This document shows positions 1 through 57,950 of a DNA stretch of 57,950 bases, one piece after another (position 1 is the stretch's first letter; each line of letters opens with the position of its first letter). This DNA is from Pseudomonadota bacterium. GTDB taxonomy: Bacteria > Desulfobacterota > Desulfobacteria > Desulfobacterales > Desulfobacteraceae. The position numbers and the translations under genes are program-made. The DNA lies in contig JAHJLN010000056.1 in the NCBI GenBank assembly GCA_018821715.1, forward strand, positions 1 through 57,950, given 5' to 3'. Under the pieces are notes generated by a model, which did no database searches, was not told where the DNA came from, and saw only the letters and a program-made list of their open reading frames with translations.

Positions 1-126
1 AATGAATGCAATTATTACAAAAGTAATTTTTAAGGATTGACGCATGTTTTCTCCTGGTTCATATCTGTCATTAGACGTGAAGGGTTATTCCTGTAAAAAG
101 AGGACTCACCCGGTCTTTTAATGCCG

Positions 127-552
127 CTATGCCTGGTTTGCCGCCAGAAACATGAAAGCACTGCCGGCCAAAAGGCAGAAAGGCGAGTAAAGCCAGCTGT
201 CATATGTTGCAAAGTCACTGCCCCGAACCCGTTTGAAGAATCCCACATACCTGAATTCGCCAATTGCCCTTAGAACAAGGATTGTTCCAACAGCAAAACC
301 TGAAAATTTTACGTAAGGCCGATAATCAACAGATACCCTATCACAAAAGCCGAGAGCAATTGCAATTGCGGCAAAGAAGAAAAGCACTATTGCGACAACA
401 ACTGCACCAAAAGCTTTGGGTGTAAAAACAGGCTTACCATTGACAACCGGAATCATTTTTTTAGTATCGAGCTTACCACCCAAGGCCCAGTAAATGTGCA
501 GGATTGCCAATCCGGCAAAGGCTGCGGCAACAAGAATTGATATCATATGCAT
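127..552 (-). CDS. DUF3995-family small membrane protein
   Basis: A 141-residue integral membrane protein with about four hydrophobic segments (roughly residues 4-24, 47-70, 84-96 and 122-138). The stretch with ARG-Ala-Ile-Gly-Glu-Phe-Arg-Tyr-Val-Gly followed by Tyr-Asp-Ser-x-Leu-Tyr-Ser-Pro matches what I know of the DUF3995 family, which has no assigned function. The start at 552 is supported by an AGGAGG ribosome-binding site five bases upstream. It stands alone; the flanking genes suggest no shared role. Confidence 0.75.
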   Translation of the reverse strand: MHMISILVAAAFAGLAILHIYWALGGKLDTKKMIPVVNGKPVFTPKAFGAVVVAIVLFFFAAIAIALGFCDRVSVDYRPYVKFSGFAVGTILVLRAIGEFRYVGFFKRVRGSDFATYDSWLYSPFCLLAGSAFMFLAANQA

Positions 553-658
553 GGAATCCTCCTAAAAAGAATAGATTGCTCAACCGGCAATTTGAAACCA
601 GACTTTTTGAACCAATGGATTGAGAACGGTCTTGTCAGGTCTTGTCAATCTTTATGGG

Positions 659-1120
659 CTAGGTGGTTTTGTTTAATTTGCCGCCGTGATAATAAAGAAC
701 ATATGCTTTCTCATCATTCTCATAAATGCTCTCAATGCCGTGAAATCTATCCAGAGATCCATTTTGCACGTTTTTATATTTGAAATTTTGTTTTTCTAAT
801 TGCGCCGGCCCTCTGAACGGATATTCAGGGGTGATTGACCGCAGTGCCTCTTTTAGAAACAAATAAATGCCTTTAGGGTCAGAACCACCTGGCAGCACCT
901 CACCATAATAGTTCATAATCCAAATCAATGTGTCGTCAGAATCATATATATGTTCAAAACCGGAAAAAGGGTTGAAGCCGTTGTAGCGGTCCAGATACCG
1001 ATAACCATCCGACATTAGTTCGAAACCCAGATAACCGTCATCGAATTTTTTCTCTTGTCCCTCACCGCCACTTGCGTAGCCGGATAGCTTTGCTTTTATA
1101 ATAAAATCAATCAGCGTCAT
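659..1120 (-). CDS. DUF5680-like hypothetical protein
   Basis: A 153-residue soluble protein without signal peptide or membrane segment. Its start (Leu-x-x-Phe-Ile-x-x-Ala-Lys, then Tyr-Ala-x-Gly-Gly-Glu) and its many aromatic and glycine residues (Tyr-Arg-Tyr-x-Asp-x-Tyr, Tyr-Tyr-Gly-Glu-Val) resemble the DUF5680 family. That match is by pattern recognition only. Members are small cytoplasmic proteins of unknown function, often in accessory regions, sometimes fused to a helix-turn-helix domain that is absent here. Function unknown. Confidence 0.6.
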   Translation of the reverse strand: MTLIDFIIKAKLSGYASGGEGQEKKFDDGYLGFELMSDGYRYLDRYNGFNPFSGFEHIYDSDDTLIWIMNYYGEVLPGGSDPKGIYLFLKEALRSITPEYPFRGPAQLEKQNFKYKNVQNGSLDRFHGIESIYENDEKAYVLYYHGGKLNKTT

Positions 1121-1229
1121 TTTTTATCCTTATTTTTGCAGTAGACACATCCTCCTAAAACCCTGCAGAGTTTGTTAGATTAATTGAGGAATTGAGTATC
1201 GTGTACCAGAATTCCTTTGTATTCAGTAT

Positions 1230-1874
1230 TCATGGATTCAATACTTTTCCAAACCAGTAGGCTACGCCTGCTATTCCTGCAAGCAAACCAAACAAGGCAA
1301 CGCCAACTTTCCAAAATTGGTCGGGTTTTAACTCTCTTATGAGTTTTCCAATTGTTAAGGACTTTACATCTACTGTTGTTTCAATTTCATTGACTCGATT
1401 TTCAGCAAGCCGCTTCCAATCTGAGAAAATTCCTCTGAATTCCTCTGAAGAAAACAATTTTACATCTAATTGGGTTATCAGAGCTCGATACTCTAATCGA
1501 TCTTTTAACATAGCCTCTTGATAGACGCCTTCTTCAATAATCATTAATAGTGGCAACTTTAAGCCGAAAGCCATTGCTGCTTCTATCTGATTCCACACCG
1601 TAGGATACCGCTGATGTGTAATTTTTTTTTCGTCTTCACTATCAGGTTTGTCAATACCTTCCACTATTATTTGTCGTGTAAATGCGATAACGACAACACC
1701 TTCTGCTGATTGCATCAAATCACGGGCAGCAACAACAGGTTGGTTGGCATAGTAATTCCCCCGCCCCACTGTCAACCGCTCGCACCCATTTTGTCCCAAG
1801 AAGGTCTCAAAAGCACTGACAAACCTTTCTTGTTGTTCATTGTAGGTTGCACCGACACTTAAAAAAATTTTCAT
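1230..1874 (-). CDS. Membrane-anchored TIR/nucleoside deoxyribosyltransferase-like protein
   Basis: A 214-residue protein in two parts. Residues 1-125 look like a flavodoxin-like alpha/beta fold of the TIR/deoxyribosyltransferase kind: a first strand Met-Lys-Ile-Phe-Leu-Ser-Val-Gly, then Ala-Arg-Asp-Leu-Met followed by a hydrophobic strand, then Val-Trp-Asn-Gln-Ile-Glu-Ala-Ala-Met-Ala, where Glu98 sits where these families keep a catalytic Glu. Residues about 187-208 form one transmembrane helix near the C-terminus. Such proteins can cleave nucleotides or NAD, and several act as defence effectors; neither role is shown here. There is no obvious sensor or partner beside it. It could equally be a nucleotide-binding protein of other function. 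Confidence 0.5.
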   Translation of the reverse strand: MKIFLSVGATYNEQQERFVSAFETFLGQNGCERLTVGRGNYYANQPVVAARDLMQSAEGVVVIAFTRQIIVEGIDKPDSEDEKKITHQRYPTVWNQIEAAMAFGLKLPLLMIIEEGVYQEAMLKDRLEYRALITQLDVKLFSSEEFRGIFSDWKRLAENRVNEIETTVDVKSLTIGKLIRELKPDQFWKVGVALFGLLAGIAGVAYWFGKVLNP

Positions 1875-2016
1875 TTTGATGATTCCTTATATGCTCTAAG
1901 CCTCACGCTAATGGGCGATTGAAACTGTGGGAAGCAAATAGTATTATATTCTAAAAAAACATGAAAATCACTGAAAATTTATTCGCAAAACAGGGGCTTG
2001 GGCACAAAGAGAAGAT

Positions 2017-3945
2017 TCACCCTTTTTCCGGTATCACCGGAAAATTGAGGGAAAAGGCAGATCCTCCTGAATGATAACAATCTTCTTTGTTCGTGCAAAA
2101 GACACACTCATTGATATTCCCTGGGCAGATATCATTCTTGTTTGGTATAAATCGACACCTGGAAGAGGTCATATGAATTTTAAAATTATACCGTTCGGAA
2201 AATATTTTCATGCGTAACAGGTCTGCCCCCCTGCCGCCGGCATTAAAATCAAAAGATTTTTTGGAGGAATAGTTCACAGTCTCCTGTGTTGTGAAGAAAC
2301 CTTCAAAAATTTTTTGTTGATGCTCTTTTATAATGCCGACACCGTAATCATTAACCACCAGGTCCACACTCCCCCCCCTTTTTCTAAGTTTTACTTCTAT
2401 TTTCCCATGATCAGGGGTGTTTTCAATGGCATTCTTAATTAAACCGTCAATTACCTTTTGCAAAGGAGATATTGGCATATATATGGGTAGTGTTGAATTA
2501 AGATGACTGATGATTTCCACCTGGCGGTGTGCAAAGAAGGGTTTAAGGTTTTCCAATCTTTCCTTTACATACGTATCAAAACAGATCTTCTCCGGAATCA
2601 TCTCCTTGGTGTCAAAGATTTCTTCAATGCGGTTTCTGACACAGTCAATAATGGAGGTTTCTCCCGCCTCAATCGCAATGACGGTCTCCAGCAGGTCTGA
2701 ACATTGATCTACCATAAAGGAAAGGAATTGATGCGTTTTGTCTTTTTTTTCCTGTATGATGTCATCTACCTCGCCCTGAAGCTTCCTGATGCGATCCACA
2801 TTCCTTTGGGCTCTGTCCATGGTACGTTTCCATGTTTCGTCAGGAAGATGTTCCAGTTTTTTCGTAAGGATGTTCAATGAACCACTGAAGATGGAGACAG
2901 GTGTCTTCAATTCATGGGACAGGTGGTTGATAGCCTTGTTTTTTGCCCTGTCCAAGCTTGTCAACTCTTTATAGGCTTTTTTCAATTCTTCAGAGAAGCG
3001 GGCATTCTCAATGGAAAGTGCCACAGTCCCGGCTATCATGGCCAATAATTCCACATCTGTTTGTTCAAAGCCCCCTTCCGTTTTATTAAAGGCCGTCAAA
3101 ACCCCTATAATTCGATCATTGCTTTTTAAAGGCACCAATACGTAATTTTTGAGATGATACCCAAATTTTTTATCCCTGTCCGGATAAAGGTCAAAATCCT
3201 TGGCAGTATCATTCACAATAATCGGCTCACCGGTCTTGATCACATTGCCTGAGGCCAGCCCATCAATGGGAAAGCTGATCTCTTTTACCCGATTTTTTGT
3301 AGCGGTGTCATCATAAGCTGCACCCGGGAAAAAGAATTGTTGTTTCTCTTCATCCAATAATATGACCAGCGCACCTTGTGTATCGATCAGTCGCTTGACC
3401 TCGCTGCTGATATAATCCAGAAGATTCTCCAGGTCAGGGTATTCCGGGAGGGCCATGCTGATCCTGAGCATTGCCTCGTTGTTCTTGGCAAGCTTCTTTT
3501 CCCGGGCAATATCCCTGAGGATAACAAGTTCGCCGGACAGTCCCATTTCAGATTTTGAAAAAACAGCACCTCTTGTGATCACATCAATGAGTCTTCCATC
3601 CTTTGTTAATCGCTTGGTTTCATATCGCCTCACAATTCTTTCTGCAAATAATTGTTTAATTCTTTCTGATGTCTCTGATTGAAGTTCTGGTGGAACAAAG
3701 GGTATTTTTTTATCTTTCATCTCTTCAAGGGTCCAGCCGAAGACTTCAGTAAATGCTGGATTCAGGTATGAAACAAGCCCTTTTAAGGTAAACACCGCCA
3801 TGGGGTATGGTACAAAATCAAGAAGTGTCCTGTATCTGCGCTCTGATTCCTTTAATGACACTTCATTCTGCCTGAGTACAATGACCTCATTTTCTAATGC
3901 CTCTACCCTTTGCTCCAATTCTTTAAAGGTGAATTTTCTGGCCAT
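2017..3945 (-). CDS. PAS-GAF sensor histidine kinase, cytoplasmic, with Cys-rich tail
   Basis: A 642-residue orphan histidine kinase. Order: coiled coil (about 5-35), PAS domain (about 36-150), GAF domain (about 160-315), HisKA-like region with the phospho-acceptor in His-Leu-Ser-His-Glu-Leu-Lys-Thr-Pro, then an HATPase_c domain with N box Lys-Asn-Ala-Ile-Glu-Asn-Thr-Pro and G box Asp-Tyr-Gly-Val-Gly-Ile. There are no membrane segments, so it probably senses a cytoplasmic signal through PAS or GAF. Between the last nucleotide-binding motif and the final strand lies an insert with six cysteines (Cys-Arg-Phe, Ile-Cys-Pro-Gly, Cys-Val-Phe-Cys, Asp-Cys-Tyr-His), not part of a typical HATPase fold. 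No response regulator is adjacent. Confidence 0.9.
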   Translation of the reverse strand: MARKFTFKELEQRVEALENEVIVLRQNEVSLKESERRYRTLLDFVPYPMAVFTLKGLVSYLNPAFTEVFGWTLEEMKDKKIPFVPPELQSETSERIKQLFAERIVRRYETKRLTKDGRLIDVITRGAVFSKSEMGLSGELVILRDIAREKKLAKNNEAMLRISMALPEYPDLENLLDYISSEVKRLIDTQGALVILLDEEKQQFFFPGAAYDDTATKNRVKEISFPIDGLASGNVIKTGEPIIVNDTAKDFDLYPDRDKKFGYHLKNYVLVPLKSNDRIIGVLTAFNKTEGGFEQTDVELLAMIAGTVALSIENARFSEELKKAYKELTSLDRAKNKAINHLSHELKTPVSIFSGSLNILTKKLEHLPDETWKRTMDRAQRNVDRIRKLQGEVDDIIQEKKDKTHQFLSFMVDQCSDLLETVIAIEAGETSIIDCVRNRIEEIFDTKEMIPEKICFDTYVKERLENLKPFFAHRQVEIISHLNSTLPIYMPISPLQKVIDGLIKNAIENTPDHGKIEVKLRKRGGSVDLVVNDYGVGIIKEHQQKIFEGFFTTQETVNYSSKKSFDFNAGGRGADLLRMKIFSERYNFKIHMTSSRCRFIPNKNDICPGNINECVFCTNKEDCYHSGGSAFSLNFPVIPEKG

Positions 3946-4075
3946 TTTTTCTCTCCAATGGATTTAAACATAAAAATGCCATATTATGACGAAGGTGTTT
4001 GATTTGAAAGGTCCTAAATAAAACAATCATTTAAAAGGATTATACTTTCTATCTAAAATTATTAATTGATCAAAA

Positions 4076-5242
4076 TTATTGATCATTAAATTGGGATATT
4101 TCTTTAATCCAATTTACCATGACCTCAAGTGCAAGGCCTATGTTCCCAATCTGGCAATGATTATCAGCATGAGTATGGTTTTTAAAAACTTTAGCAGTTA
4201 CGGATTTGGCATTTGTCAATGCTCTTACTTGCATCTTATGTGCCTTAAAAGGGATGAAATGATCATTTCTACCAGTAAGAATCAGAACATCTTGTTTTAC
4301 CGATTTTGAATGAAGATTTTTCTCATTTAAATTAAAAACCATCTCCTCAAATGCCTCTAAAGGCACTTCTTTTTTTGTGATGTACATCATTTGAAAACTT
4401 TGCCACGCTTGTATCCCTTGTCCCTTTTTTATTGAATTTAATATCATTTTATTTGATATTTTCTTAAGGTATTTCGCAAATAATATGTGTAGCTTTTGAA
4501 AAATAATGTTCAGGTTTTTTATGTAATCGTAAGCAACGCTCGAAGCAATCACTCTTTTGATTCGAGGTTCAAAGGCAGCAGCCCTAAAGCAAAACCAACC
4601 ACCCATAGAAAATCATAGTAATGTAACCGCATCTAATTTGAAATAATCTAAAACAGCTTTTGTCGGTTTTTCCCACCTGTAGTCAAATGCAAGTCCGTAT
4701 TTTCTCAAAGCATTCCCTTGTCCAGGACCTTCAAAGCCTATTACGTCATAACCGTGCTCTGAAAAATACCTCATGGGCGAATACCACTCTTCTATAAAAG
4801 AATCAAAACCCCCATGTATCACTATTGTGCCCTTTTTCTCTCCAGTTGTTTTTAGTTTTATTGCCGGTAAGGCAACTGTTTCATACGGCACTTCAAATCT
4901 TTCTATCCCTTCGCCCTTGAACGCTCTGTAGAAACATTCACTGAAGTTATCATACATCCTTTGTTTCTCTTCACTCCTCTCTAAAATATAGAATTCAGCT
5001 GCCCTGTAATGAAATGCTGCATCCATATATCTTTTTTCACAAAGAGCTGCTTGAGCAAGCCTTACCATTTCTCTTTTCCAGTCATTAAAATTTGTAATCC
5101 TTTGGCCCACTCTTTTCATGTCTTCAAATTTTGTGTATCCGAGAGAATGCCAGCGATTTAGTTGGAAATTGAAGACAGATTTTTTATGGAAAACTTGGTA
5201 TCCTACAGGGAATACTATTTTGATTTTATCAGTGTCTGTCAT
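4076..5242 (-). pseudogene. FrsA-like alpha/beta hydrolase gene interrupted by an in-frame TGA
   Basis: Two open segments, 5242-4613 (209 codons) and 4606-4076, are in the same frame and separated only by TGA (4615-4613) and the codons TTT TCT. Joined, they encode about 388 residues: a helical N-terminal region (about 1-110) and an alpha/beta-hydrolase domain with His-Gly-Gly near the oxyanion hole, Phe-Glu-Gly-Pro-Gly-Gln-Gly, Ser in Phe-Ser-Met-Gly-Gly, Asp in Gly-Arg-Asn-Asp-His and a C-terminal His. The order resembles FrsA-type esterases. The TGA lies exactly where the first Gly of the Gly-x-Ser-x-Gly nucleophile elbow belongs, one base from GGA. A recent nonsense mutation or sequencing error is most likely; readthrough cannot be excluded because the rest is intact. 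Confidence 0.75.
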
Positions 5243-5338
5243 TGAATATTTTATTTTTTAAGCATTCAATTTGCCTTATTCGGCCAAATAAAAGGCTGAG
5301 GTATCCTTTCTCTGCACGATTTTTTGATTCAACTTCAA

Positions 5339-5815
5339 TTAAGGAAACTGTATCGGAACCATAACCATTATTTCAGAGGGCCGTACAGGAATACCCGGAT
5401 AACTGCCTGTATCGCGTCCCCTTCTAAGCCATCGAACAATACGTTGATTCGTCGTATCATCAACCCGAAGCAAAAGGATCATCATATCTTCCGGTTCAGG
5501 GAAAGAGTTTTGTCCGCCGTCTGACACACGACCTCTAAAACTATCAGTTTTTACATAGAATTTTGGCCAATGGAGATGGGGTTTCTTATCAGTACCAACA
5601 TTGGCAATCGTAATCCAATAATGCAGATTTAAGGCCCGGTCTGTTCTGTATCCATCAATTGAACCGGTTACTGGAAAATCTAATCTGTTTTCTATCAACG
5701 ACCCAGGCGGCGGATTCATAATTACAGAGTCTGCATACACATTTTGGGAAAGGCAGAGAACCACCATAACTGTCAATACTACAATACTACCCGAATATTT
5801 TGTAATCTTCATCAT
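5339..5815 (-). CDS. Secreted hypothetical protein, beta-rich
   Basis: A 158-residue protein with a clear signal peptide (lysines, then hydrophobic residues to about 25, and a cleavage site after Val-Tyr-Ala). The mature part begins with a Pro-rich segment, then Val-Thr-Gly-Ser-Ile, Tyr-Trp-Ile-Thr-Ile and Trp-Pro-Lys, like a small beta-sandwich. I do not recognise a family. Its start overlaps the upstream gene's stop by four bases (ATGA), so the two are translated together, and the upstream product carries a similar Gly-Ser-Ile / Tyr-Trp-Ile / Trp-Pro pattern. The pair probably works as an extracytoplasmic unit. Confidence 0.6.
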   Translation of the reverse strand: MMKITKYSGSIVVLTVMVVLCLSQNVYADSVIMNPPPGSLIENRLDFPVTGSIDGYRTDRALNLHYWITIANVGTDKKPHLHWPKFYVKTDSFRGRVSDGGQNSFPEPEDMMILLLRVDDTTNQRIVRWLRRGRDTGSYPGIPVRPSEIMVMVPIQFP

Positions 5816-6471
5816 TTGCTGCCCCTTTTAATTTTAAATTCTTCAGACGACATTGTCGTGATATCGGATAGATGAGGAAAATAAAAACCAACATCTCTTA
5901 GAGTGTTTACCACCGCATAGTCTTGATACCCGACAAACGACTTATCTGTTGATTCTCCTACCGCTAATAAAACAATAGCCCCGGTTTTCACATTCCCAGG
6001 AACAGATATGCGGTATTTAAATTCAACGCCATCTCTTGTTTTATCGGTGAGACGTATTTGAGGCCATAATTGCAAACCACTGAGGATACCAATCCAGTAT
6101 TTTTCAGATTCATTTTGTTTGTATATACTTCCTTGGACCTCTAATTGAGGAGGGTTTATTTCTTCATAGTATTTTGTGATCTTTATTTGATGGATAGAAG
6201 ATGGTTTGCGATCAGAAGCAGAATTGGTTTTATTGCTTGCTATCTTCGGGGGCAGCTCGTCTCTGATTCGGATAATTTCTAGGGTTTCTCGCTGCCCATC
6301 TATTATTTGATTCAATGTTTCAATAATACTGTTGTTTGACAATTCGCTCCGATAAAAGCTCACCACTGCCAGCAAAAGACCAATTATAGTTATTACCATT
6401 GCAAGGTCGAGAACGATTCGACATCTCTTTAGCCGCGCCAATTGGAATGATATCCAAGCAATGATTTTCAT
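5812..6471 (-). CDS. Membrane-anchored hypothetical protein related to its neighbour
   Basis: A 219-residue protein with one N-terminal transmembrane helix (about 22-42), a helical linker, and a C-terminal domain (about 95-205) containing Val-Gln-Gly-Ser-Ile, Tyr-Trp-Ile-Gly-Ile and Leu-Trp-Pro-Gln. The same motif order occurs in the secreted product of the next gene, which its stop codon overlaps by four bases. No known family recognised. The topology suggests a domain held outside the membrane or facing the cytoplasm from a single anchor; the basic residues before the helix favour an N-in orientation. Confidence 0.55.
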   Translation of the reverse strand: MKIIAWISFQLARLKRCRIVLDLAMVITIIGLLLAVVSFYRSELSNNSIIETLNQIIDGQRETLEIIRIRDELPPKIASNKTNSASDRKPSSIHQIKITKYYEEINPPQLEVQGSIYKQNESEKYWIGILSGLQLWPQIRLTDKTRDGVEFKYRISVPGNVKTGAIVLLAVGESTDKSFVGYQDYAVVNTLRDVGFYFPHLSDITTMSSEEFKIKRGSK

Positions 6472-6651
6472 TTATCTTCGCTTAATTCATAATGGATCGT
6501 TTGGGATAATTTTTGTATATATATAGCTCCGCCTTTTTCCTTACAGGGTTTAGGTTGTTCAGAAAGCATGAATTTGTTTCCTGATTATCTATATAAGGAG
6601 TTTTAGGAAAAATCAATCCGGGTAAACCCTGAGTTTCAAAGAAAAAAGGCA

Positions 6652-7041
6652 TTATTTTTTTTGAGATGAAAAATTAAGATAGAAAAGACAGCCTGCAATA
6701 CTGCCTGCACCGTCCGCTATAATGTCCGGGACAGAGGCGCACCGTGAGGGAACAAAGGCCTGGTGGATCTCATCGGATATCCCGAAAAAACAGGAAAAAA
6801 AAATAGTAATGATGGTTATTTTTACAGGGGACCAGAAAGGTTTTTCCGCTGTTAAATCTCTTGCACAAAGGATGGCCAGAAGGGCATAGACACCAAAATG
6901 GATAACCTTGTCATCATAGGCAAATAAGGGCTCTGAAATAAGGGAGGGGTAAGAAGACTGCCAGGCAATAAAGGTGCACAGGGCAAGCACCGGCAGTCTG
7001 TAGAGAAAAATCAGGTTCAGATGCTTAGAAGATGGCCTCAT
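6652..7041 (-). CDS. VanZ-like family membrane protein
   Basis: A 129-residue membrane protein with about four helices. The family signature is visible: Lys-Val-Ile-His-Phe in the first third and Ser-Asp-Glu-Ile-His-Gln-x-Phe-Val-Pro-x-Arg, then Asp-x-Ile-Ala-Asp-x-x-Gly. VanZ-like proteins are widespread, and their general role beyond teicoplanin resistance is not settled. The start overlaps the end of thrS by 17 bases, so it is probably co-transcribed and translationally coupled with thrS; I infer no functional link. Confidence 0.85.
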   Translation of the reverse strand: MRPSSKHLNLIFLYRLPVLALCTFIAWQSSYPSLISEPLFAYDDKVIHFGVYALLAILCARDLTAEKPFWSPVKITIITIFFSCFFGISDEIHQAFVPSRCASVPDIIADGAGSIAGCLFYLNFSSQKK

Positions 7042-8950
7042 TTAATGTTCTTTTCTTAATATGATCCAGGACAGGGTCGATGAATTCAGTTATGGAAATT
7101 CCCATCCTGACCTTTCCGTCAAGGGTTCTGATGGAAAGAGTGTTGGTTTGTTTTTCTTTGTCCCCGATGGTGATAATCAGTGGAATATAGGAAAGCTGTG
7201 CATCCCGGATCTTTTTTTTCAGGGTTTCATTTCTCCTGTCCACTTCGCATCTGATGTCGTGGGTTTCAAGTTCTTTTCTGATCGTTTCGGCATGATCTGC
7301 CAGATCCTGGTTGATGGGCAGCAGGATAGCCTGTACAGGTGCCAGCCATAAGGGGAATTTGCCGGCAAAATGCTCCACAAGGATGCCGAAAAATCTTTCC
7401 AGAGATCCGTAAATGACGCGATGGATCATGATGGGCCGGTGCTTTTCATTATCAGCGCCTTTGTAGCTCAGGTCAAATCGTTCCGGCAAAGCCATGTCCA
7501 GCTGGACCGTTCCGCATTGCCAGGTCCTTCCCAAAGCATCCTTTATGTGGATATCAATTTTAGGGCCGTAAAATGCGCCGTCTCCTTCGTTGATAAAATA
7601 TTCCCGGCCGTACTGATCCAGTGCGGCTTTAAGACCGTTTGTGGCCTCGTCCCACTGTTCGTCAGACCCGATGGATTTTTTGGGCCGGGTGGACAGTTCC
7701 AGGTGAAAGTCCAGGCCGAACCGGCTGTAGATCCTCTGGGCCAGTTCCAGGACGCCGAGAACTTCAGTTCCGATTTGATCCGGGGTCATGAAAATATGGG
7801 CATCATCCTGATGAAAGGCCCGGACCCTGAACAATCCTGACAGTGCGCCTGAAAGTTCGTGCCTATGGACCAGGCCGACTTCACCGGCTCTTAAGGGAAG
7901 ATCCCGGTAAGAGTATGATTTTGTTTTGTACAGCAGCATACCGCCGGGGCAGTTCATGGGCTTGATGGCATATTCTTCTTCATCAATGACCGAGGTGTAC
8001 ATGTTTTCCCGGTAATTTTCCCAGTGTCCGCTTTGTTCCCATAATTTCCGGTTGAGCATGACAGGGGTTTTGGTTTCCACGTATCCGGCAGCCTTGTGCT
8101 CATGGCGCCAGTATTCAAGAAGGGCATTCCAGACATCCATGCCCTTGGCATGGAAAAAAGGCATGCCGGCTGCTTCATCATGAAAAGAGTAGAGATCCAG
8201 CTGGGTGCCAAGTTTGCGATGATCCCGCTTTTTGGCTTCCTCAATGAGGTTAAGGTAATTGTTCAGCTTTTTTTTGTCAAAAAACGAGATGCCGTAAAGC
8301 CTCTGGAGCTGTTCTCTCTGCTGATCCGCTCTCCAGTAGGCACCGGATATTTTCAGCAGTTTGAATCCTTTGATCATCCCGGTATGGGGAATATGGGGGC
8401 CGCGGCAAAGATCAATAAATTTGCCGTTCCGGTAAAGGGAAATTTCCTGGGATTCATCCAGTTCATGGATCAGCTCCAGTTTAAACGGGTTGTCCTTGAA
8501 GATGTCAAGGGCCTCCTCTTTTGAAACTACCTGTCGTTCAAAGGTGCTCTTGGCAGTAATGATTTTTTTCATTTCCGCTTCAATGGCACCCAGATCGTCT
8601 TTTGAAATCGGGTCCATGTCAATGTCATAGTAAAATCCATCTTCCACAACAGGGCCGATGGTCAATTTTGCTTGAGTGTAAAGATTTAACACCGCCTCTG
8701 CCATGACATGGGCAGAAGAGTGTCTTAAAATATCAAGACCTTCATCATCATTGGCGGTAATAAAGCTGATGCCGCTGTCTTCTTTGACGGGCAGGCTTAG
8801 ATCCAGAAGCCGGTCATTTATTTTCATGGCCACGCAATTTCTGGCAAATCCTTCTGAAATACTCCTGGCAATATCCATTCCTGAAGGGAATTTTTCAAAG
8901 CTCTTTATACTCTTGTCTGGAAATGTTATGTTAATCATCTTGTTTTCCAT
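7025..8950 (-). CDS. thrS: Threonine--tRNA ligase
   Basis: Class II aminoacyl-tRNA synthetase that charges tRNA-Thr. At 641 residues it has the usual full length. Order: TGS domain (about 1-65), second additional domain (tRNA editing) with His-Ser-Ser-Ala-His and a later Cys-Arg-Gly-Pro-His, catalytic core with the zinc ligands in Met-Asn-Cys-Pro-Gly, Arg-His-Glu-Leu-Ser-Gly and His-Arg-Val-Ile-Tyr-Gly, then the anticodon-binding domain. The first ATG (8950) has no good ribosome-binding site; an ATG four codons later (8938), preceded by GGA, is an equally good start. It is divergent from rnd across 73 bases. Confidence 0.98.
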   Translation of the reverse strand: MENKMINITFPDKSIKSFEKFPSGMDIARSISEGFARNCVAMKINDRLLDLSLPVKEDSGISFITANDDEGLDILRHSSAHVMAEAVLNLYTQAKLTIGPVVEDGFYYDIDMDPISKDDLGAIEAEMKKIITAKSTFERQVVSKEEALDIFKDNPFKLELIHELDESQEISLYRNGKFIDLCRGPHIPHTGMIKGFKLLKISGAYWRADQQREQLQRLYGISFFDKKKLNNYLNLIEEAKKRDHRKLGTQLDLYSFHDEAAGMPFFHAKGMDVWNALLEYWRHEHKAAGYVETKTPVMLNRKLWEQSGHWENYRENMYTSVIDEEEYAIKPMNCPGGMLLYKTKSYSYRDLPLRAGEVGLVHRHELSGALSGLFRVRAFHQDDAHIFMTPDQIGTEVLGVLELAQRIYSRFGLDFHLELSTRPKKSIGSDEQWDEATNGLKAALDQYGREYFINEGDGAFYGPKIDIHIKDALGRTWQCGTVQLDMALPERFDLSYKGADNEKHRPIMIHRVIYGSLERFFGILVEHFAGKFPLWLAPVQAILLPINQDLADHAETIRKELETHDIRCEVDRRNETLKKKIRDAQLSYIPLIITIGDKEKQTNTLSIRTLDGKVRMGISITEFIDPVLDHIKKRTLNEAIF

Positions 8951-9023
8951 TGTGTTTTGTTTTCTGTTAAATGTAAAACATGAATTTTAGAAGAAGTAGT
9001 GTAAACAATCAAGGGAAAAAATA

Positions 9024-10157
9024 TTGAAATACAAGTTTATTGAGTCTGATGAGGAATTAAAAGATGTCTGTGATGGCCTTTTAACGGAAAAACGGATCGG
9101 TGTGGACCTGGAAGCGGATTCCATGCATTGTTTAAAGGAAAAAATCTGCCTGATCCAGATTGCTTCGGCCAGGGAAGCATTTTTAATTGATCCGTTTGAA
9201 ATTAAAGAGATGACCCCTTTTATAGATGTGCTTGAAAATAAGGATGTCATGAAAGTCTTCCATGGGGCTGATTTTGATATCAGGAGCCTTGACAGGGATT
9301 ATCAGGCACAGGTAAACAATCTGTTTGACACGGAAATTGCCTGCCGGTTTCTGGGCATCAAGGAACGGGGGCTTGGCGCCCTGATAAAACGAAACTTTAA
9401 TGTGGATGTGGATAAGAAATTTCAAAAGGTGGATTGGGCCAAACGCCCGCTCGATCAGGAAATGATAGAATATTCAGTGGGGGATGTGGCCTATCTGGAT
9501 GAGCTGCATGGGATTATCCATGCAAGGCTTGTGGAAAAAGGGCGGCTTTCCTGGGCCAAAGAAGAGTTTGAGATACAGGCAAAGGTGCGGTATGAAAATA
9601 ATCATGCGTTCCCCTTGTTTGTAAAATTCAAAGGTGCCGGCAAAATGGATAACCGAAGTCTTGCAGTGCTTGAAAATTTATTACAGGCAAGGCTTTTGAT
9701 TGCGCAAAAAAAAGACCAGCCTTTGTTTAAAATTTTGTCTAACCCGTCACTAATGACCCTGGCCCACGAGAAACCCGTTACAATTGATCAGATGATGACC
9801 ATAAGAGCCTTGAGCAAAAAGCAGATGGACATGTACGGAAATCTCTGCCTGGACGCCATTATCAAGGCAAAAAACCTTGAACATAAGGCATTGCCTTCCT
9901 ATCCAAAGACCCCAAGACCCAGAAAAGATTATCAGGTCCAGGACAGGATTGAACGCCTCAAGAAAATGAGGGAAAAATTGAGCGCTTCAATAGGGATTGA
10001 GCCGGGATTTTTATTGAATAATATGGTGATTTCTGCCATTGCCGTTAAAAAACCGTCTACGCCTGAGGCGCTTTTAAAAATTGAAAATGTAAGACAATGG
10101 CAGGTGGAAGCAATGGGTGAAAAGATTATCTCAACCCTTGGGTATGGAAAGTCTTAA
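9024..10157 (+). CDS. rnd: Ribonuclease D
   Basis: A 3'-5' exoribonuclease acting on tRNA precursors and other structured RNA 3' ends. The DEDD nuclease domain occupies about residues 1-185: Gly-Val-Asp-Leu-Glu-Ala-Asp, Phe-His-Gly-Ala-Asp-Phe-Asp, and Tyr-Ser-Val-Gly-Asp-Val-Ala-Tyr-Leu, the last giving the DEDDy tyrosine and aspartate. An HRDC-like helical region covers about 205-285, with a second at the C-terminus. The length of 377 fits RNase D. The predicted start is TTG, preceded by AAGGG. dapF follows after 11 bases, making a two-gene operon. Confidence 0.93.
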   Translation: MKYKFIESDEELKDVCDGLLTEKRIGVDLEADSMHCLKEKICLIQIASAREAFLIDPFEIKEMTPFIDVLENKDVMKVFHGADFDIRSLDRDYQAQVNNLFDTEIACRFLGIKERGLGALIKRNFNVDVDKKFQKVDWAKRPLDQEMIEYSVGDVAYLDELHGIIHARLVEKGRLSWAKEEFEIQAKVRYENNHAFPLFVKFKGAGKMDNRSLAVLENLLQARLLIAQKKDQPLFKILSNPSLMTLAHEKPVTIDQMMTIRALSKKQMDMYGNLCLDAIIKAKNLEHKALPSYPKTPRPRKDYQVQDRIERLKKMREKLSASIGIEPGFLLNNMVISAIAVKKPSTPEALLKIENVRQWQVEAMGEKIISTLGYGKS

Positions 10158-10168
10158 CGGAGAAAAAC

Positions 10169-11020
10169 ATGGAACTTGAATTTGTTAAAATGGAAGGCCT
10201 TGGTAATGATTTTATCCTCATAGATGATCGGAACAACCATATTGAGCAGTACATGTCGTATCCGGAATTGTCAAAAAAGCTTTGTTCAAGACATTTCGGC
10301 ATTGGCGCGGACGGGATTATCCTGATTCTTGATGCTTTGGACCATGATATTAAATTTCGCATCTACAACTCCGACGGGTCTCAGGCCCAGATGTGCGGCA
10401 ACGGTATGCGGTGCTTTGCCAAATATCTGTATGAAAATAAGATAATGAAACCAAAGAAGATACGGGTGGATACAAAGGCGGGAACCGTTATCCCGGAAGT
10501 GATCGTTAATGAGAGGGGTCAGGTTTGTTCCGTAAGGGTGGACATGGGGGAACCGGTTCTTTTTTGCAAAGACATTCCCTTTGAAAGCCCCAATGAAAAA
10601 GCCATTGAAGAACGTCTGACCGTCGGGGGCAAGGTCTACCAGATGACTGCCCTGTCCATGGGAAATCCCCATGCCGTTCTCTTTGTTGATGATGTGGAAG
10701 CCATTGATATTGAAACAATCGGCAGATCCATTGAAACCCATGAGCGGTTTCCAGAGAAGACCAATGTTGAGTTTATTGAAGTTCTAAACAACAGGGAATT
10801 GAAAATGAAGGTCTGGGAACGGGGCGCCGGGATTACCCTTGCCTGCGGCACAGGTGCCTGTGCCGCACTTGTTGCGGCAAACCTCACGGGCAGGGTCCAG
10901 GATAACGCTGTTGTTCACCTGGACGGCGGAGATCTTGACATTCACTGGGACAAAGAGACAAACCATGTTTTTAAGACAGGTCCTGCCAACCTGGTCTTTG
11001 AGGGCCGGATCAGGATTTAA
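10169..11020 (+). CDS. dapF: Diaminopimelate epimerase
   Basis: Converts LL- to meso-diaminopimelate for lysine and peptidoglycan synthesis. At 283 residues it has the family length. Both catalytic cysteines are present: Met-Cys-Gly-Asn-Gly-Met-Arg-Cys near residue 75 and Ala-Cys-Gly-Thr-Gly-Ala-Cys near residue 228. The N-terminal Met-Glu-Gly-Leu-Gly-Asn-Asp-Phe is also diagnostic. A GGAG ribosome-binding site precedes the ATG. The gene ends five bases from the convergent thiD, leaving no room for an ordinary terminator. Confidence 0.98.
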   Translation: MELEFVKMEGLGNDFILIDDRNNHIEQYMSYPELSKKLCSRHFGIGADGIILILDALDHDIKFRIYNSDGSQAQMCGNGMRCFAKYLYENKIMKPKKIRVDTKAGTVIPEVIVNERGQVCSVRVDMGEPVLFCKDIPFESPNEKAIEERLTVGGKVYQMTALSMGNPHAVLFVDDVEAIDIETIGRSIETHERFPEKTNVEFIEVLNNRELKMKVWERGAGITLACGTGACAALVAANLTGRVQDNAVVHLDGGDLDIHWDKETNHVFKTGPANLVFEGRIRI

Positions 11021-11025
11021 AATCG

Positions 11026-11837
11026 TTAGGGTTCAGGCCAGAGAGCATAAAAATGGCTGACCGGTCCGTGACCCTTGCCGGTCGTATAGTTGGCCCCTGC
11101 TGCAAGGGCACTTGTGATATAGGCTTTGGCATTTTTCACAGCGGTTTCAAGCGCCACTCCCCTGGCAAGATTGGCACACACGGCCGAAGACAGGGTGCAG
11201 CCGGTGCCGTGGGAGTTGGGGGTGTTGATGCGGGTGCCGGGAAGTCTGATCAGGGTATCCATGTCTTTTCGGTACAAAAGATCACAGCTGTCCTCCTGGG
11301 TGAGATGACCGCCTTTGAGCAGGACATTGGCACAGCCCAGGCTTGCAAGATCCTTTACCGCCCGGGTCATGTCTTCTATGGTTTCAACCTTTTGATCCAG
11401 CAGAACCGATGCTTCGGGCAGGTTGGGTGTGATAATAAAGGCTTTGGGGATAAGGATGGTTTTTAATGCATGAACCGCATCACTTAAGAGCAGGTTGTCC
11501 CCGCTCTTGGATATCATGACCGGGTCCAGCACAATATTGGGGCAGTGCCACTGGACAAGTTTTTTGGCCACCATTTCAATGACTTCCGGGGAGTGGAGCA
11601 TACCGATTTTTACGGCATCCGTACCAATATCTTCCATAACCGCATCAATCTGCTGACCGATAAATTCAGGGGGCACCGGAAAAATACCCGTGACCACCCG
11701 GGTGTTCTGGGCGGTCAGTGCGGTAATGGCAGACATTCCAAAACAGCCAAGGGCGGAAAAGGTTTTTAAATCCGCCTGGATACCGGCGCCGCCGCCGCTG
11801 TCTGAGCCTGCTATGGTCAATGCCCTGAAATAGGATT

Positions 11838-11841
<4 letters not shown>
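11026..11841 (-). CDS. thiD: Hydroxymethylpyrimidine/phosphomethylpyrimidine kinase
   Basis: Ribokinase-fold enzyme that phosphorylates HMP and HMP-P to HMP-PP, the pyrimidine half of thiamin. At 271 residues it shows [13 protein letters not shown] near the start and the anion-hole motif Gly-Thr-Gly-Cys-Thr-Leu-Ser-Ser near residue 213. It is the last gene of the riboswitch-controlled thiamin operon; its ATG overlaps the thiE stop as ATGA, with a GGAG ribosome-binding site inside thiE. It is the monofunctional form, without a ThiE or ThiN fusion. Confidence 0.97.
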
Positions 11842-12473
<632 letters not shown>

Positions 12474-12482
12474 GATCTTCCT

Positions 12483-13280
12483 TTAAGCTTTAAAGAATTC
12501 CTTGATATGGGTTTGGGATAATTGATAAAGGCTATCAATAAAATTGACCTGGAGAGAGCCGGGGCCCTGGGCAGTCCGGGCGGCCATTTCTCCTGCAATG
12601 CCCATGACTGCCATGGCATGGGCGGCCGCCTTGTCAACTTCAGGATTTACGGCTGCAAAAGCGCCGCAAAGAGCTGTGGCAGTGCAGCCAAGACCTGTGA
12701 CGTAAGGCATCATGGCGTGACCGTTTTTCACCTGGAGAAGGGTTTCTTGTGATACAATATAATCTATTTTCCCGGTAATGCAGACCACACAGCCATATTC
12801 CCTGGCAAGCGCCTTGGCAGCATCAACGGCCTGATCCGAGGCGCTGGTGCTGTCAACGCCCTTGGTTTTCTGATCCTGTTGGCAAAGTGCCATGATTTCC
12901 GAGCCGTTTCCCCGGATAATGGACGGCGGGGTTGCCTGGATCAGTTGTCTTGCGGTCCGGGTCCTGTACTGGGTCGCACCAACGCCCACAGGATCGATGA
13001 TGATGGGGATCTTTCGTTGTGCGGCTTTCTTGGCAGCCTTGAACATGGCCTCAATCCAGGCATCGCTCAAGGTGCCGATATTAATGACCAGGGCTCCGGC
13101 AATCCCTGTCATCTCTTCTACTTCAGGCAGGGCGTGGGCCATGACCGGGGAAGCGCCGATGGCCAGCAAGGCATTGGCCGTCGTGTTCATGACCACATAA
13201 TTGGTGATGTTGTGGACCAGGGGGGCAGTTTTTCTTATTTTTTCAACATCTTTAAAAATACTTGACGCATTGATTGTCAT
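12483..13280 (-). CDS. thiM: Hydroxyethylthiazole kinase
   Basis: Phosphorylates the salvaged thiazole alcohol. At 265 residues it has the family length. Supporting motifs: [10 protein letters not shown] near residue 19, Asp-Pro-Val-Gly-Val-Gly-Ala near 98, Ile-Arg-Gly-Asn-x-Ser-Glu near 120, and Gly-Leu-Gly-Cys-Thr-Ala-Thr-Ala near 196 with the catalytic Cys. It sits between the transporter genes and thiE, consistent with uptake and salvage rather than synthesis from scratch; no thiC, thiG or thiS occurs in the window. Confidence 0.97.
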
Positions 13281-13291
13281 TGGGAGTCTCC

Positions 13292-14230
13292 TTATTTCCA
13301 GGTATGGATGAGCGCTGCTGCATCCACTTTGTTTTTAATGAGGCCGTATGTCAGGGCAAAGTCGGCAAAGGCCTGCCATTTGACAGGATTGTGCCCCAAC
13401 TTGACGGCAAAATAGGGCCGGGTCAATTCAAACGCCAGGGTTTCAATTGTTTTATCCGCCTGGGGCACGGCAGCAAGATAGGTTGCCAGGGCATCTTCAG
13501 GATGGGCGGTTGTATAGGCAAACGCCTTTTCAAGGGCTGCAACAAAGCCTTTGACAGCAGCGGGTTTTTTTTCCAGGGTTTTTTGACCGCAGACAATAAT
13601 TAATTCTTCATAATCCGGAATCCCCCATTTTTCCAGTTCAAAAAATCGGGCCGTATACCCGTGCTGGGCCATGCCCACGGTTTCATAGGTCTTAAAAGGC
13701 CCCATGATGGCATCTACTTTTTTGGAAACCAGTGCCGGCAGGATGGTAAACCCCACATTCACAGGGGTGTAATCCTGGATCTTGTTGATGGCCGCAAAAG
13801 CATCCAGCATAACATCCATGAGTCCGGGAACTGTATAGCCGATTTTTTTATGGGACAGGTCTTCAGGATTTTTAATACCCGAGTTCTCCAGAAAGAGCAG
13901 GGTGGTCAACGGGTGGGTCACCAGGGGAGCCACCACCTTTATATTCAGACCCTGGTCAGCCGCAATAATGGCCTGGGGCTGGTAAGAGACGGCAAGGTCC
14001 ATATTGCCGGATGCGGCAAGTTTTAAAGCATCCGATGTTTCCGACGGGCTGATGATACTGACTTCAATGCCCTGATCAAAAAAATATCCTTTTTCCTGTG
14101 CCACATAAAGGGGCAGGTGATCCACATTAGGGAACCAGTCCAGCATGAGACTGAGTTTCTCCCCTGCCATAAGGACAGAGCTTTGGAACAACGTGAATGC
14201 CAAAATAAATCCGATAATCTTTTTTTTCAT
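13292..14230 (-). CDS. ThiY-like periplasmic thiamin-precursor binding protein (NMT1/THI5 family)
   Basis: Substrate-binding subunit of an ABC importer. A 312-residue protein with a signal peptide (Lys-Lys-Lys, hydrophobic to about 20, Met-Ala-Gly). The mature start, [11 protein letters not shown]-x-Pro-Leu-Tyr-Val-Ala, is typical of NMT1/THI5-like proteins that bind formylaminopyrimidine or hydroxymethylpyrimidine. Its position under the TPP riboswitch, next to thiM, thiE and thiD, supports a pyrimidine precursor as ligand. The exact ligand cannot be read from sequence. Confidence 0.9.
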
Positions 14231-14246
14231 AAGTTGTTTTCCTTTG

Positions 14247-14984
14247 TTATTTCCATTTTATGATTTTTCGTTCTAAAACGCCTACCAGCCACCACATGGT
14301 AAGGCCCATGGCAGTGAGCCACCCGATGGCGGCAAATACCAGGTCCACCTGAAGTCTTGCATTGGACTGGATCATGAGAAACCCCAGTCCCTGCTGGGCG
14401 CCAACCCATTCTCCGATCACAGCCCCGATGGTGGCCACGGTGACCCCCACCTTTAAACCGGCAAAAAAACGGGGCAGGGCCCAGGGCCAGTACAGCAGTA
14501 TCAGGGTTTTATAAAAAGAAGCTCCCATGAGGCGGAACAATACCCTGAATTCCGGATCACAGCTTTTAAGCCCTTCCAGAAGGCTGACGCAGATGGGAAA
14601 AAAAATAATGATCCATGCCATGAACACTTTGGAGGCAATCCCATACCCCAGCCAGACCACCAAAAGCGGTGCCAGGGCAAACACGGGTATGGCCTGGGAT
14701 GCCACCAGGAACGGGGCAAGTGCTTTTTCCATGGCAGGCTTGGCAAACATGATAATGGCCAGGGGGACTGCGGTGCAAACGGCCAGACCAATCCCCATTA
14801 AGATTTCCGTAAAAGTGACGGCCGCATGGGGTAAAATAAGGGGAGCCCGGACCAGGGCAACGGCAAAGATGCTTGACGGGGGCGGCAGGATAAAAACAGG
14901 AATCGCCAGGAGTCGGACAACAGCCTCCCAAAGTCCCAGGATCACTGCCACAACCAGGGCTGCCAGCAGATTAACCCGGTTCAT
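14247..14984 (-). CDS. ThiX-like ABC transporter permease
   Basis: Membrane subunit of the thiamin-precursor importer. A 245-residue protein with about six transmembrane helices and the binding-protein-dependent transport loop (EAA-like segment around Ala-Ser-Phe-Tyr-Lys-Thr, then Leu-Pro-Arg-Phe-Phe-Ala-Gly-Leu-Lys-Val-Gly near residues 170-190). It belongs to the SsuC/TauC-type permeases. It overlaps the upstream ATPase gene by 14 bases and precedes the binding-protein gene by 16. Confidence 0.92.
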   Translation of the reverse strand: MNRVNLLAALVVAVILGLWEAVVRLLAIPVFILPPPSSIFAVALVRAPLILPHAAVTFTEILMGIGLAVCTAVPLAIIMFAKPAMEKALAPFLVASQAIPVFALAPLLVVWLGYGIASKVFMAWIIIFFPICVSLLEGLKSCDPEFRVLFRLMGASFYKTLILLYWPWALPRFFAGLKVGVTVATIGAVIGEWVGAQQGLGFLMIQSNARLQVDLVFAAIGWLTAMGLTMWWLVGVLERKIIKWK

Positions 14985-15717
14985 GGATCAGATCTTTCTC
15001 AAGCATGTCCAGGACATCTGCCTTGATTTCCAGTAATGCCGGGTCATTGAATTTCCTGGGTTTGGGAGATTCCAGGACAAAATGCCGGAATATCGTCATA
15101 GGCATGGGGGTGAGCAGGTAAATCTCATCTGCCAGGAGCAGGGCTTCTTCAATATCATGGGTGATCATGAGAATGGTTTTTTTAAATTCAGTCTGGAGCA
15201 GCAGTAAAAGAGATTGAAGGCCTCGCCTGGTGATGGTATCCAGAGCGGACAACGGTTCATCCAGCAGGATCAGGTCCCGGTTGAACATCAGGGTCCTGAC
15301 CAGGGCACACCGCTGGCGCATGCCCCCGGAGACCTGGTTGGACATGTGGGATTCATATCCTTTCAGTCCCAGGCGATCGAACAGCCTGCGGGCCTGATTT
15401 TCAGCCGCCTTCATGTTCTGTCCGCCGATTTTTGCAGGCAGCAAGGCATTGTCCAGAAGGGAAAACCAGGGCAGCAGCATATCCTTTTGCTGCATATATG
15501 CGGCATGATGGTTCAGATTTGAAATGGATTCATGGTTCCAGAAAAGGCTTCCCTTATCCAGATCAACAACCCCTGTCAATCCGTCAAACAGAGTGCTTTT
15601 CCCACAGCCGGAAGGCCCCACCAGAACATGGAACCGGCCCTGGGCAACCGTGAGGTCAAACCCGGAAAAAACCGGTTGGTCCATAAAATATTTTGTTGCA
15701 CAAGATACCTGGAGCAT
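14971..15717 (-). CDS. ThiZ-like ABC transporter ATP-binding protein
   Basis: Energises uptake of the thiamin precursor. The 248 residues include Walker A Gly-Pro-Ser-Gly-Cys-Gly-Lys-Ser-Thr (near 35), Q-loop Met-Gln-Gln-Lys-Asp-Met, signature Val-Ser-Gly-Gly-Met-Arg-Gln-Arg, Walker B Leu-Ile-Leu-Leu-Asp-Glu-Pro and the H-loop His-Asp. It is the first gene of the operon, about 90 bases after the TPP aptamer. The ribosome-binding site at this start is weak, which fits riboswitch control at the level of translation or readthrough. Confidence 0.93.
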   Translation of the reverse strand: MLQVSCATKYFMDQPVFSGFDLTVAQGRFHVLVGPSGCGKSTLFDGLTGVVDLDKGSLFWNHESISNLNHHAAYMQQKDMLLPWFSLLDNALLPAKIGGQNMKAAENQARRLFDRLGLKGYESHMSNQVSGGMRQRCALVRTLMFNRDLILLDEPLSALDTITRRGLQSLLLLLQTEFKKTILMITHDIEEALLLADEIYLLTPMPMTIFRHFVLESPKPRKFNDPALLEIKADVLDMLEKDLIHEPG

Positions 15718-15807
15718 GAAAAACCGGATGCTGTTTTAAAAAGGTTAATAAAACCAGGCAAATCAAAAAAAGGCGGATGTGAATCCAGGGTGTGAGAAGG
15801 GATTGAC

Positions 15808-15897
15808 TTTCCTTCGCCAGCATGACCTGGATCAGGTTCCAGGGGTCGAAACTCAAGTTAAGTTTCCTCTCAGCCGATCCACATCGGCTCCCCCAGT
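15808..15897 (-). ncRNA. TPP riboswitch (THI element)
   Basis: On the minus strand the conserved aptamer is plain: a GGGGGAGCC...GGCTGAGAGG arm (about 15865-15895), the GACCC joiner, and the second arm CTGATCCAGGTCATGC followed by TGGCGAAGGAA (about 15809-15836). These match the pyrimidine- and pyrophosphate-sensing loops of the TPP class. It lies in the leader of the transporter-thiM-thiE-thiD operon and should switch that operon off when TPP is plentiful. Downstream, a short GGAT-TCAC-ATCC hairpin followed by seven T residues could be part of the expression platform, but its stem is weak. Confidence 0.95.
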
Positions 15898-15927
15898 CCA
15901 CCAATGCGAGTTGCACCAGTAAGAGGA

Positions 15928-15957
15928 AAGGTATCACGTCTTCAGAGGTCTTGTCAA
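15928..15957 (-). promoter_or_regulatory. Candidate sigma-70 promoter of the thiamin operon
   Basis: Reading the minus strand, a perfect TTGACA (15957-15952) is followed after 18 bases by TACCTT (15933-15928), preceded by TG in extended -10 position. Transcription would start about 20-25 bases before the first conserved riboswitch base. The -10 matches consensus weakly, so the extended TG and the perfect -35 carry the call. Confidence 0.55.
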
Positions 15958-16112
15958 TCACCAGGTTTCCGGCAATTCCTGGTAAAGGCGCCTTGATGCA
16001 AAACGAATGATTTTACTACCTGCTTTTCAACCGTATTCCTGTCAAGATTTCATGGCATGCAGAAATGATAAGGCTCTTTTTTTCCACATGCCGCTGTCAT
16101 GAATATTAAGAG

Positions 16113-16694
16113 TTAAGGAGCCTGGGTTTTTAATCGACTCAAAGCGGTTTTTAACCTGTGGATAAAGTCAGCATAACAGGCCGGGTCAAAACCGGGTGAT
16201 AGTTCATTCATGAACCCGTGCAGTCCGTTGGCTTTTTCACAAGTGACCCTGTTTTTTTTCTGCAGGCGGTTTATGAGGTCATCCACGTTAAAACAAGGTT
16301 CCTGTCTGGGGAAAAAGAGCTCAATGTTAATTGCAGGCTGAGTGTCAGCCAGGTGCCTGATCTGGGACCCGTAAAAGCAAAAGGCTTTTTGTACATGGTC
16401 GGGTGAGAGGAGGGGACTCATTGCCCAGATGGCCGAGGCGCCAATGCTGAATCCGACCAGGACGATATCAAAATCCCATGGTTTTATGCTGTCTGTAAGG
16501 ATAGACTGGTACTGCTTAAGACCCACATGGTCCATAAAAAAAGCATAGGCAAGGGCCTCGGTTTGAAATTTATGATCGACACCCCCGTAAGGGTCAATGA
16601 TCTTAATGCCGGATACGGCCGGTGACAATGCTTTTTTTATGGTTTCCAGGGCAGGGGTTCTGCCGAAAACATCCGAGACCAGAAAGAGCTCCAT
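16113..16694 (-). CDS. Dienelactone-hydrolase-like alpha/beta hydrolase
   Basis: A 193-residue soluble protein with a compact alpha/beta-hydrolase fold: nucleophile Ser in Val-Gly-Phe-Ser-Ile-Gly-Ala-Ser, then Cys-Phe-Tyr-Gly-Ser-Gln-Ile-Arg, and the His in Gly-Leu-His-Gly-Phe-Met-Asn near the C-terminus, an arrangement typical of the DLH family. The acidic residue is probably the Glu or Asp near 140 (Gln-Glu-Pro-Cys-Phe-Asn-Val-Asp). It starts 14 bases after the Tmc-like iron-sulfur gene and is probably co-transcribed, where a tmcD-like gene would be expected. Substrate unknown. Confidence 0.75.
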   Translation of the reverse strand: MELFLVSDVFGRTPALETIKKALSPAVSGIKIIDPYGGVDHKFQTEALAYAFFMDHVGLKQYQSILTDSIKPWDFDIVLVGFSIGASAIWAMSPLLSPDHVQKAFCFYGSQIRHLADTQPAINIELFFPRQEPCFNVDDLINRLQKKNRVTCEKANGLHGFMNELSPGFDPACYADFIHRLKTALSRLKTQAP

Positions 16695-16708
16695 GTCAGG
16701 GGTTCCGG

Positions 16709-18019
16709 TCAGGCCGGATCAATTATAAGGGAGTTGGCAACCACCTCGACAATGCTTTTGACCTTAAAATCCAGTTCATAGTTCTGGGCAATATCCCGGA
16801 TCTGGTTTTTGCAGTTAAAGCAGCCTGTAATAACTGTTTTTGCCCCTGTTTTCCTGATCTGTTCCGCTTTTATTTTCCCCATCCTCTGACGGATATGCCC
16901 CAGCTCACCTGTTGATGCAAGACCTCCCCCGCCGCCACAGCAATAATTGTGGACGCCCGAGGGTGTCATTTCTACAAAATTGGTGGTTAATGCCCGTATC
17001 ACCCGCCGGGGTTCTTCTATCACCCCGCCGCGGCGGCCGATATTGCAGGGATCATGATAGGTAACAGGGCCTTCAAACAAGTCTTTTTCAAGTTTTATGC
17101 GGCCGGACTGAACATACTGGTCAATGAGTTCTACCAGGGTATAAATTTTAAAGTTAAACCGTGCACCCTGAATTTTTTCCATTTCATGCCTCAGAACACG
17201 ATACCCATGACCGCAGGGTGCAAGGGCAATGGCTTTGGCATTAATGAGCTTTCGGGCCTCAAGGGGATTATTGGCAACCCGGGTGGCATTTTCTCTGCTG
17301 CCCTGGTAAAAGGCATAGTTGGCAACATCAAACCCATGGGTGGAAAGGGTATAGTTTTCTTTGGCAGCAGAAAGAATTTTAAGTTCATCCATTAAAAGAA
17401 AGGGAAGATCCCTTAATGTCAAGGGGTGAGGAACATAGAGAACCTGGGCATCTTTTTTGTCAATGGGAAGAGAAAACCCTTCTCCCATGTCTTCTTCCAT
17501 CTCTTCTGCCAGCCATTCAATGGTATCAATAAACTCTTCTTTTGACAGTCCCAGGTAGTTGCCCGTGTCAAGGGTGGTATTAACAGGGCCGACAAGTCCT
17601 GACGGCAGTCGGCCGAGCCCGAAAAGCAGTGCCCTTGCCACATACATGATTTCACCCGTGTTAATGCCCATGGGACAGGTCAGGGCACAATTGCCGCAAA
17701 GGGTGCAGTTCTCAAAGGCAGCCCTGTACAGGGTATCGAATTTCGGGTTGGTCATGGGGTCCAGGGTACTTGAAAGACCCAGTTTTGATTTGATGGGATG
17801 AAAATACTGGGAAATAATTTTGGACAATACCTTGATCCGGTTGGCTGGAATATGATCCGGGTGCTGCTCGGAACAATAGTAGTGACAGGCATTGGCGCAG
17901 GCCCCGCAATTGATACAGGCATTGATCATGGAAAAAAATTTGGTACTGGTATAGGTATCATAGATGCCCCTTAATTTTTCAATATATTGTGAAGGGCTTA
18001 AGCTTTGTTGAACCGTCAT
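16709..18019 (-). CDS. tmcB: TmcB-like (HdrD-related) iron-sulfur electron-transfer protein
   Basis: A 436-residue cytoplasmic subunit of a transmembrane redox complex. The N-terminal part has two [4Fe-4S] ferredoxin motifs, Cys-Ile-Asn-Cys-Gly-Ala-Cys with a fourth Cys in Ala-Cys-His, and Cys-Thr-Leu-Cys-Gly-Asn-Cys-Ala-Leu-Thr-Cys-Pro. The C-terminal CCG domain shows Asp-Pro-Cys-Asn, Tyr-Cys-Cys-Gly-Gly-Gly and Gly-Cys-Phe-Asn-Cys, which in HdrB/HdrD-type proteins bind the unusual cluster at the disulfide-active site. Beside a tetrahaem cytochrome and a NarI-like protein, this fits the Tmc complex of sulfate reducers, which links periplasmic cytochrome c3 to cytoplasmic or quinone electron flow. 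DsrK-type proteins are the main alternative. Confidence 0.82.
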   Translation of the reverse strand: MTVQQSLSPSQYIEKLRGIYDTYTSTKFFSMINACINCGACANACHYYCSEQHPDHIPANRIKVLSKIISQYFHPIKSKLGLSSTLDPMTNPKFDTLYRAAFENCTLCGNCALTCPMGINTGEIMYVARALLFGLGRLPSGLVGPVNTTLDTGNYLGLSKEEFIDTIEWLAEEMEEDMGEGFSLPIDKKDAQVLYVPHPLTLRDLPFLLMDELKILSAAKENYTLSTHGFDVANYAFYQGSRENATRVANNPLEARKLINAKAIALAPCGHGYRVLRHEMEKIQGARFNFKIYTLVELIDQYVQSGRIKLEKDLFEGPVTYHDPCNIGRRGGVIEEPRRVIRALTTNFVEMTPSGVHNYCCGGGGGLASTGELGHIRQRMGKIKAEQIRKTGAKTVITGCFNCKNQIRDIAQNYELDFKVKSIVEVVANSLIIDPA

Positions 18020-18038
18020 ATTTTATTTTCCTCTGTAT

Positions 18039-18431
18039 TTATTTCTTGTGACATTCACCGCAGGTTGTGGGACCGGCCGGCTTTTTTTCTTTTTTCAAGC
18101 TTCTGTGGCAGGCAGTACAGCTTGCGTGGCTTGCTTCTCTCAATGCCGTATCCTGTTTTGACGGGTTGGAAGAATGACACTCTGAGCAGGCAGCTTCCTC
18201 ACCTTCAGCATATACAAGTTTGTTTTGTTCCGTGTTCAGGACATGATGACACCTGGCACATCCTTCATCCCCAAGGCTGTCCTCATGCAATACGTGGTCA
18301 AAGGAAGGCACAGGCCGTTTCTGGTTTGAAAACAGAGTGTTTTTCCCCTCTGCTGGAACTGGAGAATGCCAGGTGCAGATGATGATAAAAAAGGACAGGA
18401 TAATGCCGGTGGTATTTATCTTATGTTTCAT
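18039..18431 (-). CDS. tmcA: Tetrahaem cytochrome c3 (TmcA-like)
   Basis: A 130-residue periplasmic cytochrome with a signal peptide (cleavage near Val-Pro-Ala-Glu) and four CxxCH haem sites: Cys-Ala-Arg-Cys-His, Cys-Ser-Glu-Cys-His, Cys-Thr-Ala-Cys-His and Cys-Gly-Glu-Cys-His. The spacing and the extra His residues (Phe-Asp-His-Val-Leu-His and His-His) that serve as distal ligands match class III cytochrome c3. Its position between the membrane and iron-sulfur genes supports a type II (Tmc-associated) cytochrome that receives electrons from hydrogenase-linked cytochrome c3. Confidence 0.9.
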   Translation of the reverse strand: MKHKINTTGIILSFFIIICTWHSPVPAEGKNTLFSNQKRPVPSFDHVLHEDSLGDEGCARCHHVLNTEQNKLVYAEGEEAACSECHSSNPSKQDTALREASHASCTACHRSLKKEKKPAGPTTCGECHKK

Positions 18432-18464
18432 TGGTGTTTCCTTTATTCTGGATACAAGTAGCCG

Positions 18465-19118
18465 TTACCAGTCCCGGGTCTTTAAAACAGTTCCGAAATC
18501 AGCACCCATATAATATCGTGAAAAGGGATAGACAATCATGTGCCACAGCCTGGAGAAAGGAATCATGGCGATGAGGACTTCACTGGACAAGATATGAAAT
18601 ATCAGGAGTCCACGATAAGGGCCCATCTGGTGAAAGGCCAGAAATCCTGTTAAAAATGAAATAAAAATCAGCATCAAAATTAAAAAATCAGATCCCTGAC
18701 TGACCATCCGGACTTCAGGAACCATAAGCCTTCTGATAAAAAAGAACATACATGCAAACATGACAAAGAGGGTCATGACATCTGCAATTTTGTTGGAAAT
18801 ATTCTGCCACAATACACCGTAGGATTCAAACCACAAGACAATGTGGGCCATGAAAAAAAGAGGTACCAAAAGGGCGCACAGGTGAAATAAGACAGTAATA
18901 ATTGTAAATAAAGGCCTTTGTCTCATGAATCGTGTGGCAAAGGGGATAACTCCGGTGATGATGGACCGGATACCGTTGGTCAGGTTCTCTTTTGGATAGA
19001 GCAGTTTCGGGTTCGTACCCTTAAAATAAAAGCTGACCAGCCTGAACCCTGTGCCGAATAAAAAAACAGCAAAGGAGATCATGGCCAGAGGCCCGCGTGC
19101 AAATTCATAAAAATCCAA
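18465..19118 (-). CDS. tmcC: TmcC-like cytochrome b membrane subunit (NarI family)
   Basis: A 217-residue membrane protein with five to six helices, like the gamma subunit of respiratory nitrate reductase. Candidate haem b ligands are paired His residues in the second and last helices (Phe-His-Leu-Cys, Met-Ala-His-Ile; Phe-His-Gln-Met, Phe-His-Ile-Leu, Trp-His-Met). It is the first gene of the cluster. The order here (membrane, cytochrome, iron-sulfur) differs from the tmcA-B-C-D order I know, and no tmcD is seen, so the complex may be a variant. Confidence 0.78.
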   Translation of the reverse strand: MDFYEFARGPLAMISFAVFLFGTGFRLVSFYFKGTNPKLLYPKENLTNGIRSIITGVIPFATRFMRQRPLFTIITVLFHLCALLVPLFFMAHIVLWFESYGVLWQNISNKIADVMTLFVMFACMFFFIRRLMVPEVRMVSQGSDFLILMLIFISFLTGFLAFHQMGPYRGLLIFHILSSEVLIAMIPFSRLWHMIVYPFSRYYMGADFGTVLKTRDW

Positions 19119-19168
19119 TTTTTTTAATCCTTTTGAAATTGAAAAAACTAATCCACTTGGTTTTTAAT

Positions 19169-19193
19169 GCAGGCCCATGGCAACAGGGCCTGC
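19169..19193. repeat. Perfect 8-bp inverted repeat upstream of the Tmc-like operon
   Basis: GCAGGCCC and GGGCCTGC are separated by nine bases, about 50 bases upstream of the first Tmc-like gene. Neither side has a good T-tract, so it is a poor intrinsic terminator. It could be a regulator site or a transcript hairpin. The remaining 240 bases between this operon and the sulP relic hold nothing else I can call. Confidence 0.5.
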
Positions 19194-19359
19194 TTTCCTT
19201 AATTAACAGGAGTATTTGTAAGCAAACTTGAATCTCAAGTCAAGAATAAATATCAGGCCTGTGTCATGGAAAATTTGGGATAAAACGGGGTAAAGGCAAT
19301 GTCCCGGTCGGATCAGGCCTTTGTTTTATCAGGGCCTGTGGGGAAGTCTTTGAAAATTT

Positions 19360-19908
19360 TTACAGGGACCGTCGTCGCTGAGCTTCCTGGACCAGCATCA
19401 TGGCACCTGAAATATCAATGTAGCTGATCCCGGAGCCCACAATAAGAAGGTGCTTCGGGTCATTGCCGTCAATTTCTTCAAAGATTTCCGAAACATGATT
19501 GGCAGCACCGAAAAACAGGGAGCCGTCGATGCGGATGATTTTCAACTGGGGGCATTCGGGAAGCTCGTTGTCGACAAGATCTTTCATGCGGCGCCGGGGG
19601 TCATCCGGGTATGGAACAAGCGATTGTATATGGGGGTGAGCCATTCGCGTCAGATAGATGGCAAGGGAAAGAAGCACACCCGTATAAATGGCAAATTCAA
19701 TTTCAAACAAAAGCGTGCTGCTGAAAGTGGCCACAAGAATAAAGGATTCCGACGGACTGGTTTTTAAAATGTCTTTAATGTGGCGGATATCGATCAGTTT
19801 GAATGCTACAATAAGAATAACACCGCCCATGGCGGATAAGGGGAGCCAGGCCGTGAGCGGGGCAATGAGCAAAATAATGGCGGCAAGAAAAAGGCAATGA
19901 AAATAAAA
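19360..19908 (-). pseudogene. Remnant of a SulP-family anion transporter
   Basis: Only the last membrane helices and part of the STAS domain of a SulP permease remain. In frame from a TGA at 19911-19909, the translation immediately resembles the Leu-x-Ala-Pro-Leu-x-x-x-Leu-Pro helix of the SulP C-terminal half; all earlier helices (about 300 residues) are gone. The STAS part keeps Ile-Arg-Ile-Asp-Gly-Ser-Leu-Phe-Phe-Gly-Ala-Ala and Ser-Tyr-Ile-Asp-Ile-Ser-Gly, then stops early. Intact SulP proteins have 500-700 residues. A TTG at 19872 could start a 170-residue product, but it lacks the transport core, so I treat it as a decayed fragment. Confidence 0.8.
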
Positions 19909-20036
19909 TCAGGTCATACAAATTTTATTTGTTTTCAGCCCTGTTGTGTTGTATGCTGATTCTAAATCAAATGAATTTACAATTTAAGTATCCACTCTAT
20001 TTTATACGGTTAATCTTTAAGATCTGAGGCATTATC

Positions 20037-20750
20037 ATGAAACGATTATTCCTTGTTTTTTTTATCCTGACCATGACAGTTCCGGCAATTGCAAAAGACA
20101 TTACCCTTATTGCAGGGTTGTCTTTGCCACCTTACATCATCCAGGAATCTGATAAAGGTATGGAGCACGATGTAATCAAAGAAGCACTCGCAACAAAAGG
20201 ACATACCCTTAAATTAAAATATGTTCCATTTGCAAGAGTGGTGGCTGATTATGATAAGTATGACGGCGCCATTACCATCAACGAATCTTCCGGCATAATA
20301 GGAAATTATTCTGATGTGGTCATGGTCTACCGGAATTTTGCGATATCCTTAAAAGATAATGAAATTAAAATCAATTCAGTTGAAGATTTAAAAGATAAGA
20401 CGATTGTAGCATTTCAAAATGCCACCAAATACCTGGGTCCAAGGTATGCAAAAATTGTAGAAGAAAATCCAAAATATTCTGAACAGGCAAAGCAGGTTTT
20501 ACAAGTAAAAATGCTGTATTCCGGAAGAGCCACAGCCATTATCTCGGACATCAATATTTTTAATTTTTATAAAAAAATGGTAAAGGATATGGACACCTCC
20601 GCCACAATAGTTCTCCACAAAATATTTAAAGGGACAAGTTATAAAGTATTGTTTAATGATGCAGCCATCAGAGATGATTTCAACGCAGGACTGAGTCAAT
20701 TGAAGACATCCGGAAGGTATGAACAAATCATAAGAAGTTATATACAATAA
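20037..20750 (+). CDS. Periplasmic solute-binding protein, family 3
   Basis: A 237-residue secreted protein with a signal peptide (Lys-Arg-Leu, hydrophobic to about 18, Ala-Ile-Ala-Lys). The mature part follows the SBP_bac_3 fold: Leu-Pro-Pro-Tyr-Ile-Ile near 32, Gly-Met-Glu-His-Asp-Val-Ile-Lys-Glu-Ala near 42, and Leu-Lys-Asp-Lys-Thr-Ile-Val-Ala-Phe-Gln-Asn near 120. There is no permease or ATPase gene beside it, so it may serve a distant transporter or a sensor. Its stop codon directly abuts that of the convergent rhomboid gene. Confidence 0.85.
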   Translation: MKRLFLVFFILTMTVPAIAKDITLIAGLSLPPYIIQESDKGMEHDVIKEALATKGHTLKLKYVPFARVVADYDKYDGAITINESSGIIGNYSDVVMVYRNFAISLKDNEIKINSVEDLKDKTIVAFQNATKYLGPRYAKIVEENPKYSEQAKQVLQVKMLYSGRATAIISDINIFNFYKKMVKDMDTSATIVLHKIFKGTSYKVLFNDAAIRDDFNAGLSQLKTSGRYEQIIRSYIQ

Positions 20751-21620
20751 TCAGGTTGCAGACAGGAAAGCTGAAGCAATGATGGTGAGTGTGAAGATAA
20801 GGGCCAGGGGATCTTTTTGCGCAAATTGAATCAGTCTGTTCAAGGGGAAAAAAATGATGCCGGTAAAAAGACCGGATAAAAACCCAAAGACATGGGCCCA
20901 CACGTCTGTGCGGTCTCCCTGGCTGAGCATGGCCACAAGCACAGCCCCGGCAAACAAGGGCATCAGGGTGTTCAGTCGAAAGGGTTTGTCGTTTCTTGTT
21001 ATCTGGTAGGCCACAAGAAGGCCTGCCGCGCCCATGATGGCAGTGGATGCCCCGATGGAGAGATGGGCGGTTTTGTAAAGACAGGCATTCATCAGATTGC
21101 CGAGCGTGCCTGCAAGCAGCAGCATGAACGGTCCTGTGCCGAATCCTGAAAGGGTGATGACCGGGGCTCCGAAAATAAGCATGCCGGCCATATTCCCTAA
21201 AAGATGCCGACCGTCTGAATGTAAAAACAACGCGGTGATGGCTCTGTAAGTCTCTCCCTGGAGGATGAAAAGGGCTGAGGCGCCATACTTGAGGATCATG
21301 TCTTCATGGACATGGTGGTACAGACAAAAAAAATGGATAACAAAGAGCAGTCCCATGATGGCAAAGGCCGGGTAAGAGTTGAATGAGCTGATGGGAAATT
21401 CCTGCAACTGCTGTTTTAATCCGAAGAATTTGTTTTCCTTGTAATAGGCCTCAACCACTAATACCGCTTTTTCCCTGTCACAAGAATTTACCAGGATATT
21501 AAATGATGCAGCCTCTTTTTCAACCTGGGTTTCAATGTTTTGAGAGGTTAAAATCAACAGGATTAAATCTGCTTTTTTTGCAGGAAGAAGGGTAAATATT
21601 TTTTCAAAATCTTTGTTCAC
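20751..21620 (-). CDS. Rhomboid-family intramembrane serine protease
   Basis: A 289-residue protein with an N-terminal soluble region (about 1-80) and six to seven transmembrane helices. The catalytic pair is visible: Ser in Ile-Gly-Ala-Ser-Thr-Ala-Ile-Met-Gly-Ala-Ala-Gly (near 193) and His in Trp-Ala-His-Val-Phe-Gly-Phe-Leu-Ser-Gly (near 246). The His-Leu-Leu-Gly-Asn-Met motif of helix 2 is also present. The substrate is unknown. The cytoplasmic start may help to select substrates. Confidence 0.92.
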   Translation of the reverse strand: MNKDFEKIFTLLPAKKADLILLILTSQNIETQVEKEAASFNILVNSCDREKAVLVVEAYYKENKFFGLKQQLQEFPISSFNSYPAFAIMGLLFVIHFFCLYHHVHEDMILKYGASALFILQGETYRAITALFLHSDGRHLLGNMAGMLIFGAPVITLSGFGTGPFMLLLAGTLGNLMNACLYKTAHLSIGASTAIMGAAGLLVAYQITRNDKPFRLNTLMPLFAGAVLVAMLSQGDRTDVWAHVFGFLSGLFTGIIFFPLNRLIQFAQKDPLALIFTLTIIASAFLSAT

Positions 21621-21713
21621 AGGTGATTGGACCTTGATTTTTCATGACCATGATTTTAATACAGTTAGGCATAGTACCTTTAATGTATAGCGGAATACCA
21701 GGGGAAAATAAAC

Positions 21714-22523
21714 ATGCAAATATTAAGGTTTGAAAGTAATGACAATCAGGTTTGCACAGGATGTGATTTTGATAACCAGAGCGCATCTATTATTGAGGGG
21801 GATCTGTATTCTGATTTCAGGGATACAGGAAAAAGAAAACCGGTTAAAAAAATATTAACCCCCATTCTGCCCCGTGTGATTTTCTGCATTGGACTCAATT
21901 ATAGACTTCATGCCAGGGAGACCGGGCTTGAATTGCCAAAATATCCCATTGTGTTCATGAAAAACCTGAGTGCGGCAGCAGGTCACCTGGAGGATATCCG
22001 GATTCCTGCATCCTGTGCAAAAATTCCAGAGGTGGATTACGAAGCTGAACTGGCCGTGGTGATAAAAAAGCCGGCTAAGAATGTCTTGCCTGAAAATGCG
22101 CTGGATTATGTTCTCGGGAATACCTGTGCCAATGATATTTCTGCCAGAAGATGGCAGATGCATGCCGGCGGCGGGCAGTGGATAAAGGGGAAAAGTTTTG
22201 ATACCTTCTGTCCTTTCGGCCCTTTTATTGTGACAAAGGATGAACTGACAGATCCTGACAGTCTTGATATTGAATGTGTGTTAAACGGCAATACCCAGCA
22301 GAAGAGCAATACCAGTGACATGATTTTTTCAGTCAGCCAAATTATTTCATATTTATCAGCCTCTGCCACCCTTGTCCCCGGAACCCTTATTTTAACCGGC
22401 ACCCCGGGCGGGGTGGGGTTTACCCGCAATCCGCCGGTTTATCTTCAACCCGGGGATGTACTGGAAACAAAAATTGAAAAAATCGGTGTTTTGAAGAATC
22501 ATGTAGCACTTGAGGAAGAATAA
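21714..22523 (+). CDS. Fumarylacetoacetate hydrolase family protein
   Basis: A 269-residue enzyme of the FAH fold. The N-terminal part (about 1-55) is variable; the core has Cys-Ile-Gly-Leu-Asn-Tyr, His-Ala-Arg-Glu, the metal ligands in Val-Asp-Tyr-Glu-Ala-Glu-Leu-Ala-Val-Val-Ile, Asn-Asp-Ile-Ser-Ala-Arg, and Gly-Lys-Ser-Phe-Asp-Thr-Phe-x-Pro-x-Gly-Pro, with Thr-Gly-Thr-Pro-Gly-Gly-Val-Gly near the end. Members hydrolyse, isomerise or decarboxylate acylpyruvates and related dioates. There are no pathway neighbours, so the substrate is open. Confidence 0.93.
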   Translation: MQILRFESNDNQVCTGCDFDNQSASIIEGDLYSDFRDTGKRKPVKKILTPILPRVIFCIGLNYRLHARETGLELPKYPIVFMKNLSAAAGHLEDIRIPASCAKIPEVDYEAELAVVIKKPAKNVLPENALDYVLGNTCANDISARRWQMHAGGGQWIKGKSFDTFCPFGPFIVTKDELTDPDSLDIECVLNGNTQQKSNTSDMIFSVSQIISYLSASATLVPGTLILTGTPGGVGFTRNPPVYLQPGDVLETKIEKIGVLKNHVALEEE

Positions 22524-22525
22524 AA

Positions 22526-22563
22526 AAAACCACCCGGAAGATATCCGCTTCCGGGCGGTTCAA
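22526..22563 (-). terminator. Intrinsic terminator shared by convergent genes
   Basis: A 13-base stem with one mismatch, AACCACCCGGAAG pairing with CTTCCGGGCGGTT around the loop ATATCCG. On the minus strand it is followed by eight T residues, making a strong terminator for the zraP-like gene. On the plus strand it lies directly after the FAH-family stop but lacks a T-run there. Confidence 0.85.
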
Positions 22564-22586
22564 GCAATCTTCAGATAAGATACCAA

Positions 22587-23081
22587 TTAATCGGTATCGC
22601 TGCTGCTGTTTTCCGGGGCCTGCCAGCCCCTGTGGCCGCCTTTGCCGGATCTTCTGCCGCGATTGTATCCACCCCCGGGTCCCATATCAAGTCCCGGGGC
22701 AACTTTTTTGGCAGCCAGTTGAAAATCGATCTGTTTTTCCATGACCTGTTTCTGAAAATTCGTGATTTCCTGCAAAAGGGCGCCAAGTTTTGCCCTGTCC
22801 GGATCAGAGGTCTCCATGAGCAGTCTCATTTCCTGATGTTTCACAAATTTTGCAGACCTGGCTGCATAGGTTTCATCAATGAATTTCTGGCGAAGGGCAG
22901 TCAGTTCCTCTCTTTGATTCTGTGACAGATCGTTCCAGGTGGTTTGTCCCCGGAATCCCTGGCAGAATTGACCGGAACCCGAATCCATTCCCCGACCATA
23001 GCCGGGTCCCCATGCAAAGACGCTTCCTGCCACAAGGGCAACCATAAGAAGTGTGCTGCTGATAATGATTGTTTTTTTCAT
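22587..23081 (-). CDS. ZraP/CpxP-like periplasmic metal or stress-binding protein
   Basis: A 164-residue secreted protein. A signal peptide ends near Ser-Val-Phe-Ala; it is followed by a Gly-rich start, a helical hairpin (about 45-130) like the Spy/CpxP/ZraP family with Leu-x-x-Leu-Arg-Gln-Lys-Phe, and a Gly/Arg-rich tail with His. ZraP is a zinc-binding periplasmic chaperone that also represses its own two-component system. The ATG at 23081 is chosen because GGAGG lies six bases upstream; an earlier TTG at 23093 has none. A sigma-54 promoter precedes it and the kinase-regulator pair is divergent, as expected for a ZraPSR unit. Confidence 0.85.
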   Translation of the reverse strand: MKKTIIISSTLLMVALVAGSVFAWGPGYGRGMDSGSGQFCQGFRGQTTWNDLSQNQREELTALRQKFIDETYAARSAKFVKHQEMRLLMETSDPDRAKLGALLQEITNFQKQVMEKQIDFQLAAKKVAPGLDMGPGGGYNRGRRSGKGGHRGWQAPENSSSDTD

Positions 23082-23149
23082 AATATCCTCCAATTGAATA
23101 GTTTGTTGTGGTTGTTGATCTTTTTGATCACCTGTTGAAATTCAAATAG

Positions 23150-23165
23150 AGCAAAGGGTGTGCCA
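23150..23165 (-). promoter_or_regulatory. Sigma-54 (RpoN) promoter of the zraP-like gene
   Basis: On the minus strand TGGCACACCCTTTGCT matches the -24/-12 consensus: GG and GC elements ten bases apart, with the full TGGCAC and TTGC blocks. The predicted transcript begins about 12 bases downstream and has a leader of about 55 bases before the GGAGG-ATG of the zraP-like gene. The adjacent regulator has a sigma-54 interaction motif, which makes it the natural activator. Confidence 0.88.
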
Positions 23166-23171
23166 CTGTGA

Positions 23172-23248
23172 AAAAGAATCTTTAACACACTGAAATGAAA
23201 GTATATAATTGCATATGGTCATTATCCGGGGTTGTGTGCGATTCTTTT
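23172..23248. repeat. Candidate upstream activator site (spaced inverted repeat)
   Basis: AAAAGAATC-tttaa-CACAC (23172-23190) faces GTGTG-c-GATTCTTTT (23234-23248). The 9- and 5-base blocks are exact complements, but the spacer inside the arms differs (five against one base). The distance of tens of bases upstream of the sigma-54 promoter suits an enhancer-type activator. Chance AT-rich complementarity is possible. Confidence 0.4.
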
Positions 23249-23418
23249 GTGGTGTATACTTTTTACTCGGATTCATGTATCCAGGTGTAGATAAAATACC
23301 CATGATTCCGCGGCCTGGAAAACAGCATCCTTTTAAAACCGGGCGGGTTGCCCGTGGTATTGTTTTTGCTTGATTCATATAAGGATAAAAACAGATGATA
23401 ACGGTTAACAAAGGATAA

Positions 23419-25239
23419 TTGCGGTGCACTGCCGTGAATAAACAGATAATGGTTATGAAAATAAAGAAAAAATCCTTTCCATTTATTTCACCCATATTGA
23501 TAGCGGGCATTTTATTGATCCTGCTGCCGATCTTTACCGTCATAACGGTGGACCGGCTTGAAAGGCAAAAGGAATTTTCAACTCAACGGCTTTTGGAAAA
23601 AGGGGTTTCGTTGATCAGAACCTTTGAGGCGGGAACAAGAACCGGGATGTTCACCATGCGGTGGGGTGCTCAAAGAATCCAGGCCATGCTTTTGGAAACC
23701 TCATTGCAGCCGGAAGTTATCTATATAATGATCACATCAAAAAAGGGTCGGATACTGGCGCATTCGGATGAATCCATGGTCGGCCGGATGTTTGATGCCA
23801 TGCCTGAGATTGAAAAGATAACTAAAGATTCCGGTTCGGTCCTCCACAGGGTAAGGCAGCCGGAAGGCAAGGAGGAACTGTTTGAAGTCATTAAGCGGTT
23901 TGTGCCGGTTCGGCCCAAATCCATGCGCAGGCATCTGCAAAAACATGGCAGTAAGAGCCATCTGTTTGAATCCCCGCCGGAACAGGAGGATGCCCAAATA
24001 AAAAACAGGGATTGGAGCAGTTCCTATCTTCAAGATCAGGATGAAAAAATGCCGGGTATGCCGGAACATTACATTTTTGCCGGGCTTTCCATGGAAAGAG
24101 AAAAACTTGCCAGAAAGAGGGTGTTAAGAGGAACAGTCTGGCGCGGGGTCTTTTTTCTTCTGCTTGGCTGTGCCGGAATGGTTGCCCTGTTTGCATTTCA
24201 GGCATACCGTTCTGCCAGGGCCTCCCTAACCCGTGTGACGGCATTTTCCGATAACATGATCCAGAACATGCCGTCGGGAATGGTGACCATGAATCTGGAT
24301 TATGAAATCACCTTCATGAACCGTGCAGCTAAAGATATTTTCAAGTCGGACCTGACCACGCCGTTCCCGCAATTGATTGAATTGATCCATGAACTCAAGA
24401 CATCCAAAGGGAGCGTCACCCGGGAGATCAACCTTTCAATGGAGTTTGACCGCAGGGTCTGGGTGGAGATAACCGCGTCTCCCATCAAGGACAGTGATAA
24501 CCGCATTATGGAATTTTTATTCCTTTTCAGGGATTTGACCCAGGTAAGGGAACTCAAAAAACAGGTGGAAACAAACGAGCGGCTGGCTGCAATCGGAAAG
24601 CTTGCAGCAGGGGTTGCCCATGAGATCAGAAATCCTTTAAGTTCCATCAAAGGGTTTGCCACCTATTTCGGCAAACGCTATGAAAAGAACGCAACAGATA
24701 AGGAAACTGCTCTTATCATGGTTAAGGAAGTGGAGCGGATCAACCGGTCCATCACCCAGCTGCTTGAGTTTGCAAAACCCATGAGTGTTGAAAAAAAGAA
24801 AGTGGATATCAAAGAGGTGATCACCCATTCCCTTAAGCTGGTCCACCATGATCTTGTCCAGAAAAATATCCAGACAAAGGTTGCCATTGATACAAAAAAC
24901 ACGGTGATTCAAACAGATGGGGATCGGATGAACCAGGTTCTTTTGAATTTATATATCAATGCCATCGCAGCGCTGGAGGACGGAGGAATGCTGGAAATCC
25001 GGGTGCAGGATGCAGGACAGGAGGGGAGAGTTGAAATAAGGGTCATGGATAATGGCAAAGGGATCAGCGAGGCATCCCTTGATCAGATTTTTGATCCGTA
25101 TTTTACCACCCGGTCTTCCGGAACAGGGCTTGGGCTTTCAATCGTTCACCGGATCATTGAGAACCTTAACGGCCATATTCATGTGGAAAGCACAGAAGGC
25201 CATGGCACGTGTTTTATTATCAATCTGCCTGTTTTATAA
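23419..25239 (+). CDS. ZraS-like membrane sensor histidine kinase
   Basis: A kinase of about 600 residues with two transmembrane helices (about 20-42 and 238-262) enclosing a periplasmic sensor region, then a PAS domain (about 270-375) and a HisKA/HATPase core: phospho-acceptor His in Gly-Val-Ala-His-Glu-Ile-Arg-Asn-Pro-Leu (near 400), N box Asn-Leu-Tyr-Ile-Asn-Ala-Ile-Ala, G boxes Asp-Asn-Gly-Lys-Gly-Ile and Gly-Thr-Gly-Leu-Gly-Leu-Ser. This is the NtrB/ZraS type. The start is uncertain: TTG at 23419, GTG at 23434, or ATG at 23449 or 23455, none with a good ribosome-binding site; the ATGs suit the short basic segment before helix 1. The regulator gene follows after 15 bases. Confidence 0.92.
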   Translation: MRCTAVNKQIMVMKIKKKSFPFISPILIAGILLILLPIFTVITVDRLERQKEFSTQRLLEKGVSLIRTFEAGTRTGMFTMRWGAQRIQAMLLETSLQPEVIYIMITSKKGRILAHSDESMVGRMFDAMPEIEKITKDSGSVLHRVRQPEGKEELFEVIKRFVPVRPKSMRRHLQKHGSKSHLFESPPEQEDAQIKNRDWSSSYLQDQDEKMPGMPEHYIFAGLSMEREKLARKRVLRGTVWRGVFFLLLGCAGMVALFAFQAYRSARASLTRVTAFSDNMIQNMPSGMVTMNLDYEITFMNRAAKDIFKSDLTTPFPQLIELIHELKTSKGSVTREINLSMEFDRRVWVEITASPIKDSDNRIMEFLFLFRDLTQVRELKKQVETNERLAAIGKLAAGVAHEIRNPLSSIKGFATYFGKRYEKNATDKETALIMVKEVERINRSITQLLEFAKPMSVEKKKVDIKEVITHSLKLVHHDLVQKNIQTKVAIDTKNTVIQTDGDRMNQVLLNLYINAIAALEDGGMLEIRVQDAGQEGRVEIRVMDNGKGISEASLDQIFDPYFTTRSSGTGLGLSIVHRIIENLNGHIHVESTEGHGTCFIINLPVL

Positions 25240-25254
25240 AAGGATAAAAGACAA

Positions 25255-26601
25255 ATGAAAAAGATACTTGTGGTTGACGATGATGCCGCCCATGCCAGGA
25301 TGCTCAAGATTTTAATGGCAGACTGGGGGGTTGAGGTCCATCTGGCAGATGACGGAACCAGTGGGGTGGAAATGGTAAAAGCACAGCCCTTTGATATCAT
25401 ACTGATGGATATGAAAATGGTGAAAATGAGCGGGATGGAAGCATTGCAGCTTATCAAAGCCCATAACCCCTCTTTGCCCGTGATTATCATGACCGCCTAT
25501 TCATCGGTTCAGACCGCTGTAAATGCATTAAAGATAGGGGCCTATGATTATCTGACCAAGCCGCTGGATTTTGATAAACTCAAACTGACCATTGAACGGA
25601 TTTTTGAAAGCATTTCTTTAAAAACGGAAAACCGGAATTTAAAAACCCGGTTAAAAGAGCAGTCATTTGCCCATGATATTATCGGTAAAAGCCCTGCCAT
25701 TCTTTCGTTACTGGATACCATTCATATGGTGGCACCCACGGATGCCAATGTACTGGTGCTGGGAGAATCCGGTACAGGCAAGGAACTTGTGTCCTCTGCC
25801 ATTCATTTTAATTCTCAAAGAAAAGACCAGACCTTTGTGAGAATTAATTGTGCTGCCATCACAGAAACCCTGCTTGAGTCAGAGCTTTTTGGTCATGAAA
25901 AAGGATCATTCACAGGAGCGGACAAAAAAAGAAAGGGAAAATTTTTGCTGGCAGACAAGGGCAGTATCCTTTTGGATGAGATCGGTGAAATGAGTCTTGC
26001 CATGCAGGCAAAGCTTTTAAGGGTGATCCAGGAAAAGGAAATCACACCTGTGGGAAGCGATCAGAACATTAAAACAGATGTCAGGATTATTGCCTCAACC
26101 AATAAGGATTTAAGAAAATTATCTGAACAGGGAATGTTCCGCCAGGATCTGTTTTACCGGTTGAATGTGGTGAGCATTGAAATCCCTCCTTTGAGGGATA
26201 GAACAGAAGATATTCCAACCCTTGCACTCCATTTTCTGGAACTGTTTTCAAAGAAAAATAAACGGGATATCAAGGGTTTCTCACCCGATGCCATGGATGC
26301 CATGATCCGGTATGCATGGGAAGGCAATGTAAGAGAATTGATGAATACCGTAGAAAGAGGGGTGGTTCTTGCAAGGTCCGACTATATCTGTATGGAAGAC
26401 CTTGCATTTATAAATACAAAACCAGGCGATTCAATTGAACCTGGAACAAATTTTGGAAATACCCGGCTGTCACAGATAGAAGAAACCGCCATACTTGTAA
26501 CCCTTGATTCAGCCGGCGGCAATAAAAGTGAAGCCGCCAGAAGACTTGGTATTACACGAAAGACCCTATTAAAGAAGTTAAAACAATATGGAAAAAGCTA
26601 A
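25255..26601 (+). CDS. ZraR-like sigma-54-dependent response regulator
   Basis: A 448-residue NtrC-family activator: receiver domain (1-120) with phospho-acceptor Asp52 in Leu-Met-Asp-Met-Lys-Met; AAA+ domain (about 140-380) with Walker A Gly-Glu-Ser-Gly-Thr-Gly-Lys-Glu, the sigma-54 loop Gly-Ser-Phe-Thr-Gly-Ala (first Ala of the usual GAFTGA replaced by Ser) and Leu-Leu-Asp-Glu-Ile-Gly-Glu; and a Fis-type helix-turn-helix (Lys-Ser-Glu-Ala-Ala-Arg-Arg-Leu-Gly-Ile-Thr-Arg-Lys-Thr-Leu). It should activate the sigma-54 promoter of the divergent zraP-like gene. Its stop overlaps the convergent tyrA stop. Confidence 0.95.
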   Translation: MKKILVVDDDAAHARMLKILMADWGVEVHLADDGTSGVEMVKAQPFDIILMDMKMVKMSGMEALQLIKAHNPSLPVIIMTAYSSVQTAVNALKIGAYDYLTKPLDFDKLKLTIERIFESISLKTENRNLKTRLKEQSFAHDIIGKSPAILSLLDTIHMVAPTDANVLVLGESGTGKELVSSAIHFNSQRKDQTFVRINCAAITETLLESELFGHEKGSFTGADKKRKGKFLLADKGSILLDEIGEMSLAMQAKLLRVIQEKEITPVGSDQNIKTDVRIIASTNKDLRKLSEQGMFRQDLFYRLNVVSIEIPPLRDRTEDIPTLALHFLELFSKKNKRDIKGFSPDAMDAMIRYAWEGNVRELMNTVERGVVLARSDYICMEDLAFINTKPGDSIEPGTNFGNTRLSQIEETAILVTLDSAGGNKSEAARRLGITRKTLLKKLKQYGKS

Positions 26602-27740
26602 AACCGTTCGATCAGTTTGTTGATTAAAAACGTGCTTTCCCGCAAGGCCTGTTCGCTGAACGGGCCAAACCATTGGGCAAGATGGTTGAATTTTTTTATA
26701 AACAGCTGTTTGTCATTGTTTTCAAGCATTTCAAGATGGCTGTTCATGGAGGCAATATAGCCTTTTAAAAGTCGCCGCCGTTCCTTGGTCGCAAAAATGA
26801 TTTCAGAATACATTGAACCGTCCTGGGCAAAAAGACGTCCCACCATTCCCAGCTCAAGGCGGTAAATCGGGCTTGAAAATTCAAGGGTTCTTTCAAGGCG
26901 GTCAAGATTTTCATATAAAAACTGACCAAAGCAGAAGGTGGCAAAATGGCGCAGGGCCTGCACGATTCCCATTATTTCATCGTGCTCTTCAGCACTTGCC
27001 TGGACAATAACAGCCCCCCAGAGCGTCAGCTGCTCAACCAGCCATTGGCAGCCGGCTGAATCCCTTCCCGGGGTAATGACAATGATCTGTTTATCTAACG
27101 AGTTTGAGGTCGGACCAAATAAAGGGTGAATCCCTGTTACAGGACCGGAGTGGAATGCAAGCATCTTTTCCAGTGGTTTTGCCTTGACACTGGTCAGATC
27201 CGCCAGAATGGTTTTTGGGGACAAAAATGGTGCAATCTGTTCAATAATCGCTTCGGTTTTTTCAATTGGAACTGAAATAAGGACAAGATCAATATCTTTG
27301 CAAAGTGTTTTTGCATTGCCCCAGTCCGGTTCAGTAAGTATCCTGACTTCATAACCAGATTTGAGAAACAGGGTGGAAAAAAATCGCCCCATCTGGCCTG
27401 CACCACCGATGATCAATATTCTGGCACCCGGTCTGACACCTTTGTGCTCCATCTGGTCTGTCTGCTTGACCCGGGATTGCCTTAAAATCACCCGGTAAAG
27501 ATCTTCCATGAAATCCGGGTCAAGTTTTGCAATCCCTGCCTGGATCCTGAGTTTTGAGATCAGATCTTCTTCCCTTGCAGGATGGTATACCGGGATATGG
27601 CATCTTTTTTTTAAATTGACCACTTTTTCAACCTGGGTCTGTCGTTGCGCAAGAAGGGAAAGGATTTGTGAATCGATCTGATCAATTTTTGACCGTAACG
27701 GAATGATTTCTTTATCAAATGGCTGCGTGTCTTTTTCCAT
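26598..27740 (-). CDS. tyrA: Bifunctional chorismate mutase / prephenate dehydrogenase
   Basis: Makes 4-hydroxyphenylpyruvate for tyrosine. At 380 residues it has the length of the enterobacterial-type fused TyrA. Residues about 8-95 are an AroQ-type chorismate mutase (Ile-Asp-Gln-Ile-Asp-Ser-Gln-Ile-Leu-Ser-Leu-Leu-Ala-Gln-Arg, Tyr-His-Pro-Ala-Arg-Glu). Residues about 105-375 are the dehydrogenase with Gly-Gly-Ala-Gly-Gln-Met-Gly-Arg-Phe-Phe, and His in Gly-Ile-His-Pro-Leu-Phe-Gly-Pro. Tyrosine is the likely precursor for the ammonia-lyase of the polyene locus, but that is 26 kb away and no regulatory link is visible. Confidence 0.93.
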   Translation of the reverse strand: MEKDTQPFDKEIIPLRSKIDQIDSQILSLLAQRQTQVEKVVNLKKRCHIPVYHPAREEDLISKLRIQAGIAKLDPDFMEDLYRVILRQSRVKQTDQMEHKGVRPGARILIIGGAGQMGRFFSTLFLKSGYEVRILTEPDWGNAKTLCKDIDLVLISVPIEKTEAIIEQIAPFLSPKTILADLTSVKAKPLEKMLAFHSGPVTGIHPLFGPTSNSLDKQIIVITPGRDSAGCQWLVEQLTLWGAVIVQASAEEHDEIMGIVQALRHFATFCFGQFLYENLDRLERTLEFSSPIYRLELGMVGRLFAQDGSMYSEIIFATKERRRLLKGYIASMNSHLEMLENNDKQLFIKKFNHLAQWFGPFSEQALRESTFLINKLIERF

Positions 27741-27971
27741 CTTCTTCTCTTTTAAAAGCGTTAACCAAAAGCCTCAAGGCAGAATCAAGTACCATCAAAG
27801 CCTAACAATTTCAAGCGCAATTGGCAATTTTAAATTCAGTATCTGCCTGATAATAAGCTATAAATAATAAAAAGAAACAAACAAATAATGCCGGAGACGG
27901 GTTGTTAAATCCCTTTTAATGGGGTATAAAAATGAATATCAGACACAAAAAATAATGACCATAACCCATTG

Positions 27972-28388
27972 ATGGATGCCGATATGAAAATGCTGGATGA
28001 AATTATCAACAGAGTTCGCAACCTGACAGATGATCAGCAAACACAGATCTTAGAGATTCTCAAAGACTGGCAGACTGGAAAGCAAAGAGAGTATCAACGC
28101 CTTGATGCCAGAGCAGACATCGATGTGGTGATTGGAAACAGGGTGATTCAGACCAAAACAAAGGATTTGAGTGCCGGCGGCATTTATATCAATACATCGG
28201 GAAAATTTGAAACCGATAAAAGTGTGAGACTTGTTTTTTCCATACCCGGGCATGATAAGCCGTTCAAACTCCAGGGAATGATTGTCAGGGTGGAAAAGAG
28301 CGGCATGGCCATCAAATTCGAAAACATAACGCCTTATTTGAAGAAAATCCTGGACGATCTTATCTGGGAAAAGAAAAATAAAGGATAA
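27972..28388 (+). CDS. PilZ-domain protein
   Basis: A 138-residue cytoplasmic protein. A short helical start (about 1-35) is followed by a PilZ domain with the c-di-GMP-binding Arg-x-x-x-Arg-like motif (Gln-Arg-Glu-Tyr-Gln-Arg-Leu-Asp-Ala-Arg) and Asp-Leu-Ser-Ala-Gly-Gly-Ile-Tyr-Ile. It is probably a c-di-GMP effector for motility or surface behaviour. The ATG at 27972 is preferred to the TTG just before it. It is monocistronic, with no partner adjacent. Confidence 0.9.
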   Translation: MDADMKMLDEIINRVRNLTDDQQTQILEILKDWQTGKQREYQRLDARADIDVVIGNRVIQTKTKDLSAGGIYINTSGKFETDKSVRLVFSIPGHDKPFKLQGMIVRVEKSGMAIKFENITPYLKKILDDLIWEKKNKG

Positions 28389-28470
28389 CGGTTTATCCTG
28401 AAAACCCCCATTATTATTTCATCATAGAACCCTCTTTTTTTAATTCAGGTATAATAAGGATATTTGACGA

Positions 28471-29349
28471 TTGCAGGCAAAGGCTCAACTGGATGTAAAG
28501 GTATTGATCGGCTGTTTTTGTGTGTTCGGCTCTGCCTTCTTTTTTTATCTGGCTACGGTGATTATAAAGTGGGCGCGGATCAAAGGGTTGCAGATAGATC
28601 CATCGTTTTTCGTGTTTTCCAGGTTTTTATTGGGGTTTGTCAGTGTGTTGATCCTGATGGCCTTTAAAAAGAAAAAAATCAAGGTGGTAAAAAAACACTA
28701 TCTCATTGGCCGGACAATTGCCAATTGTGTTGCGGTATACTGTTTTTTTAAAGGTGTGGATTTAACATCGGTTGCCCAGGCCAATATTTTAAACATGACC
28801 TATCCGTTGTTTATCACGATTTTTTCATGGATTTTTTTAAAGGAACAGCGGGATATTATCGCTGTTTTTATTGTTATCCTGGCCTTTACAGGCGTTTTTT
28901 TGATTCTGGCCCCAAAAGAAATGAGCTTTCACTTGAATTCCTTGTGGGCATTGGCATCAGGGGTCAGTGCAGCCATTGCCATCATGTACCTGAACCTATC
29001 AAGGCAGGTTCATGATACGGAAACCACATTGTTTTTTTTGTTTGGTCTTGGATCTGTGCTGATTTTTATCGTGTTTTTTGATCAGATCCATCTGCCCCAG
29101 ATGACACAATTAAAATACCTGCTTTTGTGTTCCTTTTCTGCCATTATCGGTCAATACCTGATTACCCTGGGGTTTAAATATGTCACTGCTGTTGAAGGGG
29201 GCATTATCTCTTCAACGCGGATTCTACTGGCAGCCGTACTGGGTCCTGCTGTCGCAATGGATCCTGCCCTGTCGGTTTCAGGATGGGCCGGGGCCTTCCT
29301 GATTTTTGTCGGCAATGTTTATTTGACACTTAAAAAGACCCGAAGATAG
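28471..29349 (+). CDS. DMT-superfamily (EamA) transporter
   Basis: A 292-residue membrane protein with ten hydrophobic segments in two EamA repeats (about 10-140 and 150-290). The end of the first repeat shows Asn-Met-Thr-Tyr-Pro-Leu-Phe followed by Phe-Leu-Lys-Glu-Gln; the second shows Ile-Gly-Gln-Tyr-Leu. Members export metabolites such as amino acids or S-adenosylmethionine; the substrate cannot be read here. The start is TTG at 28471 after a weak AAGGA; no ATG lies in frame near it. Confidence 0.88.
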   Translation: MQAKAQLDVKVLIGCFCVFGSAFFFYLATVIIKWARIKGLQIDPSFFVFSRFLLGFVSVLILMAFKKKKIKVVKKHYLIGRTIANCVAVYCFFKGVDLTSVAQANILNMTYPLFITIFSWIFLKEQRDIIAVFIVILAFTGVFLILAPKEMSFHLNSLWALASGVSAAIAIMYLNLSRQVHDTETTLFFLFGLGSVLIFIVFFDQIHLPQMTQLKYLLLCSFSAIIGQYLITLGFKYVTAVEGGIISSTRILLAAVLGPAVAMDPALSVSGWAGAFLIFVGNVYLTLKKTRR

Positions 29350-29552
29350 ATGAATTGGCGTATCGTTTAAAATTTGAATAATTTAAATTTTTTGAATAGC
29401 TTTTACCAAAAAAATAATGTAAATAAAAAAACTCTTTGATGTGAATATTGAATTAGACCTCTGAATAGCAGATACTAAACTAAATTTGATTTTGCCGAAA
29501 CATAACTGAAGACTAAATCCTAAGGGATATGGTGTGATAACAGGATATTATT

Positions 29553-31559
29553 ATGGGTACTGAACCAGAAGACACATGTTTGAAAAGCCTTTCATCATTA
29601 GAAGGATTTCCTGAACAAAACCCTTTGTTTTTCCAGTTGATGATGGATAATGTGGCAGATTTAATCTGGGCAAAAAATATGATGGATGAATTTATTTTTG
29701 TGAATAAGGCCATGTGTGCGAATCTGTTAAAGTGCGAAATGACGTCGCAAGCCCTGGGAAAGACGGATCTCTTTTTTGCACAAAAGGAGAAGGATCTGGG
29801 GTATCAACACACTTTTGGAGAAATCTGCGTTGATTCCGATAAAATCGTAAAAGCCTCAAAGCAGGCGGGGCGATTTATAGAGCAGGGGTTTGTCAGGGGG
29901 GAATATCTCATCCTTGATGTGAACAAAGCCCCGATATTTGATGAAAATGGAAAAATGATCGGAACGGTTGGGTGCGGCCGGAATATTACAAAGGAAAAAA
30001 ACATTGAAAACCAGTTGATACGGTCAAGAGAGCAATTCATCAGGGTTTTAAACAATCTTACCTCTGCCGTGTATGTAGTGGATATGGACACCCATAACAT
30101 ATTGTTCGTCAATCAAATCCTTGCCACGATGTTTGGAAAGTCACCATCAGATCTTATCGGTCATACCTGCTGGAAGGTATTGCAGCAGAACAGGACAAGA
30201 CCCTGCTGGTATTGTACCAATCCAAAAATGATGGATGAAAAGGGAAACCCTGTCGGAGTTCTTGTCAATGAGTATGAGAACAAATGGTTAAATAAAGTGT
30301 TTGAAATTACGGACCAGGTCATCAAGTGGTCGGATGACCGTCTGGTAAAACTCACCATTGCCACAGACATTACCGACAGAAAATTATCGGAAAAAGAAAA
30401 AGATGCTGCATTGAAATTTTCATTGGAACAGGAAAAATATGCTCTGGTCGGACAGGTGGCAGGGAAAATGGCCCATGATTTTAACAATATTCTGGGAGCA
30501 ATCATGGGAAATGCCGAAATTTCTCTGATGGATTGCCGGGAAGAAGAGACAAGAGAAAGCTTGAATATTATACTGGAGCAGACCATTCGGGGCAAAAGCC
30601 TGACCCGGAACCTTATTGCTTTTGCAAAGGAAGAGGAACCCAAAGAAGATTATTTTAATATGAATTCAAAGATTGATTTTATCCTTAATCTGCTCCGTGT
30701 TGATCTTAATGGTACGGTTGTTGTAAAAGAACTTGGCGCCGACCTTCCGGACCTTCTGGCAGATCCGGGTATGATAGAACATGCCCTGGTAAATATAGTT
30801 CAGAATGCCATCCATGCCATGAGCCTTGTAAAAGAGCCCAAACTGACCATAAAAACATATGCAGCGTCCGGGAATCTGTTTGTTGAAATGATTGATAATG
30901 GATGCGGCATTCCCGAAGAATACTATGCTGACATATACTCTCCTTCATTCACCCTGAAAGGCAGTAAAGATTTGACGGGCAACTACAAGGGGGGCATAAA
31001 AGGGTCAGGTTACGGCATGTCCAATGTTAAAAAGTATATTGAAAAACACAAGGGCGCCATATCCTTTGAGAGCAAAGTGAACAACGGAACCCGGTTTGTT
31101 ATTTCCATCCCCATTATTGAAAAGGAACTGACAAAAAAAGAAAAAGAAATTATTTCACAAAAAAGGATCGAGAAAGGCAGAAAAATCCTTTTGGTGGAAG
31201 ATGAGCCTGCCATTTCAAAGGTTCAATACAAAATATTAACCAACAGGCCGTTCTGTCATGAGGTTCAGGTCGTGCAGGATGGACAGGCGGCTATGGATGC
31301 ATATGACAGGGGCGATTTTGATCTGGTCAGCCTGGACTATTTACTGCCGGGCAATCTTAACGGTCTGGACGTATATAAATATATCCGCAAAAAGGATCAA
31401 AAAATTCCCATTGTTTTTGTGTCGGGAAATATCGGTTTTCTGGAATCCATGAAAAAATTGGCAAAAAAAGATAAAAAAATGGATCATGTGTCCAAACCGT
31501 GTGAGAATATGGTTTATGCCGCAACCATTAACAAATGGCTCCAACGGCAGGACGGTTAA
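29553..31559 (+). CDS. Hybrid PAS-PAS histidine kinase with C-terminal receiver
   Basis: A 668-residue cytoplasmic signalling protein: PAS 1 (about 25-150), PAS 2 (about 160-280) with a cysteine cluster (His-Thr-Cys-Trp-Lys, then Pro-Cys-Trp-Tyr-Cys), HisKA with His in Met-Ala-His-Asp-Phe-Asn-Asn-Ile (near 309), HATPase (Asn-Ile-Val-Gln-Asn-Ala-Ile-His; Asp-Asn-Gly-Cys-Gly-Ile) and a receiver domain (about 545-665) with Asp in Leu-Asp-Tyr-Leu-Leu-Pro. The HDFNN motif is typical of hybrid kinases of this group. The last receiver strand has Ser-Lys-Pro as expected. There is no DNA-binding partner beside it. AGGA seven bases before the ATG supports the start. Confidence 0.93.
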   Translation: MGTEPEDTCLKSLSSLEGFPEQNPLFFQLMMDNVADLIWAKNMMDEFIFVNKAMCANLLKCEMTSQALGKTDLFFAQKEKDLGYQHTFGEICVDSDKIVKASKQAGRFIEQGFVRGEYLILDVNKAPIFDENGKMIGTVGCGRNITKEKNIENQLIRSREQFIRVLNNLTSAVYVVDMDTHNILFVNQILATMFGKSPSDLIGHTCWKVLQQNRTRPCWYCTNPKMMDEKGNPVGVLVNEYENKWLNKVFEITDQVIKWSDDRLVKLTIATDITDRKLSEKEKDAALKFSLEQEKYALVGQVAGKMAHDFNNILGAIMGNAEISLMDCREEETRESLNIILEQTIRGKSLTRNLIAFAKEEEPKEDYFNMNSKIDFILNLLRVDLNGTVVVKELGADLPDLLADPGMIEHALVNIVQNAIHAMSLVKEPKLTIKTYAASGNLFVEMIDNGCGIPEEYYADIYSPSFTLKGSKDLTGNYKGGIKGSGYGMSNVKKYIEKHKGAISFESKVNNGTRFVISIPIIEKELTKKEKEIISQKRIEKGRKILLVEDEPAISKVQYKILTNRPFCHEVQVVQDGQAAMDAYDRGDFDLVSLDYLLPGNLNGLDVYKYIRKKDQKIPIVFVSGNIGFLESMKKLAKKDKKMDHVSKPCENMVYAATINKWLQRQDG

Positions 31560-32764
31560 GACGAAACTTTTGGTTTAAGACGCGAAAGACAAAGGCTTAA
31601 CACAAATCCGATGAGGGCGACACTTCCTAAAAACCATGCCCCGCAGGACCAGGAGCCTGTCTGGGAAACAAGATAGGCAAGTATGGGCGGCCCGATGACC
31701 TGGCCGGTCTGTCCGCCCTGAATCACAAGTCCGTTGGTGGTTGCAATCAGGTTTTTTGAGGGTGCATACAGGGGCACCCCTCCCAGGATGGAGGCAGGTA
31801 TTAATCCGCCGAAAATGGAAAAAACAAGACAGCCAGTATAGTTGAGCAAAAAAGTTGCGCCTGGCCAATAAATGGCAATGGAACTTGTTCCCATAATGAT
31901 GCAGGCAAATGCAATCAATTTCCATCGCTTGATCCCTCTTTTCAACAGTCTTCCGCCGGCAAGGTTTCCGAAAATATTAACAAAGACCATTCCTGCCGTC
32001 AAAATCGAGGCCAAAGATTTGGAAAACCCGTATTTTTCAAGGATCAGTGTCGGTAAAAACCCCATCACAGCCAGCCATTGCAGTGCATAGGTAATAAAAA
32101 TGACTGCCAGAAGCAACGGTCCTGCACAGGTGGATGTCTGAACAATATCCTGTATCAGTTTTTTAAAGCGAAAAGGAATTACCGGGTTCATGAATTTGAT
32201 ATGGGCGGTTTTTTTTGCCAGGATTAATGTATAACCGATCATCAGGGCTGCATTGATCTGCCAGAGCCCTCTCCAGTTTGTCCCGGCTAAAATAAGCGGC
32301 AAAAGGATCATCATTAATGAAGCACCTGCCGGAAGATAACAGGTCCAGATGGAAAGGGCCACGTTCATATCTTTTTGCTTTACTACCTGGAAAATCAGTG
32401 TCGGCGTACTGACAATGACCGCTAAAAAACCCGCGCCTTCTATAACCCGTGAGGCAAGCAACCCGTGAAAGGAATCGGCAAACGATCCTATAAAACAGCC
32501 GGCAATTTGAAGAACAAGGCCCGCCAGCATGAGACGACGATGGCCGATGGCATCAGCAATTGCTCCGGCAAAGGTTCCAAACAAAAGGCCGGTTAAATTA
32601 AAAATGGATAACAACCATCCGGCATAAAACAGGCTGATGGAAAGATCCAACCGGATATCAGACAGGACCGGCGGTACCTTGCCCACCTGAAAGGCAGATA
32701 AAATGCCCGCCCCGAACAGGATAAAAATAAGCCCCCAGGGGCTTTGATCTTCTTTTTGGATCAA
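31556..32764 (-). CDS. Major facilitator superfamily transporter
   Basis: A 402-residue protein with twelve predicted helices and the MFS loop 2-3 signature (Gly-Ala-Ile-Ala-Asp-Ala-Ile-Gly-His-Arg-Arg, near 65-76). It looks like the CynX/NarK-type "putative MFS" group. The substrate is unknown. Its stop codon overlaps that of the hybrid kinase in a shared TTAA. On its other side it is divergent from the glycosyltransferase that opens the polyene-associated region, so it could be an exporter of that locus, but nothing shows this. Confidence 0.9.
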   Translation of the reverse strand: MIQKEDQSPWGLIFILFGAGILSAFQVGKVPPVLSDIRLDLSISLFYAGWLLSIFNLTGLLFGTFAGAIADAIGHRRLMLAGLVLQIAGCFIGSFADSFHGLLASRVIEGAGFLAVIVSTPTLIFQVVKQKDMNVALSIWTCYLPAGASLMMILLPLILAGTNWRGLWQINAALMIGYTLILAKKTAHIKFMNPVIPFRFKKLIQDIVQTSTCAGPLLLAVIFITYALQWLAVMGFLPTLILEKYGFSKSLASILTAGMVFVNIFGNLAGGRLLKRGIKRWKLIAFACIIMGTSSIAIYWPGATFLLNYTGCLVFSIFGGLIPASILGGVPLYAPSKNLIATTNGLVIQGGQTGQVIGPPILAYLVSQTGSWSCGAWFLGSVALIGFVLSLCLSRLKPKVSS

Positions 32765-32894
32765 ATTATCTCTTTTGTTATAGAATTTTTAATATTTTTT
32801 CAGGTTTTCTTTCTAACAGGTTTAATGGAAACAAAAAAGTAAAACATGGAAATTTCTTTTCATTTGTCTTTTAAATTTGCTATGGACAATATCT

Positions 32895-34106
32895 ATGAGA
32901 TTCTATTTTGGCCCTGGGAATAATTCCCTTTCGCATATTTTAAAATGTTTATCCATCATGGATATTTTGTCATCTCGAGGGCATGAGGTTTTTATTGCCA
33001 TAGGTCAAAAATATTCAGGTTTTCTTAAAAAACTGGGAACACCATATTTTATCCTGCCGGATATCCAGGAAACAGATGACTCCGGGTTCCCTTCTTTTAA
33101 ATGGTTTTCCAATCCTAAATATGTTTTGGAGTGCATTAAAAAAGAGACGGAGTTGCTGCGCAGACTGAACCCGGACCGTGCCCTGGGCGTTTTTAATTTT
33201 ACGCTCCAGATATCTGCCGGCATTGCCGGCATCCCGTACGATTCTCTTATCTGTGGCTGCATGCTCAAAGAATCGAAAGATATCCTGGGATTTCATGGTG
33301 ATGAACCGGAAAAGGAAATTCAAAAGGTTAACATACAGACTTTTTTTAATTATGCCACTCAAAAAATGAACAGAGCCCTGGGGGAAATATCTAAAATTAA
33401 AATAAATGATATACGGGATCTTTTAAAAGGCGACATGACCTTTCTATGGGATTTTCCTGAATTTATGCCCTTGCCGTTGACACACAATTTTTTATACCTG
33501 GGACCGATTTCATATCACAACAAGAATTGCCAGAGTATGGATACAGATGAATTTTTTTACACTAAAAATCCTCTTGTTGTCATCTCCTTTGGCACATGTT
33601 CAGGAGACAAGGACGTGCTGGTAAGATTGACAAAAATATGCCTTGAATCAGGATTCGCAGTCTTCATCGCTGCCGGCGGCCAGAAAGCATTCCTGAGCCT
33701 TTTTCAGGCGGAACCAAGGGTGAAGACAAGTCTGTTCACCGACCTGATCCCTATATTACGGAGAGCCTGTCTTTTAATTACCCACGGGGGACAAATAACA
33801 GTGTTTGAAGCATTAAAAGCAAAAGTTCCTGTCCTGGTGATGCCTTTTCAGCCGGAACAGGCCCATAACGGCATTTGCCTTGAGCGTATCGGCTGTGGAG
33901 AATTGTTAATTCCGCCAAAACCCTTTAGAACAGGTTCCAGGGTTTATATCGATGCATTTAATGGGATAAAAGACAATGAAATTGCTGACAGGATTCGCAA
34001 CCTTTCCAAAGATCCACAGACCGCTGAAAATCTTTTAAAAATCAGACATACGCTTGAAAAGTATACGGGTGCCGATCAATTGGCATCTGTATTGGAAAGG
34101 GCATAG
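32895..34106 (+). CDS. UGT/GT1-like glycosyltransferase
   Basis: A 403-residue protein with two Rossmann halves. The N-terminal half begins Arg-Phe-Tyr-Phe-Gly-Pro-Gly with Gly-His-Glu-Val near 35; the C-terminal half has Ile-Ser-Phe-Gly-Thr-Cys near 232 and the sugar-nucleotide motif Thr-His-Gly-Gly-Gln-Ile-Thr-Val-Phe-Glu-Ala-Leu. This places it with UDP-glucuronosyltransferase/MurG-like enzymes that glycosylate small lipophilic molecules. The ATG at 32895 is preferred to an upstream TTG at 32877 because the fold starts there. The fused hydrolase-radical SAM gene begins two bases after its stop, so the two form an operon facing the polyene locus. The acceptor is unknown; the polyene is a candidate. 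Confidence 0.85.
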   Translation: MRFYFGPGNNSLSHILKCLSIMDILSSRGHEVFIAIGQKYSGFLKKLGTPYFILPDIQETDDSGFPSFKWFSNPKYVLECIKKETELLRRLNPDRALGVFNFTLQISAGIAGIPYDSLICGCMLKESKDILGFHGDEPEKEIQKVNIQTFFNYATQKMNRALGEISKIKINDIRDLLKGDMTFLWDFPEFMPLPLTHNFLYLGPISYHNKNCQSMDTDEFFYTKNPLVVISFGTCSGDKDVLVRLTKICLESGFAVFIAAGGQKAFLSLFQAEPRVKTSLFTDLIPILRRACLLITHGGQITVFEALKAKVPVLVMPFQPEQAHNGICLERIGCGELLIPPKPFRTGSRVYIDAFNGIKDNEIADRIRNLSKDPQTAENLLKIRHTLEKYTGADQLASVLERA

Positions 34107-34108
34107 GG

Positions 34109-35875
34109 ATGTCAGTCGGTATTGTCCTGGTTCACGGCTACACAGGGTCAGATCAGGATTTAGCATTTCTTTTTGAAAAACTTTGTTCTTACTATGGATC
34201 AGATTCAGTTATAAACACGTCTTTGCCGTTCCATGACAGGGACAAGGCCCCGAAGTTTGATCAGGATGCGTTTGAGCAGGTTATTTTAAAAGCAGTGAAC
34301 TGTTTTAAAGAGAAAAAGAAAAAACTTGTTCTTGTCGGGTTTTCCACAGGCGGGACACTGCTTCTGTCATGCCTGCGGAAGCATTCGATAATCCCTGATC
34401 TTTTAGTGCTGGCAGGCGTGCCAAAACAGATCGATACCGGTTATATCCAAAGATGGGCAACCCATTGCACCGGGAAACCTCAACCTGATTTCAGTTCCAT
34501 TGCCAGAATGATTTCTGTGATTAATTCAATGGGAAAAATTAAATTTAAAAACAGATTTTTTGTCCTGATCATGAATGGGGAAACAGATGAACTTGTTTTA
34601 AAAGAGGAAGCCTTCAAGTGGGCTGAAAATTTTAAAGGGGAAAAAAGAATTGCCATCATCCCTGATGCCGGGCACCATGTTTTCAAAGATATTTCCAAAC
34701 AGGACATGGCCTCTGATATAATCGTCCGGACAGTTTTTGACCTTACAAACAGGGTGAGAAAAGAATCAAATCAGGTATTGGAGCGATTGGCTGAAATTGA
34801 ACCCAGGGTCAAATCGTTTTTATTAAACTCCCCCACATCTAGGTTCCATTTGTCTCAGTGCCCGGGGGGGAAAAGATTACAAGATGGAAAACCTGATTTT
34901 TCTGAAACCGTATCCTGGGCGCCTGTTTTTGCAAATATTGAAATCACAACACAGTGTAATTTAAAGTGCCGGTTTTGTGCCAGAACAAGGCTTGGCATTA
35001 AAGGCAAAGACATGGCGATATCCCTATATTCAAGAATCCTTGAACTGCTTCCCCATGCCTACAGGATCACCCTGGTGGGCTTGGGGGAACCCCTTCTTCA
35101 CCCGGAGATCATTGAGTTTGTGAAAATAGCGGTTTCAAGGAAAAGAAGGGTGGCTTTGGTCACAAATGCTTCCAATCTTGACCCTGCCATGTCAGAGAAA
35201 TTGATCAATGCAGGACTGGATTCAATCGCATTCAGCATAGATGGTCCAGACCAGATCCTATCGGGAAAATTGAGATATGGAACTGACCTTAAAAAAGTGA
35301 TTGACCATATCCAGCAATTTACAGTATTGGCAGACGCCTTTGATAAACAGATATCAAAGGCTGTGTTTTCCGCGGTCTCAATAATATCCCTGCCGTACCT
35401 TGAGCAGTTGATTGATCTGGTTTCAGGGCTTGGGGTCAATGTTTTAATGCTGTCGGATTTAAATTTTTCATATAATGGTAAAGACTGCCTGCACCAAAAC
35501 ATGGATAAGGAGAAAATTGCAATTTTAAGGAAGGCAATAGCACATTCTTTTTCAAAAAATCTGCCGGTTCTTTCAGTCTACGGTCTGGAAGAATTCGGAT
35601 TAAGACATAGATATCTGCAATTTTTAGCAGCCCCGCCTTCAAAAATCTATGAGCGCCCCAAACTTCATACCCATTGCCTTTCTCCCTGGCAGACCCTGCC
35701 GGTAAATGTGAATGGAGAGGTTTTGATCTGTGATTGTCAACCGGATAAGCGTATCGGTAATCTTTTTTCGGATTCGTTTTCCAACATCTGGAATGGACGT
35801 ATCATGAAACAGCACCGCAGTAAAATGACAGGCCCGGTCCCTCCGGATGCCTGTCGAATCTGTCCACGGTTTTAA
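34109..35875 (+). CDS. Fusion of alpha/beta hydrolase and SPASM-like radical SAM enzyme
   Basis: A 588-residue fusion. Residues 1-210 form an alpha/beta hydrolase of carboxylesterase type: His-Gly-Tyr-Thr-Gly near 9, Ser79 in Gly-Phe-Ser-Thr-Gly-Gly, Asp160 in Gly-Glu-Thr-Asp-Glu and a His at 189-190. After a linker, residues about 275-500 are a radical SAM barrel with Cys283, Cys287 and Cys290 (CxxxCxxC) and Gly-Leu-Gly-Glu-Pro-Leu. The C-terminal 70 residues hold a SPASM-like set of Cys (His-Cys-Leu-Ser, Ile-Cys-Asp-Cys, Ala-Cys-Arg-Ile-Cys) for an extra cluster. All catalytic residues of both halves are present. It might join ester or thioester cleavage to radical modification of one substrate. 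It ends six bases from the convergent B12-radical SAM gene. Confidence 0.88.
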   Translation: MSVGIVLVHGYTGSDQDLAFLFEKLCSYYGSDSVINTSLPFHDRDKAPKFDQDAFEQVILKAVNCFKEKKKKLVLVGFSTGGTLLLSCLRKHSIIPDLLVLAGVPKQIDTGYIQRWATHCTGKPQPDFSSIARMISVINSMGKIKFKNRFFVLIMNGETDELVLKEEAFKWAENFKGEKRIAIIPDAGHHVFKDISKQDMASDIIVRTVFDLTNRVRKESNQVLERLAEIEPRVKSFLLNSPTSRFHLSQCPGGKRLQDGKPDFSETVSWAPVFANIEITTQCNLKCRFCARTRLGIKGKDMAISLYSRILELLPHAYRITLVGLGEPLLHPEIIEFVKIAVSRKRRVALVTNASNLDPAMSEKLINAGLDSIAFSIDGPDQILSGKLRYGTDLKKVIDHIQQFTVLADAFDKQISKAVFSAVSIISLPYLEQLIDLVSGLGVNVLMLSDLNFSYNGKDCLHQNMDKEKIAILRKAIAHSFSKNLPVLSVYGLEEFGLRHRYLQFLAAPPSKIYERPKLHTHCLSPWQTLPVNVNGEVLICDCQPDKRIGNLFSDSFSNIWNGRIMKQHRSKMTGPVPPDACRICPRF

Positions 35876-35881
35876 AAGGGG

Positions 35882-37330
35882 TTATCCCATCCGTTTGTTT
35901 GTGAATGCAAATTTTAAAAACCCGGCCATGTCTCTGATAAATCTTATCCAGCTGTCCGGCGATTTCCAGAGCATTGATACATATCCCATCAAGACTTTTG
36001 TCCGCTTGAAATGGGATTTGTAAAAATCAATAAAAAGAGCATCCATTTTTTGCTTGGTAAGGCCTTTGGGGATAAAAAGGAACTGCATGCAGTCCATTTT
36101 TTCCCAGTCTTCGGTAAATGTTCCTATTTTTTCTCCTTTTTCCTTGATGTCCTTATATATGGGGGAACCTGGAAAAGGCGTGAATTTGGCCAGGTTGAAA
36201 TCATCAATTGGAAGAGAAAAAACATAGGCCTTGCTTTTTTTTATGCTTTCTTCGGATTCGCCTGGAAGTCCCATCATTAAAAGGCCCTTTACACGAATCC
36301 CCGCTTTTTTGATCAAGTGAATTTTATCGCTCATCATTTTAAGATCAGGATTCTGCCTGTGCTGTGCCAGAAGAGTTTCATCCCCTGTCTCAATCCCCAG
36401 GCTGATCATCCAGCAGCCTGCCGCTTTCATGAGTTTGAGCAACTCAAGATCAAGGTGTTCGGCTCTTGCAGCGCAGTTAAAGGTCATTCCAAGGGGTTTT
36501 TGGATCATCATCCGGGCAAAGTCTTCCACCCGGGAACGATTAAAGGTAAACTGATCGTCATAAAAATTGATATGCTGAATATTGAAATTGTCTTTCAAAT
36601 ATTTCAAGTGATTGTAAAGGTATTGAGCAGAATTATATCTAAAGCTTTTTTTAAATACCGACCGATCACAGTAACTGCAGGAATACGGGCATCCCCTGCT
36701 GGAGATACAGCTTGCATTGGGAACTTTGGGATAATTAAATATGGGAAGTTTATAACTTGAAGGATAGCCGGATAGTTTTTCATAAGCAGGATAGGGCAGG
36801 GTATCCAGATCAATCAGGTTATGACGGTATCCTGTGAAGACGACCCTGCCGGTCTTTTTTCTGAAAACAATATTCTTTATTTTTTCAAGATCTGTTTCAT
36901 TTGTCCTTAACAGTTGATGCAGGGTGTGTTCGCCTTCTCCCACCACAACATAATCAATTATCGGGTATGATTCTAATATTTTTTCTTTTAAAGCAGAAAC
37001 ATGAACGCCCCCAAAAACTATTTTGGTTTTGGGGACCATTTTTTTTGCATAGTCAGCAATCCTTATGCCGTCGAGAAAACTGGAGGTAGTGCAGGAAAAA
37101 CCGATAAAAATAGGGGGGTGTTCTTCCAGGGATTTTTTGATCAACGCATCTGATTCCGGGTGAGCATAACAGTCAATAATATGGGAATCGATTTGAAACC
37201 GGTCAAGGTAGGCTGCAATGCTGGCAAGCCCGAGAGGCGGCATGATGTTGGCCTTTCTGGATATGTCTGTTTTTGCATTTGCCAGGTTGTATCCCAAAGG
37301 ATGGATAAACAAAATATTGGGCTGAACCAT
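35882..37330 (-). CDS. Cobalamin-binding radical SAM enzyme 1 (BchE/HpnJ-like)
   Basis: A 482-residue enzyme with an N-terminal B12-binding Rossmann domain (about 1-150; Pro-Pro-Leu-Gly-Leu-Ala, Gly-Gly-Val-His-Val, Val-Gly-Glu-Gly-Glu) and a radical SAM barrel (about 195-400) with Arg-Gly-Cys-Pro-Tyr-Ser-Cys-Ser-Tyr-Cys. Gly-Leu-Pro-Gly-Glu-Ser follows. Relatives methylate, cyclise or rearrange unactivated carbons of tetrapyrroles, hopanoids and polyketides. It is the last gene of the long minus-strand operon, eight bases after the next B12-radical SAM gene, so its substrate is probably the locus product. Confidence 0.88.
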   Translation of the reverse strand: MVQPNILFIHPLGYNLANAKTDISRKANIMPPLGLASIAAYLDRFQIDSHIIDCYAHPESDALIKKSLEEHPPIFIGFSCTTSSFLDGIRIADYAKKMVPKTKIVFGGVHVSALKEKILESYPIIDYVVVGEGEHTLHQLLRTNETDLEKIKNIVFRKKTGRVVFTGYRHNLIDLDTLPYPAYEKLSGYPSSYKLPIFNYPKVPNASCISSRGCPYSCSYCDRSVFKKSFRYNSAQYLYNHLKYLKDNFNIQHINFYDDQFTFNRSRVEDFARMMIQKPLGMTFNCAARAEHLDLELLKLMKAAGCWMISLGIETGDETLLAQHRQNPDLKMMSDKIHLIKKAGIRVKGLLMMGLPGESEESIKKSKAYVFSLPIDDFNLAKFTPFPGSPIYKDIKEKGEKIGTFTEDWEKMDCMQFLFIPKGLTKQKMDALFIDFYKSHFKRTKVLMGYVSMLWKSPDSWIRFIRDMAGFLKFAFTNKRMG

Positions 37331-37338
37331 ATCTTAAC

Positions 37339-38703
37339 CTATTTTTTTTTGGGTTTTTGGGGATGGATGGCCATATCCCATAACAATCCCTTGAAACCGA
37401 ATACTTTTAAAGCTCTCATTCTCATCTGTCCCTGCTCTGGTGGAAAAAACCGATCTTTTTTTCTATGGAAGGCCTCTTTAATCTTTATCTCCATCCAGTT
37501 CTTATCAACATGAGGAGAAATATAATAGCAGGACTTTAACAGATTATTGTTGCAAGAAATAATTTTCTCTTTAACCGCAATTTCATGCAACTTTGTTTTT
37601 GGAAGGATTCGAATGCCTGAAAACACAAAAACAGCACAATTTACCAGCCGTTCGATATTTTTCAACCCCTGGAGAACAGTTGCCGGTGTTTCTTCTGGTC
37701 CGCCAAACATGAAAAAGTGAGCACAAGGGATATCTGCCTTAATACAACTTTCATTAAAACGGAATATATCTTCAAAACTAAAGGATTTGTTAATTCCTTT
37801 TAAGGTTATATCACAAGCCGCATCAGAACCAACTTCCATGGCGTAAAGACCGGAATCTTTTAACAGTTTGAGTTCAGGTTGTTTGATATTTTCAGGCCTG
37901 AAATAGGCAGCCCATTTTATATGGCATTGTTTTTTTATCAATTGCTCAGCTATCATTAGATAATGACCCTGACGGTCATTAAAAATCGCATCTGTAAAAA
38001 ACAAGGCGTCAACATTAAAGTCTTTTTTCAACCGAATCAGATTATCTGCAACAAATTCAGGGGTCTGATACCTGAGTTTTCTTCCTTCAATCAAAGGATA
38101 TGAACAATATTTACACCCATGCGGGCAGCCCCTCTTGGTCTGGTAACTTAACATGCCGCTTTGATCAAAGTAATATGCCACAAGTTTTTTTTCATAAAGC
38201 GGCCGGAAAAATCCATTTTTGTCGATTGGGGTTTCAATGGGATACAGGATTTTTTCTGTTTTAATATTGTTTGAGAGGTTGTCAATCAATTTATTTATCG
38301 AAATTTCACCTTCTCCCACAATTCCGAAATCTGCATTTAAAAATTCCAATATTTGCTCAGGCAGTATTGAAAAACCCGGTCCCCCTAAAATGATAGGGTT
38401 TTGATAAATTTTTTTAATATGGTCAACCAGATGCTTAATGTCGGAAAGATACCAGGGGTTCCCTGGAGAAAGCGAATCCACAGTATCGATATTTCTGATG
38501 GAAATACCGATAAAGTCAGGGTTGAATTCCAAAATGGCAGCGGTTACAGAAAACAACAGGTTGTCAAGGGTTAACAGCAGATCAAGCTGCTTGACCGCAT
38601 GGCCATTCTCCACCAAAGAAGCTGCAACAAGCGCCATCCCCAGCGGATAAACCGGTAAAGGCGCCGTGGTTGTATTTGAAGAAATCAGTAATATCCTGCT
38701 CAT
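37339..38703 (-). CDS. Cobalamin-binding radical SAM enzyme 2 (lipid-biosynthesis type)
   Basis: A 454-residue protein with a B12-like domain (about 1-150) and a radical SAM core with Thr-Lys-Arg-Gly-Cys-Pro-His-Gly-Cys-Lys-Tyr-Cys near 190. The start (Ile-Ser-Ser-Asn-Thr-Thr, Val-Tyr-Pro-Leu-Gly), Ile-Ser-Ile-Arg-Asn-Ile-Asp, Leu-Gly-Gly-Pro-Gly-Phe-Ser and Val-Ala-Tyr-Tyr-Phe match my memory of the family named "lipid biosynthesis B12-binding/radical SAM protein", described from ladderane-type lipid clusters. That match needs an HMM search. The canonical Asp-x-His-x-x-Gly cobalamin motif is not obvious. It overlaps the next upstream gene by four bases. Confidence 0.85.
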   Translation of the reverse strand: MSRILLISSNTTTAPLPVYPLGMALVAASLVENGHAVKQLDLLLTLDNLLFSVTAAILEFNPDFIGISIRNIDTVDSLSPGNPWYLSDIKHLVDHIKKIYQNPIILGGPGFSILPEQILEFLNADFGIVGEGEISINKLIDNLSNNIKTEKILYPIETPIDKNGFFRPLYEKKLVAYYFDQSGMLSYQTKRGCPHGCKYCSYPLIEGRKLRYQTPEFVADNLIRLKKDFNVDALFFTDAIFNDRQGHYLMIAEQLIKKQCHIKWAAYFRPENIKQPELKLLKDSGLYAMEVGSDAACDITLKGINKSFSFEDIFRFNESCIKADIPCAHFFMFGGPEETPATVLQGLKNIERLVNCAVFVFSGIRILPKTKLHEIAVKEKIISCNNNLLKSCYYISPHVDKNWMEIKIKEAFHRKKDRFFPPEQGQMRMRALKVFGFKGLLWDMAIHPQKPKKK

Positions 38704-39962
38704 GACGGCTTGGTCTTTTTGAAAGACCTTTTTTCTCGCGGGTTATATCTTCTGTAAGTTTTATCAAGGATTTCCTTTTTGATAACCTTGAAAAACAATT
38801 CACCCATTTTTGTCTGGTATCCACCATTGGAATAAAATGTATCCCAGGCATAGTTATAGAGTTCTTCTAATTTTTCACACGTCATGTTTTTGGGTTGGAA
38901 GACAACCTTATCACACGTGTAATCAATCCAGTTGTTGCTTAAGATCCGTTTTTGTTCTTTATATTGTTTTCGGATGGGAGACTTTGGAAACGGTGTCAAA
39001 ATTGTAAATTCAGCCAGGTCGATTTTTATTTGAGTCAAAAAATCAACAAGGGTTTTAATATAGGTTTCATCGTGATCATCCGTTCCCAGAAGAATGGTGC
39101 CTTCCACGCCGATACCGTGATCGTGAAGTCGTTTAATTCTGTTCTCGATAACCGCTGACGTATCAAATACTGCCTGGTAGACATACCAGCACCCGGCTTC
39201 GGCAGCAAGCTTGAGGACCTGGTCATCATCCATCAAAGGGTGGGAAACCCATTTTTTCTTTAACGGTTTCATGGCTGTGAACAGTTCAATAAGCCACGCC
39301 TTATCGTGTGCCAGTGAGTTGTCCACAATAAAAAGCCGGTTGTTTGGTATGGATTCCATCTCTTTTATAACGGTTTCAACAGGTCTGGGTCTGAATTGTC
39401 TGCCGCCTAAGAATCCGTTACAGCAAGGAAAACAATTGAATCTGCACCCCCGGGAAGCATGGACAAGATCAAGCATCTGTATCCCTCTGTAATTATACAG
39501 GTCTCTTTTTAAAATATCTCTTTTTGCTGTACCAACCAGACTGATATCAGGGAAAATGTTCATGTAATCATAGACTTTTTTCATCTTTTTTTGCCTAAAG
39601 TCACTGAAAACCTCTCCCATCCGGCCTTCGGCTTCTCCAAGGAACACCGAGTCTGCATGACGTTCAACCTCCTGGGAATGCAGCATGACGGCAATACCGC
39701 CAAACAGTACGGGGATCCCCATTCCCCTGTATCGATCGGCAATTTCAAATGCCCGGGGAAGCTGACAGGTCAGCATGACCGAGAGCCCTGCAATATCAAT
39801 GTCAGGATCATACACAAGCGGCTGGACGTTTTCATCAATGAAATCAACCTCAACATATTCCGGGAGTGTGGCCGCAAAAACAACAGGGCCATGGGGAGGG
39901 AGGTGAAACTGGGTTTGTTTTTCCAGCCGTGGCCAGGTGGGATATATCAATTGCATTTTCAT
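38700..39962 (-). CDS. Cobalamin-binding radical SAM enzyme 3
   Basis: A 420-residue protein. The N-terminal domain (about 1-130) resembles the B12-binding fold (Leu-Ile-Tyr-Pro, Pro-Asp-Ile-Asp-Ile-Ala-Gly-Leu-Ser, Phe-Gly-Gly-Ile-Ala, Leu-Gly-Glu-Ala-Glu-Gly). The radical SAM motif is Arg-Gly-Cys-Arg-Phe-Asn-Cys-Phe-Pro-Cys-Cys, CxxxCxxC with an extra Cys. The ATG at 39962 is preferred to 40004 because AAGGA lies about eight bases upstream and the fold starts there. It then begins 20 bases after the chain-length-factor gene. It is diverged from the other two, so it probably does a different step. Confidence 0.82.
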   Translation of the reverse strand: MKMQLIYPTWPRLEKQTQFHLPPHGPVVFAATLPEYVEVDFIDENVQPLVYDPDIDIAGLSVMLTCQLPRAFEIADRYRGMGIPVLFGGIAVMLHSQEVERHADSVFLGEAEGRMGEVFSDFRQKKMKKVYDYMNIFPDISLVGTAKRDILKRDLYNYRGIQMLDLVHASRGCRFNCFPCCNGFLGGRQFRPRPVETVIKEMESIPNNRLFIVDNSLAHDKAWLIELFTAMKPLKKKWVSHPLMDDDQVLKLAAEAGCWYVYQAVFDTSAVIENRIKRLHDHGIGVEGTILLGTDDHDETYIKTLVDFLTQIKIDLAEFTILTPFPKSPIRKQYKEQKRILSNNWIDYTCDKVVFQPKNMTCEKLEELYNYAWDTFYSNGGYQTKMGELFFKVIKKEILDKTYRRYNPREKRSFKKTKPS

Positions 39963-39982
39963 GGTGTCAGTCCTTGTAATCT

Positions 39983-40690
39983 TCATATTTTTCCAAGGGT
40001 GCATTTCTGGGCAAGATCAAAAAGCCCGGTTATTTTATGGTCATTTTGGTAATAAATACGTTCCAGTGATATTGATTTAACAGATCCATAGGAATGAAGC
40101 GCTTTTTTTTCAATGACAAAGAAAAGGGAACCGGGTTGAACGGCAGGGGAGATAGGACAGGTCGTTTGGATATCCAAATTGCATACACCGCACAGAACCG
40201 TATCTGATTCACCGGAATCAATAATATCAAGCGCCAGAACGAGCCCGGTTAACCCATTGTTTCCGTCTTCATTAATGACAAAGCTTTCTCCTGTCAGGCC
40301 GAAGTAGATACAGGCTTCTCCCAGAAAACAGGAGGCAAGGGTATAGGCGAAAATAGCCGGGCTTGGCACTTTTTTAACCATTGTTTCCTGGAAGTGTATA
40401 TCTGTTTCAAGACAACCTGTAATCGTTGAAGCAATTATGCTGATATTTTTTTTATCTTCATCTTCTTTTATCCCGGCATCCTTCATGGCAAATGCAATGG
40501 CTGCAAATCCAAGTTTTGAAAACGCATCCATCCGGCCAAAGGGTTTATAGGGGTGATTGAGTATGTCGTTTCTTTTGATTGAGGGTAAGGATGCCTTCCG
40601 GTCAAATCGTTGAATCCGGGTTGCATGTCCCATTGATTCCTTTGATACCCATCCGATTCCGGTTATAAATGCTTCCATTTTTTTTCTCAT
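39983..40690 (-). CDS. Ketosynthase-like chain-length factor (ApeC-type)
   Basis: A 235-residue protein resembling only the N-terminal half of a ketosynthase, as in the short beta-ketoacyl-synthase family of aryl-polyene loci. The site that in ketosynthases carries the nucleophilic Cys reads Asn-Glu-Asp-Gly-Asn-Asn-Gly-Leu, so no active Cys. In aryl-polyene systems such a protein pairs with a true ketosynthase and sets chain length. Its ATG overlaps the neighbouring ketosynthase stop as ATGA, which favours 1:1 production of the pair. Confidence 0.82.
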   Translation of the reverse strand: MRKKMEAFITGIGWVSKESMGHATRIQRFDRKASLPSIKRNDILNHPYKPFGRMDAFSKLGFAAIAFAMKDAGIKEDEDKKNISIIASTITGCLETDIHFQETMVKKVPSPAIFAYTLASCFLGEACIYFGLTGESFVINEDGNNGLTGLVLALDIIDSGESDTVLCGVCNLDIQTTCPISPAVQPGSLFFVIEKKALHSYGSVKSISLERIYYQNDHKITGLFDLAQKCTLGKI

Positions 40691-41811
40691 GCTTTTTTTA
40701 AAATAACGGCAGCATTAATGCCGCCAAAACCTGAATTGGTAGTTAAAATGCAATCACCCTTTATGGGCCGGGCATCCGGGTAGATTACTTTTTCAGCGCC
40801 TTTTCCCGGATCAAGAAATCCAAAAGTACCGGGCATCATTCCTTCTAAGAGCATTTTTACGCAAAGAGCGATTTCAATACCACCGGCAGCGCCAAGTGTG
40901 TGACCGATCGCCCCTTTTATGGAATTGGCAATCACCTGATCCGGATTAAACATGGCGTGAAGAACCGTTAACTCCATTGCATCATTGTATGCTGTGCCTG
41001 TTCCGTGGGTGTTGACAGCAGGGATATGTTCCGGCAAAATTCCGGCTTTTTTGCATGCTGTTGTGATGGCAAGTTTTAACCCGTAACCGTCTTTTGCCGG
41101 TGCTGTCAAGTGGGTCGCGTCATTGGCAATTCCCCAGCCGGCTATCCTACAGAGGGGGGACAAGCCTTGAGACCTTGCTCTTTTTTCACTCATCAGCAGT
41201 ATTGCAGCAGCGCCTTCCCCAAGGGTCAGCCCATTTCTATGCTTGTCAAAGGGTTTTGCAGGTTCATCAGACATGGCCCCAAGGGCTGAAAAACCTGAAA
41301 ATACAAATTCTGAAACAATGTCCATGCAGCAGATTAAAACCGAATCAACAACTCCTCTTTGTATTAAAGCAGCCCCTTTTGCAACGGCAATGGTTGATGA
41401 GGCGCATGCGGAATTGATATTGATTCCCTTGTTTTTTAATTTTAGCTTTAAGGCAATATATTCAGTCAGGTCAGATAACAAAAGGTTTTTGCCGCAGATT
41501 TCAGGTTCGGCTATTTTTTTTCCAAGCATGTCAATACCCGCTTTGGTAGAAGCACTGATCAGAAAAGTATCATTTTCAATTTCCCCAAGCTGATCTATCA
41601 GCAGATCTGATAACTGAAAAATCAAGGAGGATTTTTTTGTGTGATCAAGGTCTGGAATGATTCCCCCAAATGGGCTTGCATAGCATTGCGTGTTAAATCT
41701 TGTGATAGTGCTGATGCCTGATTTTTGATCCGTCAGACCGTTGTACAGTGAGTGTAAGTCCGGTCCCAGGGAGGTAATAACGCATGCTTTAGTGATGCAG
41801 ACAGGAGTCAT
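40687..41811 (-). CDS. Beta-ketoacyl-ACP synthase (partner of the chain-length factor)
   Basis: A 374-residue condensing enzyme extending a growing acyl chain with malonyl-ACP. The triad is complete: Cys in Ser-Ala-Cys-Ala-Ser-Ser near 136, His in Asn-Thr-His-Gly-Thr-Gly-Thr, and His in Ile-Gly-His-Thr-Leu-Gly-Ala-Ala-Gly. Start 41811 is chosen because it overlaps the thioesterase stop as ATGA; an ATG seven codons earlier would overlap more. Immediate coupling to the chain-length factor suggests the heterodimer seen in aryl-polyene type II PKS. Confidence 0.92.
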   Translation of the reverse strand: MTPVCITKACVITSLGPDLHSLYNGLTDQKSGISTITRFNTQCYASPFGGIIPDLDHTKKSSLIFQLSDLLIDQLGEIENDTFLISASTKAGIDMLGKKIAEPEICGKNLLLSDLTEYIALKLKLKNKGININSACASSTIAVAKGAALIQRGVVDSVLICCMDIVSEFVFSGFSALGAMSDEPAKPFDKHRNGLTLGEGAAAILLMSEKRARSQGLSPLCRIAGWGIANDATHLTAPAKDGYGLKLAITTACKKAGILPEHIPAVNTHGTGTAYNDAMELTVLHAMFNPDQVIANSIKGAIGHTLGAAGGIEIALCVKMLLEGMMPGTFGFLDPGKGAEKVIYPDARPIKGDCILTTNSGFGGINAAVILKKA

Positions 41812-42269
41812 AAAAGCTTGCCGGCCTTCCATTTATCACAAAATTTTTTAAAAAAGGCAGGCTGGGTCAGGAAAAGTTCAAAATCCGGGTTCAACATCAT
41901 CTGGACAACGTATCCGGTTGCGGCAGTCTGGCCTTTTTTATTCCGGATAATATATTCACTGTTTATCCTGGAAGCTTCAGAGTAATGAAGAATGCCTTCT
42001 ATTGTAATCTCTTCTTTGAATCTTAAGGGAGTTATAAAGTCGACATGTACGGTTTTTATCGGTGCCAGAATGCCATGGGCGTACAGATCCATATATCCGA
42101 TGCCGTAACGGTCTGAAAGCTGTATCCTGGCATCTTCAAAAAAGCTGGTATAATGTCCGTGCCATGCAATCTTGAGCATGTCAACTTCTTCAAACCGGAT
42201 CTGCCTTTTAACCATCCCTCTTAACGGCTCCGGATCATCAGCTCTTTTTTTGAAATAGGGTTTTTTCAT
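41808..42269 (-). CDS. Hotdog-fold acyl-CoA/ACP thioesterase (ApeK-like)
   Basis: A 153-residue protein with the 4-hydroxybenzoyl-CoA thioesterase hotdog fold: Arg-Phe-Glu-Glu-Val-Asp-Met-Leu-Lys-Ile-Ala-Trp-His-Gly-His-Tyr near 25, containing the Asp commonly used for catalysis, then Tyr-Gly-Ile-Gly-Tyr and Phe-Ile-Thr-Pro-Leu-Arg. In aryl-polyene loci such an enzyme edits or releases acyl thioesters. It lies five bases downstream of the acyltransferase gene. Confidence 0.88.
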   Translation of the reverse strand: MKKPYFKKRADDPEPLRGMVKRQIRFEEVDMLKIAWHGHYTSFFEDARIQLSDRYGIGYMDLYAHGILAPIKTVHVDFITPLRFKEEITIEGILHYSEASRINSEYIIRNKKGQTAATGYVVQMMLNPDFELFLTQPAFFKKFCDKWKAGKLL

Positions 42270-42274
42270 CAGTT

Positions 42275-43084
42275 TTATATCGTCTCTTCATCCATTTGTT
42301 TTATGGACTGTTTCATTAGATTTTTGACATGGTTTTTCAGTGCGATGTGTTTCATCTCGCCCTGAAATTGATCTGGAAAAACCGGGTCCAGTATTTTCAT
42401 TTTTATTCTTGCAGGTGCAAGAAAATATCGATTTGGCGGTAAGAGGATCTGGGTACCGGTGAGACAAACCGGTATCACCGGTACATTGTTTTCAATGGCC
42501 AGCTTAAAAGCACCGGAATAAAAGTGTAATAAATTTTTATCTTTGCTCCTGTGGCCTTCCGGGAAAAACAGGATGGAACTGTTGTTTTTGATATTTTTTT
42601 TTGAAATTTCCAATGTTTTGTCCCAGGGAAAGGATTCAATGTCCAGATAACCGGCAAGTTTCATGAAGATATTGTAAAAGGGTATGTTAAACGGCCATGC
42701 TCTCACGGCACAGCAGATGTCACTGACTCGTACCATATTTATACAATATGTATCAAAAAAAGAGCGGTGATTCACAACAAAAATACCCGGGGTTTTAAGT
42801 CGGCCCCCATGAAGCTGGGGGGGGGTGAAAACAACAAACGGGCTGAGCAGAAACTGACAGACCCTGGCGTAAATCCAGATGCACTGACGTGTAAGATATG
42901 TTGTGGAGTCTCCCAGGATAAACTTCATAAAAAGGAATGCAAATGGGAAAAGCGCCATTCCAACAGCTGTCCACAGGAGTATCAAAGGAATTGCAATGCA
43001 GTTCATCAGCAGAATATGGGCATAGGGTGTCACTTTTTTGTTTAACCGCTTTTTAGATAAATTGGATAGGTGCATGTTAGCCAT
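42275..43084 (-). CDS. PlsC-like 1-acylglycerol-3-phosphate-type acyltransferase
   Basis: A 269-residue membrane-associated acyltransferase with a hydrophobic N-terminal stretch (about 25-55). Motif I is Val-Asn-His-Arg-Ser-Phe-Phe-Asp (H(x)4D) near 100, and motif III is Phe-Phe-Pro-Glu-Gly-His-Arg-Ser near 174. It should attach the acyl chain to a lipid acceptor, as proposed for aryl polyenes anchored in the outer membrane. Its ATG uses the last base of the upstream ketosynthase stop (TAATG). Confidence 0.9.
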   Translation of the reverse strand: MANMHLSNLSKKRLNKKVTPYAHILLMNCIAIPLILLWTAVGMALFPFAFLFMKFILGDSTTYLTRQCIWIYARVCQFLLSPFVVFTPPQLHGGRLKTPGIFVVNHRSFFDTYCINMVRVSDICCAVRAWPFNIPFYNIFMKLAGYLDIESFPWDKTLEISKKNIKNNSSILFFPEGHRSKDKNLLHFYSGAFKLAIENNVPVIPVCLTGTQILLPPNRYFLAPARIKMKILDPVFPDQFQGEMKHIALKNHVKNLMKQSIKQMDEETI

Positions 43085-44325
43085 TAAATACCATTAAAAT
43101 TTAAAACAATCGCAGCATTGGTGCCCCCGAAACCAAATGAATTTGAAATGGCAAAGTCTATCTGGGCTTGCCTTGCGGTATGAATGACATTAATTTGAGG
43201 ACAGTTGTCACTTAAGCTTGAAAAATTAATATTTGGTGCTATGAATTTATTTTGCGCCATAAGAATCGTATAGACCACTTCGCTGGCACCAGACATCCAG
43301 CATTCATGTCCTGTCATGGATTTTGTGGATGAAACAGGTGTGGCCGGGCCAAATACTTTGTTGATGGCAATGGCTTCAGCAAGATCTCCTGTTGGGGTTG
43401 ATGTCGCATGAGCACTGATATAGTCTATCTTTTGAGGTGATATGCCTGCATCTCCCAGAGCATTTTCCATGGCTTTTGCAGATGCTTTTGCATTTGGTTC
43501 TGAAAGATTTTTATCAATACCGGATGAGAACCCGTACCCGTCTATTATGCAGTAAATATTGGCGCCACGTGAAAGGGCGTGATCAAGATCCTCTATGATA
43601 ATGGAGGCAGCGCCCCCGCCCGGGACAAGTCCGTTTCGTTCTTTGTCAAAAGGTCTTGAGGCCTTCCCGGGTTCATCTGTCCTTGATGAAAAGGCATTCA
43701 GAGAATCAAAGCTGGCCATTGACATCCAGTTTGTTTCCTGGGCGCCCCCGGCGATGATAATATCCTGCAGTCCGCTTCTGATCAACATTAATGCCTGACC
43801 AATGACATGGGCGCCGCTTGCGCAAGCAGCACTGATCGTCCAGTTTGCGCCACGGGTTTTAAAGTGGGAGGCAAGATTCATGGTGATTGTTGAGTTCATG
43901 GCTCTGAAGACATAGCCGGAACCAATATAATGGGTTTCGTTATATTTTTTTGCAATGTCAACAGATTCAACACCGGCTTTAATGGTGCTGTCATTGCCGA
44001 AGATAATGCCGCATCTGTCGCTTTGAATCAATTCCCGTGAAAGCCTGGAATCTTTTACTGCGTCAGTTGCCGCGGCAAAGGAGAAAAGTGCCGGCTCACA
44101 CATGGTCCTTAAAGCTTTTTTGGTGAGGCCATAGTTTTTCGGTGAAAATCCATTTATTTTTGATGTCAAAGGAGATTTAAACCCCAGATTTTTTCTTTGC
44201 TCGTCATAAACAATTCCGGACCGGCCATTTTTCAAGGCAGATGCAACCGATTCCACATCATTGCCCAGGCATGAAATAATGCCGATTCCGGTTATTGCAG
44301 CTTTATTTAGTCTGTTTTTTTTCAT
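43084..44325 (-). CDS. Beta-ketoacyl-ACP synthase (FabF-like)
   Basis: A 413-residue condensing enzyme with an intact triad: Cys in Ala-Ala-Cys-Ala-Ser-Gly, His in Ser-Ala-His-Ala-Thr-Ser-Thr-Pro, and His in Met-Thr-Gly-His-Glu-Cys-Trp-Met-Ser-Gly-Ala. The last replaces the usual Leu-Gly-Ala-Ala after the His with Cys-Trp-Met-Ser-Gly-Ala, seen in FabB-type relatives. It may do an early or separate elongation step. It overlaps the acyltransferase gene by one base; the FabG-type gene lies 67 bases upstream. Confidence 0.92.
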   Translation of the reverse strand: MKKNRLNKAAITGIGIISCLGNDVESVASALKNGRSGIVYDEQRKNLGFKSPLTSKINGFSPKNYGLTKKALRTMCEPALFSFAAATDAVKDSRLSRELIQSDRCGIIFGNDSTIKAGVESVDIAKKYNETHYIGSGYVFRAMNSTITMNLASHFKTRGANWTISAACASGAHVIGQALMLIRSGLQDIIIAGGAQETNWMSMASFDSLNAFSSRTDEPGKASRPFDKERNGLVPGGGAASIIIEDLDHALSRGANIYCIIDGYGFSSGIDKNLSEPNAKASAKAMENALGDAGISPQKIDYISAHATSTPTGDLAEAIAINKVFGPATPVSSTKSMTGHECWMSGASEVVYTILMAQNKFIAPNINFSSLSDNCPQINVIHTARQAQIDFAISNSFGFGGTNAAIVLNFNGI

Positions 44326-44392
44326 TGCACCCTATACTTAAAGAAAGCATGAATGAATATCAAGTGCATTTGTTTAAATCCGCCGAGATGTA

Positions 44393-45136
44393 TCACAGAA
44401 TCCCGCCATTAATACCAATCACCTGGCCTGTAATATATCCTGCATCTTTTGAACATAAAAAAAGAACAGTGGCGGCAACTTCTTCGGGCTTACCAAGTCT
44501 GCCGGCCGGGATTGTTTTTGCCAGTTCCTCTAAGGGCAGACCGTCAACCATTTCGGTTTCTATAAAACCCGGTGCAACGGCATTTACCGTAATGTTGCGT
44601 TTTGCAATCTCCCGGGCAAGTGCTTTGGTTGCCCCGATAAGACCGGCTTTTGATGCTGAGTAATTCACTTGCCCTGCCTGGCCGATCTGGCCTGATGTTG
44701 AAGAGATGTTGATGATTCTTCCAAACCGTTTTGGCAGCATATTTTTAACAATAAGTCGCGTTACATTAAAAAAACCGGTCAGATTTGTATCCAGAACGTT
44801 TTGCCAATTGCCTTTTTTCATCCAGACCATGAGCATGTCATCCCTGATTCCGGCATTGTTTACCAGAATATCTATTTTACCCTTTTCTTTTATGATTTTT
44901 TCAATGGCTTTTTCAGATGCCTCCTGGCTGCGGACATCAAACTGAAGAAGCGCCCCGTCTCCTCCGTTGCTGATAATATCTTCAAGCACGGCGGCAGCTT
45001 TTTTTTGGTTTGAATTGAAATTTAAATATACAAACCGTCCGGATCGGGCAAGCGCTTTGGCTATCGCTTTTCCAATCCCTCTGCTGGCCCCTGTTACCAG
45101 AGCGATTTGAACCGTGTCGGTTTTTGTTTCAGGCAT
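44393..45136 (-). CDS. 3-oxoacyl-ACP reductase (FabG-type ketoreductase)
   Basis: A 247-residue SDR that reduces each beta-keto intermediate with NADPH. It has Gly-Ala-Ser-Arg-Gly-Ile-Gly-Lys, Asn-Asn-Ala-Gly-Ile-Arg-Asp, Ser near 140 and Tyr-Ser-Ala-Ser-Lys, and the C-terminal Gly-Gly-Ile-Leu. The ATG at 45136 is chosen because AAAGGAG lies seven bases upstream; an earlier ATG (45157) has no such site. It is the only ketoreductase in the locus, so it should serve all cycles. Confidence 0.95.
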   Translation of the reverse strand: MPETKTDTVQIALVTGASRGIGKAIAKALARSGRFVYLNFNSNQKKAAAVLEDIISNGGDGALLQFDVRSQEASEKAIEKIIKEKGKIDILVNNAGIRDDMLMVWMKKGNWQNVLDTNLTGFFNVTRLIVKNMLPKRFGRIINISSTSGQIGQAGQVNYSASKAGLIGATKALAREIAKRNITVNAVAPGFIETEMVDGLPLEELAKTIPAGRLGKPEEVAATVLFLCSKDAGYITGQVIGINGGIL

Positions 45137-45162
45137 GTTTTCTCCTTTATCCTTCAAAATTA

Positions 45163-46398
45163 TTAAACCTGCAGTTTATTTTCTTTTTTTAAAACCAGTG
45201 TCGCATTTATTCCCCCAAACGCAAAGTTGCTTGTCATGACAGTGTTAACAGGTGTATCCATCTTTTTTTGCACATGAAAAATCCCGTCACACTCAGGATC
45301 AATGGTTTCAAGATTCAGGGTGGGAATTATGACATTGTGTTCCATCATCAACAGACAGAAAATTGCCTCCATAACTCCGCTTGCGGCTAAGGTGTGGCCT
45401 GTAAATCCCTTGGTCGCACTGACAGGAACGGCATCATTGCAAAGCTGTCTGATCGCCCGTGATTCGGCAATATCCCCAAGTTTTGTACCTGTGGCATGGG
45501 CATTGATATAATCGATTTCATTAATAGAGCATTCGGCTGATGCCAAGGCACCTTTCATACATCTGAGCATCCCTTCGGTCCGGGGCGAAGTCATGTGTTC
45601 CCCATCGCAGCAGGTGTTGTAACCAATGATTTCTCCGAAAATTTTTGCGCCTCTTTCTTTTGCATGCACATATTCTTCTAAAATGACGGTGCCGGCACCT
45701 TCGCTGACAACCAGGCCGTCCCTGGCAATGTCAAACGGCCTTGGCGTTATTGAAGGAGAGTTTCCAAATTTTTTTGACGCTGCATGAAGCACTTCAAACA
45801 CCCCGGCAGTTGAATGATGTAATTCATCGGCCCCGCCGCAGATCATGATTTTTTGATATCCGTTTTTAATGATTTCAAATCCTTCTCCGATGGCCTGGGT
45901 GCTGGTTGCACAGGCACAGCAGGGGGAAAGGACCCGGCCTTTTGTTTTCAGCATGGCAGCCACATTGGCAGCAACGGAATGGCTCATGATTTTCATAAAA
46001 GTGGTGCCTTCCAGCATGGAAATCCCACCCGTTCTTAAGAAATCATTGAATGTTTTTTCAATGATCTTTCCCGAGCCTGTTGTTGAACCCATTGCCACAC
46101 CGGTATCAGAAGATGAAATTGTTTTTCCATCAAGGACGGACTCGGCAATGGCATCCAGGGCTGACAGTGCAGCCATAATCGCCATTGAACCCATTGTTCT
46201 TCTGTCTTTGCGGTGAATTCGCTTTTCATCATATCCGCCGCAGGAGCCTGCAATATGAACCGTTAAATCCTTGATCCCTTCCCAGGATTTGATGGGCTTA
46301 ATGCCGGACCGGTTGTTTAAAAGCGAATTGAATACATCCTGTTTTGTGTTTCCAATGGGTGAAATAATCCCCATACCTGTAATGACGACTCTTTTCAT
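45163..46398 (-). CDS. Beta-ketoacyl-ACP synthase
   Basis: A 411-residue ketosynthase with Cys in Cys-Cys-Ala-Cys-Ala-Thr-Ser-Thr (the third Cys aligns with the nucleophile), His in Ala-His-Ala-Thr-Gly-Thr-Lys-Leu-Gly-Asp and His in Phe-Thr-Gly-His-Thr-Leu-Ala-Ala-Ser. The doubled Cys before the active one is uncommon. Its ATG overlaps the stop of the upstream FAD-enzyme gene by four bases (ATGA). Confidence 0.92.
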   Translation of the reverse strand: MKRVVITGMGIISPIGNTKQDVFNSLLNNRSGIKPIKSWEGIKDLTVHIAGSCGGYDEKRIHRKDRRTMGSMAIMAALSALDAIAESVLDGKTISSSDTGVAMGSTTGSGKIIEKTFNDFLRTGGISMLEGTTFMKIMSHSVAANVAAMLKTKGRVLSPCCACATSTQAIGEGFEIIKNGYQKIMICGGADELHHSTAGVFEVLHAASKKFGNSPSITPRPFDIARDGLVVSEGAGTVILEEYVHAKERGAKIFGEIIGYNTCCDGEHMTSPRTEGMLRCMKGALASAECSINEIDYINAHATGTKLGDIAESRAIRQLCNDAVPVSATKGFTGHTLAASGVMEAIFCLLMMEHNVIIPTLNLETIDPECDGIFHVQKKMDTPVNTVMTSNFAFGGINATLVLKKENKLQV

Positions 46399-47906
46399 TT
46401 TTTTTGCACTATTTTATCTGTTAAATATTCTTTGCCTAACAGCATCTGACATAGATTAACACTGGAGACAATGGAACCATGGATACCGTTAAATCCAATG
46501 CTTTGTCCTGTTAAAAACAAGTTTTTTACCTTGGTTGCAGGAAGGAACGACCCTTCAAGAAAGTGTTGCGCAGTTTTTTTAATCCCATAGGCACTGCCGT
46601 TTTTTGTCAGGGTATATCTCTGGAAGGTGACAGGTGAATAGGTGTCGGCAACTTCAATATTTTCACGAAGATCAGGAAAGACCTGTTCTATATGATGTAA
46701 TATTTTTTCGGCAATTTTATTTTTTGCGGTTTGATAGGTGGCAGTTTTCGATTCTTTGTAATACTTGTTTAAAAGGGCTGTCTCCTTACTGCCTATTCCG
46801 GTAAGGGCTGTAACGGCAACCGTTTGGTCAGATGTGTCTGATCTGTTTACCTCCGGCAATGCACTCAGATAAACCATTCCCAAAGAATCCTCCTTAAGGA
46901 TGTTCTCTCTGTTAAATTGATCGTTTACATCCCATGAGTCATAAATATATACGTCATTTTTTTCAAGCGGACAGGTGGCTTTTTTCCATTTTAATGCCAC
47001 GCCAAATGATCCAGGTGTATTGTCCTGGTTTAACCTTTTTCGAAAAACCGGCCTGAATAATTCAGGGGGGCAGATATCAAGAATTAAACAAGGATGTCCG
47101 GAGAAGATCACTTTTTTTGAAAGCAGGACTTCATTGTTGTTTAATATAACCCCTGTTGCAGTCCTGTCTTTTATCATTATTGTTTTAACACAAGAATTCA
47201 CAGACACTTCTCCGCCGTTGGATTTAAAGATGTTGGCAAGGGTATCGGAAAAAGGTGTGTTTGTCTCATTGATTCTAAAACTGGAGTTTAAATATGAATC
47301 CGATATGATAAAATGCGTCAGCAGCGGGCATTCCAGGCTTGAAATACCATACAACGGGCTGTTGGCGGTCAGAAGGCTTTTCAGCCGACCTGAAATACCA
47401 ATAGCGTCAAGATATTTTTCAAGCGGCAGTGTGTATTGCAAAGACAGATCTTTTTGAGGGGTTATGCTTGGATCGTACATGCCGATGTTGGAGATGACAT
47501 GTTTTAAATCGGAAAAATAAGTTGAGATGCTTTTTTCCTGGTCTGGAAAGGATTCAATCAACCGGTGTTGATAAGTGTCATGCCCCATGGGAATATCATA
47601 AGTCTTTCCCGGAAAATATACTTTTTCAAAACAGTTGTCATCAAGTTTTACAAAGTCAAGCCGGTCCATAAGTCCCAGGTATTTTAAATAATACCATAAT
47701 GGCTGGCCCTGGTCTAAAGAGCCCAGCCGGTGCACACCTGTTGGAAACAGTTTTCCTTTTCTTGAATAGGTCTGTGTCATCCCGCCTGCAACACTGTGCT
47801 GTTCAACAATAAGAATCCGTTCGCCTTCCATTGCAAGGATGATACCGGCTGCCATGCCGCTGATCCCTGATCCGATAACAATGGTATCATATAAATGATT
47901 ATTCAA
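46395..47906 (-). CDS. FAD-dependent oxidoreductase, CrtI/RetSat-like
   Basis: A protein of about 503 residues. The Rossmann start Ile-Val-Ile-Gly-Ser-Gly-Ile-Ser-Gly-Met-Ala-Ala-Gly is followed by Val-Glu-Gln-His and Gly-Gly-Met-Thr-Gln-Thr-Tyr, as in phytoene desaturase, carotenoid isomerase and retinol saturase. A C-terminal Phe-Leu-Thr-Gly-Gln-Ser-Ile-Gly-Phe-Asn-Gly completes the FAD site. In flexirubin and aryl-polyene loci a similar gene is present; it could isomerise, desaturate or saturate polyene bonds. The TTG at 47906, after AAGAGG seven bases upstream, leaves little overlap with the exporter gene; ATGs at 47924 and 47948 lack a ribosome-binding site. Confidence 0.85.
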   Translation of the reverse strand: MNNHLYDTIVIGSGISGMAAGIILAMEGERILIVEQHSVAGGMTQTYSRKGKLFPTGVHRLGSLDQGQPLWYYLKYLGLMDRLDFVKLDDNCFEKVYFPGKTYDIPMGHDTYQHRLIESFPDQEKSISTYFSDLKHVISNIGMYDPSITPQKDLSLQYTLPLEKYLDAIGISGRLKSLLTANSPLYGISSLECPLLTHFIISDSYLNSSFRINETNTPFSDTLANIFKSNGGEVSVNSCVKTIMIKDRTATGVILNNNEVLLSKKVIFSGHPCLILDICPPELFRPVFRKRLNQDNTPGSFGVALKWKKATCPLEKNDVYIYDSWDVNDQFNRENILKEDSLGMVYLSALPEVNRSDTSDQTVAVTALTGIGSKETALLNKYYKESKTATYQTAKNKIAEKILHHIEQVFPDLRENIEVADTYSPVTFQRYTLTKNGSAYGIKKTAQHFLEGSFLPATKVKNLFLTGQSIGFNGIHGSIVSSVNLCQMLLGKEYLTDKIVQKK

Positions 47907-50331
47907 TAAACCGCCTCTTATCATCCGGGGTAACATATTTTTGTGCAAATGATGGTATGAGCATTAACGCCAGGATCAGACTTGTTATCATTCCGGTCAG
48001 TCCGGCAACGCCGATTGAAAATAACGCTGCATGGTTTGCAAGAGCAAGACAGGCGAAAGCGCCGGTGGTTGTCATGGCACAAATAATAACAGCACCGGCA
48101 GTGACATTGCTCTCATTATCAGTTTTAAAAAGTTCATGATTCATTAGAAAAATACTGAAATCCACGCCAACACCAAAAACAAAAATGATAAAAATCATAC
48201 TGATCAGATTAATGGGAATATTCATCAGCCCTAGAAGGCCTGCAGTGATGAAAGCACTTAAAAAAACCGGGCAAATGGTTATCAGCACAATTTTCAGGTT
48301 TCTAAAAAACAGGGAAAGAACCACTATCATTGATACAGCGGCAAAAATAAAAAGCCGTTTGAATTCACTTGAAACATGGGTCGTCATTTTTTTAATAAAA
48401 TATTTCTTATCAAGAAACATTGAGCCATCGATCTCTGATTTTATTTTTTTAATAATGTCAGGGATGACCGATTTGTTCTTTATATTTAAAGTCGTCAGAA
48501 TGAGCACATCGGTTTCATGAACGACTATCTTTGAGTCGATCAGCTTTTTAAGCGCCGTGTTGTCAAAGTCATTAATGGAGAAAAAGGGTCTGTCTTGTTT
48601 GAGACTGTTGAAAAAAGGGGTAAAGGTTTCATTTTTAAATCCTGTTTCAATAGAGGCATGCCTGAACATCTGTTCAAGGCTTTTGATTCTTTTTTCGGTC
48701 ATAATACTTTTAAAATTTTTATAATTATCATCTCTCTTTTTAGAGGATGGAAGAATGTCGGACAAAGAGGCAACCTGGTCAATTAAATGATTTGCCTGCA
48801 TCGTCTTTAACACCTCAAAAAGCGCATCATTTTTTTGTAAAGCCGTTTCCAGGGTGCCGGCCTTCACCAGTACCAAGGCCGGGGAAAAGCCTCCCCATGT
48901 TTCAAGAAAGCTGTCCATATCATTTTTTGTGGTTAATTGCAGATGGTTCAGTTTGGAAATATCCCCTTCAAACCGGAAGTCCCTGATGCCAACCATACTG
49001 ATAATAAAAAGGGTCATTCCGGCAAAGATAATGACCTTGAGATGGTTCTGTCTGAAAGCCATTAACCTGTCACAGATTCCTACCAGTAATATAAAGGGGC
49101 CTCTTTTTTTTGTTACAGGCGGCGGGATAAAAAATTTTAACAGGAACACGGCGAAAAAAGCAGCGCCAAAAATTCCCAGGATGGCAAAAAGTCCCATTTG
49201 CTGCTGTCCCGGGAGCGAAGAGAATAAGAGGCAGCTAAATGCGATCATGGTTGTACATGCCCCGGCCCAGATGGGAAGTTTCAACTTTTTTATGATCATT
49301 TCAGGCTTCTGGTTCCCGGAATGATCAACACTGAAAAGAATATGAATTCCGAAATCAACGGTTATGCCGAGAAGAACCGTTCCGCATCCCAGAGCAATCG
49401 CCGATACTTCATTGCTGGTTAATGAGATGACTGCCGAAGCAAAGGAAAGGCTTATAAGGGTTGGAAGAAAAATTAAAATCACATGGACAAATCTTCTGAA
49501 AAACACGATTCCAATGATAAGGATCCCTGCGCTCAAAACAGATACGGCACGTTTAACATCCTGTTGAATTGTTTTTGAATTATCCAGGGTTGCAGCATGG
49601 CTTCCTGTAAATCGGACATGAACCCTGTTTTTATATTTTTTTGTTATTCGGTCCCTTGTGTCATTGAGAAATCCCATCATTTGAGCACTCTTTTGGGTAT
49701 CCAGTGCTGAAAAGTTCGGGGTTGCCATCATCAGTAAATGGGTTCCATTTTTGCTGTATATTCTTGAACCCTTGATCTGGCTCCCAAAAGTTTCTTTTTT
49801 AAAAACATTGAGTTTGGAAAGGATGATTTCATTCATCCTAAGCGGGTCATTGATCAAGGCCTCCGCCATAAACATACCTGACGGGCTTAAAAGCTTTCGT
49901 TTGATTTGAATTAATTCTTCTTGAATCTGTTCCGGGTTCAACCGGGATTCAAGGGTGGTCAAATCGCTTTTATCCAGCAAAGACAACCTGTTCGCACTCA
50001 CCAGGTTTAAAAGATTGACAAAGCTGTCATTGGGAAATTTATAAACAATACCTGAAAAATACGGGGAGGTGTTGATGTCATCAAAAAAATTGTCTGCAAC
50101 CTGTTCAAACAGTTTTGTATCGGCCTGCAGGTTTTCAATATCAATATAAAGCGTTTCAGTTGCCGGGATATGATGAATAATAAACTTAAAATCTTTTACC
50201 ATGGGGTCTGAATTTGGAAGCATTGATGTGATTTTTTCATCCAGGCTTAAGGTCAGCGTAAAAAACAGGCACACAATGAAAAAAATACCGGTGCCCATGA
50301 AAATAAGTTTGTTTTTACCCCAATAGTTCAT
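47899..50331 (-). CDS. MMPL/RND-family lipid exporter
   Basis: An 810-residue membrane protein with two copies of one helix plus a large periplasmic loop plus a five-helix bundle (loops about 35-255 and 450-640), the RND/MMPL plan. Asp in Gly-Ile-Thr-Val-Asp-Phe-Gly-Ile and in Gly-Val-Gly-Val-Asp-Phe-Ser-Ile are the expected proton-relay positions. MMPL proteins export lipids; aryl-polyene loci encode one. Here it would move the product or its lipid-linked form. Its ATG overlaps the upstream ketosynthase stop by four bases. Confidence 0.92.
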   Translation of the reverse strand: MNYWGKNKLIFMGTGIFFIVCLFFTLTLSLDEKITSMLPNSDPMVKDFKFIIHHIPATETLYIDIENLQADTKLFEQVADNFFDDINTSPYFSGIVYKFPNDSFVNLLNLVSANRLSLLDKSDLTTLESRLNPEQIQEELIQIKRKLLSPSGMFMAEALINDPLRMNEIILSKLNVFKKETFGSQIKGSRIYSKNGTHLLMMATPNFSALDTQKSAQMMGFLNDTRDRITKKYKNRVHVRFTGSHAATLDNSKTIQQDVKRAVSVLSAGILIIGIVFFRRFVHVILIFLPTLISLSFASAVISLTSNEVSAIALGCGTVLLGITVDFGIHILFSVDHSGNQKPEMIIKKLKLPIWAGACTTMIAFSCLLFSSLPGQQQMGLFAILGIFGAAFFAVFLLKFFIPPPVTKKRGPFILLVGICDRLMAFRQNHLKVIIFAGMTLFIISMVGIRDFRFEGDISKLNHLQLTTKNDMDSFLETWGGFSPALVLVKAGTLETALQKNDALFEVLKTMQANHLIDQVASLSDILPSSKKRDDNYKNFKSIMTEKRIKSLEQMFRHASIETGFKNETFTPFFNSLKQDRPFFSINDFDNTALKKLIDSKIVVHETDVLILTTLNIKNKSVIPDIIKKIKSEIDGSMFLDKKYFIKKMTTHVSSEFKRLFIFAAVSMIVVLSLFFRNLKIVLITICPVFLSAFITAGLLGLMNIPINLISMIFIIFVFGVGVDFSIFLMNHELFKTDNESNVTAGAVIICAMTTTGAFACLALANHAALFSIGVAGLTGMITSLILALMLIPSFAQKYVTPDDKRRFIE

Positions 50332-51533
50332 ATTCTTGAAAATACCAATGCTGAATTATTGCCGCCAAAAGCAACGGATTGGGATATTGCTGCTGTGCAG
50401 GACAGGTTTTGAGTCTTTGCCACTGGTGAGCTTTTCAGTGTGTCATCCCTGTCTGAAAACCCAATGCTTGCCGGAATTTTTTCATTCATAAGGCTATGTA
50501 TTGTAAATGCGGCCTCTATTGCACCGGCAGCACCCAATGTATGACCGGTATAGCCTTTGGTGGAAAAAAAGGGAATACCAGGTAATATTTCGGATAAGAC
50601 CAGGTCTTCAACTTTGTCGTTATCCTTTGTTCCCGTGCCGTGGGCATTGATAAAACCGATGTCAGAGCTGTCCAGTCCGCTTTGGGCTATGGCATGTCTT
50701 AATGCTTTTTTAAGACCTTGGCCGTCAGGTTTTGGGGCTGTCAGGTGATAGGCATCACATGCTGAACCATATCCTGCGGCAAAACATTTGTGATGGGAAG
50801 GCATTGACGTCTTTTGGGATACCGGTTCAAGGATCAGGGCGGCAGCACCTTCACCAAGGTTCAGCCCGTTTCTTTTTTTATCAAATGGTTTGCATGGATC
50901 ACTATCGGTTATCATCAGGGAAATGAAACCATTATAGGTTACCTTGCAAAGCTCATCCGTACCGCCTGCAATGACAAGATCACAAAGACCTGCCTGAAGC
51001 CATAAGATCCCGATACCAATGGCATCTGTTCCTGAAGCACAGGCATTGACAACCGTCTGGGCTGGTCCGCTAAGATTAAATTCTTTGACAATACAGGCAG
51101 AAGGATTGCTGTTTAAAAATCGTTTTACAGGGTCCATGCCAGGCGTTTTGCCCTGTTTGTAATCCATATAAAATTGATCATTGTTTAATGTACAGCCCAC
51201 TGTTGTTCCCATGCAGACGCCGACACGCCTGTTTTTAAGATCACGGGGATCAATTGCTGCGTCCTCCAGGGCCTGGTACACTGCAGCAATTCCCAATTGT
51301 GCGGTTAATGTCAGGTCTTTATGGTTTAAGGAAACCTGTGAATCAAAAGTATCACAGACCTGGAAAACAGGATATTTAACCGGGTGATTTGTTAAAAACC
51401 GGTTGGTAAAGGTGGCGTTTCTTTGGCCGGCAAACATATGGTTCATGCTGTCATTAATATTTAGACCCAGTGCACTGATACAGCCTGTTCCTGAAACACT
51501 CACCCTGATATTTTGCGCATCTGTTTTTTGCAA
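50328..51533 (-). CDS. Beta-ketoacyl-ACP synthase
   Basis: A ketosynthase of about 401 residues with Cys in Asn-Ala-Cys-Ala-Ser-Gly-Thr, His in Ala-His-Gly-Thr-Gly-Thr-Lys and His in Tyr-Thr-Gly-His-Thr-Leu-Gly-Ala-Ala. It is closest by eye to the ketosynthase at 40687-41811 (Leu-Thr-Ala-Pro, Gly-Leu, same spacing), so one may be a duplicate with a different chain length. The reading frame opens at 51596, but TTG 51533, preceded by AAGGATGGGG, starts just before the fold and after the acyltransferase stop, so I prefer it. Confidence 0.88.
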   Translation of the reverse strand: MQKTDAQNIRVSVSGTGCISALGLNINDSMNHMFAGQRNATFTNRFLTNHPVKYPVFQVCDTFDSQVSLNHKDLTLTAQLGIAAVYQALEDAAIDPRDLKNRRVGVCMGTTVGCTLNNDQFYMDYKQGKTPGMDPVKRFLNSNPSACIVKEFNLSGPAQTVVNACASGTDAIGIGILWLQAGLCDLVIAGGTDELCKVTYNGFISLMITDSDPCKPFDKKRNGLNLGEGAAALILEPVSQKTSMPSHHKCFAAGYGSACDAYHLTAPKPDGQGLKKALRHAIAQSGLDSSDIGFINAHGTGTKDNDKVEDLVLSEILPGIPFFSTKGYTGHTLGAAGAIEAAFTIHSLMNEKIPASIGFSDRDDTLKSSPVAKTQNLSCTAAISQSVAFGGNNSALVFSRI

Positions 51534-51564
51534 TAGGTCCCCATCCTTTGTTTTCGCCTGGTGT

Positions 51565-52485
51565 TTATTCTTTTTGATCAGCTTCCCACATATCATAGAA
51601 ATTAAAAAACTGGTATGGATACTCTTGTATAAATATTTCCAGGGAGGTCACAAATTTTTTTACAAACGGCATATAAACTTCTTTTTTTTTCCCCAGTTTT
51701 GCCGGAAGATGGATGATGTTGGAGATGCTTAGTTGATAACTGTCCGGGCCGGATTTATGGGAATAGAGGATCACAACAGGTTTTTGTGCAATAGACGCGA
51801 TCTTATAGGCACTGAAGGGGAACAAGGCATCCTTGCCGAGAAAATCAACTTTGACGGAAAGTTCTTTGTTCTTAAAAACTCTATCGCCCATGATGCAGAG
51901 GATTTCATCGTTTTTAAGCACATTGATCATTTCTATGGTACCGCCAAGGAATTGTTCAGGATCAATAATTTTAAAAATATTTTTGGCATTGCCATGTTCA
52001 AAATAATGTTTGTCAATATCCTGATCATTTCTGAGCATTAAAAGATTCACCGGTTTTTTAAGTTCGGAAAGGGCAGACATGACCACCTGCCAGCAGCCGG
52101 TATGGGACATCAGCAGAATAAATCCTGAATTCAGAGATTTGATTCTTTCAAGATCCGTAGGATTACTAAAGGAAATCCGGATGGATTCTTTTCCGGATAT
52201 GCCGAGTATTGCCCGGTCGATCAGTGCTTTTCCCAAATGAAGAATCAGCAGGTATCGGTTGCATATCCTTTTGAAGATACCTGAGCCCGGAAATCGTTTT
52301 AACAGGTATGGATCGGTTTTTTTCCATATTGATGGGAAAAAAAGACAATAATACGCGACAATAAAGTATAAGAAGAAATAAGCCAGCCTTCGGCCGCCGA
52401 GTTTTACCATGAAATAGAAAAAGTTATGACCGAATTTTGACCCTATGCTCTTACTGTTCCATCTAATGTTGTCGTTATTGGGCAT
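51565..52485 (-). CDS. LpxL/HtrB-like acyltransferase with altered catalytic motif
   Basis: A 306-residue membrane-linked protein of the lipid A late acyltransferase family (one N-terminal helix about 34-52). The family motif His-x-x-x-x-(Asp/Glu), usually His-x-Gly-Asn-Trp-Glu, reads His128-Thr-Gly-Cys-Trp-Gln133, so the acidic residue is Gln. Gly-Asp-Arg-Val-Phe later matches the family. It probably acylates a glycolipid or polyene head group. The Gln could reduce or change activity, or mark a subfamily. It overlaps the GT2 gene by 11 bases. Confidence 0.85.
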   Translation of the reverse strand: MPNNDNIRWNSKSIGSKFGHNFFYFMVKLGGRRLAYFFLYFIVAYYCLFFPSIWKKTDPYLLKRFPGSGIFKRICNRYLLILHLGKALIDRAILGISGKESIRISFSNPTDLERIKSLNSGFILLMSHTGCWQVVMSALSELKKPVNLLMLRNDQDIDKHYFEHGNAKNIFKIIDPEQFLGGTIEMINVLKNDEILCIMGDRVFKNKELSVKVDFLGKDALFPFSAYKIASIAQKPVVILYSHKSGPDSYQLSISNIIHLPAKLGKKKEVYMPFVKKFVTSLEIFIQEYPYQFFNFYDMWEADQKE

Positions 52486-53644
52486 TGTCTTTGCTCAAAA
52501 TTAATAGTGCCGTTGCAATTAAATATAGAATGATAAACGATAGAAAACTTAAAACAGGTGCAATGATTAAAGCGCCTAAAAACCATTCGAATACTCTTTG
52601 AAGACCTTGATTCCCTATGGTTTCAAATGAAATATCCGTTAAAAAGGTATTGTTATGGGTTAAAAAATATCCTGTTTCAATGCAAAGCGCCGGAACTATC
52701 GGCGGCATGCAGAACTGGCTCGTACCAATCGCAACCAGTTTGTTTAATTTGAAAAATCCGGTAATAAATAAAATAACAAGGGTATGAAGGGCAATAAGAG
52801 GTAAGGTTCCTAAAAAAATGCCGACTGAACCGGACAGGGCTATGTGAAAGGCAGACACATCATGTGCAAGAAAAAGCCGTATGGATTTTAAGGGGTTAAA
52901 GATTGAAAATTTATAGGGGCTTTTTTTTGTGATTTTTTTATGGGGTATCGGCAGAAAAGACCTGAGGGTAAGCCTTGTATTCAGTACTGTCAGTCTCATA
53001 TTGTCTAAAAAAAAGTTAAAATGGGAGACCCTTTTTTTTGGCGGCGGATAGTAAACGGATATATCAATGTCGCAAATGGTAACTCCTGCCCAGGCAGCCT
53101 TAACAAGTACTTCAATTTCAAAAGAATAATGTTTTTGGGATAATTTCAGATTCTCAAATACAAATAAAGGATATGCTCTGAACCCGGACTGGGCGTCTTT
53201 TGTGGAAAGTCCTGTCTGAATCCTGAACCAGAAATTGGAAAATCCTCTCCCGAATTTTGATGCATAAGGAATAGTTAAAGAAGAAAAATCCCTTTTTCCT
53301 ATGAACAGGGTTTCCGGGGCGGTGTGGATTGCCTCCTTGAATAAAATAAAGTCTTCCGGCTTGTGCTGAAGATCAGCATCTATGGTTACGATATGCGTCA
53401 TGCCCTGTCTTGCCGCTTGCCTGGCAGCCGTCATGATGGCCGCGCCTTTCCCGTAATTGCCGTCATGGCGTATCACCTTGATATCAGCATCTTTAAAGTG
53501 ATTTTCTTTTAAATCTGTACTGCCGTCATCAATAACAAGAACATTTTTATGAATTTTTTTACAGCGTTCAACGACATCAAGGACTGTTTTTCCATGATTA
53601 TACACAGGTATTGCAATCAGTATTTTGGGTTGTGTGACCGTCAT
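52475..53644 (-). CDS. GT2 glycosyltransferase fused to DUF2062
   Basis: A 389-residue fusion. Residues 1-235 are a GT-A glycosyltransferase: Ile-Pro-Val-Tyr-Asn-His-Gly, Asp-Asp-Gly-Ser-Thr-Asp, Gly-Lys-Gly-Ala-Ala-Ile, and Asp-Ala-Asp in Thr-Ile-Asp-Ala-Asp-Leu-Gln-His. Residues about 255-385 are a membrane DUF2062 domain with three hydrophobic helices. This fusion is typical of aryl-polyene clusters. It should transfer a sugar at the inner membrane, probably onto the polyene or its lipid anchor. Confidence 0.9.
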   Translation of the reverse strand: MTVTQPKILIAIPVYNHGKTVLDVVERCKKIHKNVLVIDDGSTDLKENHFKDADIKVIRHDGNYGKGAAIMTAARQAARQGMTHIVTIDADLQHKPEDFILFKEAIHTAPETLFIGKRDFSSLTIPYASKFGRGFSNFWFRIQTGLSTKDAQSGFRAYPLFVFENLKLSQKHYSFEIEVLVKAAWAGVTICDIDISVYYPPPKKRVSHFNFFLDNMRLTVLNTRLTLRSFLPIPHKKITKKSPYKFSIFNPLKSIRLFLAHDVSAFHIALSGSVGIFLGTLPLIALHTLVILFITGFFKLNKLVAIGTSQFCMPPIVPALCIETGYFLTHNNTFLTDISFETIGNQGLQRVFEWFLGALIIAPVLSFLSFIILYLIATALLILSKDNAQ

Positions 53645-53653
53645 TTGCTAGGG

Positions 53654-55249
53654 TTACTTGGTGCTGTAATAAATAGACAGGTCATCGAAAAGCTGACTGG
53701 AAAAAAGGATCTTCCTGAATTTTACAAGGCTGTCATGGAATATTGTTGAATTATCATATACATCAAAGTCTTTGTTGAGAATGTCATAAATTTTTCGTGT
53801 GCCATATCCAAGCTTGTCAGTATTTTTAAAAGACAAGGCCTGTAAGTCAGCAAGGGTTTCAAGGGTGATGATATGTTTGGCATTGCTAACCAGTCTGAAC
53901 GCTTTCCTGGCAGCGATTGTCCCCATACTGACGACATCCTGGTTTGTGGCATTACATGAAATGGAGTTCACGCTCATGGGATTTGCCAGGTTTCTGTTTT
54001 CTGCTGTAGAAGAGGTGGCAAGATATTGAGCGCCCATAAATCCCATTGTCAGCCCCGGTTCTCCCGGGATAAGATGCTCGGGAAGGCCTTCATTCAAGTT
54101 TTTATCAAGAAGCTTATTTGTTCTTCTTTCAGACAGGTTGCACAAGGTTGACATGGCAATACACAGAATATCCATGGCAAAGCTGACACTCTGTCCATGA
54201 AAATTGCCACCGTGCAGAATTTTTTTCTTTTCAGCAATGATAATTGGATTGTCATTTGTTGAGTTGGCTTCGGTTTCAATTGTTTTAACTGCATAGTCAA
54301 AAGCTTCTTTAACCGGCGCCAGTATTTGAGGCGTACATCTTATTGAATAAACATCCTGAACATTAATCGTGGTTTCAAAAACCGGTATATCACAATGGTT
54401 CTGATTTCTGATGCGGTCGTGGAGGTGTTCTCTTCTGGTGATGTTTTCAGTTCCTTCATATAATTTTTTAATCCTGTCGGAGATATCAATCTGGCCGGGA
54501 TGGGGTTTGACTTTGTGAAGGTCTTCATCAAAGGCATCATCAATGCCGCCGAATATTTCAATTGCAAAAGCCGCATTGATACAGGCAATGTTTAAGAGCT
54601 TATTGGCACCGAATAATGTAAAAGCTGAGATGGCGGTCATTGCAGCCGTTCCGTTCATCAAAGCAAGGCCCTCTTTATAGCTTAGTTTTAAGGGGCTCAG
54701 TCCTGTTTTTTCAAGTGCTTGCTCAGCGGTTGTCAGTTGCCGTTTTAAATAAACCTTGCCCTTGCCGATAATCGCCAGAGACATGTGGGCCAGATGGATC
54801 AAGTCGCCGGATGCGCCAACACTTCCACATTCAGGAATATAGGGTGCCAGATCATTGTTAATCATATCCCTTATCAGTTCAAGCAGCCTTACCCGGACAC
54901 CGGAATGGCCTTTTACAAGGGTATTTAAACGGACTGCAAGAATTCCAAGTGCAATATAGGGCAAGATAGGCGACCCAAGCCCTGCAGAATGACTGACAAT
55001 AAGATTGTTCTGCAGTGTTTCAATGTCCCTGTCATTTATTATCTTATTGCACATGGGGCCAAAAGAGGTGTTTACGCCGTAAATAATTTTTTTTTGTTTA
55101 ATGGACGCTTCGAGAAAATCCCTTGATTTTCTGCATTTTTCCAGGGCTCTATCGTCCAGTTCAACTCGTTTATCTCCGATTCCAATGGCAACAATATCCT
55201 TGTAGCTAAGGTCATTGCCCGTAAGCACAATAACAGGTCTTTTATCCAT
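53654..55249 (-). CDS. Aromatic amino-acid ammonia-lyase (HAL/TAL family)
   Basis: A 531-residue MIO enzyme that removes ammonia from an aromatic amino acid to give an arylacrylate. The MIO triad is Ala146-Ser147-Gly148 in Gly-Ser-Val-Gly-Ala-Ser-Gly-Asp-Leu; Tyr57 in Tyr-Gly-Val-Asn-Thr-Ser-Phe-Gly and Gln in Asn-Gln-Asp-Val-Val-Ser are also there. The selectivity site reads Leu-Ile-Val-Ser-His-Ser (Ser86-His87), as in histidine lyases and flexirubin-type tyrosine lyases. There are no hut genes and the gene lies in a pigment locus, so tyrosine to 4-coumarate is most likely; histidine cannot be excluded by eye. Confidence 0.9.
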   Translation of the reverse strand: MDKRPVIVLTGNDLSYKDIVAIGIGDKRVELDDRALEKCRKSRDFLEASIKQKKIIYGVNTSFGPMCNKIINDRDIETLQNNLIVSHSAGLGSPILPYIALGILAVRLNTLVKGHSGVRVRLLELIRDMINNDLAPYIPECGSVGASGDLIHLAHMSLAIIGKGKVYLKRQLTTAEQALEKTGLSPLKLSYKEGLALMNGTAAMTAISAFTLFGANKLLNIACINAAFAIEIFGGIDDAFDEDLHKVKPHPGQIDISDRIKKLYEGTENITRREHLHDRIRNQNHCDIPVFETTINVQDVYSIRCTPQILAPVKEAFDYAVKTIETEANSTNDNPIIIAEKKKILHGGNFHGQSVSFAMDILCIAMSTLCNLSERRTNKLLDKNLNEGLPEHLIPGEPGLTMGFMGAQYLATSSTAENRNLANPMSVNSISCNATNQDVVSMGTIAARKAFRLVSNAKHIITLETLADLQALSFKNTDKLGYGTRKIYDILNKDFDVYDNSTIFHDSLVKFRKILFSSQLFDDLSIYYSTK

Positions 55250-55293
55250 ATTTATTTTCGTTACCTTAACATGATTGCAAAAGGAAGACAGTT

Positions 55294-56637
55294 CTATCGT
55301 AAATCAAAAAAAGTCATCCTTTTTCGTTTTTTATCAAATTGATATACTTTTTTATCGGCTTTTTTCTTATCAATAAGTTTGATTTCAGGGACAACCCGGA
55401 TTTTGGCCCTTAAGATGTCACTGATCCAGGTTTTGTCATTGTTTTCACTGCAAAGCGCAGCAAAGAGCAGAATGCGGTCAGTCCCATCTTTATTTTTTCT
55501 GACTTCAATATAGCCGTTATGAAATCTTTGATCTCCTTCAAGGCATGCCAGAATAGCATTCGGGAAAATGGTTGTTCCTTTGTATTTTAACATCTGGTTT
55601 TTTCTGCCGAGGATAGGTGCAATCCTTTTTGTGGTGCGTCCGCAAGAGCATTTTTCATTTATAAGGTATGAAATATCTCCTGTTTTAAACCGTATCAAAG
55701 GCATTCCCGTGACACCCAAGGGAGTGACGACAACCTCTCCTCTTTCTCCTTCTTTAACCGGGTGCCCATTATTATCAAGAATTTCCGTAATATTTAATTC
55801 CGGTCTTAAATGCCCCCCTCTTCTGGCAGAACATTCACAAAAGGTTGTCGCCATTTCAGATGAGGCATAGGTGGAATAAATTTTAGCGCCCCACATTTTT
55901 TCCAATTCGACGGCAATCGGAAGAAGATTTAAATGCTCATCTCTGGTGGGTTCCCCTATGGCAATCAGTTTTTTTACAAGGGTGGACCCAGGGGTTTCAT
56001 TATTGTCAATGGCATGCTGCCCTATTTTATATATCAGGGAGGGAACACCGACAATAACCGTTGCATCTGCAAGCTTAATCAGTTCCCAGTGTTGCGCAGC
56101 ACTGCCCGAACCGCTGCGCAATACTCTGGCTTTGAGTTTTACGCCGCCTAAAAAATAAGCAATACCGGCCATGAAACACCGGTCTATGGCCGCGCAGATG
56201 AGCAGTGTATCCTTGTCATCGATCCCTGCCATGTCAAAGGCGAGCTCTTCGTTATAAGCCAGCCTGGAAAGATCGCCGGATGTAAGCGAGATCATCGACG
56301 GTATGGGCCCTGAGGTCGCCGAAGTCAGGCAGACATCGACAATTTCCCTGTTATCAACACATAAAAAATATTTTGCTGGAATAAGATCGCTTTTTTCTGT
56401 CAGGGGAAGATGTTCTATGTCTGAAAGTTTTTTGATTTTTTTTAAATCAATATTTTTATTTTTGTACAGCTTCTTATAAAAAGGAGAGTTGTTCACTGTA
56501 AACTTAAGATGATGTAAAAAAAGTCTGGTTTGAATTTTTTCAATTTCATCGATTTCAGCAAATTGAAGGAATGCAAATTTTTTTGCTGAAAAATCAGTGA
56601 TTACCGGAGAAGAAAAAAAAGATACCGTGTTTTTCAT
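55294..56637 (-). CDS. PaaK-like aryl-acid ligase
   Basis: A 447-residue adenylate-forming enzyme of the phenylacetate-CoA ligase type. It has the Ser/Thr-rich loop Ser-Ala-Thr-Ser-Gly-Pro-Ile-Pro near 112, Tyr-Ala-Ser-Ser-Glu-Met near 259, Phe-Lys-Thr-Gly-Asp near 322 and a cysteine pair Cys-Ser-Cys-Gly that binds metal in this family. It should activate the lyase product as AMP and pass it to CoA or a carrier protein. It lies 44 bases upstream of the lyase gene in the same operon, as in flexirubin/dialkylresorcinol loci. Confidence 0.9.
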   Translation of the reverse strand: MKNTVSFFSSPVITDFSAKKFAFLQFAEIDEIEKIQTRLFLHHLKFTVNNSPFYKKLYKNKNIDLKKIKKLSDIEHLPLTEKSDLIPAKYFLCVDNREIVDVCLTSATSGPIPSMISLTSGDLSRLAYNEELAFDMAGIDDKDTLLICAAIDRCFMAGIAYFLGGVKLKARVLRSGSGSAAQHWELIKLADATVIVGVPSLIYKIGQHAIDNNETPGSTLVKKLIAIGEPTRDEHLNLLPIAVELEKMWGAKIYSTYASSEMATTFCECSARRGGHLRPELNITEILDNNGHPVKEGERGEVVVTPLGVTGMPLIRFKTGDISYLINEKCSCGRTTKRIAPILGRKNQMLKYKGTTIFPNAILACLEGDQRFHNGYIEVRKNKDGTDRILLFAALCSENNDKTWISDILRAKIRVVPEIKLIDKKKADKKVYQFDKKRKRMTFFDLR

Positions 56638-56646
56638 AACTACTTT

Positions 56647-57426
56647 TTATTGCAGCATACTAAGGCTGTTTTTGGCATGCCGTTGTAATTTCTGACTGGA
56701 ACTTTTTTCAATTATTTCCATTAACGTCGGCCTGTATTCCGGCATCCCGGATGACGCCAGGGCTTTAATCATCCAGGCCAAAGCATCTGTATAATATCGA
56801 CCCATTGATCCGGTTAATGGATATCCTTTCAACAGCTCGGCATTAATCACATCGAAAAGTTTTTTTTCAGAAAATTGAGTGTTGCAAATGAATTTTGCCG
56901 TATCTTTTTTAAGGGCGGTATTATTTGATTGGAATATATTAATGTATTTATTTATTTCGGGCGAAAGGCTTGAATCACCGCCTGGAGATTCGCTCAGTAA
57001 TTTGTTTCTTTCTGCATAGTCCCATAATGAGACCAGGCTTTGTCTTGCATATTTTTTAAGTTTGCTGCTGGGCGCGGTTTGACTGATTTTTTCAAGTGTG
57101 GGGGCATAATCTCCTGAACCGGATACGGCCAGAGCTTTGCACAGCCATGACATTTCATCAACATGGCCACTGTTCAGGCTTTTGATATTGTATCCATTTA
57201 ATAATTTTTCATTTATAACGTTATAGAGCCTTGGATCAGTAAGGCGTGATTTTGCGATCATTCCTGCAGCAGTAACCCTTGTCTTTGATGACTCAGAATT
57301 AAGCATTTCAATATATTTATCTATTTCTTCAGAGCTATCCGAACTTGCTGATGCCAGAAAGCCATTTGAAAAAAGGATGATTGAGCAAAAGATAAATAAT
57401 ATAATGATTTGACTGTTTTTTTTCAT
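56647..57426 (-). CDS. Secreted HEAT-repeat protein with internal duplication
   Basis: A 259-residue protein with a signal peptide (cleavage near Ala-Ser-Ala-Ser). The mature part is two copies of a ~100-residue helical unit (about 33-135 and 156-259): each has Glu-Ile-x-Lys-Tyr-Ile, Val-Ile-Asn-x-x-Leu-Leu-x-Gly-Tyr, Trp-(Leu/Met)-x-Lys-Ala-Leu-Ala-x-Ser-Gly, and Leu-x-x-x-Ala-(Arg/Lys)-x-Ser-Leu. HEAT-like helices usually bind proteins or lipids. It could be a periplasmic helper for product transport, but no function is known. Confidence 0.75.
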   Translation of the reverse strand: MKKNSQIIILFIFCSIILFSNGFLASASSDSSEEIDKYIEMLNSESSKTRVTAAGMIAKSRLTDPRLYNVINEKLLNGYNIKSLNSGHVDEMSWLCKALAVSGSGDYAPTLEKISQTAPSSKLKKYARQSLVSLWDYAERNKLLSESPGGDSSLSPEINKYINIFQSNNTALKKDTAKFICNTQFSEKKLFDVINAELLKGYPLTGSMGRYYTDALAWMIKALASSGMPEYRPTLMEIIEKSSSQKLQRHAKNSLSMLQ

Positions 57427-57541
57427 GTTCCTCTCCTTTATTTGCTGAATTTTTGTTCAGGGTAATTTTTACTATCTTTTAACAAAAATAAAAATGAGCT
57501 TAGCTTTCATCACGGATTCCATTTCCTAAAAATTGAGTCTA

Positions 57542-57950
57542 TTATCTAACACTTGATACCTTTCCTGCTGTATCAAAAATAACAGCTTTGGTTTTAAAAC
57601 GAGTGGTCCAGTAGATCCATTCTTTCTCATTTAAAGACGGGGTCATGTGGGCTGAAGGATAGCCCAATGCGGTCATTACCCCTTGCTTTGACATGCCTTT
57701 GAGGGCCTTTCCCTGTTCCACGCCTTGTAAATCCAGCGGGGAGAGCCCTTCAAGGGAAATCTTAGTGGTGGAAAACAGGGTGTTGATATATTCTTCTTTG
57801 TCCATGGCCATGTGTTTAGAGCTGAATGTGAATTTAATTTCCTGTCCTGTATCCATTCTCTTTATAATAAACCCTTTGCGCCAGGGTAGAATATTGATCT
57901 GCGTATTAGGAGAAAGAATCCTGTGGCCTGCAAAGGGGCCTGTCCAGTTG
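57542..57950 (-). CDS. BamE/SmpA-like outer-membrane-associated protein, cut by the window edge
   Basis: The 3' end of a longer gene: from the internal ATG at 57856 the frame stays open to the right edge, so the true start lies outside. The visible 135 residues end in a domain like SmpA/BamE (Leu-Lys-Gly-Met-Ser-Lys-x-x-Val, Leu-Gly-Tyr-Pro, Trp-Ile-Tyr-Trp, Phe-Asp-x-Ala-Gly-Lys-Val). Such domains occur in lipoproteins at the outer membrane. It is upstream of the HEAT-repeat gene by 115 bases on the same strand; its link to the polyene operon is unproved. Confidence 0.6.
   Translation of the reverse strand, partial: NWTGPFAGHRILSPNTQINILPWRKGFIIKRMDTGQEIKFTFSSKHMAMDKEEYINTLFSTTKISLEGLSPLDLQGVEQGKALKGMSKQGVMTALGYPSAHMTPSLNEKEWIYWTTRFKTKAVIFDTAGKVSSVR

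Follow-up and report, generated by a model that had tools for sequence, protein, structure and literature searches.

The locus described here raises the question of what three consecutive cobalamin-type radical SAM enzymes are doing at the end of an operon resembling those for aryl polyenes. To our knowledge, standard flexirubin and aryl-polyene loci do not have three such enzymes. In the literature searched (titles and abstract openings, with subscription papers lying mostly outside), no radical SAM trio was described for an aryl-polyene-type locus and no known product was met for any such locus. The window, i.e. the whole stretch of DNA analysed, comprises 57,950 nucleotides of contig JAHJLN010000056.1 (assembly GCA_018821715.1, Desulfobacteraceae), and its relevant genes are collected in Table 1. 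An earlier note, made from the sequence alone, had placed three tandem, diverged genes (here rSAM_A, rSAM_B and rSAM_C) on the operon's strand at 35882..39962, at the end of the operon, and this arrangement is confirmed. The trio closes an 18-gene minus-strand operon in which the intergenic gaps do not exceed 67 bp, and a promoter-sized gap ahead of the trio is absent. Between positions 35500 and 45500 neither promoter-like matches (20 vs 21.4 +/- 5.0 in shuffled sequences) nor terminator-like matches (14 vs 12.4 +/- 3.8) are in excess. The genes rSAM_A and rSAM_B are 8 bp apart, rSAM_B and rSAM_C overlap by 4 bp, and 20 bp separate rSAM_C from the upstream ketosynthase (KS) gene.

Table 1. 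Genes of the operon and its convergent neighbours (positions in the window)
Feature	Position	Strand	Remarks
UDPGT/GT28-type glycosyltransferase	32877..34106	+	paired with the hydrolase-radical SAM/SPASM fusion
alpha/beta-hydrolase-radical SAM/SPASM fusion	34109..35875	+	convergent with rSAM_A
rSAM_A	35882..37330	-	482 aa, B12-binding/radical SAM; closest curated models HpnJ and BchE, scores far under cut-offs
rSAM_B	37339..38703	-	454 aa, member of TIGR04072; cobalt-face Arg as in TsrM
rSAM_C	38700..39962	-	diverged B12-type/radical SAM; no curated family match
KSb	39983..40690	-	half-length ketosynthase without active-site Cys, chain-length-factor-like
KSa	40687..41832	-	ketosynthase with Cys-His-His
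4HBT-type thioesterase	41808..42269	-	
1-acylglycerol-3-phosphate acyltransferase-like	42275..43084	-	
KS3, ketosynthase	43084..44325	-	
FabG-type reductase, FlxB-like	44393..45157	-	326.9 bits, cut-off 340
KS4, ketosynthase	45163..46398	-	
CrtI/CrtD-like FAD oxidase	46395..47948	-	
MMPL/RND-type exporter	47899..50331	-	
KS5, ketosynthase	50328..51596	-	
LpxL-type acyltransferase	51565..52485	-	
Family 2 glycosyltransferase with DUF2062	52475..53644	-	
MIO-type aromatic amino acid ammonia-lyase	53654..55249	-	candidate substrates Tyr, Phe or His
AMP-dependent ligase, FlxY-like	55294..56637	-	442.3 bits, cut-off 520
HEAT-repeat protein	56647..57426	-	operon's first gene on the contig; partial relatives in the same place in L043, L135, L136

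All three proteins have a B12-type region at the N-terminus and carry the CX3CX2C motif, which is invariant within each family alignment. In Pfam, the B12-binding and Radical_SAM domains score 80.2 and 81.9 bits in rSAM_A and 57.0 and 52.8 bits in rSAM_B. The values for rSAM_C (29.8 and 20.8 bits) lie under the gathering thresholds of 32.1 and 29.5, which makes it a diverged member; in a genome-wide Pfam search its B12 region reaches 32.6 bits, narrowly above the cut-off of 32.1. The rSAM_C reading frame occupies 38700-40004 (434 aa), and an internal Met codon at 39962 is the start in the aligned relatives, giving 420 aa. Selenocysteine in rSAM_C was considered and rejected, as the in-match TGA seen in two genomes is the stop codon closing the gene. 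Pairwise identity within the trio is only 20-24%, and the three proteins represent separate families, each spanning phyla; the trio therefore does not stem from recent duplication. Its most conserved member is rSAM_C.

The middle gene had been likened to the lipid-biosynthesis B12/radical SAM family, and indeed rSAM_B matches TIGR04072 ('rSAM_ladder_B12') with 612.9 bits along model positions 1-442 of 443 (cut-off 360). The proposed profile search of the whole trio placed this one protein in the family, while rSAM_A (92.5 bits) and rSAM_C (38.2 bits) stayed under the same cut-off. The scores of rSAM_A against HpnJ (186.6 bits, cut-off 577.6) and BchE (178.5 bits, cut-off 481.35) do not place it in either family, and no NCBIfam model matched rSAM_C above its cut-off. 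A dehydration resembling that of the radical SAM diol dehydratase AprD4 (6fd2; 16-18% identity in fold alignments) was considered for rSAM_C and dropped: AprD4 ranks top for the models of both rSAM_C and rSAM_A, so the ranking may only reflect a common compact scaffold; chains of BchE, HpnJ and HpnR were not among the matches listed, which carries no information about them. The AprD4 family model gives rSAM_A 77.9 and rSAM_B 67 bits, far under its cut-off of 500.

The closest solved relative of rSAM_B is the tryptophan C2-methyltransferase TsrM (6wte, 173.5 bits), which aligns along most of its length. Arg69 of TsrM, located below the cobalt, is conserved as R70 in 20 of 20 rSAM_B-type proteins and in all eight proteins compared from genomes positive for hydrazine synthase (HZS). 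This arginine has been linked to methyl transfer, according to the accessible text of the reports (PMC8992657, PMC13331322), and at the cobalt face of rSAM_B it suggests the same reaction. On the other hand, the position of TsrM Glu273 at the unique iron (TsrM numbering, counted along the TsrM/rSAM_B alignment) is taken by V, I, L or T in all 28 proteins. Since Glu273 is not conserved, rSAM_B need not act like TsrM, and the complete TsrM mechanism was rejected for it; its score against the TsrM family TIGR04428 (107.4 bits) is also well below the cut-off of 500. Taking this step alone, the likeliest role of rSAM_B, at somewhat less than even odds, is that of a C-methyltransferase that depends on methylcobalamin and modifies an sp2 carbon.

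The gene order was followed in 80 named loci, which are the best 80 of at least 459 relatives, so that the sample tilts toward near relatives; they overlap with the family genomes (L061 is G053 and L054 is G044, for example). Eight loci without 1.3 kb upstream and five without 1.5 kb downstream were excluded from the respective adjacency counts. Within these best 80, rSAM_C and rSAM_B are adjacent in 65 of the 72 loci with room upstream, and rSAM_A adjoins rSAM_B in 31 of the 75 with room downstream. Enough sequence on both sides was available in 67 of the best 80, which divide into 27 with the C-B-A tandem, 34 with C-B and no adjacent rSAM_A, and six with neither; three near relatives with room available (L035, L039, L045) have no rSAM_A adjoining rSAM_B. 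KSb is found in 52 of the 59 loci of the same set that have an adjacent rSAM_C and 2.2 kb upstream. Matches were accepted from 495 bits for rSAM_C (next 298) and from 580 bits for rSAM_A (next 523), lower ones being treated as other families. Among 395 genomes of the phylum, 26 have a strong rSAM_A (at least 743 bits), and rSAM_C is present in 24 of these, within 4 kb in 12. Another 21 have rSAM_A at 580-668 bits; rSAM_C occurs in 16 of them and not in five.

The order C-B, with or without A, behind KS-CLF genes is newly seen here to recur across phyla, in loci of Desulfobacterota, Desulfuromonadales, Nitrospirota, Lentisphaerae and Omnitrophota. Carriers among isolates include Geothermobacter hydrogeniphilus HR-1 (C-B-A) as well as Desulfosediminicola flagellatus IMCC35005 and Desulforhopalus singaporensis DSM 12130 (both C-B). 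This recurrence speaks against the idea that at least one of the trio acts outside the pathway, in cobalamin, lipid head group or hopanoid metabolism, and shares the transcript only. That idea could draw on the second-best curated family of rSAM_B, BzaD, which serves to make the lower ligand of B12 (184.7 bits, cut-off 450), on HpnJ as the best family of rSAM_A, and on C-bearing genomes in which A and B are absent or sited elsewhere. We give it only a slim chance. The conserved order favours the earlier suggestion that a single product passes through the three enzymes in turn, though this step goes beyond the order itself; methylation, cyclisation and cross-bonding, the outcomes named in the note, are likewise conjectural. 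The hydrolase-radical SAM/SPASM fusion is found within such clusters elsewhere too and probably belongs to the pathway.

Parts of the cluster are located elsewhere. ACPs, dehydratases and LolA missing from the operon are on another contig of the same genome (C424), where ACPs, a half-KS, PagL, ApeI/ApeP-like dehydratases, DUF3261 and LolA are seen. In this genome the ApeI/ApeP-like dehydratases were seen solely as C424 relatives at 46% and 57%, and those of the relative L136 score 25.4 bits for ApeP (gathering 27) and 25.1 for ApeI (gathering 28.5). Among solved chains, the ammonia-lyase comes closest to entries for tyrosine aminomutase, some of which bear the label histidine ammonia-lyase (320 bits); histidine ammonia-lyases follow. 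A lyase match occurs in only two of the 395 phylum genomes, in one of them 2.6 Mb from rSAM_C, and this rarity means that an aryl starter is not general. A role of rSAM_A as partner of the lyase was dropped, given the 26 phylum genomes with a strong rSAM_A, and is also undercut by L050 and L095, which have the lyase and no rSAM_A in the stretch examined. In the 34 loci with at least 9 kb on each side, where a lyase may still sit beyond 10 kb, it was found in six of 13 C-B-A, none of 19 C-B and both neither-adjacent loci, the pattern that had suggested such a partnership.

The earlier note had connected the trio with ladderanes, pointing to a resemblance between candidate ladderane genes of anammox bacteria and a cluster in Desulfotalea psychrophila. 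Such synteny with Kuenenia stuttgartiensis is indeed on record in the accessible text of Rattray 2009 (PMC2649909), so that this kind of cluster is already known. The connection was examined in 75 genomes of an anammox-containing class, 42 of them HZS-positive by a Pfam match to hydrazine synthase; two of the 42, G549 and G550, are perhaps not anammox, as they have 11 and 16 matches, most of them to proteins of greater length. The 42 HZS-positive genomes yielded orthologs of neither rSAM_A nor rSAM_C. Within the 75, rSAM_C occurs in three and rSAM_A in two (plus a fragment in a third), exclusively in genomes in which no hydrazine synthase turned up. Of the 42, 21 have B-type relatives (300-430 bits), and one protein of an HZS-positive genome passes TIGR04072 at 440 bits, as rSAM_B does; of the three enzymes, the B type alone is shared. 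Relatives of KS, FabG, CrtI, FlxY and MMPL are likewise common to the window cluster and anammox genomes. These shared components are what would favour ladderane-like chemistry, in which a polyene would acquire cyclobutane or other fused rings through the radical enzymes, as is assumed to happen in anammox bacteria. The missing A and C orthologs, the cobalt-face arginine of rSAM_B and the lack of ladderanes in D. psychrophila, as given in the accessible text (PMC2649909), make this very improbable. The trio probably decorates a polyene lipid and not ladder-shaped lipids of the anammox type.

D. psychrophila contained C31:8 and C31:9 hydrocarbons according to the same text, which brings up a PUFA or C31 polyene hydrocarbon pathway, as proposed by Rattray 2009, with the CrtI-like oxidase of the operon and the radical SAM enzymes as anaerobic desaturases. 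In that text, however, the cluster is linked to the hydrocarbons by inference (PMC2649909), and the ammonia-lyase, the FlxY-like ligase, the KS-CLF pair, LolA and MMPL suit an exported aryl polyene better, so we regard a hydrocarbon product as unlikely.

Our main reading, to which we assign a probability of roughly 0.5, is that the window holds the 3' portion of a type II PKS locus for the anaerobic formation of an aryl-polyene-type product, which is anchored in the membrane and undergoes oxygen-independent radical tailoring, with C-methylation by rSAM_B. Gene content and order, conservation, the motifs and the family of rSAM_B are observed; the starter, the polyene nature of the chain, the order of the steps and the reaction of each trio member we infer as follows. 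The MIO ammonia-lyase and the FlxY-like ligase would provide and load an aryl-acrylate starter, and the ketosynthases, FabG and hot-dog dehydratases would assemble a conjugated chain attached to dedicated ACPs. Oxygen-free tailoring by the three radical enzymes could act on the chain while it is bound to ACP or once it is complete, rSAM_C and rSAM_A adding radical reactions such as methylation, oxidation or the closing of a ring, and the acyltransferases, glycosyltransferase, LolA and MMPL pump would place the product in the envelope. The reading draws on the tight operon, the parts of aryl-polyene and flexirubin type, the conserved adjacencies and the TsrM-like arginine. Against it stand the replaced Glu273, the Flx scores under their cut-offs, the rarity of the lyase, the borderline B12 score of rSAM_C, the near relatives without rSAM_A beside rSAM_B, and genomes that have B and neither C nor A, or A distant from C. 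Several radical SAM reactions in an oxygen-free route to lipids of this type would represent new enzymology.

A bolder proposal, which we hold to be rather doubtful, is that KSa-KSb-rSAM_C-rSAM_B forms an old, phylum-spanning anaerobic module for a class of polyene not seen so far, which would be anchored in the membrane and either C-methylated or ring-closed, and that the TIGR04072 protein shared with anammox bacteria is a cobalamin methyltransferase (Arg-capped cobalt, open radical SAM site) and not the ring-closer. If so, the search for the ladderane ring-former moves elsewhere, and both lipids, or intermediates on the way to them, should contain SAM-derived carbon. The split of the radical enzymes, with B common with anammox bacteria and C and A not found there, would be a guide to ladderane versus other-lipid enzymes, and the conserved Arg70 offers a concrete prediction that can be checked on the enzyme in common.

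Among known systems, the FASII clusters of K. stuttgartiensis and D. psychrophila, as described in the accessible text (PMC2649909), are alike in combining several divergent KS, radical SAM enzymes including the TIGR04072 kind, a CrtI-like oxidase, a phenylacetyl-CoA-ligase-like gene and a large membrane protein. They differ in that rSAM_A and rSAM_C orthologs were not found in HZS-positive genomes, and the ammonia-lyase of the window cluster has no mention in that text (term count 0). Predicted 'ladderane' clusters are also reported from several non-anammox phyla, without a known product, in the accessible text of PMC9902471. Flexirubin loci, as represented by the NCBIfam Flx models, share the FlxB-like reductase, FlxY-like ligase and MIO ammonia-lyase; the window locus adds the radical SAM trio, and its Flx scores all lie under the equivalog cut-offs (FlxA 458.3 bits against 700; FlxB and FlxY in Table 1). 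The ape loci in their standard composition have in common with it ApeI- and ApeP-like dehydratases, LolA, DUF3261, FabG, LpxL- and AGPAT-type acyltransferases, MMPL, a thioesterase and the KS-CLF pairing of a Cys-bearing KS with a Cys-less partner, here KSa and KSb; the ApeI and ApeP scores under the gathering values, the ammonia-lyase, the CrtI-like oxidase and the radical SAM enzymes set the window locus apart. AmcF-AmcG likewise pairs a full KS with a Cys-less protein of half length, where AmcG, a KS partner without functional motifs, belongs to the cispentacin KS-cyclisation factor (accessible text of PMC10698177). KSa and KSb might accordingly resemble this pair and form a five-membered ring for later modification by the radical enzymes, but the AmcF and AmcG models match weakly (KSa 204.3 bits, cut-off 325; KSb 21.8 bits, cut-off 80) and are outscored by FabF models for both proteins, and we find such a cyclisation quite improbable. 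The window cluster is, moreover, larger than that of AmcF-AmcG, with a reductase, several KS and an exporter.

The three radical SAM genes rSAM_A, rSAM_B and rSAM_C are a real and conserved multi-enzyme extension of an anaerobic aryl-polyene-type locus. They close the operon, as the earlier note had it, with three ORFs of 482, 454 and 434 codons, and the claim that they are diverged from one another was borne out by pairwise identities of 20-24%. Each product has the CX3CX2C motif and a B12-type N-terminal region. rSAM_C, 420 aa long when started at 39962, where its aligned relatives start, is the most diverged; it fell below both Pfam cut-offs in the Pfam search, and its B12 region scored 32.6 bits against a cut-off of 32.1 in the genome-wide search. 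The earlier note had also asked whether a promoter separates the trio from the operon. Gene spacings are -50 to +67 bp throughout, so there is no promoter-size gap ahead of the trio, and matches to consensus promoters and terminators occurred at the level of shuffled sequence.

Features of the window and their coordinates
Feature	Position	Strand	Remark
Thiamine salvage set (ThiD-, ThiE-, ThiM-like) and ABC transporter	11026-15717	-	recognised by eye from translations
Glycosyltransferase	32877-34106	+	convergent with trio, paired with fusion
Alpha/beta-hydrolase-radical SAM/SPASM fusion	34109-35875	+	fourth radical enzyme, 6 bp from trio
rSAM_A	35882-37330	-	trio
rSAM_B	37339-38703	-	trio
rSAM_C	38700-39962	-	trio
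KSb	39983-40690	-	half-length ketosynthase
Operon	57426 to 35882	-	closed by trio

Upstream of the trio are four ketosynthases with Cys-His-His (KSa, KS3, KS4 and KS5), FabG, a thioesterase, two acyltransferases, a CrtI-like oxidase, an MMPL exporter, a GT2-DUF2062 protein, an MIO ammonia-lyase and a FlxY-like ligase. KSb lacks the active-site Cys and lies beside a full-length ketosynthase; the AmcF-AmcG cyclising pair of cispentacin, as described in PMC10698177, shows the same pairing as KSa-KSb. The cluster reaches the contig end, the window being the entire contig. Another contig of the same genome, C424 (locus L152, 384-5700), carries relatives of the genes missing from the window, namely two ACPs, a half-ketosynthase, PagL, ApeI- and ApeP-like dehydratases, DUF3261 and LolA. 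Their order is that found beside the operon in the relatives L135 and L136, and they are apparently the remainder of the cluster, split off by the contig break.

Within the family, 23 of 86 genomes had rSAM_B matches, and 20 neighbourhoods (L034-L053) were retrieved. In all 14 loci with rSAM_B of at least 56% identity (L034-L047) rSAM_C adjoins rSAM_B, and in 10 of them so does rSAM_A; L035, L039 and L045 have no rSAM_A beside rSAM_B despite room for it, and in L040 the contig ends. Of the remaining six, L048 and L049 lack C and have A and B at separate places, L050-L052 have B only and L053 has C-B. In 84,980 genomes of named species, a scan gave at least 459 relatives. Among the best 80 of these, C lies immediately before B in 65 of the 72 loci that have room for it, A immediately follows B in 31 of 75 with room, and C-B-A stand together in 27 of 67. 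A KSb relative is present in 52 of the 59 of these best loci having C beside B and 2.2 kb upstream. Among the taxa in the record titles are Desulfobacterota, Desulfuromonadales, Nitrospirota, Lentisphaerae, Omnitrophota and 'Brocadiaceae' bins, and where the trio stands side by side, C is the member closest in identity to its counterpart in the window.

In the phylum sample rSAM_C (at least 495 bits; next match 298) was found in 54 of 395 genomes and strong rSAM_A (at least 743 bits) in 26, 24 of which also have rSAM_C, within 4 kb in 12. Further C-positive genomes have A or B elsewhere or arranged otherwise. Five loci (L153, L154, L160, L165, L168) are arranged differently: rSAM_C adjoins a distant ammonia-lyase relative (31-33% identity) and has no rSAM_B next to it, and relatives of thioesterase, GT2 or MMPL genes are near.

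The fusion facing the trio probably belongs to the pathway. Relatives of the glycosyltransferase-fusion pair lie inside such clusters in four of the best 80 of at least 459 loci (L074, L086, L102, L112); they share a contig with rSAM_C in genomes G328 and G438 and are on a separate one in G159. All four fusion-bearing genomes among the 395 (own included) have rSAM_C, with a chance of 3e-4 if independent, or 2e-3 without the window's own genome, genome relatedness being ignored.

The closest solved relative of rSAM_B is the tryptophan C2-methyltransferase TsrM (173.5 bits), whose Arg69 blocks the lower cobalt face, according to PMC8992657 and PMC13331322. This residue aligns with Arg70 of rSAM_B and is conserved without exception across 20 rSAM_B and eight proteins from six genomes with the anammox marker hydrazine synthase (HZS). 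Glu273, by which TsrM keeps SAM away from its iron-sulfur cluster, is absent in all 28 of these proteins. From these residues we infer that rSAM_B is a putative cobalamin methyltransferase whose radical site is open. The models nearest to rSAM_A are HpnJ and BchE, with scores far under the cut-off, and rSAM_C matched no curated family. AprD4 is the best structural match of both the rSAM_C AlphaFold model (pLDDT 87.3) and the rSAM_A model, and little on function therefore follows.

Of the proposed tie to ladderanes and anammox bacteria, the link to anammox genomes held for one gene kind of the three. In PMC2649909 the Kuenenia and Desulfotalea clusters are syntenic, and C31:8 and C31:9 hydrocarbons and no ladderanes are given for Desulfotalea. 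In the class of genome G480, 42 of 75 genomes were HZS-positive by Pfam HZS_alpha. Orthologs of rSAM_C (at least 788 bits; next 261) occur in three of the 75 and of rSAM_A (at least 705 bits; next 396) in two, one match being interrupted by a stop codon, a third genome having a fragment; all three genomes are HZS-negative and have rSAM_B of at least 567 bits. Neither A nor C orthologs were found in any of the 42 HZS-positive genomes, whereas rSAM_B matches of 300-430 bits occur in 33 of the 75, 21 of them HZS-positive. This distribution suggests that, as far as these genomes show, the B kind is connected with anammox and A and C are not. Of three B-type proteins of HZS-positive genomes scanned with TIGR04072, the lipid biosynthesis B12-binding/radical SAM model (cut-off 360 bits), one passed with 440 bits and two stayed under it (315.5 and 323.2). 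The neighbours of the passing protein, ligase-, FabG-, ACP-, MMPL- and CrtI-like, resemble the Kuenenia genes listed in PMC4790861. The trio locus is new as a variant, its kind being already in print.
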